From Vicia villosa (lineage: Eukaryota > Streptophyta > Magnoliopsida > Fabales > Fabaceae): a stretch of 64,000 bases of DNA. The translations under genes were made by a program, and so were the position numbers. Positions 1 through 64,000 of the stretch are shown here, in pieces. Each line of letters opens with the position of its first letter. Positions within the stretch are counted from its first letter, which is position 1. The notes under the pieces were generated by a model. That model was not told where the DNA came from. It searched no databases and was given only the letters and a program-made list of their open reading frames with translations. The stretch is from positions 1 through 64,000 of the forward strand of contig NW_026705447.1 of the NCBI RefSeq assembly GCF_029867415.1, in the 5' to 3' direction.

Positions 1-146
1 GTTGAAAACCTGAAAGGGCAACTTAGGCAAAAATGAGCGTCTCGGTGGATTGAAAACCCGAAAGGGCGATCCAGGCAAAAATTAGAGACAAAACAAATAC
101 AATCCCGGTAGGCTGAAAACCTGAAAGGGCAGCCTAGGCAAAAATT
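1..146 (+). repeat. Three diverged repeats in Ogre A 3' region
   Basis: Three copies, spaced about 50-60 bp, of a motif reading GAAAACCYGAAAGGGC followed by AGGCAAAAATTA (starts near 3, 52 and 112). They are imperfect and untranslated. They lie in the region between pol and the 3' LTR, where Tat/Ogre elements commonly carry repeats. Confidence 0.7.
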
Positions 147-1349
147 AGGGAATAAAGCATACAACTATGTCCCGCTCAGCTGCCTACTCACCGACAAGGT
201 TCAACACCTCAAAGACACCGATCAGTGCAATCACTTTCTTCCAACAAGTGAGGGATGAGATGCTCGAAGACAGATTGGCAATAGCAGAACTGAAACTTGA
301 CTGGATCGTTCTCACATAGCTATTTCTTTTCATAAATACTTTTCAAAACTTTCTGACAATTTCCTACTTCTAGGATTGTTGTCTCCCTATACTAATCCGC
401 CTATCACGGCACCTTTTCAAAAATCAATGCAGCTTATAACTAACATTTTCTTTTTTTCTGTTTTGAATACGCGAGCATCCCAATGATATTTTGAATGAAC
501 ATATGCATTTGAATATGATTGATGTTTACCAGGAAAAACAGGAATAGCATTCCGGACATGTCCCAATTATTTGGACATTATCCTAAACCAGCATCAGAAG
601 GAAGTTTCCCCAATGGAGACACATTCCTCAACAAATCCCTCAAAAAGATTTTTCTTTCGAAAGAAGTCTTATTCCCCAGCAGGGTTGTTCCAGATTACTG
701 TCTTCAGAAGGTGTGATCTCCGCACCTAAACTTGGTCAGATAGTGCATCGGAGGATTATGCATCTTCCTCATTCCCACTCCAAAGGGCGTCACAGTCCGA
801 ACTCTCAAAACTACTGTTCATCCCCGAGCAGTAATCAAAGATCCTTCAATAGAACATCCTGGTTCTCAAAGAATTTCCCCAACCCAGGGTACTCAAGCGA
901 GACAGAAGATCATCAACAACCACGATGCCTTCACTTCCAAATGGCTAGCAGGGATTTATTTTCCCAATCACAATGCCTTCATTTCTTGACGACTAAGCTG
1001 GGATTTATTTTCCCAATCAGGAGCTTGACACGCTCTAAGCTGCATAAACCATGCATCACATTCACACTCATATTCACATTCACAATCATGCATCATACGC
1101 ATATTCATACACAACATAACTTGCATATTTCTCCTCTAGCTCGAGGATCTCATATCATACATGCATCATAGACATCGCATATTATTAACTTGATTTTTCA
1201 GGTAGACAGATGTCTTCAGCAAAGATGTTCTCACTCACATGCAGTGTTCATCCTGAAACTTATTCAAACAAGCAGTCCTTTCAGATACAATCAAACCAAA
1301 GATTCACTCTGAAGAACTCTCATTCTCAACTCATTTATCATCTAATATT

Positions 1350-1812
1350 GCTAGTCTAAGGCGAAACCTCAGACGGTTCCAGAACGATCTAGCATTGCTA
1401 GTCTAAGGCGAAACCTCAGACGGTTCCAGAACGATCTAGCATTACAGATCTAAGGCGAAACCTCAGACGGTTCCAGAACGATCTAACATTGCAGATCTAA
1501 GGCGAAACCTCAGACGGTTCCAGAACGATCTAGCATTACAGATCTAAGGCGAAACCTCAGACGGTTCCAGAACGATCTAACATTGCAGATCTAAGGCGAA
1601 ACCTCAGACGGTTCCAGAACGATCTAGCATTACAGATCTAAGGCGAAACCTCAGACGGTTCCAGAACGATCTAACATTGCAGATCTAAGGCGAAACCTCA
1701 GACGGTTCCAGAACGATCTAACATTGCAGATCTAAGGCGAAACCCCAGACGGTTCCAGAACGATCTAACATTGCAGATCTAAAGTGATACCTCAAACGGT
1801 TCCACAATGATC
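1350..1812 (+). repeat. 47-bp tandem array in the 3' untranslated region of Ogre A
   Basis: About ten head-to-tail copies of a 47-bp unit with the core AAGGCGAAACCTCAGACGG followed by TTCCAGAACGATCTA. Starts are near 1350, 1397, 1444, 1491 and so on. Units differ mainly at the segment between cores (GCTAGTCT, ACAGATCT or GCAGATCT). The last unit, after about 1773, is degenerate. The array ends about 270 bp before the 3' LTR. Confidence 0.92.
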
Positions 1813-2069
1813 AACTTTCAAATCCTTCATCAAGATATAATCAACAGATTCATTCTGATGAACAAACCATCAACACATTGTCCAGGTGGCATCCGAAAGC
1901 CCATCTCAGGTAATGTTTCAATCTGCCAACAACATTTCACAGACAACATTCAAATGCAACTTCCAACATCTCTGCTGATCAAGGTAAGTGCAAATTTTCA
2001 GGGCATCTATTTATTCAATCATCTTCTACCCTCAGATTTCAGACAATCTCTTCAGGTTTAAGAAGATTG

Positions 2070-2081
2070 AATAGGGGCAAC
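2070..2081 (+). other. Polypurine tract of Ogre A
   Basis: The purine-rich AATAGGGGCAAC lies immediately before the LTR start. The same tract with small changes precedes the LTRs at 55387 and 41598, and its complement follows the LTR at 50865. Its role is priming of plus-strand DNA synthesis. Confidence 0.85.
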
Positions 2082-2598
2082 TGTTATACCCCAAAATTTG
2101 CCCACTTCTTTTTTCAGGAAAGTTTCAATATGAAAATTAAGAGTCTCATATAAACATGGATTTTTTCAAAATATCCTGACATATGAAGAACTTGGTTTTC
2201 AGAATTTTTCTTACACAGTAACTTGGCTTACAGTGGAATTTATTCTTACGCAAACGCCAAATACTGTTCTTTACTTCACAAATACTATTTATTTATTTTA
2301 CAGATAAATAGTACTAACACAGTTCATGCAGGGTTAAATCTTTTTGCAGGCGCAAAAGCTGGAAACTCACACTGTACTGGTAACAATTGTTTTTGTTTTC
2401 CCACTAACTTTTGTGCTATATTCCATTATTTTCAAAATCTTTTCAAATCTATCCTTTCAAATTCAAATCTCAACTTTATTCTATCCATCTCTCTTTTCCC
2501 AACAATACCTTACACTTTCTTTCAAATCTCACTACCACTCAAATTTCCTTTTGTACGGAATCACATCATTCCCCAACGTCTCTATCATCTTTCCATTC

Positions 2599-2606
2599 TA
2601 TAAATA
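2599..2606 (+). promoter_or_regulatory. TATA box of Ogre A LTR
   Basis: TATAAATA followed by CCTCTCATT. LTR B carries the same box at 55950-55957 with the same flanks. Transcription would be expected to begin about 30 bp downstream, near 2630, which defines the U3/R border. The next ATG downstream is that of the small ORF at 2701. Confidence 0.75.
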
Positions 2607-2700
2607 CCTCTCATTCTTCCCACAAATCTCACATCAAATTCTAAATCATCTTTCAAATTTCTACTTCATCATCCATTTTCTTTCTTCTTTCCTAGCAAGA

Positions 2701-2868
2701 ATGGCAAAATGGATAGAGACACTGTTTCTTACAGTCATCACCATTGCTACGGTGATCATGACTTTCTTCTGCCTACACAGTCCTGAGAAGTGTGGACCTG
2801 CAATGGTTGCACTCCCACTCCTCTACATGTTATTGATCATAGCATGGTTCATCAACCGTCATTTTTAA
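2701..2868 (+). CDS. 55-residue two-helix membrane protein encoded in the Ogre A LTR
   Basis: I do not recognise a family. The ATG is the first one downstream of the presumed start site near 2630, in a strong context (A at -3, G at +4). The product has a charged N-terminus, a hydrophobic segment at about residues 7-25, a central CLHSPEKCGP motif (residues 24-33), a second hydrophobic segment at about 37-51, and a basic end INRHF. The LTR B copy (56050-56217) has exactly the same length. The two share 37 of 55 residues; most other changes are conservative, there is no indel, and about 15 codons differ silently. That pattern suggests selection on the protein rather than neutral decay. The function is unknown; membrane location is inferred from hydrophobicity. 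It could also act as an upstream ORF controlling gag translation. Confidence 0.55.
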   Translation: MAKWIETLFLTVITIATVIMTFFCLHSPEKCGPAMVALPLLYMLLIIAWFINRHF

Positions 2869-3413
2869 AGTTTGCCGTGTTTCTTATTTTCTTAAACGTA
2901 CCGTCTATTCATCGTACTGTTCAATAGTATGTAATATTTATACTGTCAGTATTAAATGTTGTACTATTTGTCATAATATTGCTTAATTACTAAGATAATA
3001 TTTTGTGTGTTTCTGCCAGTCAAATATTTCTATTTCTGTGCATTTAACAATTTTCAGGTTATTATCGGTAATTTTGCCCGCATACCGTAAATATCAGTTA
3101 TTTATTATGTTTCTGTTTTCTAACAAGTCATGTAAATAAATTTTCATGCTTCACACCAAACAAAAACAAAAATAACAACAAAAAAAAAAAAAAAAAAAAA
3201 AGAAAATTAACTTTGACGGTTGATTTTTCACTTTAACTGCTGCTTCAGTACACGAACAGTCGGTTGACAGACAAACTGCAGACAGTACAATTCACAGTGA
3301 TTTGTACAATCAATCAAATCAATCATTCACAATTCAAATTTCCAAGATTTTTGTGTTAGAAGTCTTCTGAATATCACATGATTAGCAGAAACTCAACACT
3401 GCACAAAAATCAG

Positions 3414-5040
3414 GTACGCTTAACTGCCTCCTATACAGACAGTCCCTAATCAGGGTTTTTCTTGTTTTAACAGGAGCAACAAGTTTTGAGAGCTCAAATG
3501 GATTTCATATACATCCATACATCTCAAAGTACCATCATACAAATTTTCAAACTTCAATTCACTCAGACGCACCGTCAGCAGCTCAAACAGTCAACAGACG
3601 ACCCGTTTGACCAAAAAAGTCAACTGACAGTCAAAAATGAAATTTTTTGTCAAAGTCCATATTTTGTCAAAGGATTCAACATTTGATCATTGGATGATCA
3701 CAATTCATCAAGGAAAGATCAAAAATCAACAAAACCCTAAGATTCAAAATTAGGGTTTTTGCCTGAAAAGTCAACTCAACTTTGACTGATCATAACTCTC
3801 TCATCCTTCATCCAAAAAATGTCAACCAAAGCTCATTTTGAAGGAAATTCAATTATCTTTCAAATGCAATTGATCCCATGGTCATAGCATTCACCATTTG
3901 AAAAATATGGCCAAAGACATTACAGGTCATTTTCAAAGTCAACAAAAAGACACTTTTTTCAAATGGACACACAAGGAGAACCAAAAATCATTTTGACATG
4001 AGACCAAAGACATTGGTTAGAGGACTCTTTGAGGTTTCCAAAAAGTGCAAGATCTCCTTCATATGACAAAAATTGAAGGATTTACACCTTGTTGAAGTTG
4101 GCTAAATTTTGGGAAAATGCATGAAATCAACATTGCTCAAAAATGTTTTTTTTCCAAAAGATGCCAAGTTTTTATGGTCCAAACATCTTTGCCATGTTAC
4201 TATGGGCCTCCCACGACCAAGACAAAGCCCACATCTTTATTGGCCATTTTTTGCATAATTTTATCTTACTTTAAGATTAAAATTAAAAGGAAAATGCATG
4301 GATAATGGTTGCTTGGCCTCCAAGTATGACTCACTTCAAGGAATCTTCATTTTTTCTGCAAGAATTGAAGAGCAAGACAAGAGCATTGAATGGAGTCAAG
4401 CTTGGTCAACAATTCAAAGATTTTTAATATTTTAAAAATCAAACTTTCAACAAAGACAACAAGGCTTCTTGCTTCACTTCCAAGCAGCCTTTGGGCTATA
4501 AAAGAAGCATCATACATCCACAATAGGAGGACAGACGAGGGGGACACACGAAATAGGGCAAGAGTATAGCAAGAAATATCACAAAAATTCTCAAAATTTG
4601 CATATACTTTGTAATTTTCAAATTCAAATTTCCAATCAATATCAATACCAATAAACACTTCTAATCATCTCCTCAAACATTATAGAGTAAGATTGAGCTC
4701 TAAATATAGACATATGAGAGTCGTATAAAGCACTTAAAGCTCTTCATGTACATATGAGTTTTATTTTCGTTTTTGTATATGCAACTAATTTCACTGCAAA
4801 CTAACCACCCTAACATCCTTATGGGGACCTATATGTGTGATCTGGGCCTTAGCATGAGTGTTCCAACGTGAGGATCAGGCTCCACCATTAAAACGAGTCC
4901 ATGAGTGTTTAAGCTTCATCTTCTTCGTATCCATAGCTAGGAGCTTCAAACCTTAAAACAAATGACATATTTGGATTCAGGACACTCTAATTAGTGGATC
5001 TGGGTCACTTGTTTCTATTGCTAACTCGTATTTTTTGCAG
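3414..5040 (+). other. Candidate leader intron in Ogre A LTR
   Basis: A donor CAG/GTACGC at 3411-3419 and an acceptor at 5040 (CTAAC branch-like motif, then a T-rich tract and GCAG) are both conserved in LTR B at 56744 and 58305. A nearer acceptor, TTTTAACAG at 3473, is also conserved and would give a 60-bp intron, which is short for a plant. Splicing is known for Ogre, but within the coding region. A leader intron here is inference. Confidence 0.35.
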
Positions 5041-6620
5041 GTTCATAGGTTGTTAAAAAACTGGAATTTTAACGTCCAAATAGGGGAGGTTAAAAACCCC
5101 CGCTATTTGAAGCTGAAAACCTCACTTCTGGAGGTTGAAGACGACCACGCGTCCAAGCGTGGTTCGTCTGACTTTTCAGCGCGCCAAGGTGGCCCTTCCC
5201 TCAAATCTTATTCGCTGGTCAATCCAGCGTGGGCCCCTGCAAAGACTTTGAATCCCCTTGGATTCAGTGTACACCATCATACCATGCACCTACAAATCTG
5301 TGCCCTTGGATCAATCTCAAAGCCAATCCAACGCCTCACACATGCAAGCTCACCATGCTCCTTCATTAATTGCCACACCAGATCAGTATCCTTATATTTT
5401 TAATTTTATTTTCTATTTTTATTTTAGTTTCTTTGATAAATTAATTAAAAATAGTTAAAAACTTCCAAAAAATTCCACAAAAAATATTTTAAACTTCTAA
5501 AATAATATATTATTTTATGAAACAAAAATATTTTATTTTTCTTCAAAATTTCAATATTTTTCATAATTAATTAGTATGTATTTGTATATTTGCTTATTAA
5601 TTATTTTAATTAGTCAAAAAATCAAAAAAAAATTGTTCTTTGTGTTAAATATTGTTTATATATCATAAACTAATTTTGTACATATTTAGGATAATTTTCT
5701 CTTTAAGTTTTAACTATTTGTGTAATTATTTGCATAATTATGTTTTGATTAACTTAAAATATCCAAAAACAAATTTCAAAAATTCCAAAAAAATTAGTTT
5801 TGTTCTAAAATCAATTAACAAACATTTTGTACATATTTTTAAACTTATTTGCTAGGTTTAATCATATTTCCATCTTTTCTTTATTTTAAATTAATTAATA
5901 ATGCATTAATTATATTTAAAATAAATCACAAAAATACAAAAATATGCCTTTTATTTCTTGCAATTTAAAATTCCTAGATAAATGTATAGGATGTCAAATT
6001 CATGTAAATAGGCTAGTTTACATTTCCCGCACAATCGATGTAATAGCGTAGATTTACTTTCTGCACTTTACATTCCCGCATTTTAATTTCCAGCACCCAT
6101 ATAAACTGCGTGTATGTCAAAGATAAAACTGAACCGTCAGATCACTAACTTCAAAGATAAATATCTGAATTCAATCACAATCACATTTGCACCTCCTAGG
6201 GTAACCCCTTTTCACTCTTTTCAAAATCAAAGTTACATTTCTACTGTTTCGAGTACAAAATCGAACCTTTTGTTTATATCCGACGAATGGATAGATTTTT
6301 AAAGGGAACAAGGATAAAGACCTCCTAACTCAGGGTAGACCTCCTAGTTTGCTTGCTCAAAATCAAAACAAACAAAATTCTCATACACTGTTGTTTTTAA
6401 AACGAATTTTCCAAAAGACAATATTTTGTATACATCCAAACACGGATCATTACAAAATTAACGATCTTTTCAAAACATCTTTCGAAAGATAAACAAGCAT
6501 TTGTATATATCCGCACAAGGATCATTACAAATTCTATTTGCAAAGGTATTTCAAAAACACAGGTAAAGCATTCCGAATCAATTGAAAAGTAAAGCAAATG
6601 AGCTAAGCAAACTAAAGAGC

Positions 6621-6668
6621 CCATGGATAACCATGGATACAAAGGGTGCTAACACCTTCCCTTTGTAT
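6621..6668 (+). other. Twin U5 hairpins H1-H2 in Ogre A LTR
   Basis: H1: CCATGG, loop ATAA, CCATGG (6621-6636). H2 follows without a gap: ATACAAAGGG, loop TGCTAACACCTT, CCCTTTGTAT (6637-6668), a perfect 10-bp stem. The same two-hairpin module with different but compensated stems occurs at 20825, 35438, 46133 and 59847 on the plus strand, and at 48075-48117 and 62205-62247 on the minus strand. It lies in U5, about 200 bp before the LTR end. Confidence 0.7.
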
Positions 6669-6756
6669 AACCTACCCCCTTACCCAGAATCTCTCAAAGG
6701 TCTTTTTTCTGTTTCTTTTATAAACCTTTCCTTCATTGGATAAAATAAAAGGTCGG

Positions 6757-6768
6757 TGGCGACTCTGT
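6757..6768 (+). other. PBS-like sequence inside U5 of Ogre A
   Basis: TGGCGACTCTGT matches the first 11 bases of the Ogre primer-binding site seen at 35621 (TGGCGACTCTGCTGGGGA) but lies within the LTR. Equivalent copies are at 20960, 35584, 46279 and 59982 (+) and at 48000 and 62130 (-). Confidence 0.6.
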
Positions 6769-6890
6769 AAACTTTTTCAAAAGTGACGCGAAAGCGTCCG
6801 ATCGACAAAAAAGAGTCAGTTCACGTATCCCACCCACGGAGGGGTATGGCCCGAAAGGACGGTCCACACATGGGATCACATGGAAACATG

Positions 6891-6975
6891 TTTTTAAAAA
6901 TATGAAGGAGGGAGGGCTCGAACCCACGACCCTCCACTCCCAGGCGCGCTGCACAACCAACTCAGCCAAACCACA
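6891..6975 (-). other. tRNA-like RNA polymerase III unit in LTR C
   Basis: Read on the minus strand: an A box TGGCTGAGTTGG (6957-6968), about 32 bp, a B box GGTTCGAGCCC (6914-6924), then a T5 run at 6891-6895. A D-arm can form (GCTG pairs with CAGC). The anticodon, T and acceptor stems are poor, so this is not a functional tRNA gene. The same unit at the same LTR position occurs in element G (49294-49370 and 63425-63500). Confidence 0.5.
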
Positions 6976-7680
6976 CATCTGATTATTATACGCTTCCAGT
7001 CAAATAAATAAAACATGTGACCCTAAATGGAATTTTCTGCGCGCGAAATTCAAACGATCCAACCAACGGATGCCAACGCATCATCTTCTTCGCAAGTTTC
7101 CCTAAAGGCCTGTAAATTTAGCTACGAAATTGCTACGGCTTTACTCGTAGCAAATCAGAACACGAAAATAGCGATTAGGCTATACTCTCACATAAATCTT
7201 TCGCGACCCCTGCAATCGTCTCACCTAAACCACGCGAGTTCATTCATATATTCAATTAACCCTAATTTTAACCCTAATAAGAAACCCCAAATCGGAAAAC
7301 CTAGAACTCAAACCGGCCTCTAATGGCAAATCATGTTTAAGGCACATAAACACCAAACAATTTATTCAGGAACGATCAGAGCAACAAGACAAACCTAAAC
7401 ATGCAATCAATTTCCAAAATAAATGCATGAATCATTCAGATCGACCAAGTTTTCAGAATCACCTACCTGAGTTAAACGGAGAAATTTCTGGGGGTGTTGA
7501 TGCTATGCTAGTATCCAGACACGTTCAGAATCTTCCCAGGAATCTTTTGCAACCGCTGGTTCTTGTTGAAACCTCCTAGAACTCCAAAACCGAATTCAAC
7601 TTTTGAAGCTCTTTTCTTGTTCTTGCTCGGGCCTCTTTTCTCCAGAAATTCGTCCCCTAGTCTCTTGGCTAGTGTTTACT

Positions 7681-7689
7681 ACTTATAGG
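7681..7689 (-). promoter_or_regulatory. TATA box of LTR C
   Basis: Minus-strand CTATAAGTA, matched at the homologous place in LTR D (8997-9005). About 210 bp downstream on the minus strand, both carry a consensus splice donor (CAG/GTAGGT at 7468; CAG/GTATGT at 8783). Confidence 0.6.
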
Positions 7690-8719
7690 AGAATAGAATT
7701 AGGGTAAATCTTTGTCCAAAACCTCACTTAAATCCAATCTTCCTAATTTGAGAAATTGATTTTATTTTCTTGAATAAAATCTTGCTATTTTGGTCATAAT
7801 TTGTATTAACTTCCTTCTCCAATCACTATGCACGAAATTACATCATATTTGGTCATTAATTCTGATTGGAAATCAAATAAAATATAATTTTAACAAAATA
7901 TTTGATTTTTAGTCTTTATTAAATCATAAAAATGAAAATAAAAAAACATTAATTCAAATATAATGCCAATTTTCGTGGTGAGTGGTTTTTGGGCATGCTA
8001 ATAGCTTGTGGACCAAGTTTGTATGAAAATATTATGGGCCCTTTTGCAAAGTTTTTCCATTTGAACCCCCTTTTTTCACTTTTGGTCCCTGAAAATCACC
8101 TAACTTTGATCAAGCATATCTCCTTCAATATTTGGGCTATGAAGGAGTTCTAATACTTTTTGGAAACCTCAAGAGGTCCTCTACAAGCCACTTTGGAACA
8201 TATTTTTCATTTGGAGCTTTTATCTTGATCATATTCTCTTTGGGAAAAAACTGCTTTTGAAGGATGCCTGAAAATGACCTGTAATCTTTTGCCTTGTATC
8301 TCTTAAATGAAGCATTTCTAGCCCTGGCTTGTGAGACACAAAGTTGTAGAGAATTCAATTTCCTTCAACATAGGCTTTGAGTGGGGAATTTCTGATGTTC
8401 CATGTGAAAGTTATGCCCAGTCAAAGTTGGGTTGACTTTCTCCTAAGAAACCCTAATTTGAACCTTTTTGTATTTGTTCATCTCTGAGTTTCTATTAATG
8501 GAATCATGATCAATTCTTGATCAAATGATGGTTATGCACCCCATACTTGATGTTTGCCCAATGATTATGGTTTGAATCATGCCTTGATTATGATTGACCT
8601 TTCAGTTTGGATCAGTTGACTTGTGAATTATCTGGGTTATTTGAATAAGCCATGTCTTGAGATTTGAACCTTGCTTTTGCTATGAGATAAGTGTGGAAGG
8701 TAAATTTTGGGGTATGACA

Positions 8720-10128
8720 ACAATCAAATTCACCTAAAGATCCATGAATTACTCTAATCGATCCTAAGTTTAGAACGACATACCTGGGCTTATATGGAGG
8801 TGTTCTGGGGGTGTTGATGCAGAGTAACGATCCAGACACCTTCAGAATGCTTCAAGGAATCTTTTGCACTCTTCAAATCCACTTGCAATGCCCTAATTCC
8901 CCAATACCGATTCCAAGTTTTTGATGGTTTTTTTGTGTTCTTGCATATGCATCTCTGCCCAGAATTTCGACCCCTAATCCTATGCAATGTCTTCACTACT
9001 TATAGGGGAATGAATTAGGTTAAAACAATAGTCCAAAAGATCTTTGAATCAATTATTTGCAAATTTGATTGAATCTTGATTTTCCCTTTCCAAATTTAGC
9101 CAATTATGCACCTTCTCTTTCCAATCTCTTTGCACACGAAATTGTATTGAAAATATGCAATAAATATTGATTAGAATTGATTATGATGAGGCCTATAACT
9201 AATTATTTGATTTTTATTTGATTTATGTGACTTTAAATTATTGTTTAAATGAATAAAAAGCCATATAAAATCAAATAAAATCTATTAATTTGTGGCAAAT
9301 GAATTTGATAGCTTGGGTAGCTTGTGGACCAATATTAAACCTTAAAATTTTAGGCCCATTTGCAAGAAACTCCAATTTGAACCCCTTTTACTTCACATTT
9401 TTCCTTCAAAATTGCCCAAATTTGACAAGGCATATCTCCCTCAATTTTTAAGATATGAAAGATTTCTAGGACTTTTTGGAAACCTCAAGATGTCCTATAT
9501 AATACACTTTGGAACATATTTTTCATTTGGAGATTTTATCTTGATGATATGCCCTTTGACAAAAAACTGCTTTTGGTTGACTTTTGAAAAGGACCTATAA
9601 TCTTTTTTACCATATCTCCCAAATGAAGCATTTCTGGCCTTGGCATGTAAGACACAAAGTTGTAGAGAATCCAATTTCCTTCAAAATAGGCTTTTGAGTG
9701 AAAATTTATGATGTTCCATGTGAAAGTTATGCCTGGTCAAAGTTCAGTTGACTTTTTAGACCAATACCCTAATTTAGTAACCATGCCCTTTGTTGATTTT
9801 GAAGCTTTTCCTTGATGAATCATGATCAACCTTTGATCAAATGATAAATGATACTTCATAATATTGATGTTAACCAAAAATCAGGAGTTTTGACTATACT
9901 TTGACCATAGTTGACTTTTAGGTCAAACTAGTCGACTGTGGATCATCTAAGCCATTGAATGGGAAATCCTTGGAGTTGAAGCTTGACTTTTGATATGGAG
10001 ATGGTTTGGAACATAATGAACCATATGAAATCCATTAGAGACCTTGACTCATCCATTTTCTTTGAGCAAGCCCTTAAGCCCTGAGCCATTAAAGATGAAA
10101 TGAGGTGGGCAAATTTTGGGGTATGACA
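8720..10128 (-). mobile_element. LTR fragment D, Ogre-type, antisense
   Basis: It starts on the minus strand at 10128 with TGTCATACCCCAAAATTTGC and runs to 8720, where LTR C begins. It aligns with C over its full length, including the TATA region (8997-9005) and the segment around CTGGGGGTGTTGATGC. It is truncated by C, so U5, hairpins and tRNA-like unit are missing. No coding region is supported. Confidence 0.75.
8997..9005 (-). promoter_or_regulatory. TATA box of LTR D
   Basis: Minus-strand CTATAAGTA in the context CCCCTATAAGTAGTGAAG, homologous to the TATA box of LTR C. Confidence 0.55.
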
Positions 10129-10439
10129 CACGAGATATAACATTTATTGATCCAGAAACCTCTAAGACTAAACTAGTCCTAGACCTCTTGAAAGATCTGA
10201 TTCAAGTGTTCTCTCAAGAAACTGTTACAAGTTAACAATGGTGTTCAAGATTTGCTTCTAGAAAGATTTAATCACAACTGTGATATTTCACAAAGTGTTT
10301 AGTACAGAAACTATGAACTAAAAAATTTAACTATTCTTTAGCGCAAGCGTTCATCGTTTTGTGTTATTGTTCTTTTAGTTTGTGTATGTCAGCTCTTTGT
10401 TGATGCACACACCACACACTTTTCTTTTCCAAGTGATCT

Positions 10440-10487
<48 letters not shown>

Positions 10488-10965
10488 TTTGAATATTTGT
10501 CTGTTATCTTGATCTTGAGAAAGCATTAAATGGTTGCATGTTTTCTTTTTGTTTTGTGTTTCTCTAACGTGCTGCATGTGCGCTGCTTCTTCAATCATCC
10601 TTGGGAATTGTTCCATTTCAGTGCTTCAGCCATTTTACTAATCATCATGTTTTAACGGAATCCTATCTTGATTCAGAACTTTACATTTGTTTGCAACTTT
10701 TGTTCTGACTTGAATATAATTTCTAATAGAGTTTGTCTGCTGCGATTGGTGCCTTCAGAAGTTTCTTTCTTAGAATTTTTCAACAGCTTTCCTTTTTAAC
10801 ATTTGCTCAGCTTTGCATAATCTTCAGTTCAGATGGTACTTGTATTAGGACATCTTCTGACATAAGAAATATATAATTAGAATACCATATTTACTTATAC
10901 AAAATTTATTTACTTGTTATCATCAAAACATTAAGATAAGATCAGAATCAAACTATGTTCTAACA
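10129..10965 (-). mobile_element. Copia-type (SIRE-like) LTR remnant, antisense
   Basis: On the minus strand it begins TGTTAGAACATAGTTTGATTC at 10965 and continues with TTGATGATAACA. This resembles the start of the SIRE-type LTR at 25338 (TGTTAGAACATG ... TTTTGATGATAACA). The far end abuts LTR D at 10128, so the 3' part of this LTR is lost. It contains a long TA microsatellite. No coding region is supported. Confidence 0.55.
10442..10484. repeat. (TA)n microsatellite
   Basis: An uninterrupted run of alternating T and A, about 43 bp, within the copia LTR remnant. Confidence 0.97.
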
Positions 10966-11164
10966 CGTAAACTGGATGAAGCGCCTACCACTGCGCTAAA
11001 AGCAATTGCTGATAGTGAGGGTGCAACTCTATTTCCTTATACTGAATCTTATAAATGGCCTCCTTCTGACCCACCTAACACACCTGTGTAGGCGCCCATG
11101 GGAGGATGTTAAGCTTTTTTTATTTCGAATCCCTAAGTTTGACGCTGGATATTTTAATCCAACA
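10966..11164 (-). repeat. TRIM LTR (3' copy in element sense)
   Basis: A terminal repeat matching 11221-11418. It ends in CG on the minus strand where CA is expected. Confidence 0.85.
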
Positions 11165-11208
11165 ATCTCCCTCCAGTGTCAGCTGGGGTGATTCGAACCC
11201 ATGACCTT

Positions 11209-11220
11209 GCTCTGATACCA
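11209..11220 (-). other. TRIM primer-binding site (initiator tRNA-Met)
   Basis: TGGTATCAGAGC on the minus strand, directly after the LTR. The next bases contain GGTTCGAATCACC, a B-box-like sequence. Confidence 0.85.
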
Positions 11221-11418
11221 TATAAACTGGATCAAGCACCTACCACTACGCTGAAAGCAATTGCTGATAGTGAGGGTGCAACTCTATTTCCTTATATTGA
11301 ATCTAACAAGGGGCCTCCTTCTGACCCACCTAACACACTTATGTAGGCGCCCATGGGAGGATGTTAATCCTTTTTATTTCGAATCCCTAAGGTTGACGCT
11401 GGATATTTTAATCCAACA
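11221..11418 (-). repeat. TRIM LTR (5' copy in element sense)
   Basis: A terminal repeat starting TGTTGGATT at 11418 on the minus strand. Its 3' end reads TA where CA is expected. Confidence 0.85.
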
Positions 11419-13171
11419 TGGGTTACCATCAGATTAATGTGAAAGATGAGGATATGCAGAAGACGGCTTTCAGAACATGTTATGGACATTATGAGTATTC
11501 TGTAATGCCCTTCGGTGTTACTAATGCGCCGGGAGTATTTATGGAGTTCATGAACCTTATTTTTCATGAGTATCTAGATTGGTTTTTGGTGGTGTTCATT
11601 GATGATGTTTTGATTTACTCTAAATCAGAATCAGAGCATGCCGAGCACTTGAAGTTGGTAATGCATGTTTTGAAAGAGAAGAAGCTATATGCGAAGTTGT
11701 CCAAGTGTGAGTTCTGGTTGAAAGAAGTCAGTTTTCCAGTCATGTCATTTCAGGTGATCGCATAGTTGTGGATCTATCTAAAGTAGATGCGATGTTATGG
11801 GAAACTTCAAAGTCAGTTACCAAGATTAGAAGCTTTTTGGGATTAGCCGGTTATTATAGAAGGTTCATTGAAGAATTTTCTAAGTTGGTACTTTCGTTGA
11901 CTAAGTTGACTTGTAAGGGCAAGGCTTTTGTGTGGGATCTTCAATGTGAAGAGAGTTTTACCAAGTTGAAGAAGAGGTTGACGTCGGCACCGATTTTGAT
12001 ATTGCCTAATCCAGAAAAATCTTTTGTGGTATATTGTGATGCTTCTAAAATGGGTTTAGGAGGTGTGCTTATGCAGAATGATAAAGTTGTTGCTTATGCG
12101 TCAAGGCAGTTGCGAGTTCATGAGAAGAATTATCCTATGCATGATTTAGAGCTTGATGTTGTTGTGTTGGTATTGAAGATTTGAAGGCATTATCTTTATG
12201 GTTCTAGATTTGAAGTATTTAGTGACTATAAGAGTTTGAAATATTTGTTTGATCAGAAGGAGTTGAATATAAGACAACAAAGGTGGTTGGAATTGTTGAA
12301 GGATTATGACTTCGGTTTGAACTATCATCCAGGAAAAGCTAACATTGTGGCCGATGCTTTAAGCCAAAAGACTTTGCATATGTCAGAAATGATGGTTAAG
12401 GAATTGGAATTGATTGAGCAATTCAGAGATATGAGTTTGGTGTGTGAAGTGACACCAAAGAGTGTTAGATTGGGTATGCTGAAGATTAACAATGATTTTC
12501 TGGATAGTATCAAGGAAGCTCAGAAGTTAGACGTGAAGTTGGTAGATTCGATGGTTGGAATCGATCATTCAGAGAGTGATGACTTTAAGTTGGATGCGCA
12601 ATCTGTGTTGAGATTCTGTAATTAAATTTGTATTCCTGATGATGTGGATTTAAAGAGAGCGATTATTGAGGAGGGTCATAGAAGTAATTTGAGTATTCAT
12701 CCAGGAGGTACAAAGATGTACCAAGATTTGAAGAATTTTTTTTGGTGGCCCGAAATGAAACGAGACATAGCTCAGTTTGTGTATGCATGTTTGACTTGTC
12801 AGAAACCGAAAGTTGAACATCAGAAGCCTGCAGGGTTAATGCAATCGTTAGAAGTTCTGGAATGGAAATGGGATAGCATTTCAATGGATTTTGTGACGGG
12901 TTTACCTAATACCGTAAGAGGACATAATTCGATTTGGGTGATCGTTGATAGGCTTACGAAGTTGGCTCATTTTGTACCTATTAACATCATTTATCCAATT
13001 TCAAAGTTGGCGGAGATTTATACCAATGTGATTGTTAAGCTGCATGGTGTTCCTTTGTGTATTGTTTTGGATCGAAATCTGAGGTTCACTTTAGATTTTT
13101 GGAAAAGTTTGCAAGGAGCACTGGGTTCTAAGTTGAGGTTGAGTTCGGCGTATCATCCTCAAACATATGAT
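11419..13171 (+). pseudogene. Chromovirus pol fragment: RT, RNase H, integrase N-terminal half
   Basis: The RT begins at the conserved GYHQI and includes the catalytic FIDDVLIYS (about 11596-11622). A frameshift lies near 11755-11766, after KEVSF. RT thumb and RNase H follow ([24 protein letters not shown]). In-frame stops lie at 12182 and 12623. The integrase zinc-binding domain (HRSNLSIH and CLTCQ) and the first catalytic aspartate region (SMDFVTGLP) follow. Coding similarity ends at 13171, mid-integrase, where unrelated antisense sequence begins. The protein would have acted in the cytoplasmic particle and the nucleus, copying and inserting the element. It cannot be functional now. Confidence 0.88.
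12785..13171 (+). repeat. Integrase segment duplication, left copy
   Basis: 387 bp repeated at 14765-15152 with about ten differences, one of them a 1-bp length change. The two copies bracket the antisense gag fragment. Confidence 0.9.
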
Positions 13172-14764
13172 TATTGTAAAGTACATAGTGTATGTCGTAA
13201 GACCAATGTTTAAACAAACAGAAAAGAAATTGCGAATGAAAACGAAACTAATGATCTAAGAAATCCTCCTTCTAGCCATCTATAACATTAGACTTGTGAG
13301 GCTCTTCAGGATGGACGAACTCAATGATCCCTTCTTTAATTAAATCTTGTATCTTATGCCTCAACGGCCCACAATCCTCTGTATCGTGACCAGGAATATC
13401 AGAATGATAAGCGCACCTAGCATGATGCTTGTACCCGGGAGCGAGATTAGCTGGAGCTGAGTATGGAGGCAGCAGAGTAATCAAGCTCTGACTAAGAAGA
13501 TGTTGCAAAGCTTTAGACAATGGCATGTGCAACGGGGTAAATGACAGTTTAGGCTTGGACTTCCAAGTACGTTGGCCACCCTGTTGCTTATGCTGATCCT
13601 TCTGTTGTAGTGTCGGGGCCTGATTAACCAGGATTTCCCCAACAGTGTTAGGTTCCTTTTTTCCATCGTACGACTTCTTTGTGTGATAGGAACCTGAGGG
13701 TGCCCCTTGTATCTTCCCGTTTTTAATCCCATTTTCAATCCTTTCACCAATGACCACCAAATCCGAGAATCCTGAAGATACGCTTCCGACCATCTTATCG
13801 TAGTATGGTCCTTGCAAAGTGCCCATAAACATGTCTACCAGTTCTTTTTCCAGCAAGGGAGGTTGGACTCGAGAAGCGATTTCTCGCCATCTTTGTGCAT
13901 ATTCCTTGAATGCTTCATCCTTCTTTTTTGGTAGATTTTGCAGTTGCAGCCGGTTGAGAGCCCTATTCAAGTTGTACTTATACTGCTTTAAGAACGTGTT
14001 AGCAAGGTCATTCCAACTTCGGATATAGGATTTCTTCAACTGCATGTACCAATCAGCAGACACTCCGCTTAGGCTATCTTGGAAGAAGTGTATCATCAGC
14101 TTTTAATCATGGGCATAGGCAGCCATTTTTCGCACATACATGCGCAAGTGGTTCCTTGGATATGTGAGTCCTTTGTATTTCTCAAAGTTGGGAACCTTGA
14201 ATTTGTGCGGGATAGTCAAGTCTGAGACTAAGCTCATTTCGAAGGCATCCACATCGAAAACATCGTATCTTTCTACCACTTTTAGTCTCTCCTCTAGCGC
14301 CTTGATCTGTTCATTGTCCTTGGAATCTTCCCTAGAGTTGGGAAGAGACTGCTTCGTTTGAGGTACTTGGTCTGTATTGTCCACCTCTTGTACTTCGTAT
14401 TGTAGATCCAGGTAATCGTCATCCTCAGGGATATTGTTAGCAGGAATGCAAACTGTGCGGGATGTCCCTTCCGTCTGTGGAGGGGGGGTGAATCCTTCTT
14501 GAGAGGTCTCTCCTTCCTCTCGGAATTTGATAGATCTCCTAACAGATCGAACCTGAAGTCTGTCCTTAGCAGGGCCGAAGCCTGGCATAAATCCTAGCAG
14601 CGGGTTTTCATTGTTGGGAATTTCATCCTGAACAAGGGTTAGACTGAACCTCTTTTTATTTTTCTTGCTTATTCAGGAGGTCCTTCATGAATCCTAGCAT
14701 CTGAGCCATACTTCCTTTAACCTCCTCCACACTACACTTTAGTTGATTCACCTCCTCACGAAGG
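13172..14764 (-). mobile_element. Antisense Ogre gag fragment inserted in the chromovirus integrase
   Basis: A 1.6-kb piece with no LTR, PBS or polypurine tract. It carries two minus-strand Gag ORFs. The ends do not correspond to element termini. It sits between two copies of the same integrase segment, so it probably arrived by repair rather than by integrase-mediated insertion. Confidence 0.8.
13272..14588 (-). pseudogene. Ogre-type gag (broken)
   Basis: The N-terminal piece is 14588-14103 and the C-terminal piece 14096-13272, in the same frame, separated by one stop codon (TAA at about 14103-14105, between AAYAHD and KLMIHFFQDSL). Landmarks: an acidic proline-rich start, EMSLVSDLTIPHKFKVP and KYKG, then the capsid-like segment WYMQLKKSYIRSWNDLANTF and FKEYAQRWRE, typical of plant Ty3/gypsy Gag. 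Near the end is the C-x2-H-x5-H-x4-C motif CAYHSDIPGHDTEDC. No protease follows. Gag would form the particle; this copy is a fragment with a nonsense codon. The upstream start is uncertain, since similarity may continue past 14588 towards 14764. Confidence 0.85.
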
Positions 14765-15152
14765 GCATGTTTGTCTTGTCAGAAACCGAAAGTTGAACAT
14801 CAGAAGCCTGCAGGGTTAATGCAATTGTTAGAAGTTCTGGAATGGAAATGGGATAGCATTTCAATGGATTTTGTGACGGGTTTACCAAATACCGTAAGAG
14901 GACATAATTCGATTTGGGTGATCGTTGATAGGCTTTTTGAAGTTGGCTTATTTTGTACCTATTAACATCACTTATCCAATTTCGAAGTTGGCGGAGATTT
15001 ATACCAATGTGATTGTTAAGCTGCATGGTGTTCCTTTGTGTATTGTTTCGGATCGAAATCCGAGGTTCACTTTAGATTTTTGGAAAAGTTTGCAAGGAGC
15101 ACTGGGTTCTAAGTTGAGGTTGAGTTCGGCGTATCATCCTCAAACATATGAT
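14765..15152 (+). repeat. Integrase segment duplication, right copy
   Basis: Matches 12785-13171. It has an extra base near 14936 (TTTTTGAAG against TTACGAAG) that shifts the frame. Unlike the left copy, it continues into the rest of integrase. Confidence 0.9.
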
Positions 15153-15904
15153 CAAATGGAGAGGACTATTCATTCATTGGAGGATTTGTTGAGAGCTTGT
15201 GTTCTTGAGCAGGGAGGTACGTGGGATACTTATCTTCCATTGATGGAGTTCACTTACAATAATAGTTACCATTCTAGTATTGGAATGACGCCTTTCAAAG
15301 CATTGTATGGTCGGAGGTGTAGGACTTTGTTGTGTTGGCATGAATCTGCTGAGAGTGTAGTACTTAAACCGGAGATTGTTAGAGAGACTACTGAGAAGGT
15401 TAAGTTGATTCGTGAGAAGATGAAGACATCTCAGAGTAGACAGAAAAGTTACCATGATAAGCGGAGGAAAGATTTGGAATTTCAGGCTGGTGATCATGTG
15501 TTTTTGAGAGTCACGCCAGTGACCGGTGTGGGGCGAGCGTTGAAGTCTAAGAAGCTCACTCCTCGTTTTATTAGACCGTATCAGATTTCGGAGAACGTTG
15601 GGAATGTGGCGTATAGAGTGGCATTACGGCCAAATCTTTCGAATTTGCACGACGTGTTTCATGTGTCGCAACTTCGGAAGTATATTTCTGATCCTTCTTA
15701 TGGGATTCATATGGATAATGTGCAAGTACGGGATAATCTCACGGTGGAGACTATGCCGGTACGGATTAAGGATCGCGAGACAAAGAACCTTTGAGGAAAG
15801 GAGATTGCTTTGGTGAAGGTAGTTGGTCGGGAGCTACCAGAGAGAGTTTGACGTGGGAATTAGAAAGCAAGATGCGAGAGTCATATCTTGAGTTATTTGA
15901 TTGA
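14765..15904 (+). pseudogene. Chromovirus integrase core and chromodomain-like tail
   Basis: It contains the integrase core ([34 protein letters not shown]), then the GPY/F-type region (FQAGDHVFLRV, LTPRFIRPYQI, LHDVFHVSQLRKY). It is open from about 14925 to 15794, with a 1-bp shift near 14936. A TGA at 15792 and a small indel separate a final chromodomain-like stretch ending TWELESKMRESYLELF at about 15852-15899. The integrase would insert the element, and the chromodomain would target heterochromatin. Confidence 0.85.
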
Positions 15905-15946
15905 GGTAAATTTCCGAGGACGAAAATATTCTAAGTGGGGAAGAGT

Positions 15947-17890
15947 TGTAACGACCGTTTTATTTTAAGTGTTTTATGTTATTGTGTGCTATGTGAATTA
16001 ATTGATGATTGTGCTATTTATGTGATTATTTGGTTTTGTGTTATTTTATTGGGAGTTATTAGTAAATAACATGAGTTAGTAAGTCTATTAGTTATTGGGC
16101 CTAAGATAAAATTAGTAATTGAAAGGTGCTAACTAGAGCCCATTAGCAATGTGAGAAATTAGTAAGGGTTTAACAAGACAAGGAAATTGGGAAAATAGAA
16201 ATTAGAATTCATTTAGAGAAAGAAGAGAAAGAGAGAAGAGAAGAGGAGAAGCTAGATCAAGTTTCCCAATTGAAGATAGAGTTGTCTTCAATCCAAACCC
16301 AAGGTAAGGGTGAGATTCTTTCATGATAAGGGAGTGTATGATGATGTTTATGGTGGGTTTTGATTATATGAGTAGTAACCTTGATTGTATGTTGTAGAAT
16401 CTTAGGGTTAATGTTGGATTTTCATGAAATTATGCTTGAAATCATGTTTTGATGAAGATTGCTAATGAATGATGTTAGATATTGATTGTATGTGCCTTTA
16501 ATTGCTATTTGAGAATGGTTTTGGGTGGTAGAAGTGTGGTTAAGCGTTTCTGTTATCGGTGTTGTTTTTCTGCATAATCGCGCGTCCGCTAAGCGGATCC
16601 TGGTGCGCTAAACGACAGCTGGAAACAAATTTGAAAATTCGCCAGCTCGTTAAGCGGAGCTGGTCCGCTAAGCGGAGATGCGAAAATGGTTCACTTCTCA
16701 ATTTAGTTCTGCCAAGCGCGCTTGAGATTGCTAAGCAAACCTTGCTGTTGAAAACTTTTTGAAACTTTTATTGGGTGTATCTTTTAATCCGTAACTCCTT
16801 TTTAAGCGTCGTTTGAACCTCCGTGAGGCTTTAATCAATGTCTAACTAATGAAAATGGTTTGAAAAACCTTTGAAAACCTTTTGAAAGTTTTTCTTAAAA
16901 TGTACTGTTTGATATTGTGATTGATGTTGTGAAGCGGGACATTGTTGTATGGTGATACAACATAGCGACATGTTTGCAGAGTGATGCATTACTATGAATA
17001 GTGATGATTGTGTTATTGTCGTTGAATTTCAATATTGAATTGGTGATGTTTAATTTTTGTGACATGTTGCGAATGTTGTGTTTGTATGGATGTTGCATCA
17101 TTGAGTCCCATCCATTGCATAAAGAGACGATGGCCTGAAAATGCAAAAAGCGATGATGGCCTTATAATGGCAAAAGCGACGATGTGCCCAATGGCAACTT
17201 TTGAGACGATGGGAGTTTTACTAATTATACCACATGAGTTTGCATAAGTGAGTCACATATGAATTGCATATGAATTTGCATTTGAATTGTTGAGATGATG
17301 AGATGTTTTGTTGTGACGTGTTGATAACATACTTGTGAATTCGATTGTGTTGTCATAATTGGTTAATAACCTTGTGCCGTTTAAAAGTTGTTTTGTGATG
17401 AGAAGTGGTGAACGATGTATGATCTTTTCCTTGCTATGAGTATTATCATACGTTCCTTTATACTGTTTGATATCTCACCCCTTCTGTTTGAATGTTACCC
17501 TTTGTTGGTAAGGTGCAGGTAACGACGAGGATTATCCGTTACATTTAGTAGCTCGAGTCGGTGTCCATTGCTCTATTACGTAGCACTCGGGGGGGATTAT
17601 CGCTTGTTTTAAATTATGTTGTTATGTTTTAGTTGTTGGCATGTTGGCCATGATGTTATGACTTTAATTTTAAGAGTTTTTGTGAATCCCGCTGCGATGA
17701 TTGAAACTAAAGAGATTTATATGATTAATGATTTATGATTCCTCCGTCGGTATGTGTTATGTATCTATATTTATGAGCTTGAATGAGATTTTGTTTAAGT
17801 TAAAAATGTGATGCCTCAAATGTGTTGTTGTTTTTGAGATTTTGCACTCTGATTTCTTATTAAATTGCGGAGTAGATTTGGGGTGTTACA
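15947..17890 (+). repeat. 3' LTR of the plus-strand chromovirus
   Basis: 1,944 bp, from TGTAACGACC after a purine tract to GGGGTGTTACA. It includes short inverted motifs of the type CCGCTAAGCGG around 16560-16690 and irregular GACGATG-containing repeats at 17105-17215. The motif GTGCAGGTAACGACGAGG at about 17512 is shared with the minus-strand chromovirus LTR near 24128. Confidence 0.88.
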
Positions 17891-17981
17891 ATATTTAGAG
17901 ATATATCATACTACTCATATATTCACATTAAATCAATTTAATAACTAACTATATAATTAATTTAGACTTCGGGGTGTTATA
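17891..17981 (-). repeat. 3' LTR remnant of chromovirus E
   Basis: On the minus strand it begins TATAACACCCCGAAG after the purine tract AAGTGGGAGAGAG. Only 91 bp are left before the neighbouring LTR end at 17890. Confidence 0.7.
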
Positions 17982-17995
17982 ACTCTCTCCCACTT

Positions 17996-18807
17996 AAAAT
18001 AGTTTTCTCCCTCGAAAATTACATGGCGGAAACAAGAATGGATAAGACCCTTTTATCTAGTACTCGTGTTCCCATGTCTGACACGTCAAACAAGCATAAA
18101 CAAACTAGGCCACTTCTCTCTTCATATCGGGCCACCAGAACAACTTTTTCAAGTCTTGATACATCTTTGTAGCACTGAGATGAATACTCAAATCACTTCG
18201 ATGTTCCTTTTCAAGAATACTCCTCTTAATTTCTTGTACATCTGAAATACACACTATATTCTCAAACCTCACTACACCATTCTCATCAATTTAGAACTCA
18301 CCTCCCTTACCTTGATTAATTAGTAACAACCGGTTAACCAAACTCGGGTCATGTTTCTGACCTTCTCTAATTTATTCAAGGATACCACTAGTCAACATTA
18401 ACATTCCCAACTTCACACTGTGAGGAGTCTCTTCGTACACTAAACTCATATCTCTGAATTTCTCAATCATTTCTAACTCGTGCACCATAAGCATCGACAT
18501 ATGCAAAGGCTTCTGACTCAGAGCATCCACAACAACATTTGCTTAAACAGAATGGTAACTCAAATCAAAATCAAAATCCTTCAACAAATCAAGTCATCTT
18601 CTCTGCCTCATATTCAACTCCTTCAGATCAAATAAGTACTTAAGAATTTTGTGATCGCTAAACACTTCGAATTTTGAATCAAACAAATAATACTTCCAAA
18701 TTTTTGATACAAACACCACCGCTGCCAATTCTAAATCATGTGTAGGAGAATTCCTTTCATGAATCTTCAGTTGCCTAAAATCATATGCAATAACCTGTCC
18801 ATTTTGC
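17996..18807 (-). pseudogene. Chromovirus E: RNase H end and integrase zinc domain
   Basis: The minus-strand frame at 18845-18594 reads [28 protein letters not shown] and [21 protein letters not shown], the C-terminal half of RNase H. Further down are traces of the zinc-binding part (LSIHLSATKMYQDLKKLFWW and CLTC equivalents near 18100-18220). The text then jumps to a chromodomain-end-like TWEHEY and the purine tract, so the integrase core is deleted. The first codons of the long frame fall inside the solo LTR and are not part of the gene. Confidence 0.75.
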
Positions 18808-18812
18808 GTTAG
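18808..18812. repeat. Left target-site duplication of the solo LTR
   Basis: GTTAG, matched by ATTAG at 21025-21029. Removing the LTR and one copy restores the RNase H reading GVLxQNGQV of chromovirus E. Confidence 0.75.
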
Positions 18813-18978
18813 TGTTGTACCCCAAAATTTGCCCACACTTTTCAAAAATTCAAAACAATTTCAAAAATTGGGTTTTATAAAAAAGGACGGGTTCAATTGC
18901 TTATATTTTAATAAATAGAAAATGCTGGCATATACTTCATACACTTTCAATTGGATTTTTTATTTCAAATAAATAACA

Positions 18979-19017
18979 TAGCACAATTGGTAAGAAAGAA
19001 AGGACGGGTTCAATTCT
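18979..19017 (+). other. Short tRNA-like A box/B box pair in the solo LTR
   Basis: TAGCACAATTGG (18979-18990) resembles an A box and GGTTCAATTCT (19007-19017) a B box, 16 bp apart. That is closer than in tRNA genes. It lies near the LTR start, not at the leader position seen in LTRs C and G, so homology with those is doubtful. Confidence 0.3.
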
Positions 19018-20824
19018 CGTTTGGTGCATTTTCATCTGTAGCTGTTTTATTCAATAATGACTGACCATTTTCTCATTTTATTAACAATTCACAAAATTTT
19101 CTATATTTTATATGTATATATTACAATTCTCCATTTTAATTCATATGGTATAACTCATCTAGATCTTTTTCTCTCAAGCAGAGATGGAACTAAAGAAACG
19201 CCAACTCTTTGACACAAAAATCTCTTACTGTACATAACACCAATTACATACACAAAAGTTTAACCATTCAAATTTCACTAAACCAAATTTTCATTAGTAA
19301 TACTCACTTCATTTCAACATAATTTGTAGAGTAATAATTTAAACAAAATTAATACTTGTCTAAACAAATAAACATTATTTACTTCACTCTAATCTCAATC
19401 TTTGCTTCTGTTAACATGGCTTCTCTGCAAGAAATGATTTCACCGGAAAACAAGCCAAAGCGTCACCATGATGCCGCCTCTGACCTTCATGCGACCACTC
19501 CCACCGATCGGAGCCATCCAAATGAACCGCTCCACTTCCGTCGGACACCAAGAGATTCGCGACGTTGCCAACAATCACCAATCAGACCTACAACACACTT
19601 CAGCAGCGACAATCTTTTCACGAATCACCACATCAGCAGCGAATCCGACCACCACCGCCGTCGCACACGGCCACACACGACAACGCCACTCGCGCGCAGC
19701 CCCCATGAGCAACAACCACAGCCGAACAGCCGATCTCGGATCTCTGACCGCCTCGCCTCCCCGTGATCGCCACGCACATCGCCGGAATCAAAACCACCAT
19801 CGGGCTATCGCCGGAAGCAGAACCACGGTACCAAAAAAAGGTTTAGTTTAATTTTCTTATTAGTATACAAAAACACAAAACTATGTTATTTAATTTTCAA
19901 TTTCTTTTTAGATTTTAATATGTTTATTTATAATTTTCTTTAGTTAATTGTCATGATTATTTGTTAGCGTTTTCACCTCATTTCTCATCATCATTTTATG
20001 TATATATCCGTACTGACATTTTTTTGTTGATTGTGAGGTACCACTTGATACTGAGGCCCTCGAATTTCATGGACATTTATCATTTGCAATTTTATTTTGT
20101 ACATTTTATTTCTTTATTTTTATTTGGGTTTGTAATAGTTAATTAGGACTTTTACTTTCTCGCACATTTACTTTTCGCACCTCTAATTATGTAACTGCCC
20201 CAAAGCCCTGTAATAGCGTAGGACATTTACCTTCCGCATTTTAATTTCCGTAAATATTAACTGTTTAGATATATGGCTTATAGGATTGCATGAGAAGATT
20301 AAAATCAATCGTTAGATCACTTCTAAGTCCAAGATAAAAATAACTGAACCTAACACGCCTTGCACTCACTCACCTCTAGGGTACGCCCCTCTTGGTTACC
20401 TTACGAATAAAAATGGTCGTGTCCCTCGAATATAGGGGTACCATCAGCAAAACCCCTCGATTAAAAAATCATTACAAATATCATAGTCCCTCGATGACCA
20501 TCGATGTTGCCTACGAATGTATGATCTCGTCCCTCGATTTTTGCCTACGAAAAGTGATGATCGCCCCTTCGAATTTGCTAAAAGGTACCTCTATCATGTT
20601 GCCTTCAATGACCATCGATGACCCTTCAATGTCCCGTACACGTCCAATAGATAGAACTACCTACCCACAATTTGTATGGTTAGCCTTATCCCTTAAATGA
20701 AAGTATAAAGTATAGGAAAGACCAAACATAGGGTAAGCAGCCTTTAGTTTGCTTGCTCCATAAAAATACTTTTCACACCACTCTTTTTCAAAAAAAAACA
20801 AAACGAGCTAAGCAAACTAAGAGC

Positions 20825-20872
20825 CCGTAGATAACTACGGATGAAAAGGGTGCTAACACCTTCCCTTTTCAT
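20825..20872 (+). other. Twin U5 hairpins H1-H2 in the solo LTR
   Basis: H1: CCGTAG, loop ATAA, CTACGG (20825-20840). H2: ATGAAAAGGG, loop TGCTAACACCTT, CCCTTTTCAT (20841-20872). Both stems are perfect. They differ from those of Ogre A by paired changes, while both loops are identical. Confidence 0.72.
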
Positions 20873-20959
20873 AACTTACCCCCCGAACTCAAACTCTTTT
20901 CTTAAAGGTCTTTCCTGTACTTTTATACCTTTCCTAAAATTGGACAAAATAAAAGTCGG

Positions 20960-20969
20960 AGGCGACTCT
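20960..20969 (+). other. PBS-like sequence in U5 of the solo LTR
   Basis: AGGCGACTCT, corresponding to TGGCGACTCT at the same place in the other Ogre-type LTRs. Confidence 0.5.
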
Positions 20970-21024
20970 TGCACACCGCAACATTGTTTGCAAAATATAA
21001 AGTCAGTTCTCCCACCGAGTTACA

Positions 21025-21029
21025 ATTAG
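21025..21029. repeat. Right target-site duplication of the solo LTR
   Basis: ATTAG, corresponding to GTTAG at 18808-18812 with one substitution. Confidence 0.7.
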
Positions 21030-22560
21030 TACACCCCTAAGTCTCATTTAAGAAGCATCACAATAAAGTACAAACAGTTCACTTAGATTTGGCAAACCCA
21101 ATATCGGAAAAGCTGTCAACTTCTTCTTTAATTCCACAAACCTATCTTCACACGCGACATCCTAAACATCAACTTGACCCTTTTGAGTCAACTGACTAAA
21201 TGACAAAGCCAACTTAGAAAAGCCCTCAATAAACTTACGGTAATAACCTGACAAACCAAGGAAACTTCGTATCTCAGTAGCAGACCTTGGAGTCTCCCAG
21301 TGTAACACAACATCTATCTTAGAAGGATCGACAATAATCACACCACTTGAAATCACAAGGCCAAGGAAACTCACTTCCTTCAACCAGAATCACACTTTGA
21401 CAATTTTGCATACAACTTCTTCTCTTTCAACACCTGCAATATAATTCTCAAATGTTCGGCATGTTCTTCTTCCGATTTTGAATAAATCAAAATATCATTA
21501 ATGAAAACCACCACAAACTTATCTAGATATGAATGGAACATTCAGTTCATATATTCCAAGAAAACACCTAGTGCATTAGATACACCAAAAGGCATCACAG
21601 TGTACTCATATTGACCATACCTTGTTCTGAAAGTCGTATTTGGAATATCATCTAGTTTAACCTAAATCCGATGATAACCCGACCTCAAATCAATCTTGCT
21701 AAATACGCAAGCACTCATTAACTGATCCATCAAATCATGGAAGTGGATACCTATTCTTAATAGTCACTTTATTAAGCTGCATGAACTTTACACACAGCCT
21801 CATACTACCATCCTTCTTCTTAACTAACAACATAGGAGCACCCCACGGAGAAACACTCGGTCGAACAAACTTCTTCTAAAGCAATTCTTCCAATTGTTTC
21901 TTTAGTTCACCCAAATTTGAAGCTAACATCCTATAAGGAGCCATCGAAACTAGACTTGTACCAGGTACCAACTCTATAGAAAACTTCACCTCACACTTTG
22001 CAGGTAAATCGCTGATGTCATTGGAAAACACCTCTGGAAATTCACACACAATAGACAACTCAGCATTGGAAGCTTCACAATCAACATATAGTGCCATAAA
22101 CATTGCAAACGTGTGTGCTTCCTCTTCTACAAGTCCTCTCACTTGCTTAGCAGATAAAAACATTGACTTTCCACCACCACAAAACTCTAAAAACCTCACA
22201 GTCTTATCATAACAACTAATATGAACATAGTAAAATTCCAACCAGTTCATTCCAAGAATAACATCGATTTAGTGTAAAGGTAGACACACCAAATCCATCG
22301 CAAAACTCTTGCCAAAGATAGTCAAAAGACATTTCAAGCAAACATAAGTAGTAGTAATAGAACTACTAGCCGGAGAATCTATTACCATACTTCCATTCAT
22401 ATCAGATAACTTTAATTCCAACTTAGTAGCACATTCAAGTTAAATAAACAAATGAGTAGCACCAATATTAATAATAGCAACCAATTTGACATGTTAAAAA
22501 ACAAGTACCTTGAATCAAGTTGCCCTTCTTAGAATTTTCTGTTTCGCTCAAGAAAAACAC
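21030..22560 (-). pseudogene. Chromovirus E: protease to RNase H (broken)
   Basis: Read from 22560 down. A protease-like stretch has IINIGATHLFI where IIDTGATHSFI is usual, so the catalytic Asp is lost. Next come the linker and RT start (MNWLEFYYVHI; EFPEVFSNDISDLP; LVPGTSLVSMAPYR at 22250-21876). The RT catalytic motif reads FINDILIYS near 21490, where FIDD is usual. Then [12 protein letters not shown] and [16 protein letters not shown] (21383-21162), and the start of RNase H up to the solo LTR at about 21060-21025. Multiple frameshifts and stops make it non-functional. Confidence 0.8.
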
Positions 22561-23560
22561 TCGACAGTTAGTCTTGGTTGCATTAGCATCCTACTTTGGC
22601 TTCAGACACTGGGTACTATAATACCTTGTTCACCATAATTAAAACAAGTCGGACCATCGTCCTTGCATTCAGGAGCACGATGACCTGTCTTACCACATTT
22701 GTAACATCTCAGCACCTTATTCTCACATTCATTGGAACAGTGACCTTGTTCTCCAAACCTATAACACTTGACAAGAGCAGGAGCTCCTCCCCACGGGTCT
22801 TCTTCCCATTGGAAACCTTTTGTTTCCCTTTATAAGTTGGAGCATCATAAGGATCTCTACGTTCTTGATGTTTTTTTCCCCTCTTCTCAGTCAAACTCTT
22901 TTAATGAGCCGAATGAGCCTTGTTATCTTCTTCACAAATCCTACAGTTGTTCACCAACTCTGCAAACCTACGAATCTGTTGATATCCAATTTCCCGTTTG
23001 ATCTCCAAACACAAACCATTCTCAAACTTAATACACTTCAAAAATTTAGAAGTCGCTTCACTGTAATGTAGATAATACTTTGTGAGTTCCACAAACCTTG
23101 AAGCATACTCTGTCACAGTCAAATTCTCTTGCGTCAGCTCTAGAAATTCAATTTCTTTCTTCCTGCGCACATCCTCAGGAAAATACTTCCTTAGAAATTC
23201 TCTGCTGAACACAACCCAAGTAATAGCCTCACCTACATTTACCAATCTTTGACGGGTACCAACCCACCATTCATCATGTTCCTCTGCCAGCATGTGCATA
23301 CCAAAACACACCTTCCACGCCTCTCTGAGAAGTCCATAACATGAAAGATCCTCTAAACTATTTCAGCCAAGTTTGCGCTTCATCAGGATCATACCGATCT
23401 TTGAAAGTAGGCAAATGGTTCTTTTGAAACGTTTCTAACGCATGGGATCCATCATTCGCTCCAGCATTAGGATGTTGTTGCACAGCCTGAGCAACATCCT
23501 ACAAAGTAGCAACAATCGCAACATTTTCTTCTAGCCATTCTACACACAAGAAACCAATCT
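22561..23560 (-). pseudogene. Chromovirus E gag (broken)
   Basis: The N-terminal part near 23540-23360 reads ALETFQKNHLPTFKDRYDPD, a common start of chromovirus Gag. After a frameshift near 23330 the frame 23311-22901 follows, with FSREFLRKYFPEDVRRKKE and EFLELTQENLTVTEYASRF, the typical retrotransposon Gag core. Near 22760-22640 are two zinc knuckles: the first (CYRFGEQGHCSNEC) has lost its second Cys, the second (CYKCGKTGHRAPEC) is intact. The frame is interrupted several times. Confidence 0.8.
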
Positions 23561-23649
23561 TCAGAAAACCACATATGGATAGTGTACTCACACTAATCGA
23601 CAAACATGACATGTACATTGTAAGAAAATCTGGTCGCACATACCGACCT

Positions 23650-23661
23650 GCTCTAATACCA
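23650..23661 (-). other. Primer-binding site of chromovirus E
   Basis: Minus-strand TGGTATTAGAGC, the initiator tRNA-Met site with one C-to-T change, a few bases after the LTR end. Confidence 0.8.
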
Positions 23662-23665
23662 CTTA

Positions 23666-24150
23666 TGTAACACCATTCAAAAACCCACACAAAATTCGCA
23701 TATATTTTTACGAAAATACAAACAAAATAGAATCACCATCAAGGGTGTCTCATCTTCATATGAACATCAAATAACAAATCTTGCTACGTAACACGGGTTT
23801 TCAAAATTATTTAAAACAAATACTTCTTTAACAACAACAATAATAATTCAACTTTTCGCAGCAGAATTCATAGTTCAAAATATCATTATTAAAATACTTA
23901 ATAAAACTTCTTCATACTTCATTATTCATGAATCATAAACCAAAATAGTTATATACCATGAAAGGTAACCTGTCATATTAAGTTAAATAATATAATGTAA
24001 TAGTTCCAAAACAAATGATCTCAACCCCGATGTTATGTATCAGAGTAAGACCCATTTTATTCAATAGAAAGTAAATAACACGCTCTGAAGAGATCCTCTA
24101 AGCTTCAACAAACTACTCCTAATCACCTGCAAGTTACCCATGTGAAATTC
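23666..24150 (-). repeat. Partial 5' LTR of chromovirus E
   Basis: On the minus strand it ends ...GGTGTTACA at 23666. It contains the shared chromovirus LTR motif near 24128 (CTTGCAGGTGATTAGGAG). I cannot find its start TGTAACACCCC, so it is truncated at about 24150. The outer limit is approximate. Confidence 0.6.
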
Positions 24151-25337
24151 TGGTATGACAGACTCAGGATGTCATTCACGATGTCAAGACATCTAATCTG
24201 TTATTAATGTAGCAGAGGCAGAACAGCAAGATCCCCCAACTTTTAATTACCCCTAAGAAGGAGTCAATGAGAACTGGGATCACATATGTTCAGTCAACAT
24301 AACAAGATTGTAAATTTTAGATGGTTTTGTAAAGGAACAACTAACAAACACAATGTCATAACATCCACGGCTGAACAAACACAATGCAGAAGATAAATAA
24401 CATAGTTAATTGTTAACCCAATTCGGTCTAACTACCTACTCTGGGGGCTACCAAGCCAGGAAGAAGATTTCACTATCAGTAGTACTATTTTATGTAAACA
24501 ACCTCTGGTTTACAGATAAACAACCACTGGTTTACCTAGTCACTACCCAATGCAACCTTTATCTCAAACATTCATCCAAGACAAGAGAACCTCTGCTCAC
24601 TCCCTAGTGATACCTAACTGTTACAACCCTGCAACACCTATTTACACAATTAACAATGAACAATAACTTGATCTTGCTTCACAGCTTCAACCAAGAACAC
24701 AATACTCAACTCTTACCTACAGTTTTCGAGTAAGAACAATCACTTCTCTTACCTACAGGTTTAGAGAAGGACATGGCAGCCATCCCACAACCTGGGTGGT
24801 CTACCTATAGAAACCCTAATGACTACATCTTTTATAAACAAGGTTTTCTTTACAAAACTAGGTTACAAAGGTTTATATTTATAACCTATTCCCAATTGGA
24901 CTTGGGCTTATAAATCGCAGCACTCGCTGTTACAAATCTGCAGAAATCTTCTGCTACAATCAAGGTCTTTTTAATCATGAGTTTCCTAATTTATCTCCTA
25001 AATTAGAAACTGTTGAATCTTCAATCTTCTAATCTGATTCTTCCTGAATCTTCAATCTTCTGATCTAATTCTTCAATATTCTTTTGACCTTTAAATTTGC
25101 ACCACATAGGATTACAAAATATTCCTCGAATATCCTGTATCTGTTGAGTAAAAAACTGAATCTTCCTTCCAGTTCTGCAGGCACAATGTGATGAGTTGAT
25201 GTCATGACATTCCATATAACATATTGCTTGTACCTGTTTTGTTCTTTTATATTTGCAAGATTACACATTGTATTACGTTTTACTGCTATTATGTTTTAGC
25301 CAAACATATATGCCAATCAGCCAATAAAAGCACTAAC
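24151..25337 (-). mobile_element. Probable copia-type LTR remnant, antisense
   Basis: An AT-rich stretch without a supportable ORF. Read on the minus strand it has LTR-like features: promoter-like TTTATAAGCCC near 24905, two similar blocks (TAAACCAGTGGTTGTTTA and TAAACCAGAGGTTGTTTA), and TGTAGGTAAGAG twice near 24715-24760. The family is not recognised with certainty. It could instead be unclassified intergenic DNA. Confidence 0.35.
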
Positions 25338-26429
25338 TGTTAGAACATGAAATGTTCTGATCAATATTTCTAGTTTTGATGATAACATTATATATGAATT
25401 TTGTATAAGACAATGTGGTACTCTAATTATTCACGTTTTCCATTTCAGGAAAAGTCTAAAAGAGTATGCACTAAATAAGTATTCAAAAGTTCTGATCCAG
25501 AACATCTGGATGACTTCATCAGAACATGGTCTGGAAGACATCAGAAGATGGTCTTGAGAAAATCAGAACATGATCTGGAAGGCATCAGAAGATGGTAATC
25601 AGAAGCAAGGCTCTGAAGATCTGATGGTATCACGCTGCAATGAACTTCCAAAGTCTGATGACTGAAGTTACAATCTGCACCAATGCTGAAGACTCTGATA
25701 TTCAAACGTCATTCTAATAGTCTGAGTCCAGAAGCAAGTACAAGATGAAAAAGCTACAACGTCAAATCTGACTGACAAAAGGAACGTTAGAAGCTACAAA
25801 AGGCAAAGTCAGCAAAAGCAGTTGAAACAAGGCTCGAGGTAGTTGACAAAAGAATGAAACATTAAATGTAGCAGTGTACTATTCACGTAAAGCATTAAAT
25901 GCTCCTAAACGGCCACTTTTCTCATTGCCTATATAAGTGATGCTCTGGACGCTGAAGAAAACTAGAGAATATATGCTGAGTAATCTTACGCTGCCAAATT
26001 GATTATTAACGTTATCACACAAACAGCAAACAATTTCATCTTCACCCTCACAAATAATTTAATATCTTAGTGAGTGTCAGAACTTAATTTTGAGAGAAAA
26101 TCACTTGGTGATTATAGCTTATTAAGAAGCACATTAAACTCTTGTAATATTGTTTACTGTTTCGTAAAAGTAATTCCTAGAGTGATCAAGTTGTGATCAT
26201 CATACTCTAGAAGACTTAGAAGTTGTCTAAATGGAGAACCATTGTAGTCAAGATTGATTAGTGGATTAAATCCTCAGTGGAGGTAAATCACTCTGTCAGG
26301 GGTGGACTGGAGTAGTTTGATTAACAATGAACCAGGATAAAAATAACTGCGTGATTATTTTTTATCTTCCATTTTTAGAAACAACCCTTATTCAATCCCC
26401 CCTCTTTCTACGTGTTTTTCACTCCTTCA
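25338..26429 (+). repeat. 5' LTR of copia element F
   Basis: About 1.09 kb, starting TGTTAGAACATGAAATG and ending near CACTCCTTCA just before the PBS. It has a TATA box at about 25929 (CTATATAAG). Confidence 0.82.
25929..25937 (+). promoter_or_regulatory. TATA box of copia F LTR
   Basis: CTATATAAG within TTGCCTATATAAGTGATGC, about 590 bp into the LTR. Confidence 0.65.
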
Positions 26430-26431
26430 AT

Positions 26432-26443
26432 TGTTATCAGAGC
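26432..26443 (+). other. Primer-binding site of copia F
   Basis: TGTTATCAGAGC, the initiator tRNA-Met complement TGGTATCAGAGC with one change. Confidence 0.75.
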
Positions 26444-26505
26444 GTCAGTTCTAGGTGCAAACGCTTAACAGTGATAGACAAAAGATTCAGGAGAAAAACA
26501 CAAAA

Positions 26506-27482
26506 ATGGTTGATCCAGTACCACCTCCTACTGATCAGAACAACAATGGTAACAATGGAAGTAACAACTTCAATGGTTACAATAGACCACCAGTCTTTGA
26601 CGGCGAGAACTTTGAATATTGGAAAGATAGGCTTGAAAGTTGTTTCCTATGTCAAGATGGTGATCTATGGGATTTAGTGTTGGATGGTTACACACATCCT
26701 GTAACTACTCAGGGAGTCAAGATTACTAGACAAACTATGAGTGATGATCAAAAGAAAGAGTTCAAAAATCACCACAAAGCAAGAACTATATTGTTAAATG
26801 CCATTTCACATGCTGAGTACGAGAAGATCACAAACAGAGAAACTGCTCATGATACTTTTGAATCTCTGAAGATGAATCATGAAGGAAATGCACAAGTCAA
26901 GGAGACAAAAGCTCTGGCTCTCATCCGGAAGTATGAAGCTTTCAGAATGGAAGATGGTGAAAATATTGAAGCAATGTTTTCCAGATTCCAGACTCTGACT
27001 GCTGGGTTAAGAGTTCTTGACAAGGGATACACAAAAGCTGATCATGTTAAGAAGATAATCAGAAGTTTACCCAGACGATGGGGACCAATGGTTACAACAT
27101 TCAATATTGCAAAGAATTTGAATGAAGTATCTCTTGAGGAGCTTATAAGTGCTTTGAGGAGTCATGAGATTAAGCTTGATGCAAATTAGCCTCAGAAGAA
27201 GGTAAGTCTATTGCTTTAAAATCTAAAAATGAATATTGTGCTAACGCTTTTCAGGCAGAAGAAGAAGGATCTGAAGAATCAGAGTCAGAAGAAGAAGATG
27301 AATTGTCTCTCATATCCAGAAGGGTGAATCAACTCTGGAAAAGCAAGTAGAGAAGATTCAAGAACTTCAAGAAACCTGAAAAGGGAGAATCTTCTGAGCA
27401 TAGAAGATCTGGAAAGAAGAAGGTAGTGTGCTATGAATGCAAAGAACCTGGACACTATAAGAATGAATGTCCTAAGCTTTAG
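26506..27482 (+). pseudogene. Copia (SIRE-type) gag
   Basis: The start is ATG at 26506 (MVDPVPPP), the first good start after the PBS. The N-terminal domain has NRPPVFDGENFEYWKDRL, KARTILLNAI, AHDTFESLKMNHEGN and KIIRSLPRRW, typical of copia Gag (UBN2-type). A stop (TAG, 27187-27189) interrupts just after HEIKLDAN. The downstream part has a Glu-rich region, then the CCHC knuckle CYECKEPGHYKNEC at 27429-27470 and a TAG at 27480. Gag packages element RNA; this copy is truncated by the nonsense codons. Confidence 0.85.
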
Positions 27483-30400
27483 AGGGAAAAGCCCAGAAAG
27501 AAGTTTGAAAATAAGAAAGGCGTGATGGCTACATGGGATGAATCTGACTCATCTGATCAAGAGTCAGACTCTGAAGATGAGCAAGCAAACATAGCACTCA
27601 TGGCAACAGTTGATGCTGAAGAAGAATATACTTCTGATTCAGACTCTGAAGAGGTATTTTTTGAACTCACTAGAGAAGAGTTAGTTTCTAGTTTATCAGA
27701 ACTTCTGGAAGTCAAGAGTCAACTTAGTCTCAAATACAAAAAGTTTTTTGCATCTGAAACTGAGACTTGAAATAGAAAATTCTGAGCTAAAAGAAAAAGT
27801 TTTAAAATTAACTAAAGATGTTGCATCTTTGGAAACATCTTCAAGTTCAGACATGTTTATTCCAAGCACTAACAATATTCTGAAAGAATATGACTTGAGC
27901 TTCAGAAAGTTCTTATCTAGAGGTATAGGCAGAAGTCAGTTAGCCTCTATGATTTATGGTGTTAGTGGAAACAAAAGAATAGGTATAGGTTTTGAGGGAG
28001 AAATTCCATATAAACTAGAACGTGTTGATAAAATGATCATTGAATATAAACCTTTGTATGAACAGTTTAAGTATGGTCATTCTCATGATATCAAACACAC
28101 ATCACACTCTAATAGTTTCCATCTCACACACACAAAGAAACATGCTGTTGCACATTCTGGAAAAATTTATGTAAAATCTCAGTTTAATCAGAACGTGAGA
28201 AGGACTAACCGCAAAGGACCCAAGAGAATATGGGAACCTAAGGAAAAGATAATTCCTGTTGCATATCTCTTTCAAAGCACAAAAGACAAACATGTCATGG
28301 TACCTGGACTCTGGGTGCTCATGTCACATGACGGGAAGAAGGTCTATGTTCCAAAGTCTGGAACTTAAATCTACTGGAGAAGTGAAGTTTGGAGGGAACC
28401 AGAAGGGCAAAATCATAGGCTCTGGAACCATATGTATTGGTAATTCTGCCTCTATAACTAATGTTCTTTTAGTAGATGGATTAGCTCATAATTTATTGTC
28501 CATAAGTCAACTGAGTGACAATGGGTATGACATAATCTTTAATCAAAAGTCTTGTAGAGCTGATAGTCAAAAGGATGGCTCAATCCTATTTACAGACAAA
28601 AGAAAGAACAACATTTATAAGATTGATCTTTCAGATCTTAAGAACCAACAGGTTACTTGCCTTCTGTCTATTAACGAAGAGCAGTGGGTCTGGCACAGAA
28701 GATTGGGTCATGCTAGTTTGAGAAATATTTCTCAGATTAACAAACTCAATCTGGTCAGAGGACTCCCTAATCTGAAATATAAATCAGATGCTCTTTGTGA
28801 AGCATGTCAGAAATGGAAGTTTTCAAAACCTGCGTTTAAATCTAAAAATGTTGTCTCTTCCTCTAGGCCTTTAGAACTTTTGCACGGTGATCTTTTTGGC
28901 CCTGTCAAAACAACATCAATCATAGGCAAGAAATATGGATTGGTCATTGTAGATGACTACAGCAGATGGACTTGGGTAAATTCTTAAAACACAAGGATGA
29001 GTCACATTTTGTGTTCTTTGACTTCTGTAATCAGATTCAATCTGAAAAGGAATGTAAAATCACAAAAGTCAGAAGTGATCATGGTGGTGAATTTGAGAAC
29101 AGATTCTTTGAAATTTATTTCAACGAAAATGGTATTGCCCATGATTTCTCTTGTCCTAGAACTCCACAACAAAATGGATTTGTAGAACGAAAGAATAGGA
29201 CTCTCCAAGAAATGGCCAGAACCATGATCAATGAGATTAATATGGCTAAGCATTTACGGGCAGAAGCAATTAACACTTCATGTTATATTCAGAATAGAAT
29301 CTCCATTAGGCCTATTCTAAATAAGACTCCTTATGAAGTGTGGAAGAACAGAAAACCCAACATTTCATATTTCCATCCATTTGGATGTGTTTGTTATATT
29401 CAGAATACTAAGGATCATCTGAACAAGTTTGATTCCAAAGCTCAGAAGTGTTTCCTTCTTGGATATTCTAAACGCTCTAAGGGCTACAGAGTATACAATA
29501 CTGAAACTCTGATAGTTGAGGAATCAATCAATATCAGATTTGATGATAAGCTTGGCATTGAAAAGACAAAGAAGAATGAGAATTTTGCAGATATAGACAT
29601 TTCTGATCCAGATCATGAAAAGACCAGAGGAAAGGAAGTGTCAGAAGATCAAGCTGCAGCTTCTTTAGAGAATCTCAGAATATCTGAAGCGCTTCAAGAA
29701 TCATCTCTGCCCATCCAGAAGATGTTATAATTGGAAAGAAAGATGATCCCATCAAAACAAGAGCATTTCTAAAGAATAATGCAGAATGTCAATTTGGTTT
29801 AGTGTCTTTGATTGAGCCAACTTCTGTTGATAAAGCTCTGGAAGATGCTGACTGGATTATTGCTATGCAAGAAGAGTTAAATCAGTTTTCAAGAAATGAC
29901 ATTTGGGATCTGGTTCCAAGACCTAAAGGATTCAATATTATTGGAACAAAATGGGTATTCAGAAACAAGCTGAATGAGAAAGGTGAAGTTATCAGAAACA
30001 AGGCTAGACTGGTTGCTCGGGGCTATAGTCAACAAGAAGGCATTGACTACACTGAAACCTTTGCACCAGTGGCCAGGTTAGAATCTATTAGATTGTTAAT
30101 TTCTTTTGCCACTCAGAATAACATCACTCTTTATCAGATGGATGTTAAGATTGCCTTTTTAAATGGTTATATAGATGAAGAAGTTTATGTTCACCAACCT
30201 CCTGGTTTTGAAGACTCTAAGTCTCCGGAACATGTTTTTAAACTAAAGAAATCATTATACGGTTTGAAGCAAGCTCCCAGAGCTTGGTATGAAAGATTAA
30301 GTTCTTTCATTCTGGATAATGGTTTCACAAGAGGAAAAGTAGACACAACTCTCTTCTGTAAAACTTATAAAAAGGATATGTTAATTTGTCAAATTTATGT

Positions 30401-30902
30401 TGATGATATTATATTTGGAACTTCTAATGCTACACTTGGAAAGGAGTTTGCTAAGTCTATGCAGGAAGAATTTGAGATGAGCATGATGGGAGAACTCAAA
30501 TATTTCCTAGGCATTCAGATCAATCAAACCTCTGAAGGAACCTATGTTCATCAGACTAAGTATGTCAAAGAGCTTCTGAAGAAGTTCATACTATCTGATA
30601 GCAAAGAAGCAAAAACTCCAATGCATCCAACTTGTGTTTTAGGTAAGGATGAGGTAAGCAAGAAGGTAGATCAGAAGATCTATAGAGGTATGATAGGATC
30701 TCTTCTCTATCTGACTGCTTCTAGACCTGATATTTTATTCAGTGTATGCTTGTGTGCTAGATTCCAATCAGATCCTAGAGAATCTCACTTAACTGCTGTT
30801 AAGAGAATACTTAGGTATCTGAAAGGTGCTACTAATGTTGGTTTAGTCTACAGAAGATCTGAAGAATACAACTTAGTAGGATATTGTGATGCTGATTACG
30901 CT
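27483..30902 (+). pseudogene. Copia F gag-pol: linker, protease, integrase, RT, start of RNase H
   Basis: An acidic linker (27522-27770; SDSSDQESDSEDEQ) is followed, after a frameshift, by a region up to 28368. The protease motif WYLDSGCSCHMTG is near 28294-28332. GAG-pre-integrase and the integrase zinc region follow (WHRRLGHASLRN ... CEACQ). The integrase core has HGDLF near 28884, RSDHGGEFEN near 29074 and PRTPQQNGFVERKNRTLQE near 29155, the D-D-E residues. A frameshift lies near 28975 and another near 29730. RT (29802 on) has GTKWVFRNKLNEKGEV, KARLVARGYSQQEG and the catalytic YVDDIIFG near 30400. RNase H starts with YCDADYA and is cut at 30902 by element H. Confidence 0.87.
30898..30902. 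repeat. Left target-site duplication of element H
   Basis: ACGCT, identical to 46314-46318. Joined, the flanks restore the DYAGD motif of copia RNase H. Confidence 0.95.
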
Positions 30903-33900
30903 TGTCATACCCCAAATTTGTCCTACCCTTAATTTTTAACTGACTTAAGCATCGCATTGATACGCATCTATCCATTAGGGTCATCTAACAAAACATGCAT
31001 CATTAACCAATAAATCTGGCATGGGATCGATGATTTTGAAATGTCAGTGTTCATGAGGGTTTGAGGTGTACATAGCGAATAACGCTGATTCATCTAGTTC
31101 TCCTTAAAGCGTGAGACTGTGAAAGTGGGGTTTGGATCCATGATTATTGTGGACTCTTTTGTCATTAAGCTACAAGGCTATTTTCACCAAGATCAAACAG
31201 TTAGGGTTTATTTCCCTGGTTCCTTCAATACATTATCATTGAAGTGGTTTGAGATACAAGTGCTATGGTATAAGGGATTTAGGCTTTTATCATCAAGAAA
31301 CAAAAATTGTTGAGGGATGCGTGTTGGAAGCATGTTGGAATACAGATAGAAAATACGGATGAGATAGTTTGAAAATTGGACATGATCAAGGTGTCTAAAA
31401 ACCAATTTCTTTGGCCATGATTAGCTGGAACTTGAAATTATCCAAGAATTCTTATACAAGAATTATTCATATAAAAATGCATTCAAGAGCTTCAAGTCCA
31501 TTCAAATTCTCAAGCAATTTCCCACCATTTTTCTAATCATCAAATGTCATCTTTCATATATTCAGTAATTCAAGTTCAAGCTTTAAATGCCCATTCCATT
31601 TGCAACTACAAAATCCAAATTCAAACTACATTACAACTTCTCAAAATTCAGAATCCATTCTCAAAAATCATTCTATACCAAATACACCGTTACACTTTCG
31701 AAAATCGCATTACATTACATCGACATCAAGAATATTACACAAATCATTTCATTCAAATACATTCCTGAACTTATCCTAAAGACTAAGGTCTCCCATTGCC
31801 TCTTCCTCCTCGAGCTCCCGTCGTAGTCTTTCCAATTCTTCCCATCTTCATGAATAATTTCCGTGCCCAATGAACCATGTATTGTGTCTTCAAGCCAATA
31901 CCGTGAAGCATACAAGCCTGCTGCCAAAACCGAGCCGCATAAAGAGCCATGATCAGCGGAGAAACAGAACGAGATCCCTTCATAAAGCCGACCCTTTCAG
32001 CTGCACAAAAGAAGAGAACAGTTTAGAAATGATCTCACAGAAACCTGCAACAAAATTGGATTCAGAACAGTGTCAAATTCTCATTCAATGCACAATTGAA
32101 TTCAGTTCAAGAACAGTTCAGCAAGTCTAGTGTGTTCAAATCAGAATCAAAACAGGTTTCAAGTCAATACACTGGCAGTTCATTCATGATCAAATCCATA
32201 CATTTAAAACCACAATACACCAAACCAGTTCTAACATTTCAAACAATGTCATACCCCGATACCGAGACTACAAGTTCAAAACACATTCACTCACTGCACA
32301 CACATTATCTCAGCCTGTTCATTCAGATTTAAGATACATCCACAGCACACCCACCATGTACAAAATATTCCAAAACAGTTTCCAACAGATGTGCCTTGTA
32401 TTTCAAAGTAACTACACTAACCAAGCAAATGGACATACCAATTGGAATAAGCATACCATGAAGCCTTGCGCGAAGCTCTTTGCAACTTCGGAAATATACC
32501 TGCACCAATTCCCAAATCAAATGCATCAGTCCACACCAATTTGAAAATCCAGAAAAAAAGTATTCAATATGTCAGCCCTGCATTCATTCAAACACCATCC
32601 AAAATTCAGGCATTTCATAACAGTTTAGTCCATCCACAGGGATCATACCACATTAACGCATCTACCTACATATACATCATACCACAGTCAAATACAATCA
32701 TACAAAACTGATACATTAATGAGCCAGTCACAAATACATATAGCCCTGCATAGTTTGTTAAAACATCCCTAACAGCATTCATAACAGAATTCTCCCCCAT
32801 CCAATTCCTAACTGTCATAACCTTTAACTAACATTTCAACTCACAGTCACTAACCAACTTTCTCTAACCATTCTAACCTCTCTAAAATACCCTAACAGAA
32901 CCCACACTAACTAATTGTTTTCCCAACTAACTGAGTTCTGATTTGTAACTAACTGAGTTGCTAATCAACTCAGTGAGTCCAGAATAACTAACAATAACAA
33001 CTGAAAAAAACAGAGATAACCAACTTCTAACTGATTCAATCCAAGCCTTCAATCTTCAACAAACTCCCCTCTAATCCAATGGCTCTGATCTCTCACTCTC
33101 TAACCGATTTCTCACCACCTCAACCTCTATTTAAACAGATTTCCCTCCAATTCATAAACCTTCACCACCATTTTTATCACACACACCATTTTCACATTCT
33201 CCTCTCATCCATCTTCATCTTCTCCACGCCATCACCTTCATCTCCATTCTCTCATCTTCACCACCTATCATTCATCACTCATCTCTGCAACTCCATCACA
33301 TTCTTCATCCTCATTCCCTCATCTCAGAATTTTCTCAATTCATTTTCCATCATCTCTCTCCCTCACCTTCAACCGAGCTCAACCTTCATCCCTTATCAAC
33401 CACCTCCATAACTCTCTGAATGACTCTGTATCAAGCTTCACTACCTCTCACGCTCAAAACTCAGAATAACAACACATACAGCACGCAAAAGAATCAAAAA
33501 TAGAAGAAGGAGAAGAATCGGATAGGGAAAGGGAAAGAGTAACGTTAATGCTTACGTGAGTTTCTCGTCATCAACATCTTCGGATCCACCGCGATTTCGA
33601 CCTTCATTCTTAGGCGTCAACCTTCTTCATCTTGAATTCAGCGCAAGAATCATAGCCTCATCCTTCTTCACCCTTGTTTCACCTCCTCCTTTCATCAACG
33701 TTCATCACCACACATCACGTACAACACAAAGACGCAGGAGACGATGAACCGCGAGGGAAATCGGAGATCGAATCAGAGAGGCCGAGAGACATGATGATGA
33801 TGGTTTCGTGTTCTTGACTCGCGGTGGCAGAGAGAGTTGATCGGAGACGAAGAGAGGAGACTCGCCGCCGCTGCTGAAGGAGAAGAAAAGGATCTCGTTG

Positions 33901-35265
33901 AAAGAACTTCAAAGGTCATATCTCTTAACCTAATCCTCTTTCAATTTTATTTTGTTTTCTTTTTGGATTAATTAGTACTCTTAATTGACCTAAGATTTTC
34001 ATAATAACTGATATTAACTGAGATTAATGAAAACTAATGACATTTGATTTGAATAAATTGGTGTTAATTGAGTAAAAAAATCTGAATGCTGGAAAAGTCT
34101 TGGATCAACGTGGGCCTGATACGAATCATTATTCACACCCCATTGTTAGGCCCATCACACCGCTTTTTTTGACATAGAAAAAATGCTGGAAACAAAAACA
34201 AAACTTCACTTGGGCCTTACACGATTCTGGCATGCACCTCCACTACGGCCCAACACATTTCTTTTTCTGCCAACAAAAACGCCCCCGGGCCAATTCCTTT
34301 GGGCCCTGCGCCCTATTACCATGACACCATGTTTTCAGATCACACCCCCCTGTTTCCCTTAATATGTTTAGAGTTTAATTAGTTTTTTTCTATTTTCTTT
34401 TAGTGATTAAAGCTAATTTTTCTACCATAATTCTTAGGCCTCAATACCAATTTTGACACATAGAAAATAATCACAAGAAATATTAGTTTAGGCTAACTTT
34501 GGTTTAATTCATTTTTGCTTAAATCTAATTCAATTTCTTTCATAAAAAATGATCATTAAAAAATACTAGTTTTAGGCTATTTTGTTTTAGTCTCTTACTT
34601 GTAACTTTCTTCATAAAATCAATATAAAAAGAATTGTTAGTTTCAGGCTATTTTGTTTAGTCTTTTACTTGATTCAATTTCCCTCAAAAAATCAATAAAA
34701 TAGTAGTATTTTAATCCACTTTTGTGCTATATTTTGACTTGTTCTTTTTCATGCCATTTTCAATATTCTACTTACCGCTTTATTTTTCATGCTTCTTTTA
34801 AATCCTAACCTTAGGTAGAAACCATGATAACATTAGGTAGAAATTCCCACTCTTGCATTCTTTTTTTCAACTTTAATTCACCTAACAACTACTTGACTAA
34901 TTTCCCATAAAAAACACCAAGAAAACTCATAAAAAATGACTAATAAATACTTTGACTAATAAAAAGGGAATGGAAGCTTGTAACTTCTCTTGCTTAAGGG
35001 ATGTGCGAGTGCTTGTGGCTCCCTTGCTTAAGGGTTCCATTCAGGCGTAAGTTCCCAACCTCTAAAAAACACAAACCAAAGAGTAATTCGAGTTTCCCTT
35101 GCTTAAGGGATTTCCTCGAAACGCTCAAACTCTCTCTCTCTTCTCTCGCTTTCTTAAGGGCACCGTTATTTCCGCTCCATTGCATCCTAGGCTGTCCCCT
35201 TGTGCAAGAGCGCGAACGTTAACGCCGCCCAATTAAAAAACACAAAAACAAACAAAACTTTTGAG

Positions 35266-35307
35266 CCGAACTACGGCGCTCTGATTCCTGAAAAGGATAC
35301 GTAGGCA
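35266..35307 (+). other. Conserved U5 motif in H 5' LTR
   Basis: CCGAACTACG, CTCTGATT, then a small stem around TCC...GGA, ending GATACGTAGGCA. It is shared with the minus-strand LTRs of G (48246-48290, 62377-62421), where the small stem is TCTCC/GGAGA. A same-length copy is at 45961-46002. Confidence 0.6.
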
Positions 35308-35437
35308 TCAAGTCGCGGGGCTTGAACGAGCACACTTGTAAATATTCCTTCTTTTCCCCGTATTTCTTTTGCATTCATTCGCATGTATACATAGACATAG
35401 TACACGCCCTTTAGATAGAAACAAACATAGGTGGATA

Positions 35438-35484
35438 CCATCGAGTACGATGGGCGCGAGGGGTGCTAATACCTTCCCCTCGCG
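35438..35484 (+). other. Twin U5 hairpins H1-H2 in H 5' LTR
   Basis: H1: CCATCG, loop AGTA, CGATGG (35438-35453). H2: CGCGAGGGG, loop TGCTAATACCTT, CCCCTCGCG (35455-35484), a perfect 9-bp stem. Sequences differ from A and the solo LTR but pairing is kept. An identical copy is in the 3' LTR at 46133-46179. Confidence 0.72.
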
Positions 35485-35583
35485 TAACCGACTCCCGTAC
35501 CTTGATTCTCTGGTCGCAAGACCCTGTTCCTTCCTTTGTTAGGTTTTCTGATATTCCTTTCCCTTATGGGATAAATATATTGG

Positions 35584-35595
35584 TGGCGACTCTGT
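35584..35595 (+). other. PBS-like sequence in U5 of H 5' LTR
   Basis: TGGCGACTCTGT, sharing 11 bases with the true PBS that starts 37 bp downstream at 35621. The 3' LTR has the same copy at 46279-46290. Confidence 0.65.
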
Positions 35596-35620
35596 TCATT
35601 TTTCGCGAGCGTGCGACAGC

Positions 35621-35638
35621 TGGCGACTCTGCTGGGGA
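35621..35638 (+). other. Primer-binding site of element H
   Basis: TGGCGACTCTGCTGGGGA, two bases after the 5' LTR. This is the site type reported for Ogre and other Tat elements (tRNA-Arg in pea Ogre, from the literature as I recall it). Element G has the same site with one change. Confidence 0.88.
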
Positions 35639-36644
35639 ATACCTAAGCAAGTCGATCCTAGCCTTTGTTTGTTTTATTTTATTGGGTGTTTATTTGTTTT
35701 ATGTCTATATCTTATATATATGTTTGCATGTTTATTTTCTGCTTGCATGTCATGTTTATTTCTGTTTGCACATCAGGCATATGGATTATATTCTGTGTTC
35801 CTTGGGGTCTTCTGTTCTGTTTTGCAGGTGGGGGGTTGTTTGAGGTAAAAGGCCCACTACCCAGGCCAAGTGACACATAGGATTAGCGTGGATGCTCATG
35901 TTGACTACCGTAGCGCTTGCTATGGATGAGTTCAATATGGGGTACCACAACTGGGCGAGGTTCTTTCATGGAACACTGTGTCTGGCACGCTTGTTGCCTC
36001 AAACACTTTGTACCCCATGGGAACTGTAGACCCTAGTGACCATTAGGGACCACCTGTCTGTGTCTAGACTACATACCTGTGAGATTGGGGTGGGACAGGA
36101 AACCTTGACTCCTACATACCTTTGGCTCTTCATGTTTGAGGTCGGACCTTTATTTGGTCTGTTCTCATGGTGCTTGATATTCTGGTATTCCAAAAGGCGT
36201 CGAACCTTTGATCCTGTGACATTTGGCCTGTACAGAGGTTTCATATCAGTTATTCAGAGGATTGTACAGTGGTTACTAAGATTATATGGACCTTGATCCC
36301 ATGCCTTTGCATTGCATACCATCATTGTTTCATCCACTTCATTTGTGAGGGATCCTAAAGTCTATTTCCGAAAAAAAGAATGAAAAAAAAAGAAATGGAA
36401 AAGCAAAAAAAAAGGGAAAGAAAAGAAAAGATATTCTATACAAAAAAACAAAAATACAAAAAGCTTTGATTCCAAAAGAGAACAAAAAAGTGTGAAAAGA
36501 CTTTAGGATCTCTCATAAATGAAACATGCATTCAAACTATCATGCATTTCATGGTTCTCTCAGATACTTATGGGACCCTTTCTCTTCAGATTTCAAGATC
36601 AACAACAAATTTGACTTCTCACCGCCACGACTCTAAAATCAACT
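35639..36644 (+). other. Leader of element H, no gene seen
   Basis: About 1 kb of untranslated leader, with a purine-rich segment at 36365-36490 (A-rich, interspersed with AAG). The Gag-like ORF begins at its end. I see no other feature. Confidence 0.6.
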
Positions 36645-37277
36645 ATGGAACAACTCCGTGAGGAAATGGATGAGATGAGGGAACAAATGGGTCATCTTAT
36701 GTTGGAGATGCAAGACTTGGTCCATAATCAGGATGCACTAAAGGAGGAAAATAGTCAGTTGAAGACTCAATTGAGCTTGGTCATGGAAGTTCTGAAGACG
36801 GTATTAAGGACGGAAGGTGATGTTGTTCCTGTTGCTGCAACAGAAGTTGTTGATTCCTTCTCCCCAATAGGATCTCTTTTCACTCATGGGATGCCTCAGG
36901 GAGCTCTCCCTCAATTTCAAGTGCCATTGCCTCCACGTCAAAATGTTCATGCCCCTAGAATGAATCAAGGAGACCGGATGTATGGGAAAAAACCTAAGAT
37001 GCCTCAGAGGGTTCTTGATCCGATCCCGATGCCTTATGCTCAGTTACTTCCCCGCTTGCTGGAACTTCGGTTGGTTGAGCTACGCGATTTGTCCATGCCT
37101 GAAAAGCTTCCCCCCAGTTTTGATGCCAATGCTCGATGCGAGTTCCATTCTGGGGCACCTGGCCATGATATTGAGAATTGTAGGGCGCTGAAGCAGCAAA
37201 TTCAAGATCTCATTGATTCCAAAGCAATATCATTCACTCCAAATGGCCTGCACATAAAACGAAGAGTTCATGCATAA
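36645..37277 (+). CDS. Short Gag-like protein of element H (210 aa)
   Basis: The start is ATG at 36645. Residues 1 to about 60 form a heptad-rich coiled coil (MEQLREEMDEMREQMGHLML). A proline-rich linker follows (about 75-165), then ARCEFHSGAPGHDIENCRALKQQ-type sequence with C-x2-H-x5-H-x4-C at about residues 164-178, and a basic end (HIKRRVHA). The two ends match Ogre-type Gag. The capsid core (compare WYMQL and EYAQRWRE in the gag piece at 13272-14588) is missing, so the ORF looks like Gag N-terminus joined to Gag C-terminus by deletion. The frame is open and the copy is young. It could bind element RNA or mix with full-length Gag through the coiled coil; this is inference. Confidence 0.75.
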   Translation: MEQLREEMDEMREQMGHLMLEMQDLVHNQDALKEENSQLKTQLSLVMEVLKTVLRTEGDVVPVAATEVVDSFSPIGSLFTHGMPQGALPQFQVPLPPRQNVHAPRMNQGDRMYGKKPKMPQRVLDPIPMPYAQLLPRLLELRLVELRDLSMPEKLPPSFDANARCEFHSGAPGHDIENCRALKQQIQDLIDSKAISFTPNGLHIKRRVHA

Positions 37278-40200
37278 GTGAATGTCCGTATTCCACAATG
37301 TATCACAAAAAAAAAAAAAAAAGAGAAGAATAAGCCCAGAAGGAGTCAAGTCTCCTCAACTATGGCAATCATCATTTCCTTTCTGTGTTCTCATTTCAAG
37401 TATTTCCTGTTTTGTAGAAGGCTACTTCCTTGTTTGAACTCGTTGGTATGATAATAATGAAAACACCACAAATTCTCGAGCAACTTTGTCAGAATCTTTT
37501 TCAAAAAGTAATCAAGAATGTTTTGTAGAAGCATCTTTCATTCTCAAAGTTCTTATGCTCAGTTGTATCCGTGGAGGTTGGTGTTTCAGTTGGTGTTTGA
37601 GCTCTCCTTGCAACAAGTAACTTCTCTAAGTTTGGTGATCACGCAAAGTTCCTCCATGTTTGACGGCAAATAATTCTTCAACATCTATGCTTGGGGCTCC
37701 CGCACGAGGGATAAGCAAGACGCACTCTTATCTTGAGCATTGCGCCATTTGCATTGCTCGAATCCCTAAAGCATTACAAATTCTTATGTGAATCCGTCGG
37801 AATCTTCTTCTGTGTGATAATCAAGAGTGTCCTTCACAATGATTCTCATTCTCAAGGTTCTACTTCATATATCAGTTGCCTTTTCTCAGGATCTCCTTCT
37901 CAGTGGCTTTGCTAGTTAACAGAGACAAGAAGAATATGAGAAATAAATTGATGTGATTGCCTTGTGCTCATTCGTTTCCTTGTTTGTTGGAATCACAATT
38001 GGTTAAGACTCTAGTATTGGGTCTTCTTCACCACAAGTAGCTCTCTTGAGTTGATGATCATACAAGATTCTTCCCATTTATGATGACGATTACTACTCTA
38101 GCAAACTATGCTTAGGGCTCCCGCACGAGGGATAAGCAAGACGTACTCTTATCTTGAGCATTGCATCACTCGCATTGCTCGAATCCCTAAAGTAAGGCAA
38201 AAGTTCACAACTCATGGATGACTTCGTTGGAGTTCTCTTTTGGAGTAATCTGAAGTGTTTGGAAAAAACTGCAAAAAAGTATTCAAGATCAACAAGTCCA
38301 GACGGAGCCAAGTCTCCTCAACAATGGCATTCATTTAGTTTCTTATTGCATTCTCATTGTATTTTTTTCATTGTTTGTTTAAGCATTTCTAGCATGTAAA
38401 AAACTTGTTAATTTCTGAATGAAAATAAAAATACATTGCTTATGTTCGTCTTGAAGAAATCCATTCGTTTTCACTCATAAAATGTTTTTGGCATTACGAT
38501 ACCAACTTTGCTAATCGCTTGCTTAGGCAAAGAGCGGAGGGAGAATGATGAAAAATAAGAATGCAAAATCTCTAATCATGTGTTTTCGAATAAAACCCTA
38601 CTGAGGATGTACAGGCATTGTTTCAAATCCCCAAACACCGGAGATATAAGGGAGATAGACCCTCGTTAACCCCTTTGAGCCTTGGAGAAGGAGTTTCTTT
38701 TCTAATCATAAAAACCCTTATTTTAACCTTGGGGCAGGGTAGTGTTCATTTAACTTGATCGAGTGTTCAAAACTCACCAAAAAGGTATGCATCTAAGGAT
38801 ACAACAATGGTTATCCTCCAAAAGGTTGAGGAATGTCAAAACCGCAATGATTATCCTTATTTCATCAAAAGATCAAGAGATGACGATGCCACAATGGTAA
38901 TCCTTCATCAAATCAAAGGAGTGAGGCGGTCGCGATCACCTCCAACAAATCAAAGACAATGCGAAGTTGCACGACTTGTTCAGAAAAAATAATAGCAAAA
39001 AGAAATGGCAAAAAGAATGAAAAGAAAAAAGATGAAAAGAAAATGGCAAAAGAAAAAAAGATGATGAAATTGCCAAGCAAGAACAAAGTCGTGTGATCAT
39101 GAATCGGAAGAATAAAAGGTGAGCGACCGCCATGTCCAAAAAACTTCATTGATTCCTCGACCATTTCAAATTCCTTGTGAGGGATGAACACTCGTATCAA
39201 GCTAAATTGAACATAGGGCTGGAGAACATCACGAAGGGGGTGGGTACAAATAATTTTGAGCCTAAAAATCTTTTGTTTCTAAAACCGTGAACCTGGCCAA
39301 ATTACAACCCTTAAAAGTCCTAATTGAAGTAGGGTTTATTTTGAAAACACACTCCGATGAGATAGCGTTCAACTGACTCCCAATGAAGCGAGACTCATAT
39401 CCATGTTGGTATCGTATGCTTGCTTTATCTTCCACATGCAAAAATCGAGGTTGTGTCGCAACCTCATTTCATAAAAAGTTTATAACTTCAAGACTAACAT
39501 AGCTTTGCATTAGAATTATCATTCTTAGAATTAACATTCTTTTGCATGCAAAATATGTGCTTAACATCAAGGGAATTTTCAAAGATCAGAATCAGTGAGT
39601 AACTTGATCATGTCAAAGTACAAGAGACTTGAGAACTCCAAGGAGTAAAAGCTAATCATCCCAAATGCTGACCATCGAGGGGCAGATTCTCTAAAGAACT
39701 CTGTGGGGCATGAATACCTGATGCGTTCTTTGACTACTCTGTGGTGAAGAGTTTGAAGACTCCGTTGAGCATGGTAAAGTTGTTTCCATGTTTGTTTGAC
39801 TTCAAAACAAAGAAAGCTTGAGGATTCTAGTCAGATGTACCTAATCAGGGGCGATTAAATCGAGGTTTGACCTCTCAAATTCAGCGTATCTGGGGCAATC
39901 ATGTCGATAAATCCCTTCAAGCTTTGATCAATATGGGGCAATCATGTCGATAAATCCCTTCAAGCTTTGATCAATCTGGGGCAATCATGTCGAGGAATCT
40001 CTTGAATTCAACTACTCTGGGGCAGTTACGTCGAGATTTGACAAATCTCTCCAAGGATCCACTGGGGCAATTTCCTTCATGGGTCATGAAACTGGAGGCA
40101 CGATCTTATGAGTTTTATTGTCCTCTCCCTAATCATAGGAGTTCATTTCTCCTGGAACCTTGGTCTCTCCCCAAGCACGGAGTTTATTTCTCCTGAGAGT

Positions 40201-40780
40201 TTCGTTCCATTCCTCAAGCATGGGAGTTTATTTCTCCTAGGAGTTGTCCTACTTCCCTAATCAAGGCTCCTTATCTGGATTTCTCATTCCCAACATGGCG
40301 AGAGAATCTCCTCAAGCTGAAAATCCTTCAGGCAGTGGCACATGGTGAGAAGTCAGAAATCATTCTTCAAGTCAAAGAAAAGTGCATCTTTCAAATCAAA
40401 TTCCAATATCTATTGGCACCTCCACATGGTCCTTAACACTAAGGGGATTCTCCCTGGTGTTTACATCACCAATGCCTTTATTTGGCATTCTGCATATAGT
40501 ACTCATTGCATATAACATTACATCCTCAAAAGCGTAGCATATCCATCAAAATGGAGCATTACGCCACAAAAAAAATTCAAACATGCATACAAAGCATAAG
40601 CCAGATAATACAAATCCGCACCCAGTCAAGACAATAATACATCCCCACACAAAAAATTTGTCCTTACAAATTCTGATTGATATCTGCTACTACATTTCAA
40701 ATCTCTTCCAACCACGGTGCCGAGGCGAGGTACCTTCAATCTCTGAGGAGTGTCTGACACAATGTCTTCTTTTGTCCCTG
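37278..40780 (+). other. Non-coding interior of element H with degenerate repeats
   Basis: No pol-like ORF in any frame. It contains a diverged long repeat (blocks near 37690-37780 and 38110-38200, both with GGGCTCCCGCACGAGGG; blocks near 37331 and 38295). There are about three 47-bp copies of a GGGGCAATCATGTCGA motif at 39890-40000, and GGAG...CTCC hairpin-like repeats at 40137-40245 (TTTATTTCTCCT). An A-rich stretch lies at 38985-39065. Confidence 0.7.
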
Positions 40781-41300
40781 GTGTCGAGTCGATGTTGAGT
40801 CATAGATCGTAAGAGATCTTATTCTTTCAGTCCTGAAGATCATGCTTAGGTCTTCTCCTGGTGTCGAGTCGATGTTGAATCATAGATCGTAAGAGATCTT
40901 ATTCTTTCAGTCCTGAAGATCATGCTTAGGTCTTCTCCTGATGTTGAGTCGATGTTGAGTCATAGATCGTAAGAGATCTTATTCTTTCAGTCCTGAAGAT
41001 CATGCTTAGGTCTTCTCCTGGTGTCGAGTCGATGTTGAGTCATAGATCGTAAGAGATCTTATTCTTTCAGTCCTGAAGATCATGCTTAGGTCTTCTCCTG
41101 GTGTCGAGTCGATGTTGAGTCATAGATCGTAAGAGATCTTATTCTTTCAGTCCTGAAGATCATGCTTAGGTCTTCTCCTGATGTTGAGTCGATGTTGAGT
41201 CATAGATCGTAAAAGATCTTATTCTTTCAGTCCTGAAGATCATGCTCAGGTCTTCTCCTGGTGTCGAGTCGATGTTGAGTCATAGATCGTACGAGATCTT
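40781..41300 (+). repeat. 80-bp tandem array in the 3' untranslated region of H
   Basis: Seven near-identical copies of an 80-bp unit starting with GGTGTCGAGTCGATGTTGA at 40781, 40861, 40941 and so on. The unit includes CATAGATCGTAAGAGATCTT and TCAGTCCTGAAGATCATG. Two copies begin GATGTTGAG instead. The last copy fades after 41290. It ends about 300 bp before the 3' LTR. Confidence 0.95.
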
Positions 41301-41584
41301 TTTCCTTTCGGTCACTGTTTCATACAACCATTCCCTTTGAAAACCCCGTGTCGGCACCGCTACCACGTTATAAGCTATCTCCATCCAAATCCATTGTTCA
41401 CTGTAAATATATCCACCAGAAAAACAAATTCCTCTCTTTCCCCAGCAGATATCAAAACAAAAATAAAGAATAAAGACCACTCCATCTCCTTGGGACAAAT
41501 TTCTGGTACTTGGATATTTAATCTTCTTCTACCTCGAATGTTCGAAAGGCTAGCGCCAATCTCACCTTCAGGTTTAAGACGATT

Positions 41585-41597
41585 AAATAGGGGCAGC
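41585..41597 (+). other. Polypurine tract of element H
   Basis: AAATAGGGGCAGC directly before the 3' LTR. Confidence 0.88.
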
Positions 41598-44500
41598 TGT
41601 CATACCCCAAATTTGTCCTACCCTTAATTTTTAACTGACTTAAGCATCGCATTGATACGCATCTATCCATTAGGGTCATCTAACAAAACATGCATCATTA
41701 ACCAATAAATCTGGCATGGGATCGATGATTTTGAAATGTCAGTGTTCATGAGGGTTTGAGGTGTACATAGCGAATAACGCTGATTCATCTAGTTCTCCTT
41801 AAAGCGTGAGACTGTGAAAGTGGGGTTTGGATCCATGATTATTGTGGACTCTTTTGTCATTAAGCTACAAGGCTATTTTCACCAAGATCAAACAGTTAGG
41901 GTTTATTTCCCTGGTTCCTTCAATACATTATCATTGAAGTGGTTTGAGATACAAGTGCTATGGTATAAGGGATTTAGGCTTTTATCATCAAGAAACAAAA
42001 ATTGTTGAGGGATGCGTGTTGGAAGCATGTTGGAATACAGATAGAAAATACGGATGAGATAGTTTGAAAATTGGACATGATCAAGGTGTCTAAAAACCAA
42101 TTTCTTTGGCCATGATTAGCTGGAACTTGAAATTATCCAAGAATTCTTATACAAGAATTATTCATATAAAAATGCATTCAAGAGCTTCAAGTCCATTCAA
42201 ATTCTCAAGCAATTTCCCACCATTTTTCTAATCATCAAATGTCATCTTTCATATATTCAGTAATTCAAGTTCAAGCTTTAAATGCCCATTCCATTTGCAA
42301 CTACAAAATCCAAATTCAAACTACATTACAACTTCTCAAAATTCAGAATCCATTCTCAAAAATCATTCTATACCAAATACACCGTTACACTTTCGAAAAT
42401 CGCATTACATTACATCGACATCAAGAATATTACACAAATCATTTCATTCAAATACATTCCTGAACTTATCCTAAAGACTAAGGTCTCCCATTGCCTCTTC
42501 CTCCTCGAGCTCCCGTCGTAGTCTTTCCAATTCTTCCCATCTTCATGAATAATTTCCGTGCCCAATGAACCATGTATTGTGTCTTCAAGCCAATACCGTG
42601 AAGCATACAAGCCTGCTGCCAAAACCGAGCCGCATAAAGAGCCATGATCAGCGGAGAAACAGAACGAGATCCCTTCATAAAGCCGACCCTTTCAGCTGCA
42701 CAAAAGAAGAGAACAGTTTAGAAATGATCTCACAGAAACCTGCAACAAAATTGGATTCAGAACAGTGTCAAATTCTCATTCAATGCACAATTGAATTCAG
42801 TTCAAGAACAGTTCAGCAAGTCTAGTGTGTTCAAATCAGAATCAAAACAGGTTTCAAGTCAATACACTGGCAGTTCATTCATGATCAAATCCATACATTT
42901 AAAACCACAATACACCAAACCAGTTCTAACATTTCAAACAATGTCATACCCCGATACCGAGACTACAAGTTCAAAACACATTCACTCACTGCACACACAT
43001 TATCTCAGCCTGTTCATTCAGATTTAAGATACATCCACAGCACACCCACCATGTACAAAATATTCCAAAACAGTTTCCAACAGATGTGCCTTGTATTTCA
43101 AAGTAACTACACTAACCAAGCAAATGGACATACCAATTGGAATAAGCATACCATGAAGCCTTGCGCGAAGCTCTTTGCAACTTCGGAAATATACCTGCAC
43201 CAATTCCCAAATCAAATGCATCAGTCCACACCAATTTGAAAATCCAGAAAAAAAGTATTCAATATGTCAGCCCTGCATTCATTCAAACACCATCCAAAAT
43301 TCAGGCATTTCATAACAGTTTAGTCCATCCACAGGGATCATACCACATTAACGCATCTACCTACATATACATCATACCACAGTCAAATACAATCATACAA
43401 AACTGATACATTAATGAGCCAGTCACAAATACATATAGCCCTGCATAGTTTGTTAAAACATCCCTAACAGCATTCATAACAGAATTCTCCCCCATCCAAT
43501 TCCTAACTGTCATAACCTTTAACTAACATTTCAACTCACAGTCACTAACCAACTTTCTCTAACCATTCTAACCTCTCTAAAATACCCTAACAGAACCCAC
43601 ACTAACTAATTGTTTTCCCAACTAACTGAGTTCTGATTTGTAACTAACTGAGTTGCTAATCAACTCAGTGAGTCCAGAATAACTAACAATAACAACTGAA
43701 AAAAACAGAGATAACCAACTTCTAACTGATTCAATCCAAGCCTTCAATCTTCAACAAACTCCCCTCTAATCCAATGGCTCTGATCTCTCACTCTCTAACC
43801 GATTTCTCACCACCTCAACCTCTATTTAAACAGATTTCCCTCCAATTCATAAACCTTCACCACCATTTTTATCACACACACCATTTTCACATTCTCCTCT
43901 CATCCATCTTCATCTTCTCCACGCCATCACCTTCATCTCCATTCTCTCATCTTCACCACCTATCATTCATCACTCATCTCTGCAACTCCATCACATTCTT
44001 CATCCTCATTCCCTCATCTCAGAATTTTCTCAATTCATTTTCCATCATCTCTCTCCCTCACCTTCAACCGAGCTCAACCTTCATCCCTTATCAACCACCT
44101 CCATAACTCTCTGAATGACTCTGTATCAAGCTTCACTACCTCTCACGCTCAAAACTCAGAATAACAACACATACAGCACGCAAAAGAATCAAAAATAGAA
44201 GAAGGAGAAGAATCGGATAGGGAAAGGGAAAGAGTAACGTTAATGCTTACGTGAGTTTCTCGTCATCAACATCTTCGGATCCACCGCGATTTCGACCTTC
44301 ATTCTTAGGCGTCAACCTTCTTCATCTTGAATTCAGCGCAAGAATCATAGCCTCATCCTTCTTCACCCTTGTTTCACCTCCTCCTTTCATCAACGTTCAT
44401 CACCACACATCACGTACAACACAAAGACGCAGGAGACGATGAACCGCGAGGGAAATCGGAGATCGAATCAGAGAGGCCGAGAGACATGATGATGATGGTT

Positions 44501-45960
44501 TCGTGTTCTTGACTCGCGGTGGCAGAGAGAGTTGATCGGAGACGAAGAGAGGAGACTCGCCGCCGCTGCTGAAGGAGAAGAAAAGGATCTCGTTGAAAGA
44601 ACTTCAAAGGTCATATCTCTTAACCTAATCCTCTTTCAATTTTATTTTGTTTTCTTTTTGGATTAATTAGTACTCTTAATTGACCTAAGATTTTCATAAT
44701 AACTGATATTAACTGAGATTAATGAAAACTAATGACATTTGATTTGAATAAATTGGTGTTAATTGAGTAAAAAAATCTGAATGCTGGAAAAGTCTTGGAT
44801 CAACGTGGGCCTGATACGAATCATTATTCACACCCCATTGTTAGGCCCATCACACCGCTTTTTTTGACATAGAAAAAATGCTGGAAACAAAAACAAAACT
44901 TCACTTGGGCCTTACACGATTCTGGCATGCACCTCCACTACGGCCCAACACATTTCTTTTTCTGCCAACAAAAACGCCCCCGGGCCAATTCCTTTGGGCC
45001 CTGCGCCCTATTACCATGACACCATGTTTTCAGATCACACCCCCCTGTTTCCCTTAATATGTTTAGAGTTTAATTAGTTTTTTTCTATTTTCTTTTAGTG
45101 ATTAAAGCTAATTTTTCTACCATAATTCTTAGGCCTCAATACCAATTTTGACACATAGAAAATAATCACAAGAAATATTAGTTTAGGCTAACTTTGGTTT
45201 AATTCATTTTTGCTTAAATCTAATTCAATTTCTTTCATAAAAAATGATCATTAAAAAATACTAGTTTTAGGCTATTTTGTTTTAGTCTCTTACTTGTAAC
45301 TTTCTTCATAAAATCAATATAAAAAGAATTGTTAGTTTCAGGCTATTTTGTTTAGTCTTTTACTTGATTCAATTTCCCTCAAAAAATCAATAAAATAGTA
45401 GTATTTTAATCCACTTTTGTGCTATATTTTGACTTGTTCTTTTTCATGCCATTTTCAATATTCTACTTACCGCTTTATTTTTCATGCTTCTTTTAAATCC
45501 TAACCTTAGGTAGAAACCATGATAACATTAGGTAGAAATTCCCACTCTTGCATTCTTTTTTTCAACTTTAATTCACCTAACAACTACTTGACTAATTTCC
45601 CATAAAAAACACCAAGAAAACTCATAAAAAATGACTAATAAATACTTTGACTAATAAAAAGGGAATGGAAGCTTGTAACTTCTCTTGCTTAAGGGATGTG
45701 CGAGTGCTTGTGGCTCCCTTGCTTAAGGGTTCCATTCAGGCGTAAGTTCCCAACCTCTAAAAAACACAAACCAAAGAGTAATTCGAGTTTCCCTTGCTTA
45801 AGGGATTTCCTCGAAACGCTCAAACTCTCTCTCTCTTCTCTCGCTTTCTTAAGGGCACCGTTATTTCCGCTCCATTGCATCCTAGGCTGTCCCCTTGTGC
45901 AAGAGCGCGAACGTTAACGCCGCCCAATTAAAAAACACAAAAACAAACAAAACTTTTGAG

Positions 45961-46002
45961 CCGAACTACGGCGCTCTGATTCCTGAAAAGGATACGTAGG
46001 CA
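45961..46002 (+). other. Conserved U5 motif in H 3' LTR
   Basis: Identical to 35266-35307 in the 5' LTR. Confidence 0.6.
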
Positions 46003-46132
46003 TCAAGTCGCGGGGCTTGAACGAGCACACTTGTAAATATTCCTTCTTTTCCCCGTATTTCTTTTGCATTCATTCGCATGTATACATAGACATAGTACAC
46101 GCCCTTTAGATAGAAACAAACATAGGTGGATA

Positions 46133-46179
46133 CCATCGAGTACGATGGGCGCGAGGGGTGCTAATACCTTCCCCTCGCG
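46133..46179 (+). other. Twin U5 hairpins in H 3' LTR
   Basis: Same sequence and spacing as 35438-35484. Confidence 0.72.
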
Positions 46180-46313
46180 TAACCGACTCCCGTACCTTGA
46201 TTCTCTGGTCGCAAGACCCTGTTCCTTCCTTTGTTAGGTTTTCTGATATTCCTTTCCCTTATGGGATAAATATATTGGTGGCGACTCTGTTCATTTTTCG
46301 CGAGCGTGCGACA

Positions 46314-46318
46314 ACGCT
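46314..46318. repeat. Right target-site duplication of element H
   Basis: ACGCT, identical to 30898-30902. Confidence 0.95.
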
Positions 46319-46758
46319 GGAGATAGACTTGAAAGGAAAAGTACTTATGGAAGCTGTCAGTTTTTGGAAGTAATCTGATCTCCTGGTACAGCAAGAAGCA
46401 AGCAACAATTGCACTCTCTACAATAGAAGCAGAATATGTAGCTGTTGCTGGATGTAGTACATAGATGCTCTGGATCAAAAGTCAGCTAGAAGAATATCAG
46501 ATATATGATAGTAACATTCCTATATTCTATGATAATACTTATGCTATTTGTTTATCTAAAAATCCTATTTTACATTCTAAATCTAAACATATAGAGATTA
46601 AACATCACTTTATTAGGGACTATGTTCAGAAGGGTGTTCTTTCTTTAAACTTTCTTGATGCAGACCATCAATGGGCTGATATCTTTACAAAACCCCTTGT
46701 TGAAGATAGGTTTAAGTTCATTCTGAAGAACATCAGTATGGATTTATGCCCAGAATGA
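46319..46758 (+). pseudogene. Copia F RNase H, C-terminal part
   Basis: It continues the RNase H begun at 30932: GDRLERKST, CQFL, then a 1-bp deletion near 46366 shifts the frame. ISWYSKKQATIALSTIEAEY follows, a nonsense codon at 46462 (C-S-T-stop-MLWI), then IEIKHHFIRDYVQKGV and DIFTKPLVEDRF up to the natural end DLCPE. RNase H degrades the RNA strand during reverse transcription; this copy is broken by H, the frameshift and the stop. Confidence 0.87.
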
Positions 46759-47275
46759 AGTTATGAGATGAACTGATATGTGGGTTAATTTGAAGATTAT
46801 GCTTTATTTATTTTCCTTATTTTACCTATCAGATGTTCTGATTATGTATGTTCATATAGATTCTCTGAAACTGTTATTACTAACGTTTCATGTGCCTAAG
46901 TATGACTCGGAACTTCTGTTAAAGCAAAACAGCTGTCACCAGCTATTCTAGATGATGACCACGTGTTCATTAGAAGGGAAGCATGCGTGCAGTTGATTAG
47001 ACGCCGCCCTATGTAACTGTGCAAATCTTTTCAAATCTCACGTTAACCTCCACTAACATCTTTCAGCATTTATGATAATTGATTCAGATTCTGTAACCGT
47101 GTCATTCATAACTCCATTGCATATTCATTTCAAATCTGGTTCTATAAATTGCATTTCAATTTCATATTTTCCCTCTTTCCATTCTCTCTCTTTGTATTTT
47201 ATGCATTTCTGTCTTCTTTTCTGTCTTCATCAAAACCCGATATGAAAGAATCTCAGAAAACTCAACTACTCATCA
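46759..47275 (+). other. Spacer between pol and the third ORF of copia F
   Basis: An untranslated 517-bp stretch. It contains a TATA-like TATAAAT at 47143-47149. No other feature seen. Confidence 0.55.
47143..47149 (+). promoter_or_regulatory. TATA-like box before the third ORF
   Basis: TATAAAT in GGTTCTATAAATTGCATTTC, 133 bp before the ORF start. It might drive a separate mRNA for the third ORF; the evidence is sequence only. Confidence 0.3.
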
Positions 47276-47969
47276 ATGGCTTCTTCGTCTGTTCAACACA
47301 ATGCTTCATCTTCTCAACAACAACAACAAACTGTCTTCTCTCCATTAAAGACCTGTCTAATTCCGATGGCTAAATTGGAAGTTCTCAGTGAAACAATGGT
47401 AGACTTTGAGAATCTTCAAGAACATGGGTTTAACTTGAAGAACAATATGCTAGTTCAAGGCTGGGAACCATTCTTCAACCGTCTTATTGGACAAGTTCAC
47501 CCAGAATTGGTGAAGGAGTTTTGGGTTCATGCAACACTTATGCCCAAGGAAATTCTCTCCTTCGTCTGTGGTCAAGAAATTTCTATCACTGAAAACCTAA
47601 TCAGAATATTGTTGGGTCTCGAAAATTGTTTAGGTGCTGCTGGAGCTATTGTAGGCCGAACAAGTTGGGATGTTGTCTATGCTGAAATCTTCACTTCTGG
47701 AGAAGGTTATATTGGTATCAAGGATTTGAAGGATCCCTACAGAATTTGGGCCAAGATTCTTCTGGGTTGCATCTACCACAGAAAGGCTACAGTCTCTCCA
47801 AACTACATTAACCAAGATCAACAATACATTCTGTATTGTATTGGAAAAGGCGAGAGGGTAGATCTTCCTTACATTCTGTTCATCCACATGTGGAATCATG
47901 TGAGAGATTCTAGAGAGAAAGCTAGGCTGAAGACTCCAAAGATCAAAAGGAACATCATTCCTCTGGTGT
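47276..47969 (+). CDS. Third (env-like) ORF of copia F, 3' truncated
   Basis: Opens with MASSSVQHN and a Gln stretch, then a globular region with QGWEPFFNRL, EFWVHATLMPKEILSFVCGQEISITENLI, RILLGLEN and IWAKILLGCIYHRKATVSP. It resembles the extra protein after pol in SIRE/Maximus elements, often annotated envelope-like or putative plant transposon protein. No signal peptide is seen in the part present, so a true envelope role is unsupported. The natural frame is cut at 47966: the last codons GTG and TAG come from the inserted LTR of G. The remainder should lie to the right of G, outside the window. Upstream ATGs in another frame overlap the start. Confidence 0.75.
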
Positions 47970-47999
47970 AGCAACCTGCCCTAAAAAATTAAAGATTTA

Positions 48000-48008
48000 G
48001 AGTCGCCA
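48000..48008 (-). other. PBS-like sequence in U5 of G 3' LTR
   Basis: Minus-strand TGGCGACTC in GGTGGCGACTCTAAATC. Same at 62130-62138 in the 5' LTR. Confidence 0.5.
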
Positions 48009-48074
48009 CCTATTCTACCAGGGCAAGTAGGAAACCTTACGCAGTTAAGAAATCTAGGTAAGTTATTATAATCA

Positions 48075-48117
48075 GGCCAAGGGAAGGTGTTAGACACCCT
48101 TAACCCTTTCCTAAGGT
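48075..48117 (-). other. Twin U5 hairpins in G 3' LTR
   Basis: Minus strand. H1 is CCTT, loop AGGA, AAGG. H2 is GGTTAAGGG, a 13-nt loop TGTCTAACACCTT, CCCTTGGCC. The H2 stem pairs fully as RNA with two G-U pairs. These wobbles only pair on the sense RNA, which argues for a structure in the transcript. Confidence 0.65.
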
Positions 48118-48245
48118 TTTGAATTGAGAGACGGAGGTTTATGCTTAAATTACTAAGGTTTTATAGCTAAAGAAGTGAAGAGGGCGAAAAGTGAGATTTT
48201 AAGTGAATTGAAATTTTAGGGAGGGGGACTCGCCTTGTTGCCAAG

Positions 48246-48290
48246 TGCCTACGTATCTCCTTATGGAGAATCAGAGTCAACGTAGTTCGG
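48246..48290 (-). other. Conserved U5 motif in G 3' LTR
   Basis: Minus strand: CCGAACTACG, CTCTGATT, stem TCTCC/GGAGA with loop ATAA, then TACGTAGGCA. Homologous to 35266-35307. Confidence 0.6.
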
Positions 48291-49293
48291 GGCACAGGGT
48301 TGTACACCTTTGAATTTGATATGATGTGGTTTGAAGACTTTTTGAATGGCCTATCGTAGTCTTGAATTTGTGATTTGAAAGGCATTTTGAGTTGCCTGAT
48401 CGAAGTGATGAAAATCCGTAGTTTGAACGAGTGTTTTAAGATTTGGGCGTACAACCCTGGTTTGATGTGTTTTCGTTAGGTGCGATGATCAATGGATTTG
48501 ATCATTATAATTAACGAATTAGATAAGGTATTGTTGGCCATTCTGACCGATAGATTTGGTCGTCACGAGCAGCAAATAAAGTGTCTTTTCATTTTGTGTA
48601 ATTAAATCTTGAGTTTTATCATTGTCTCTCATAACCAATAGATTTGGTTATTACATGACAATGAATTTCATTATCTGTGCTTTATTATTTTATCTCTCGC
48701 CAATGCGACCAATATGTTTAGTCGGATCGAGGAGAAAATTAGCCAAGAACCAGTTAAATTAAATTAAAATTAACGAATAAATTAATTAGATTAAATTTAT
48801 TTCTCGCCAATGCGACTAATAGGTATAGTCGGATCGAGGAGAAAATTATTTAAGGGTTAATGTTTTGCCAAAAGGTAATGGGATTGGACAAACCCTAATG
48901 CATTGATAAACTTCTAGGATTTTTGTGATTTTTACCCATTAAAGTTTGATTAAAAAAAATTAAATCGAACAATCGAGATAATCGAGAAAATCCTAAATCC
49001 TAGTCATTAGCCTATTTCTAATTTTATTGTCCTAATTCCATTTAAATAAATTAATTAAACTAACTATTATAATTAATATTAATCAAAATAACTAAATAAT
49101 ACGAAAAAATAATATAAGAAACCTGGCTTTTTATCTTGGGTGGCATCCTTGGAAGGTGTATGGTACTCCTGCATATTCATGTGCGTCGGATCTAACATCA
49201 AGATCATCCAAGGGTCTTTCTATGCAGGCGTACCATGGTTAATTGCGAGGGGATAACATAGGATCTGCAGACAGACTATAGCATACACTTTAT

Positions 49294-49370
49294 AAAAAAT
49301 AAAGCGTTGAGGGCAGGGTTCGAACCCAAGCCCTCACGCTGATCACTAAACATACATACCACTCGGGCTG
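49294..49370 (-). other. tRNA-like RNA polymerase III unit in G 3' LTR
   Basis: Minus strand: A box CAGCCCGAGTGG (49359-49370), about 31 bp, B box GGTTCGAACCC (49316-49326), then T6 at 49294-49299. Spacing matches tRNA genes. It lies about 680 bp downstream of the TATA box, as in LTR C. Confidence 0.5.
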
Positions 49371-50042
49371 CATCTTTCGTTACTTTTCCAACGACGCGCG
49401 CAAAATATAACAACAAGCGCATCCCAGAAATTTGAAAAAAAACCTGCGCCGCTACTGTAGCCCATCTCCTTCGTTTCTTTCTAAAATGTCCAGACTTATG
49501 GCCACGGTTTCTTTATGCGTGGCTGTATGTTTTTCCCCTCCCAACCTGCTAATAAAAACCAATAAACTCGAGATAACCGTACAGTTAGAGCATATATAAT
49601 CCCACGAATCCAATGATCCCATCAATTTCACCTATTTTCGCTTGTGAAGCCCCAATTCGGAGCTTCGTCAACCTAACAATGGTGGACCTCTCAACCTGCA
49701 GCGAAACTTCAATTAAACAGCCCAGATAACTTGCAAACAATGTTATGAATACAATTATGCACTTAAACACGATTAAAGATGTGTTTCTGAATGATTTCGG
49801 ATTCGAAAATATTTGACGTAAAAATATGAACATGGCGATATGCTGCGGATCGGTTTGGTTGACGGTAAGGATCCATTTACATCCAGGAGACCATAAGGAT
49901 TCGATTTGGAGGTGTCCAATGATCTGAATAGGCCTGCAATTTTTTTTCCTCTCCTCTTGATTCACCGTTTTCGTTCTCTGCCTCAGGTCCTTTTGTCGTC
50001 ACCCCCCAAAAAAAATCCCCCTTTTACTATGAAATTCATGCC

Positions 50043-50050
50043 CTTTTATA
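50043..50050 (-). promoter_or_regulatory. TATA box of G LTR
   Basis: Minus-strand TATAAAAG in GACATTATAAAAGGGC. Confidence 0.6.
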
Positions 50051-50865
50051 ATGTCCATTTAGGTTTTCCCAAATAATTATTGATTGAATCTGATTAAATG
50101 CTGATTGAGATTTGTTGCAGTATTTGTTTTGATGTTGAAGATTTGAAGGGATTTAGAGGGATATTGGGAAGCTTGCAAATCTAGTCCTCTTACACATGAA
50201 ACGTGAACAGATATAATTTGGCCAATTTGATTTGTTTCTTTATCCTTTTTAATAGCCTAAGAATAATAATAATAATTGATAGTAATAATAATAACAACAT
50301 TAAAATACTAATATAGTCTATTTTTATTTAACATTTTAAATGAGTAAAAGAAATAAATAAAAAAATAATAATGATAAATAACAATAATTGAAACTAATAA
50401 TAATGATAATTCTATTAAAATTAATAATAATCTTAACCCTAAATAATAGTATTAATATTAATTCTAATAAGACTATCATTACCCTAAAAATAATCCTAAT
50501 ATATATTTACTAAAAACTAATTATAATAATAAACCTAACTAATCCTAATACTAATCCTATTAATATTAACAATAATAAAAATTAATAATGCTAAATACTA
50601 ATAGTTAGTCATGATAAAAAATAATAATACTCAAGACAAATGTTTGTAAAACCCAAAATACCCCCAAAAATGATAAAATCCTTGTAATAATTGGGCCCAA
50701 CGTTTGGGTCCTAAACACTTATTGATTACGCCACTGTTTTAACTCAACCTGGTTTATAAGAGAGCGGGTTTGACAATAGGAATGTCAAACCCCATGACTC
50801 TTAATTTTGACCCTTGATGGATTTAACAGACGTAGATTTGATCGGGCAAATTTTGGGGTATGATA

Positions 50866-50878
50866 GCTGCCCCTGTTC
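50866..50878 (-). other. Polypurine tract of element G
   Basis: Minus-strand GAACAGGGGCAGC directly before the 3' LTR start, homologous to the tracts of A, B and H. Confidence 0.85.
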
Positions 50879-51489
50879 AATCTTCTTAAACCTGAAGAGT
50901 CAGATAGGCACGTCTGCCTATCGTGATCTAAAGGTAGAAGATGATTGGACACTGAAATGCCCTGAAATTTTCATTTGTTGGGAAAAAGTTCCGTGGGAGA
51001 TAGGCTTAAAGATGCCACCCTAGGTAAATACCCCTCTCTTTTGAATGCGAAGCAGATGCTTTCGAAAGGAACCACTGTGTTTTGATTGTAGCACGGCCTA
51101 AAAAGGCAACCTGAATTTTATGCAATGTTATGATGCATGAAATGTATGATGCAGCGAGCTTCTCAAAATAAATGAGCGATGTATGTATGTGCATTATGTA
51201 TGAATGAAGTATGTAATTGAATGATGCATGACTGTTAACTATGTTAGTCGAAGTATGTTAGTAACTTTGGAAAAGAAAAATACAACCCTTTGTCTGTTAT
51301 TGATGAAGTTTTTTTTCTGAAGAAGATCACTTCCGAGGGACTAACGTGATAAACCCAATTGAGACGCCCTTTGAAAAATCCTGTTGTAACCCTTTGTAAA
51401 ACCCTTTGTAGTCTTGGAGAAGATCACTGTCGAGGGACTAACGTGATAAACCCCATTGAAGAACCCTTCGTAAAACCCTTTGATCACTT
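50879..51489 (-). other. Non-coding spacer of element G near its 3' LTR
   Basis: It contains short duplications around ATCACT(T/G)CGAGGGACTAACGTGATAAACCC (51326 and 51424) and an ATGTATG-rich segment (51140-51230). No coding potential seen. Confidence 0.6.
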
Positions 51490-52230
51490 GCTATGACTCT
51501 AACAAGCTCACCTGCACCAATAGGATCACTTGTCAGAGTTCTGACAAGTTTACCTGCACCAATAGGATTGTTTGCCCTGGTTCGACAATTTCACCTGCAC
51601 CAATAGGATCGTTTGCCCTGATTTAGACAATTTCACCTGCACCAATAGGATCACTTGCTCTGGTTCGGACAAGTTCACCTGCACCATTAGGATTATTTGT
51701 CCTGATTCGGACAAATTTCACCTGCACCATTAGGATCACTTGCCCTGGTTCGGACGAGTTCACTTGCACCAATAGGATTACTTGTCATAGTTCTGACAAG
51801 CTCACCTGCACCATTAGGATTATTTGCCCTAATTCAGATAAATTTCACCTGCACCATTAGGATCACTTGCCCTGGTTCGGACGAGTTCACCTGCACCAAT
51901 AGGATTACTTGTCATAGTTCTGACAAGCTCACCTGCACCATTTGGATCATTTGCCCTGATTCGGAAAAATTTCACCTGCACCATTAGGATTATTTGCCCT
52001 GGTTCGGACGAGTTCACCTGCACCAATAGGATTACTTGTCATAGTTCTGACAAGCTCACCTTCACCATTTGGATCATTTGCCCTAATTCGGACAAATTTC
52101 ACCTGCACCCTTAGGATTACTTGTCATAGTTCTGACAAGCTCACCTGCACCATTTGGATCATTTGCCCTGATTCGGACACATTTCACTTGCACCATTAGG
52201 AGCACTTGTCATAGTTCTGACAAGTTCACC
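51490..52230 (-). repeat. About 42-bp tandem array in the 3' untranslated region of G
   Basis: About 17 imperfect copies with the plus-strand core CACCTGCACCAWTAGGAT, spaced 41-43 bp, alternating variants (CTTGCCCTGGTTCGGACRAG and CTTGTCATAGTTCTGACAAG). The latter halves can form ACTTGTCA/TGACAAG hairpins. Confidence 0.92.
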
Positions 52231-52560
52231 TATCACAACACGAGGGTTGGAAACTCACGACTCGAGGGTCGAAAAACACACCTATCACAACACGAGGGTT
52301 GGAAACTCACGACTCGAGGGTCAGGAAACACACCTATCACAACACCGGGGTTGGGAACTCGCGACTCGAGGGTCGGAAAGGAAACGATATGTTTAGAAAC
52401 TCACGACTCGAGGGTCGGAAAACACACTTATCACAACACGAGGGTTGGAAACTCACGACTCGAGGGTCGGAAAACACACCTATCACAACACGAGGGTTGG
52501 AGACTCGCGACTCGATGGTCGGAAAACACACCTATCACAGCACCAGGGTTGGAAACTGGG
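52231..52560 (-). repeat. About 52-bp tandem array in the 3' untranslated region of G
   Basis: Six copies, one shortened, with the plus-strand core CACCTATCACAACACGAGGG, then TTGGAAACTCACGACTCGAG. It directly follows the 42-bp array without shared sequence. Confidence 0.92.
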
Positions 52561-55149
52561 CTTTTATAGTATGTGAATGCACTAGATGATATGCATATGC
52601 TAATGCGTATGTATGTGTGCTGATGCTGATGTCAATCCTCAGATTTTATCTCCTTATTGAACCCGTTGAACCTGTTTAATCCATGTTTGCCCCTATATCA
52701 CGGCTATGCTTATGCCGGCTTGGTGATGCTTACGTATGCGGATAATGCTTATGCTCATGCATATGTTGATTGATGTAACGAGAGGAATGAACTAATGTCT
52801 TCTATAAGACTACCTGAAAAGGTTTCTGGAATGGGTATGAAAATTTGTCTTAAAGAAGACTACCTGAAAAGGTTCTTAGCAAAGGGTGAGGAATGTCTTA
52901 AAGAAGACTACCTGGAAAGGCTGAAAATGTCTTAAAAAGACTACCTAAAAAGGTTCTTAGAAAGGACAATGAATGTAAGATAGCCAAAGCGTATAACTCG
53001 CTAATGTTGTAAGATAGGATGTTAGTGCGACTTCCCAATCCCTATTTTTGTATTTTGAAGATTGTAGTTAGGAGGAATATTTGTTCAAGGTTGTAAAGTG
53101 TGATAACGCCTTTTCCTTATGTTGTACGCCTTGCCCCAGTTTGGCTTTCAGAAATATTCCACGCCTTTAACCCTTTGAGGTTCTCCACACCTTTAACCTT
53201 TCGAGGTTCTCCACACCTTTAACCTTTTGAATTGTTTACCTTATGGATTTGATATCCAATGCCCCAATGTTTAGTGGAAAAAGATGCTTTTGATCTTCAA
53301 GCTATGAAGGAAGTGCCCCGGGAAATAACCTTGTCATATGCTTTGACGTTTAGATTAAAGGGTATGCTCTTGTCTCCAGGATATGGAGGGCTATCCATAG
53401 TGTTCTATCCTTTTGGATTTGAATTCTTCCCATGTTTGACATGCCCCTGTTTGTTATTGCTCCGGGGTGTGCCCCAAGTCGATTGAACCTTAGGAAGAAT
53501 GCCCCTAGTGAATAGGGTGTTTGATTGCATGCCCTTGTGATCCTTGAAATTTTGCCCCTGTTTAGGAGAACCCTCTAGATGTGGTTCCCCCATGCAAAGG
53601 TCTTTATTAGAAGTGATCTCCCTTGGTTAACCAATTTCGAGATCTCCTCGATGCTAAGTGTATATTCATAGATGATGTCGTACCCTTTGAGAAGTAACTC
53701 CGATGCAATGCGGATGCAAGTTTTGAAATCGAAGTCCGTTATGAATTAGGACCGGATGATTAGAAATGCATGCTTGAGGAAGCGTAGTGGTTAGAAATAG
53801 TTTTAACAAACTTTAGGAGTCACTATAACAAAATCCTGCTTTAACATGCTTTCATAGTTAACCTTGCCTCAATTAGGACTTTTGAATGTTGTAACTTGGC
53901 CTGGTTCGTGGTTTAAGAAACAACGGATATAAGGCTCAAAATTTATTTAACCCCACCCCTTTCTCCTTGATGTTCTCCAAATCCTAAAAATTCGCCTAAT
54001 CCAATGATTGCGCTCTGTTTGCAAAAGAATCGTTTCAGTTTTGACGTTGAGCGGAAGCCTTAGTGGAGATCCAAGCACTGATGAAAAATGTTGTAAAGAT
54101 CCAAGAATTGAAGTGAAGCTTTGATGGTTTAGCAGTCACGAGATTATCCTTTGTATTTCGCCTTTGTTTTTGTCTCTATCCCTTATTTTTGCATGAACCA
54201 ACTCCTTTGAATTTGATCCAACGGGATGCGCTAATTTTTGCCTAAGTCATTTTTGTTTTCTTTCATGGAATTTTCCATTTTTGATTTAGCGGGCGCTTTC
54301 CTCCTTTTTTTGTTTGAATGCTCCTTTTGAAATATTGATACTTGGATGTTGAGTATTGTGACTTCCATGTAGACTTTGATTTGTAAGCTTTGACTTCGAT
54401 ACATCCTTGATGATGTATTGAGGAAGAAGATATGCTTGAACCTTTGCTTGATCCTTATGCTTGAACCTTGCTTGTATTGACTGATTCTCTTGACAACCAA
54501 AATACGCCATCGAATTAATTGAAATCTACCCTGCCCTTGGTTGAAATCAAACTATTTAGGGATTGAAACAATGCATGTACATCGTCGGCTCGGTCTTACC
54601 TTGAAAGCATATGTTTAGCGATTTTTAGTTATTTGTATTCGTCATTCTCCCTCAAGTTTGTTAATAACACTAAATTTGAAATTAAAAGTCGTAGTTGTGA
54701 GTGAATGAATCGATTTTAAAACCTGCATGGTCATCTCATTAGAATTGCTAATCCGAAGGTACAACTTTTTATCTTGAATAACACTTAGCGATCGTAAGGG
54801 TTGAAGTTCTGAGCATGACAAAACCTATTGATCCTAGGGACAATCTCCTTTGTAAATCCGTTGACTTTGTTTTACTCCTTAGTTCATGGACTTGTAGGAG
54901 TAAAGGGTAATCTCGAATTCTCCTTGGGCACGTCAAATCGGTTAGGAATAAATTGTTAGCGGTGGGTTTTCGTCGTATCGGAACTTCTTGAGTTTCCTTT
55001 GACTGAACCTCTTTTTGATTTTTTTCTAAGGGTAGTGTCACACCATTCGTAATCTTGAGAGTTTGTAGATTAATAGAGAAAACCTATGACCCTTTTGCCC
55101 CTTGGTGTGGGGTTAAAACATGTCACCTTTCCTCCATTGTAAATATGCA
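52561..55149 (-). other. Non-coding interior of element G, left part
   Basis: No Gag or Pol frame in either strand. It has short repeats at 52800-52965 (about four AAGACTACCTGAAAAGGTT-like units), a 28-bp triplicate at 53155-53230 (CACACCTTTAACC) and ATGCTTATGC-type runs at 52570-52770. Short ORFs overlap nothing recognisable. Confidence 0.65.
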
Positions 55150-55374
55150 TCTTCATTCTGGTGAACAAACCATCAAATACATTTGCCAGATGGCATCTGA
55201 AAGCCCATCTCAGGTAATGTTTCGATCTGCCAACAACATTTCTCAAACAACATTCAAAAGCAATTTCCAACATCTCTTCCGGTGGAGGTAAGTGCAAATT
55301 TTCAGGGCATCGAAAATATTCAATCATCTTCTACCTTCAGATTTCAAACAATCTCTTCAGGTTTAAGAAGATTG

Positions 55375-55386
55375 AATAGGGGCAAC
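55375..55386 (+). other. Polypurine tract of Ogre B
   Basis: AATAGGGGCAAC, identical to that of Ogre A. Confidence 0.85.
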
Positions 55387-55949
55387 TGTTATACCCCAAA
55401 ATTTGCCCGCATCTTTTTTCAAAAAAAGAAGACAACAGACTTCTGTCTAAAAATTGGGAGTTTCATATAACCTTAGATTTTTATTCCATAAATATCCTGA
55501 TTTATGAATACTTGGTTTTTAGAATTTTTTTTATACGGTATTTTGGCTCGCTGTTGAATTTATTCTTACACAAACGCCAAGTACTGTTTATTACTTCACA
55601 CACGCTATTTATTTGGGATTTATTTACAGATAAATAGTACTGACGCAATTGGTACAGAATTAAATCTTTTGCAGGCGCAGAGTCCGGGGATTCAGACTGT
55701 ACTGGTAACAAGTAAATTATTATTAACTTTTGTTTCCCACTAATTTTGGTACTATATTCTATTATTTTCAAAAATCTTTTCCTTTCTTTTCAAATCTCTT
55801 TCTTTCAAAATCAAATCCTAACTTTATTCTATACATCTCTTTTTTCAAACCCTACCATACACTTTCTTTCAAATCCTATGACCACTCAAATTTTCCTTTT
55901 TTGTACGGAATCACTTCATTCCCCAACGTCTCTATCCTTCTTTTCATTC

Positions 55950-55957
55950 TATAAATA
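55950..55957 (+). promoter_or_regulatory. TATA box of Ogre B LTR
   Basis: TATAAATA followed by CCTCTCATT, as in LTR A. It is 100 bp before the small ORF (102 bp in A). Confidence 0.75.
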
Positions 55958-56049
55958 CCTCTCATTTTTTCCATAAAATCTCACATCAAATTCTAACTCA
56001 TCTCTCAAAGTTCTACTTCATATTCATTCTCTCTTCTTCCCCGGCAAAA

Positions 56050-56217
56050 ATGGCGAAGCTGATGGAAACGTGTTTTCTTATGGTCATCACCGTCGTGGTG
56101 GTAATCATGTCTTTCTTCTGTCTGCATAGTCCTGAAAAATGTGGACCTGGGTTATTTACACTCCCAATCATCTATATGTTATTATTTGTAGCATGGGTTA
56201 TTAATCGTCATTATTAA
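56050..56217 (+). CDS. 55-residue two-helix membrane protein encoded in the Ogre B LTR
   Basis: The counterpart of the ORF at 2701-2868, with the same length, start context (A at -3, G at +4) and position as first ATG after the TATA box. It keeps SFFCLHSPEKCGP, YMLL, AW and INRH, and both hydrophobic segments (about residues 8-25 and 37-51). 37 of 55 residues match the A copy. Differences in the helices are mostly hydrophobic-for-hydrophobic. The coding stretch has no indel, although the flanking LTR sequence has several. The function is unknown and I recognise no family. Confidence 0.55.
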   Translation: MAKLMETCFLMVITVVVVIMSFFCLHSPEKCGPGLFTLPIIYMLLFVAWVINRHY

Positions 56218-56743
56218 AGTTTGTCATATCTCTTATTTCTTAATGTACCGTTTACTTATCGTACTGTTCATTATATTATGTAGTGTTTGTACTGTCAGTA
56301 TTAAAAGTCGTAATATCTGTCATACTGTTGTTTAAATTATTAAGATAATATTTTGTGTGTTTTCTGCCAGTTAGATATTTTATTTTTCTGTGCATTAAAT
56401 GTTTTTCAGGGTTATTATCGGTAATTTCGCTCGCATACAGTATATATTATTTATTTATTATGTCTGTGTTTTTCTAACAACTCATGTAAATAAATTTTCA
56501 CCATTAACACAATAAAAAAAATAAAAAGAAAAAAATTAACTTTGACTGTTGAATTTTCACTTTAACTGCTACATTAATACCTGAACAGTCAGTTGACAGT
56601 CAAACCCGCTGACAGTGTAATTCTCCGTGTTTTGTACCATCAATCAAATCAATATTTTGCATTTCAAAATTCCAAGATTTTTGTTCTAGAAGTCTTCTAA
56701 ATATCACATGATTAGCAGAGACTCAGCACTGCACAAAAATCAG

Positions 56744-58305
56744 GTACGCTTAACTGTCTCCTACACAAACAGTCCCTAACTAGGGTTTCTTGTTTTTTTC
56801 AGGAGAACAAGTTTTTGAGACCTCAAATGGATTTCATGGACCTCCATATATCTCAAAGTACCACCATACAAATTTTCAAACTTCAATTCACTCAGACGCA
56901 CAGTCAGCAGTTCAAACAGTCAACAGACGACCCGTTTGGCCAAAAAGTCAACAGACAGTCAAAAATGAAATTTTTTGTCAACATCCATATTTTGTCAAAA
57001 GATTCATCATTTGATCATTGGTTGATCATAATTCATCAAGGAAAGATCAAAAATCAACAAAACCCTAAGTTTCAAAATTAGGGTTTTCTCCTAAAAAGTC
57101 AACTGAACTTGGACTGGTCATAACTCTCTCATCCTTCATCCAAAAAATTCAAACCAAAGCTCATTTTGAAGGAAATTAAATTATCTTTCAAATGCAATTG
57201 GTCCCATGGTCATTAGATGCACCATTTGAAAAATATGAACCAAGACATTACAGGTCATTTTCAAAGTCAACAAAAAGTCACTTTTTTCAAAAGGACACAC
57301 AAGGAGCATGGAAAATAATTTTGGTATGAGACCAAAGACATTGGTTAGAGGACTCTCTGAGGTTTCTAAAAAGTACAAGAACTTCTTCATATGATAAAAA
57401 TTGAGGGATTTATGCCTTGTTGAAGTTGGCTATTTTTTGGGAAAATGCATGAAATCAACATTGATCAAAAATGTTTTTTTCCAAAAGGGGCCAAGTTTTC
57501 ATGATCCAAACATGTTCCCCATAATGTGAAGGGCCTCCCACGACCAAGCCAAGGCCCATAGCATTTTTTGTTTCTTTTTTGGTTTAATTTTATCACATTT
57601 AAAGTTAAATTGAAAAAGAAATGATGCAAGATTCTTATCCAAAGCTTTGTCCCTTGCACGAGTCATCAAGATAGCTTATTTTCTGCAACAAAGGGAAGTA
57701 CAAAGTTGGCTTGGAGCAAGAGAAGTAAAGAAGAGCAAGCTTTGGTCAAAATTTCAAAGATTTTTAATATTTAAAAATCAAAAATTCAACAAATGAAGTA
57801 GTATGCTTCATCAATGTAACACACACGAAATATAGCAAGAGAGCATAAACTCACTTCATATTTCAAAAAATAATCAAAGAAACTTTAAATTTCGTGTTTA
57901 AATTTGTAGCTAGTTTCAAAACAAACTAAGTCCATAAATCATCTCTTGGGACTTGTTTGAGGAAGTTTAGATCAATAGCCAGGTTCATAAGGGCCTGAAA
58001 CTCGAGCTCTCTCACTCTCCGATTTGGTAAACTTTCATTGATTTCAAACTCTCCATTTATGCGTTGTTATCATGTCTAATGGTTATGGTTGAGTTTATAA
58101 TGATCATTAGATCAGGTTTGAACCCTAGCATGAGAGTTCTAACTTCCAGAACATAGGTTGCCATTGTCAACCGTGTGTTCATGTTCTTCTTCGAATCTCT
58201 TGAACCAGGAAATTTCAGTCCAAACTAACCTCACCAATGGATTCCCAGACCTCGATTTAGGGGGGTAGGGTCTTCCTTTGGTATTTATCTAACGTATTTT
58301 TGCAG
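56744..58305 (+). other. Candidate leader intron in Ogre B LTR
   Basis: Donor CAG/GTACGC at 56741-56749 and acceptor with CTAAC and T-rich GCAG at 58305, as in LTR A (3414-5040). The shorter alternative ends at 56802 (TTTTTTTCAG). Confidence 0.35.
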
Positions 58306-59846
58306 TTGGAAGATGCCCTAGCCGGAGAAGATGACCGGAATCACTGTTCCGGCGGTCAATAGATCCAGGCGTGGTTGACTGATTCACGTGGCTCTTTCCA
58401 ATCGTTTCATTGGCCAGTCAACAAGTCCAGGGCTTGCGTGGCGGAGGGAAGAGCTATGATTGGTTCGTTTGAATAAAGCTGGGTCCCACTTCACTTAAGT
58501 TCAGAAAAAAACATGGGTTGGGCCTGCACGCGTTTGCTTTTCACACACCCCTCTTGAGCCCAGTTTCCACAAAAACAACTGATTCCAGTTCAATTTCCAA
58601 ACTGCTTAATACACCCCCTTGCATATTTAACTAATAATTTTAATTTTTTGCATTTAATTTAAAATCAACCAATTAAAAAACATAAAAAATATTTTCTTTT
58701 TACCATTAATTTGATAAAATTCTTAATTAATTTTTTCCATAAAAATATTTTATTTTTCTTAAAAATTAAAATATTTTGCTTAATTAATTAGTATATATTT
58801 ATATATTTGCTTTTTAATTATTTCAACCAATAAAAAAATCATAAAAAATTTGTTCTTTATATTAAATTTAGTTTATATATTTTAGACTAATTTTGTACGT
58901 ATTTAGAATATTTTTCTCTTTAAGTTTAAATTATTTGTATAATTATTTGTATAATTATGTATTATTTAACTTAATGGTTTTCAAATCAATTTCAAAAACT
59001 CCAAAAAAATTAGTTTTGCTTTAAAATTAATTGACAAGCATTTTGAACATATTTTAAACTTAATTTTTAGGTTTAAATTTTATTTCCACCTCTTTCTCAT
59101 TTTAATTAAATCATGCATTAATTCTAATTAAAATCAATCATCAAAAATCCAAATAAAATATTTCTTTTATCTTATTGCAATTTAAATTCCTAGATCAAGT
59201 GTATAGGTTGTCAAAATCATGTAAATAGCGTAGTTTACATTTCCCGCACAATCGATGTAATAGCGTAGATTTACTTTCCGCATTTTAAATTTCCGCATTT
59301 TAATTTCTGTACATATAAAACTGCGTGTATGTCAAAGATAAAAATTGAAGCGTTAGGTCACTAACTTCAAAGATAAAATATCTGAATCAAAACACAATCA
59401 CACTTGCACCTCTTAGGGTAATCCCTCTTTTACTCTTTTCAAAAATCCAAAATCAAATTCTACTGTTTCAAATGCAAAATCGAACTTTCGTTTACATCCG
59501 GTGAAAGGAGAATTTTCTAAAGGAAATAGGAAAAAGACCTTATAACTTAGGGTAGACCTCCTAATTTGCTTGCTCAAATCAAAACAAACAAATGTCTCAT
59601 ATACCGTTGTTTTTCAAAATAAAACTTTCAAAAAAAAGACAATACTTGGTATATATCCAAACAAGGATCATTACGAAGTTAACGTTCTTTTTTTTTCAAA
59701 ACATCTTTCGAAAGATAAAACACTTTGTATACATCCGCACAAGGATCATCACAAAGTCAATTTACAAAAGTATTTGAAACCCCATACAAGCATGTCAAGG
59801 CAAGAGAAAAGTGATTCAAAACAAGTGAGCTAAGCAATCTAAGAGC

Positions 59847-59894
59847 CCATGGATAACCATGGATACAAAGGGTGCTAACACCTTCCCTTTTTAT
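59847..59894 (+). other. Twin U5 hairpins in Ogre B LTR
   Basis: H1 as in A (CCATGG, ATAA, CCATGG). H2: ATACAAAGGG, TGCTAACACCTT, CCCTTTTTAT, with one mismatch in a 10-bp stem. Confidence 0.65.
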
Positions 59895-59981
59895 AACCTA
59901 CCCCTTTACCCAAAATTTCTTAAAGGTCTTTTTTCTGTTTCTTTTATAAACCTTTCCTTAATTGGATAAAATAAAAGTCGG

Positions 59982-59991
59982 TGGCGACTCT
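59982..59991 (+). other. PBS-like sequence in U5 of Ogre B
   Basis: TGGCGACTCT in GTCGGTGGCGACTCTCTG. Confidence 0.5.
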
Positions 59992-60082
59992 CTGATTTTC
60001 AAAAACACAAAAGCAAAAAAAGAAGAGTGTCAGTTCGTATATCTCTCCACGAGAGGTACGGTAAAAAACCGAGTGCATGACA

Positions 60083-60565
60083 GATATGTTCTAAGATGAA
60101 CCCCTTTATGACTAGATACCCCTTGAGTGTATCTATGAGGGAACTTCTTTGTTGAACTAATCCTTGCTCGATGATACCCTTTGTTGTATTTATAATTCTA
60201 TTACGACAAGGCATGGACATGTGGTTGGCGTTGCGAACGACCTCCCCTTTTCTTTGTGAGGCCAAGCTCATTCCCAGTAATTTATTCTCCTCTCTCCATC
60301 GTTTGTGATCTTTTTGATTTTTCGCGGGTCTCGGGAAATCGGCTAGCGCGGTAAATACGAATACGGGCGAAGGTAGAAATGCAAATGTCGATGTAAATGA
60401 ATGCATGAAAATGCAAATGCATGCGTATGCGAAAGACTCCATTTTTTTACGCTATGACTCCTTATATGCAATGCACACGTGTGACATATAATCCTAGGGA
60501 TAGCCTTGAAAGTGACATTAGACCCTAGTATAATCCTTGTAAGATGGATGTTATGACAAGCCAAT
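60083..60565 (-). other. Non-coding interior of element G, right of Ogre B
   Basis: Resumes the element G interior. It has a run of short ATGCAAATG-type repeats near 60375-60430. No coding region is supported; the minus-strand ORF reaching 60442 crosses the Ogre B boundary. Confidence 0.55.
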
Positions 60566-61260
60566 GGAAATCCCTTAGCTTAGGGAGTACGCAGAAGGTA
60601 GCGGCTGGTGACCGTTCAAGACAGTCACCAAATCTCATGGCCATCGGGAGGCCGTTCGACTTGTACCAATGAAGTTGTCCCTCGTGGGAAGGTTCTCTAT
60701 GCAGAACACAACCTATCTAAGGACGATATCAGACGAAGTGAAATCCCTACAGGCTAGGGATTGAAGATGCATGGATGAGAATCCAAACCCTACAAGTTAG
60801 AGGGTGCACGGGAATAAGCACGGGGTGATCATTCAAGACAGTCACTAGATCTCATGGCCATCGAGAGGCCAATCGACGTGCGTTAATGGGGACATCTTTC
60901 AGGGGAAGGACGAAGTCATCGTAAAAACACATGGACATAAAAGTAAATCCCTACAGGCTAGGGAGTTCATAGGAGAAAGCACTGGGTGAGCGTTCAAGAC
61001 AGTCACTAGATCCCATGGCCATCAAAAGGACAATTGACGTATGCTAACGAAGTTGTCCTTTGTACGAAGGATGCAATTTTAGATATAGAATCCCTACAGG
61101 CTAGGGAATGCATAGATGTAGGCACAGGGTGACTGTTCAAGACAGTCACTAGGTCTCATGGCCATCGAGAGGCCAATTGACGTGCATAAATGGAAATGTC
61201 CTTCATGGGAAGGACGTCACCTTGTAAATAGAATCCCTATAGGCTAGGGAACGCGTAGAA
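60566..61260 (-). repeat. Hairpin-bearing repeat array in the leader of element G
   Basis: Five to six diverged units, about 140-200 bp apart, each with three short inverted repeats: TCCCTA/TAGGGA (at 60571, 60744, 60948, 61091, 61233), GTGACTGT/ACAGTCAC (best at 61129-61149) and TCCTTC/GAAGGA (best near 61200). GGCCATCGAGAGGCC lies between them. The array lies 0.8-1.5 kb downstream of the PBS in element sense. Confidence 0.75.
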
Positions 61261-62076
61261 ATACCTGCAACAATTAAAACGCAGGACATTCGCAGTATAT
61301 GAATTGCACACGTATAATAAGCACATAAGCACATAAGCCCTAGGTTCATAGGTTCGACGTAACGGCTTAGGGTGCCTACCCTTCCCATTGGTATGTTCTA
61401 GAAGGTCTCATGGGGTCTTCATAGCCGCCGAGACTTTTTGTCTCTTTGGATTTTAGAACAACTCATTTATCCATGAGGTTCGAGTTTTAGGGGTAGGTTC
61501 CAAGAGAGATCAGCTAAATACCAAGTCCAGCCCTCAACAAGGTCAAGCCTCGTATCAGACCTTTCCGGATATTTAACCCACTCTGAGTGGAATTATAGTA
61601 AGACTCGTAGGCGATGTAATTCCCCTATGGTCTTAAATATAATTCTCACGCTTAGGTTTAACACAATTTTATATATCCCAGAAGATGCAATAAAAAAATA
61701 GCAAATATTCACATAAACAAGTTTTTAACTAAATTGCTTGTAAATAAATGAACTTATAAATAAGTAAATAAATAAATTAAATTAAATTTAAATATTTAAA
61801 AACTAACCTCAAAATCTGGCTGGCGCTAATTCAACAAAAATGCAGTAGAACAGCAAATATTTAAATAAACCGATATTTATTTAAACTGATGTAAATGGAT
61901 GAAATTATAAATAAATAAATAAATAAATAAAAATTTAAATATTTATAAAAATAAATAAACCCTAACATGGCGAATTAGCCAAAGCCTAAAAATTTTGCTA
62001 AAAACCTAAATAGTTTGCCAAAAACCTAAACCCTGCCAAAACCTATAGGAGCATAATAATTCACCATTTTTAGTTA
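61261..62076 (-). other. Leader-proximal non-coding DNA of element G
   Basis: AT-rich from 61690 to 61970 (AAATAAATAAA runs), with a repeated CAAAAACCTAAA motif at 61990-62040. No gene seen. Confidence 0.6.
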
Positions 62077-62094
62077 TCCCCAGCATAGTCGCCA
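62077..62094 (-). other. Primer-binding site of element G
   Basis: Minus-strand TGGCGACTATGCTGGGGA, one base different from the PBS of H at 35621, two bases after the LTR end at 62097. Confidence 0.85.
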
Positions 62095-62204
62095 GCTGTA
62101 GCAACCTGCCCTAAAAAATTAAAGATTTAGAGTCGCCACCTATTCTACCAGGGCGAATAGGAAACCCTACGGAGGTAAGAAATCTGGGTAAGTTATTATA
62201 ATCA

Positions 62205-62247
62205 GGCCAAGGGAAGGTGTTAGGCACCCTTAACCCTTTCCTAAGGT
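62205..62247 (-). other. Twin U5 hairpins in G 5' LTR
   Basis: As at 48075-48117. The loop of H2 reads TGCCTAACACCTT on the minus strand, and both stems are kept. Confidence 0.65.
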
Positions 62248-62376
62248 TTTAAATTGAGAGACGGAGGTTTATGGCTAAAATTACTAAGGTTTTATAGCTA
62301 AAGAAGTGAAGAGGGCGAAAAGTGAGATTTTAAGTGAATTGAAATTTTAGGGAGGGGGACTCGCCTTGTTGCCAAG

Positions 62377-62421
62377 TGCCTACGTATCTCCTTATGGAGA
62401 ATCAGAGTCAACGTAGTTCGG
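62377..62421 (-). other. Conserved U5 motif in G 5' LTR
   Basis: Same as 48246-48290. Confidence 0.6.
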
Positions 62422-63424
62422 GGCACAGGGTTGTACGCCTTTGAATTTGATATGATATGGTTTGAAGGCTTTTTGAATGGCCTATCGTAGTCTTGAATTT
62501 GTGATTTGAAAGGCATTTTGAGTTGCCTGATCGAAGTGATGAAAATCCGTAGTTTGAATGAGTGTTTTAAGATTTGGGCGTACAACCCTGGTTTGATGTG
62601 TTTTCGTTAGGTGCGATGATCAATGGATTTGATCATTATAATTAACGAATTCGATAACGTATTGCTGGCCATTCTGACCGATAGATTCGGTCGTCACGAG
62701 CAGCAAATAAAGTGTCTTTTCATTTTGTGTAATTAAATCTTGAGTTTTATCATTGTCTCTCATAACCAATAGATTTGGTTATTACATGACAACGAATTTC
62801 ATTATCTGTGCTTTATTATTTTATCTCTCGCCAATGCGACCAATAGGTTTAGTCGGATCGAGGAGAAAATTAGCCAAGAACCAGTTAATTTAAATTAAAA
62901 TTAACGAATAAATTAATTAGATTAAATTTATTTCTCGCCAATGCGAGTAATAGGTATAGTCGGATCGAGGAGAAAATTAATTAAGGGTTAATGTTTTGCC
63001 AAATGGTAATGGGATTGGACAAACCCTAATGTATTGATAAACTTCTAGGATTTTTGTGATTTTTACCCATTAAAGTTTGATTAAAATAAATTAAATCGAA
63101 CAATCGAGATAATCGAGAAAATCCTAAATCCTAGTCATTAGCCTAATTCTAATTTTATTGTCCTAATTCCATTTAAATAAATTAATTAAACTAACTATTA
63201 TAATTAATATTAATCAAAATAAATAAATAATAGGAAAAAATAATATAAGAAACCTGGCTTTTTATCCTGGGTGGCATCCTTGGAAGGTGTATGGTACTCC
63301 TGCAGATTCATGTGCGTCGGATCTAACATCAAGATCATCCAAGGATCTTTCTAAGCAGGCGTACCATGGTTAATCGCGAGGGGATAACATAGGAACTGTA
63401 GACAAACTATAGCATACACTTTAT

Positions 63425-63500
63425 AAAAAATAAAGCGTTGAGGGCAGGGTTCGAACCCAGGCCCTCACGCTGATCACAAACATACATACCACTCGGGCTG
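63425..63500 (-). other. tRNA-like RNA polymerase III unit in G 5' LTR
   Basis: Minus strand: A box CAGCCCGAGTGG (63489-63500), B box GGTTCGAACCC (63447-63457), T6 at 63425-63430. Both boxes are unchanged relative to the 3' LTR although neighbouring bases differ. Confidence 0.5.
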
Positions 63501-64000
63501 CGTCTTTTGTCTGCTTTTCCAACGACACGCGCAAAATATAACAACAAGCGCATCCCAGAAATTTGAAAAAAAACTTGTGCCGCTACTGTAGCCCATCTCC
63601 TTCGTTTCTTTCTAAAATGTCCAGACTTATGGCCACGGTTTCTTTATGCGTGGCTGTATGTTTATCCCCTCCCAACCTACTAATAAACACCAATAAACTC
63701 GAGATAATAGTACGGTTAGAGCATATATAATCCCACGAATCCAATGATCCCATCGATTTCACCTAATTTCGCTTGGTTTGTGAAGCCCCAATTCGGAGCT
63801 TCGTCAACCAAACAATGGTGGACCTCTCAACCTACAGCAAAACTTCAATTAAACAGCCCAGATAACTTGCAAACAATGCTACGAATACAATTATGCACTT
63901 AAACACGATTAAAGATGCGTTTCTGAATGATTTCGGATTCGAAAATATTTGACGTAAAAATATGAACATGGCGATATGCTGCGGATTGGTTTGGTTGACG

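What the first reader, a model, noticed from the sequence alone, without database searches (positions are those of the whole stretch)
6621..6668. Covarying twin-hairpin module in U5 of several Ogre-type LTR families
Seen directly: seven LTR copies from distinct families carry two adjacent hairpins. H1 has a 4-nt loop of form ANNA (ATAA, ATAA, AGTA, AGGA) and stems CCATGG/CCATGG, CCGTAG/CTACGG, CCATCG/CGATGG and CCTT/AAGG. H2 has a nearly fixed loop TGCTAACACCTT over a 9-10 bp stem: ATACAAAGGG/CCCTTTGTAT, ATGAAAAGGG/CCCTTTTCAT, CGCGAGGGG/CCCCTCGCG and GGTTAAGGG/CCCTTGGCC. Stem bases change in pairs while loops stay constant, and the G copy needs G-U pairs, so selection seems to act on folded sense RNA. 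Positions: 6621, 20825, 35438, 46133, 59847 (+); 48075, 62205 (-). Inferred role: packaging, dimerisation, reverse-transcription control or recognition by a trans-acting Gag. That would explain how the gene-less G and gag-only H are mobilised. I know of no description of it.
Basis: partly seen in the sequence, partly recalled or inferred. Interest (0 to 1): 0.88.

Follow-up and report, generated by a model that had tools for sequence, protein, structure and literature searches.

The report
Folded RNA signals in Ogre-type LTRs
The long end repeats of a large group of plant jumping genes carry small RNA hairpins whose paired letters change together, which suggests the folded RNA itself is needed for the elements to multiply, although its exact job is not known.

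Summary
The hairpins are real and covary. H2 (10-bp stem, 12-13-nt loop) is at all 7 stated places, H1 (6-bp stem, ANNA loop) at 5 of 7; the seven copies are four families. I read 81 copies from the same 2.03-Gb genome. In 51 distinct modules (5 of 56 set aside for indels) H2 forms standard pairs in 96.1% of 510 cells; a tree-based null gives 69% and 0 of 2000 simulations reach the observed value. RNAalifold finds both hairpins unaided. 70 G-U against 3 A-C cells point to the sense RNA. H1 is not conserved in family G.

Nearby lie a pseudoknotted element upstream (not found in A, B or L104), small hairpins, an AATAAA-like signal and a 10-11-nt copy of the tRNA-Arg(ACG) primer site. The module is 5' of the poly(A)-like signal, so R is likelier than U5; RNA ends are unmapped. 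Best reading: structured R/leader RNA of Ogre-type elements, probably a Gag packaging or dimerisation signal shared by gene-poor families. The structure is close to certain; the function is inferred. I found no description in print.

The parts
6621..6668 (+). Family A module: H1 6621-6636 (CCATGG-ATAA-CCATGG), H2 6637-6668
20825..20872 (+). Family B module: H1 CCGTAG-ATAA-CTACGG, H2 ATGAAAAGGG/CCCTTTTCAT
35438..35485 (+). Family C module, 5' LTR: H1 CCATCG-AGTA-CGATGG, H2 GCGCGAGGGG/CCCCTCGCGT (end pair G-U)
46133..46180 (+). Family C module, 3' LTR of the same element (identical)
59847..59894 (+). Second family A module, one H2 pair mismatched
48074..48106 (-). Family G H2 (H1 not supported in this family)
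62204..62236 (-). Family G H2 of the other LTR of the same element
35266..35332 (+). Element X (pseudoknot: P1 CTACG/CGTAG, P2, P3, P4) in the C 5' LTR
45961..46027 (+). Element X in the C 3' LTR
62358..62421 (-). Element X, family G
48227..48290 (-). Element X, family G, other LTR
35512..35523 (+). H3 small hairpin GGTC-GCAA-GACC (C family)
35560..35581 (+). Small hairpin TCCC/GGGA running into GATAAATA (poly(A)-like signal); read by eye
35582..35593 (+). PBS-like motif GGTGGCGACTCT inside the LTR; others start at 6755, 20958 (one mismatch), 46277, 59980 (+) and at 48010, 62140 (-)
35621..35638 (+). True PBS, exact complement of the tRNA-Arg(ACG) 3' end plus CCA
62077..62094 (-). PBS of the G element (one mismatch)
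30903..35618 (+). C element 5' LTR (TGTCA...GCGACA), TSD ACGCT at 30898-30902
41598..46313 (+). C element 3' LTR, identical; TSD ACGCT at 46314-46318
36615..37277 (+). Only ORF of 200 aa or more in the C interior; zinc-knuckle-like gag end seen by eye; no Gag or RT Pfam hit
47967..49864 (-). G element LTR (aligned part) paired with 62097-64000 (cut by the window end)

Best explanation
Shown: a folded sense-strand RNA module (H1, 6-bp hairpin with ANNA loop, directly followed by H2, a 10-bp hairpin with a near-invariant UG(C)CUAAYACCUU loop) is kept by compensatory change in the LTR 3' part of about nine Ogre-type families (told apart by eye) in one plant genome; H2 in all, H1 in all but G. It sits between element X (not found in A, B or L104) and a poly(A)-like signal, PBS-like motif and LTR end. 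Inferred: these are cis-acting structures of the R/leader region, near both ends of the genomic RNA, as retroviral R carries hairpins. Most likely the constant H2 loop on a variable stem is read by a protein common to the families, best candidate Gag/nucleocapsid, to pick the RNA for packaging and dimerisation before tRNA-Arg-primed reverse transcription. That would let elements without pol, such as C and G here, use proteins of coding families such as A.
For: Structure: tree-based null (without pairs 9-10, which the search fixes in part, 95.1% of 408 cells against 61.6% null, maximum 85.3%, 0 of 1000); shuffle and slide controls (97.0% paired against 83.9% shuffled, 0 of 500; slid versions 47-60%; covariation score 0.492 against 0.221); unaided RNAalifold; loop-only control. 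Sense strand: 70 G-U against 3 A-C of 510 cells; 0 of 2000 simulations have so few A-C. A young copy keeps it: the C LTR pair is identical over 4,716 bp, with TSD and intact stems. Abundance: 24,654 places for three loop-to-PBS-like patterns (at least one counted twice), reversed controls 0. Placement: AATAAA within one mismatch lies within 32 nt 5' of the PBS-like motif in 57 of 80 copies. Sharing: same primer site and module in an RT-bearing family and in gene-poor ones.
Against: No transcript ends were mapped, so R placement rests on signal-like motifs; AATAAA is exact in only 43 of 80 and no chance control was run for it in this AT-rich DNA. Pair by pair against the tree null only one of 16 pairs is significant (H2 pair 2). 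Two measures are less striking: pairs changed on both sides reached by 6 of 500 shuffles, further pair types by 71 of 500. The plain G-U minus A-C excess is reached by 50 of 1000 null simulations. No complement of 8 nt or more to the H2 loop region exists elsewhere in the C element, so a kissing partner there is not evident. Nothing shows Gag binding. All data come from one genome. Shared primer and module could also reflect common descent of the LTRs.
Confidence: 0.5

Rival explanations
1. The module serves RNA 3'-end formation: X, H1-H3, a small hairpin and the AATAAA-like signal form a structured polyadenylation region recognised by host factors, as the poly(A) hairpin does in some retroviruses.
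For: A T-rich stretch, a small hairpin and an AATAAA-like signal follow the module, by eye in the families read.
Against: The signal lies some 50-95 nt 3' of the module, and host poly(A) factors read short linear motifs rather than a strict 12-nt loop on a covarying stem (established knowledge).
Confidence: 0.2
2. The module controls tRNA-Arg-primed reverse transcription or strand transfer together with the PBS-like motif, for example by holding the primer or exposing R for the first jump.
For: A 10-11-nt copy of the PBS start lies inside the LTR in 7 of 7 window copies and 8 of 8 loci fetched without reference to it (one mismatch in one copy of each set), and in 4 of 6 random-stretch copies; primer identity is exact.
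Against: Besides the PBS, the PBS-like motif and one 8-mer at H3 in C, no 8-mer of the C or G leader complements the tRNA. Two family D copies carry the module without the PBS-like motif.
Confidence: 0.2
3. A translation or stability element (cap-independent initiation or exonuclease block) in the RNA.
For: X is a compact pseudoknot in the same region, a shape used by such elements.
Against: No Rfam family reaches its threshold in the window, and none that fits matches in 8 loci at E up to 5; in C the only long ORF starts about 1.1 kb downstream.
Confidence: 0.07
4. DNA-level inverted repeats (protein-binding site) or shared descent without selection on RNA.
For: All families are related and the loop is nearly fixed.
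Against: 0 of 2000 tree-based simulations reach the observed pairing; 96.1% of H2 cells fold as sense RNA against 82.9% as antisense.
Confidence: 0.03

Closest known systems
Ogre/Tat lineage of plant Ty3/gypsy LTR retrotransposons
   Same: tRNA-Arg primer site (PMC2206039, passages: Ogre PBS complementary to tRNA-Arg), Ty3-like RT in family A, LTR of about 4.7 kb and 5-bp TSD in C
   Different: No RNA structure of Ogre LTRs is mentioned in the passages read of PMC3601003, PMC6317226, PMC4659654 and PMC2206039
Retroviral R-U5 leader hairpins (TAR and poly(A) hairpin of lentiviruses; recalled)
   Same: Adjacent hairpins close to the poly(A) signal and upstream of the PBS, likely at both RNA ends
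   Different: No sequence relation known to me; here the loop is shared by many families while stems covary; the upstream pseudoknot and PBS-like motif have no counterpart known to me
HDV-like self-cleaving ribozymes (compared with element X only; features recalled)
   Same: Same order of helices P1-P2-P3-P1'-P4-P2'; a C stands just 5' of the P2 3' strand in all 36 parsed (the parser required it)
   Different: P1 is 5 bp, not about 7; fixed UGA/UAA and UA joints; AA 5' of P1; no Rfam match; cleavage untested
Retrozymes (PMC4918200; title and start of abstract in the listing)
   Same: Non-autonomous plant LTR elements with RNA structures in the LTR
   Different: Hammerhead ribozymes there; no Rfam hammerhead match at gathering score in this window

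Membership tests
Ogre (Tat, Ty3/gypsy) | PBS complementary to tRNA-Arg | tested here: met
   PBS equals the reverse complement of the tRNA-Arg(ACG) gene 3' end plus CCA in L130; seen for C, G (one mismatch) and A (L004, L007, L008)
Ogre (Tat, Ty3/gypsy) | Ty3-type reverse transcriptase in coding members | tested here: met
   L152 ORF from a family A element: Ty3 Gag-Pol E=4.8e-16; RVT_1 E=7.2e-6 on a cut-off fragment, under the curated score. C and G have no such ORF
Ogre (Tat, Ty3/gypsy) | Intron between PRO and RT, extra 5' ORF, additional RNase H | not tested
   Only 1.5 kb of a family A interior was read
Ogre (Tat, Ty3/gypsy) | Long LTRs, TG...CA, short TSD | tested here: met
   C only: 4,716 bp, TGTCA...GCGACA, TSD ACGCT
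Retroviral-type R/U5 leader structure | Conserved base-paired sense RNA | tested here: met
Retroviral-type R/U5 leader structure | Lies between transcription start and poly(A) site | tested here: inconclusive
   5' of an AATAAA-like signal; no consistent TATA box in 20 upstream stretches; no transcripts available
Retroviral-type R/U5 leader structure | Acts in packaging, dimerisation, RT or 3'-end formation | not testable with these tools
   needs biochemistry
HDV-like ribozyme (element X) | Helix topology with P2 pseudoknot | tested here: met
   P1+P2: 96.2% of 290 cells paired, slid versions at most 44%
HDV-like ribozyme (element X) | About 7-bp P1 starting at the cleavage site; P3 next to P1' and P2 (recalled) | tested here: not met
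   P1 5 bp, joints UGA and UA
HDV-like ribozyme (element X) | Match to a known ribozyme model | tested here: not met
   no Rfam ribozyme match at E up to 5 in 8 loci
HDV-like ribozyme (element X) | Self-cleavage | not testable with these tools
   none

The most novel reading that the evidence does not exclude
The last few hundred nt of these LTRs encode one integrated RNA device: a pseudoknot of HDV-ribozyme topology (X) that may cleave or otherwise define the RNA end, a Gag-read twin hairpin, a poly(A)-signal hairpin and a primer-site mimic. Gene-less families keep the device alone and so live entirely on proteins of coding families. X would then be a new self-processing or end-defining RNA in LTR retrotransposons.
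Probability: 0.08. Interest if true: 0.88.

Novelty: new variant of a known kind. Interest (0 to 1): 0.6.

Why it matters
Ogre elements alone were estimated at 20-33% of the pea genome (PMC2206039, passage read). How gene-poor relatives are copied is open as far as I know. A defined, covarying RNA module with a near-constant loop gives a concrete, testable candidate for the recognition signal, and it marks Ogre-type LTR ends by structure where sequence has diverged. To my knowledge cis-acting RNA structure is hardly described for plant Ty3/gypsy elements.

Tried and rejected
Chance: rejected. DNA palindrome or antisense RNA: rejected by the near-absence of A-C. H1 in family G: rejected as a conserved feature. 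Bistable H2 (inner GGUG/YACC helix): possible on paper, but the outer stem is the lowest-energy fold in 17 of 20 listed sequences, counting the D stem with its internal loop and the mismatched L061 stem as outer; not pursued. Kissing partner of the H2 loop inside the C element: none of 8 nt or more; in the G stretch the hits fall in the A-type LTR lying inside it and at one other short match. Known RNA family: none. Motif in print: the 19 papers look unrelated by title; the two opened, PMC2077865 and PMC3141014, were maize actin primers. Other plant species: none held. Viral contigs and genome-contig scans gave only unrelated matches: 19 with the loop, and 1+21 with the PBS pattern, none with a module-like motif within 500 nt upstream. 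Pair-by-pair significance: 1 of 16.

Rows left out before counts: 81 copies had the loop pattern; L053 escaped the parser (H1 deleted, one H2 mismatch), leaving 80 copies, 56 distinct. L005, L052, L056, L063 and L064 (L066 and L067 are identical to it) were set aside for indels, leaving 51 distinct, 19 of them family G. A2 holds 31 of the 32 non-G rows (L025, one base shorter in the loop, left out). Loop pattern and parser required GG before the loop and a C after it, so H2 pairs 9-10 are partly fixed by the search; one search repeats the test without them. For X, 43 copies/36 distinct were found and parsed and 29 aligned; the diverged X-like stretches upstream of L061 and L084 and others that the pattern missed were not counted. 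The 60 pattern-chosen loci were picked by eye for varied 3' parts from the first 100 places listed, all on contig C1, and those patterns required the PBS-like motif. Twenty random 10-kb stretches gave 6 loop-matched copies plus 3 variant-loop copies in one tandem array.

Full report
Setting. The window lies in an unnamed 2.03-Gb genome and is full of LTR retrotransposons. Family C is a young element: LTRs 30903-35618 and 41598-46313 identical over 4,716 bp, TSD ACGCT, PBS at 35621. Its interior holds one ORF above 121 aa, of 220 aa, gag-like by its zinc-knuckle end only (by eye; no Pfam Gag hit), and no RT. Family G (LTRs 47967-49864 and 62097-64000, minus) has no ORF above 160 aa; its seven ORFs of 100 aa or more have no Pfam match above cut-off and no retroviral one apart from a weak Caulimovirus hit (E=0.06) in a tandem repeat. 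A family A element elsewhere (C1:12.89 Mb) encodes a Ty3-like RT. The PBS is the exact complement of the 3' end of a tRNA-Arg(ACG) gene of the same genome plus CCA, as PMC2206039 states for Ogre (passages). I therefore file the families under Ogre-type Tat elements; intron, extra ORF and second RNase H were not tested. That the plant is a legume is a guess from recall.

Observation. All seven places carry H2; five carry H1. They are four families, not seven. The genome holds at least 8,944, 6,032 and 9,678 places for three spacings of loop to PBS-like motif, with 0 for the reversed patterns. I read 81 copies: 7 in the window, 8, 6 from random stretches, 60 chosen for diversity.

Covariation. 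In 52 distinct modules H2 pair 5 takes all six standard pair types and one G-G; pairs 9 and 10 never vary, but the search fixes them in part. On 51 distinct modules, with a FastTree tree and independent-column simulations that keep each column's parsimony changes, H2 pairs in 96.1% of 510 cells (null mean 69.1%, maximum 84.1% of 1000) and H1 outside family G in 99.0% of 192 cells (null 65.9%, maximum 91.7%); no simulation reaches either (H2 repeated with 2000). Without pairs 9-10: 95.1% of 408 cells, null 61.6%, maximum 85.3%, 0 of 1000. The tool's count on 31 non-G modules gives 97.0% against 83.9% shuffled (0 of 500), nine pairs changed on both sides (6 of 500 shuffles reach that), further pair types 25 (71 of 500 reach that), slid registers 47-60%. 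RNAalifold predicts exactly the two hairpins. Pair by pair against the tree null only H2 pair 2 is significant by itself; 8 of the 11 top-ranked column pairs are structure pairs. Sense strand: 70 G-U and 3 A-C cells; no simulation of 2000 has so few A-C, while the plain difference G-U minus A-C is reached in 50 of 1000.

Two of 81 copies have lost H1 by a 10-bp deletion and one has lost the H2 5' arm. The loop has 12 or 13 nt, and one tandem-array family has another loop under a pairable stem.

Surroundings. (a) Element X begins 127-172 nt 5' of the module start in C and G and 272-275 nt in D where both lie in one locus; in 18 of 20 separately fetched upstream stretches it or a diverged form is seen (E, F, C and the two diverged families), the 2 misses being family B. 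It was not found in A, B or L104 by the patterns used. It has P1 CTACG/CGTAG (CTACA/TGTAG in E), a pseudoknot P2 (GCTC/GAGC, GACTC/GAGTC, GTTC/GAAC, AGCTT/GAGCT), two variable hairpins P3 and P4, and single-stranded UGA (UAA in 2 of 36), UA and GCA. P1+P2 pair in 96.2% of 290 cells against 88.3% shuffled (0 of 500), covariation 0.239 against 0.113 (0 of 500), slid registers at most 44%; further pair types do not exceed the shuffles. No fitting Rfam match in 8 loci. Its helix order is that of HDV-like ribozymes, but P1 length and joints differ, so I do not file it there. (b) A small hairpin GGTY...RACC (H3) follows the module in C, F, L061 and L084. (c) A small hairpin abuts the AATAAA-like signal: TTCC/GGAA in F and E, TCCC/GGGA in C, CCTATTC/GAATAGG in G (read by eye; not tested). 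(d) GGTGGCGACTCT, the first 10-11 nt of the PBS, stands inside the LTR in 7 of 7 window copies and 8 of 8 copies found without it, with one mismatch in one copy of each set, in 4 of 6 random-stretch copies, and is missing in two D copies.

Mechanism. The order X, H1, H2, H3, poly(A)-like signal, PBS-like, LTR end, PBS resembles a retroviral R-U5 leader (recalled). Because the module is 5' of the poly(A)-like signal, R is more likely than U5; a consistent TATA box was not found and no transcript data were at hand. A near-constant loop on freely varying but paired stems points to one reader shared by families. I prefer Gag because coding and gene-poor families share module and primer; this step is inference, and the rivals together are about as likely.

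Literature. Searches (open-access PMC only) listed no paper on hairpins or pseudoknots in Ogre LTRs, judged by titles and abstract starts. Read as passages only: PMC3601003 (LTR models; links conservation in long retroviral R regions to stem-loops; 'ogre' 0 times), PMC6911290, PMC4659654, PMC6317226, PMC2206039, PMC2077865, PMC3141014. The Ogre splicing paper PMC2596294 is not held. Older Ogre papers in subscription journals were not seen, so absence from print is only as strong as these searches.

Mended after the return: structure pairs among the top 11 are 8, not 9; 19 further G loci, not 20; L104 also lacks X; distance of X; the partly fixed pairs 9-10 (new test); Pfam scan of the G and C ORFs added.

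Noticed in passing
L131 (minus strand; C1:132,734,921): A 5' LTR/PBS junction whose primer site runs on for about 35 nt into a copy of tRNA-Arg(ACG): looks like a trace of read-through into the tRNA primer.
   Followed up: partly
L022 (C1:165,000,000-165,009,999): A 2,099-bp tandem array made of an LTR end, units with X, a variant-loop module and a PBS-like motif: a satellite derived from an Ogre-type LTR.
   Followed up: partly
C1:14,286,912/14,295,156/14,303,400; C1:5,060,176/5,067,728/5,075,281; C1:9,396,828/9,405,382/9,413,936: Evenly spaced triple LTR ends (8,244; 7,552-7,553; 8,554 bp): likely tandem elements sharing LTRs.
   Followed up: no
L069, L074, L079: C-type LTR ends carrying the H1 of family E unchanged: H1 may be exchanged between families as a unit.
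   Followed up: no
L012, L025, L093, L101, L102: Family D and some G copies share a tandem U-U mismatch (TT/TT) at the same place in the H2 stem.
   Followed up: no
window 12785-15794: An ORF with a Tf2-1-like SH3 domain (14922-15794) and a gag ORF on the other strand (13272-14102) near a 388-bp, 97% direct repeat: nested or rearranged Ty3/gypsy pieces.
   Followed up: no
window 26455-30932: Ty1/copia gag and RT ORFs; the RT ORF runs into the young C element at 30903, so C seems to have jumped into a copia pol gene.
   Followed up: no
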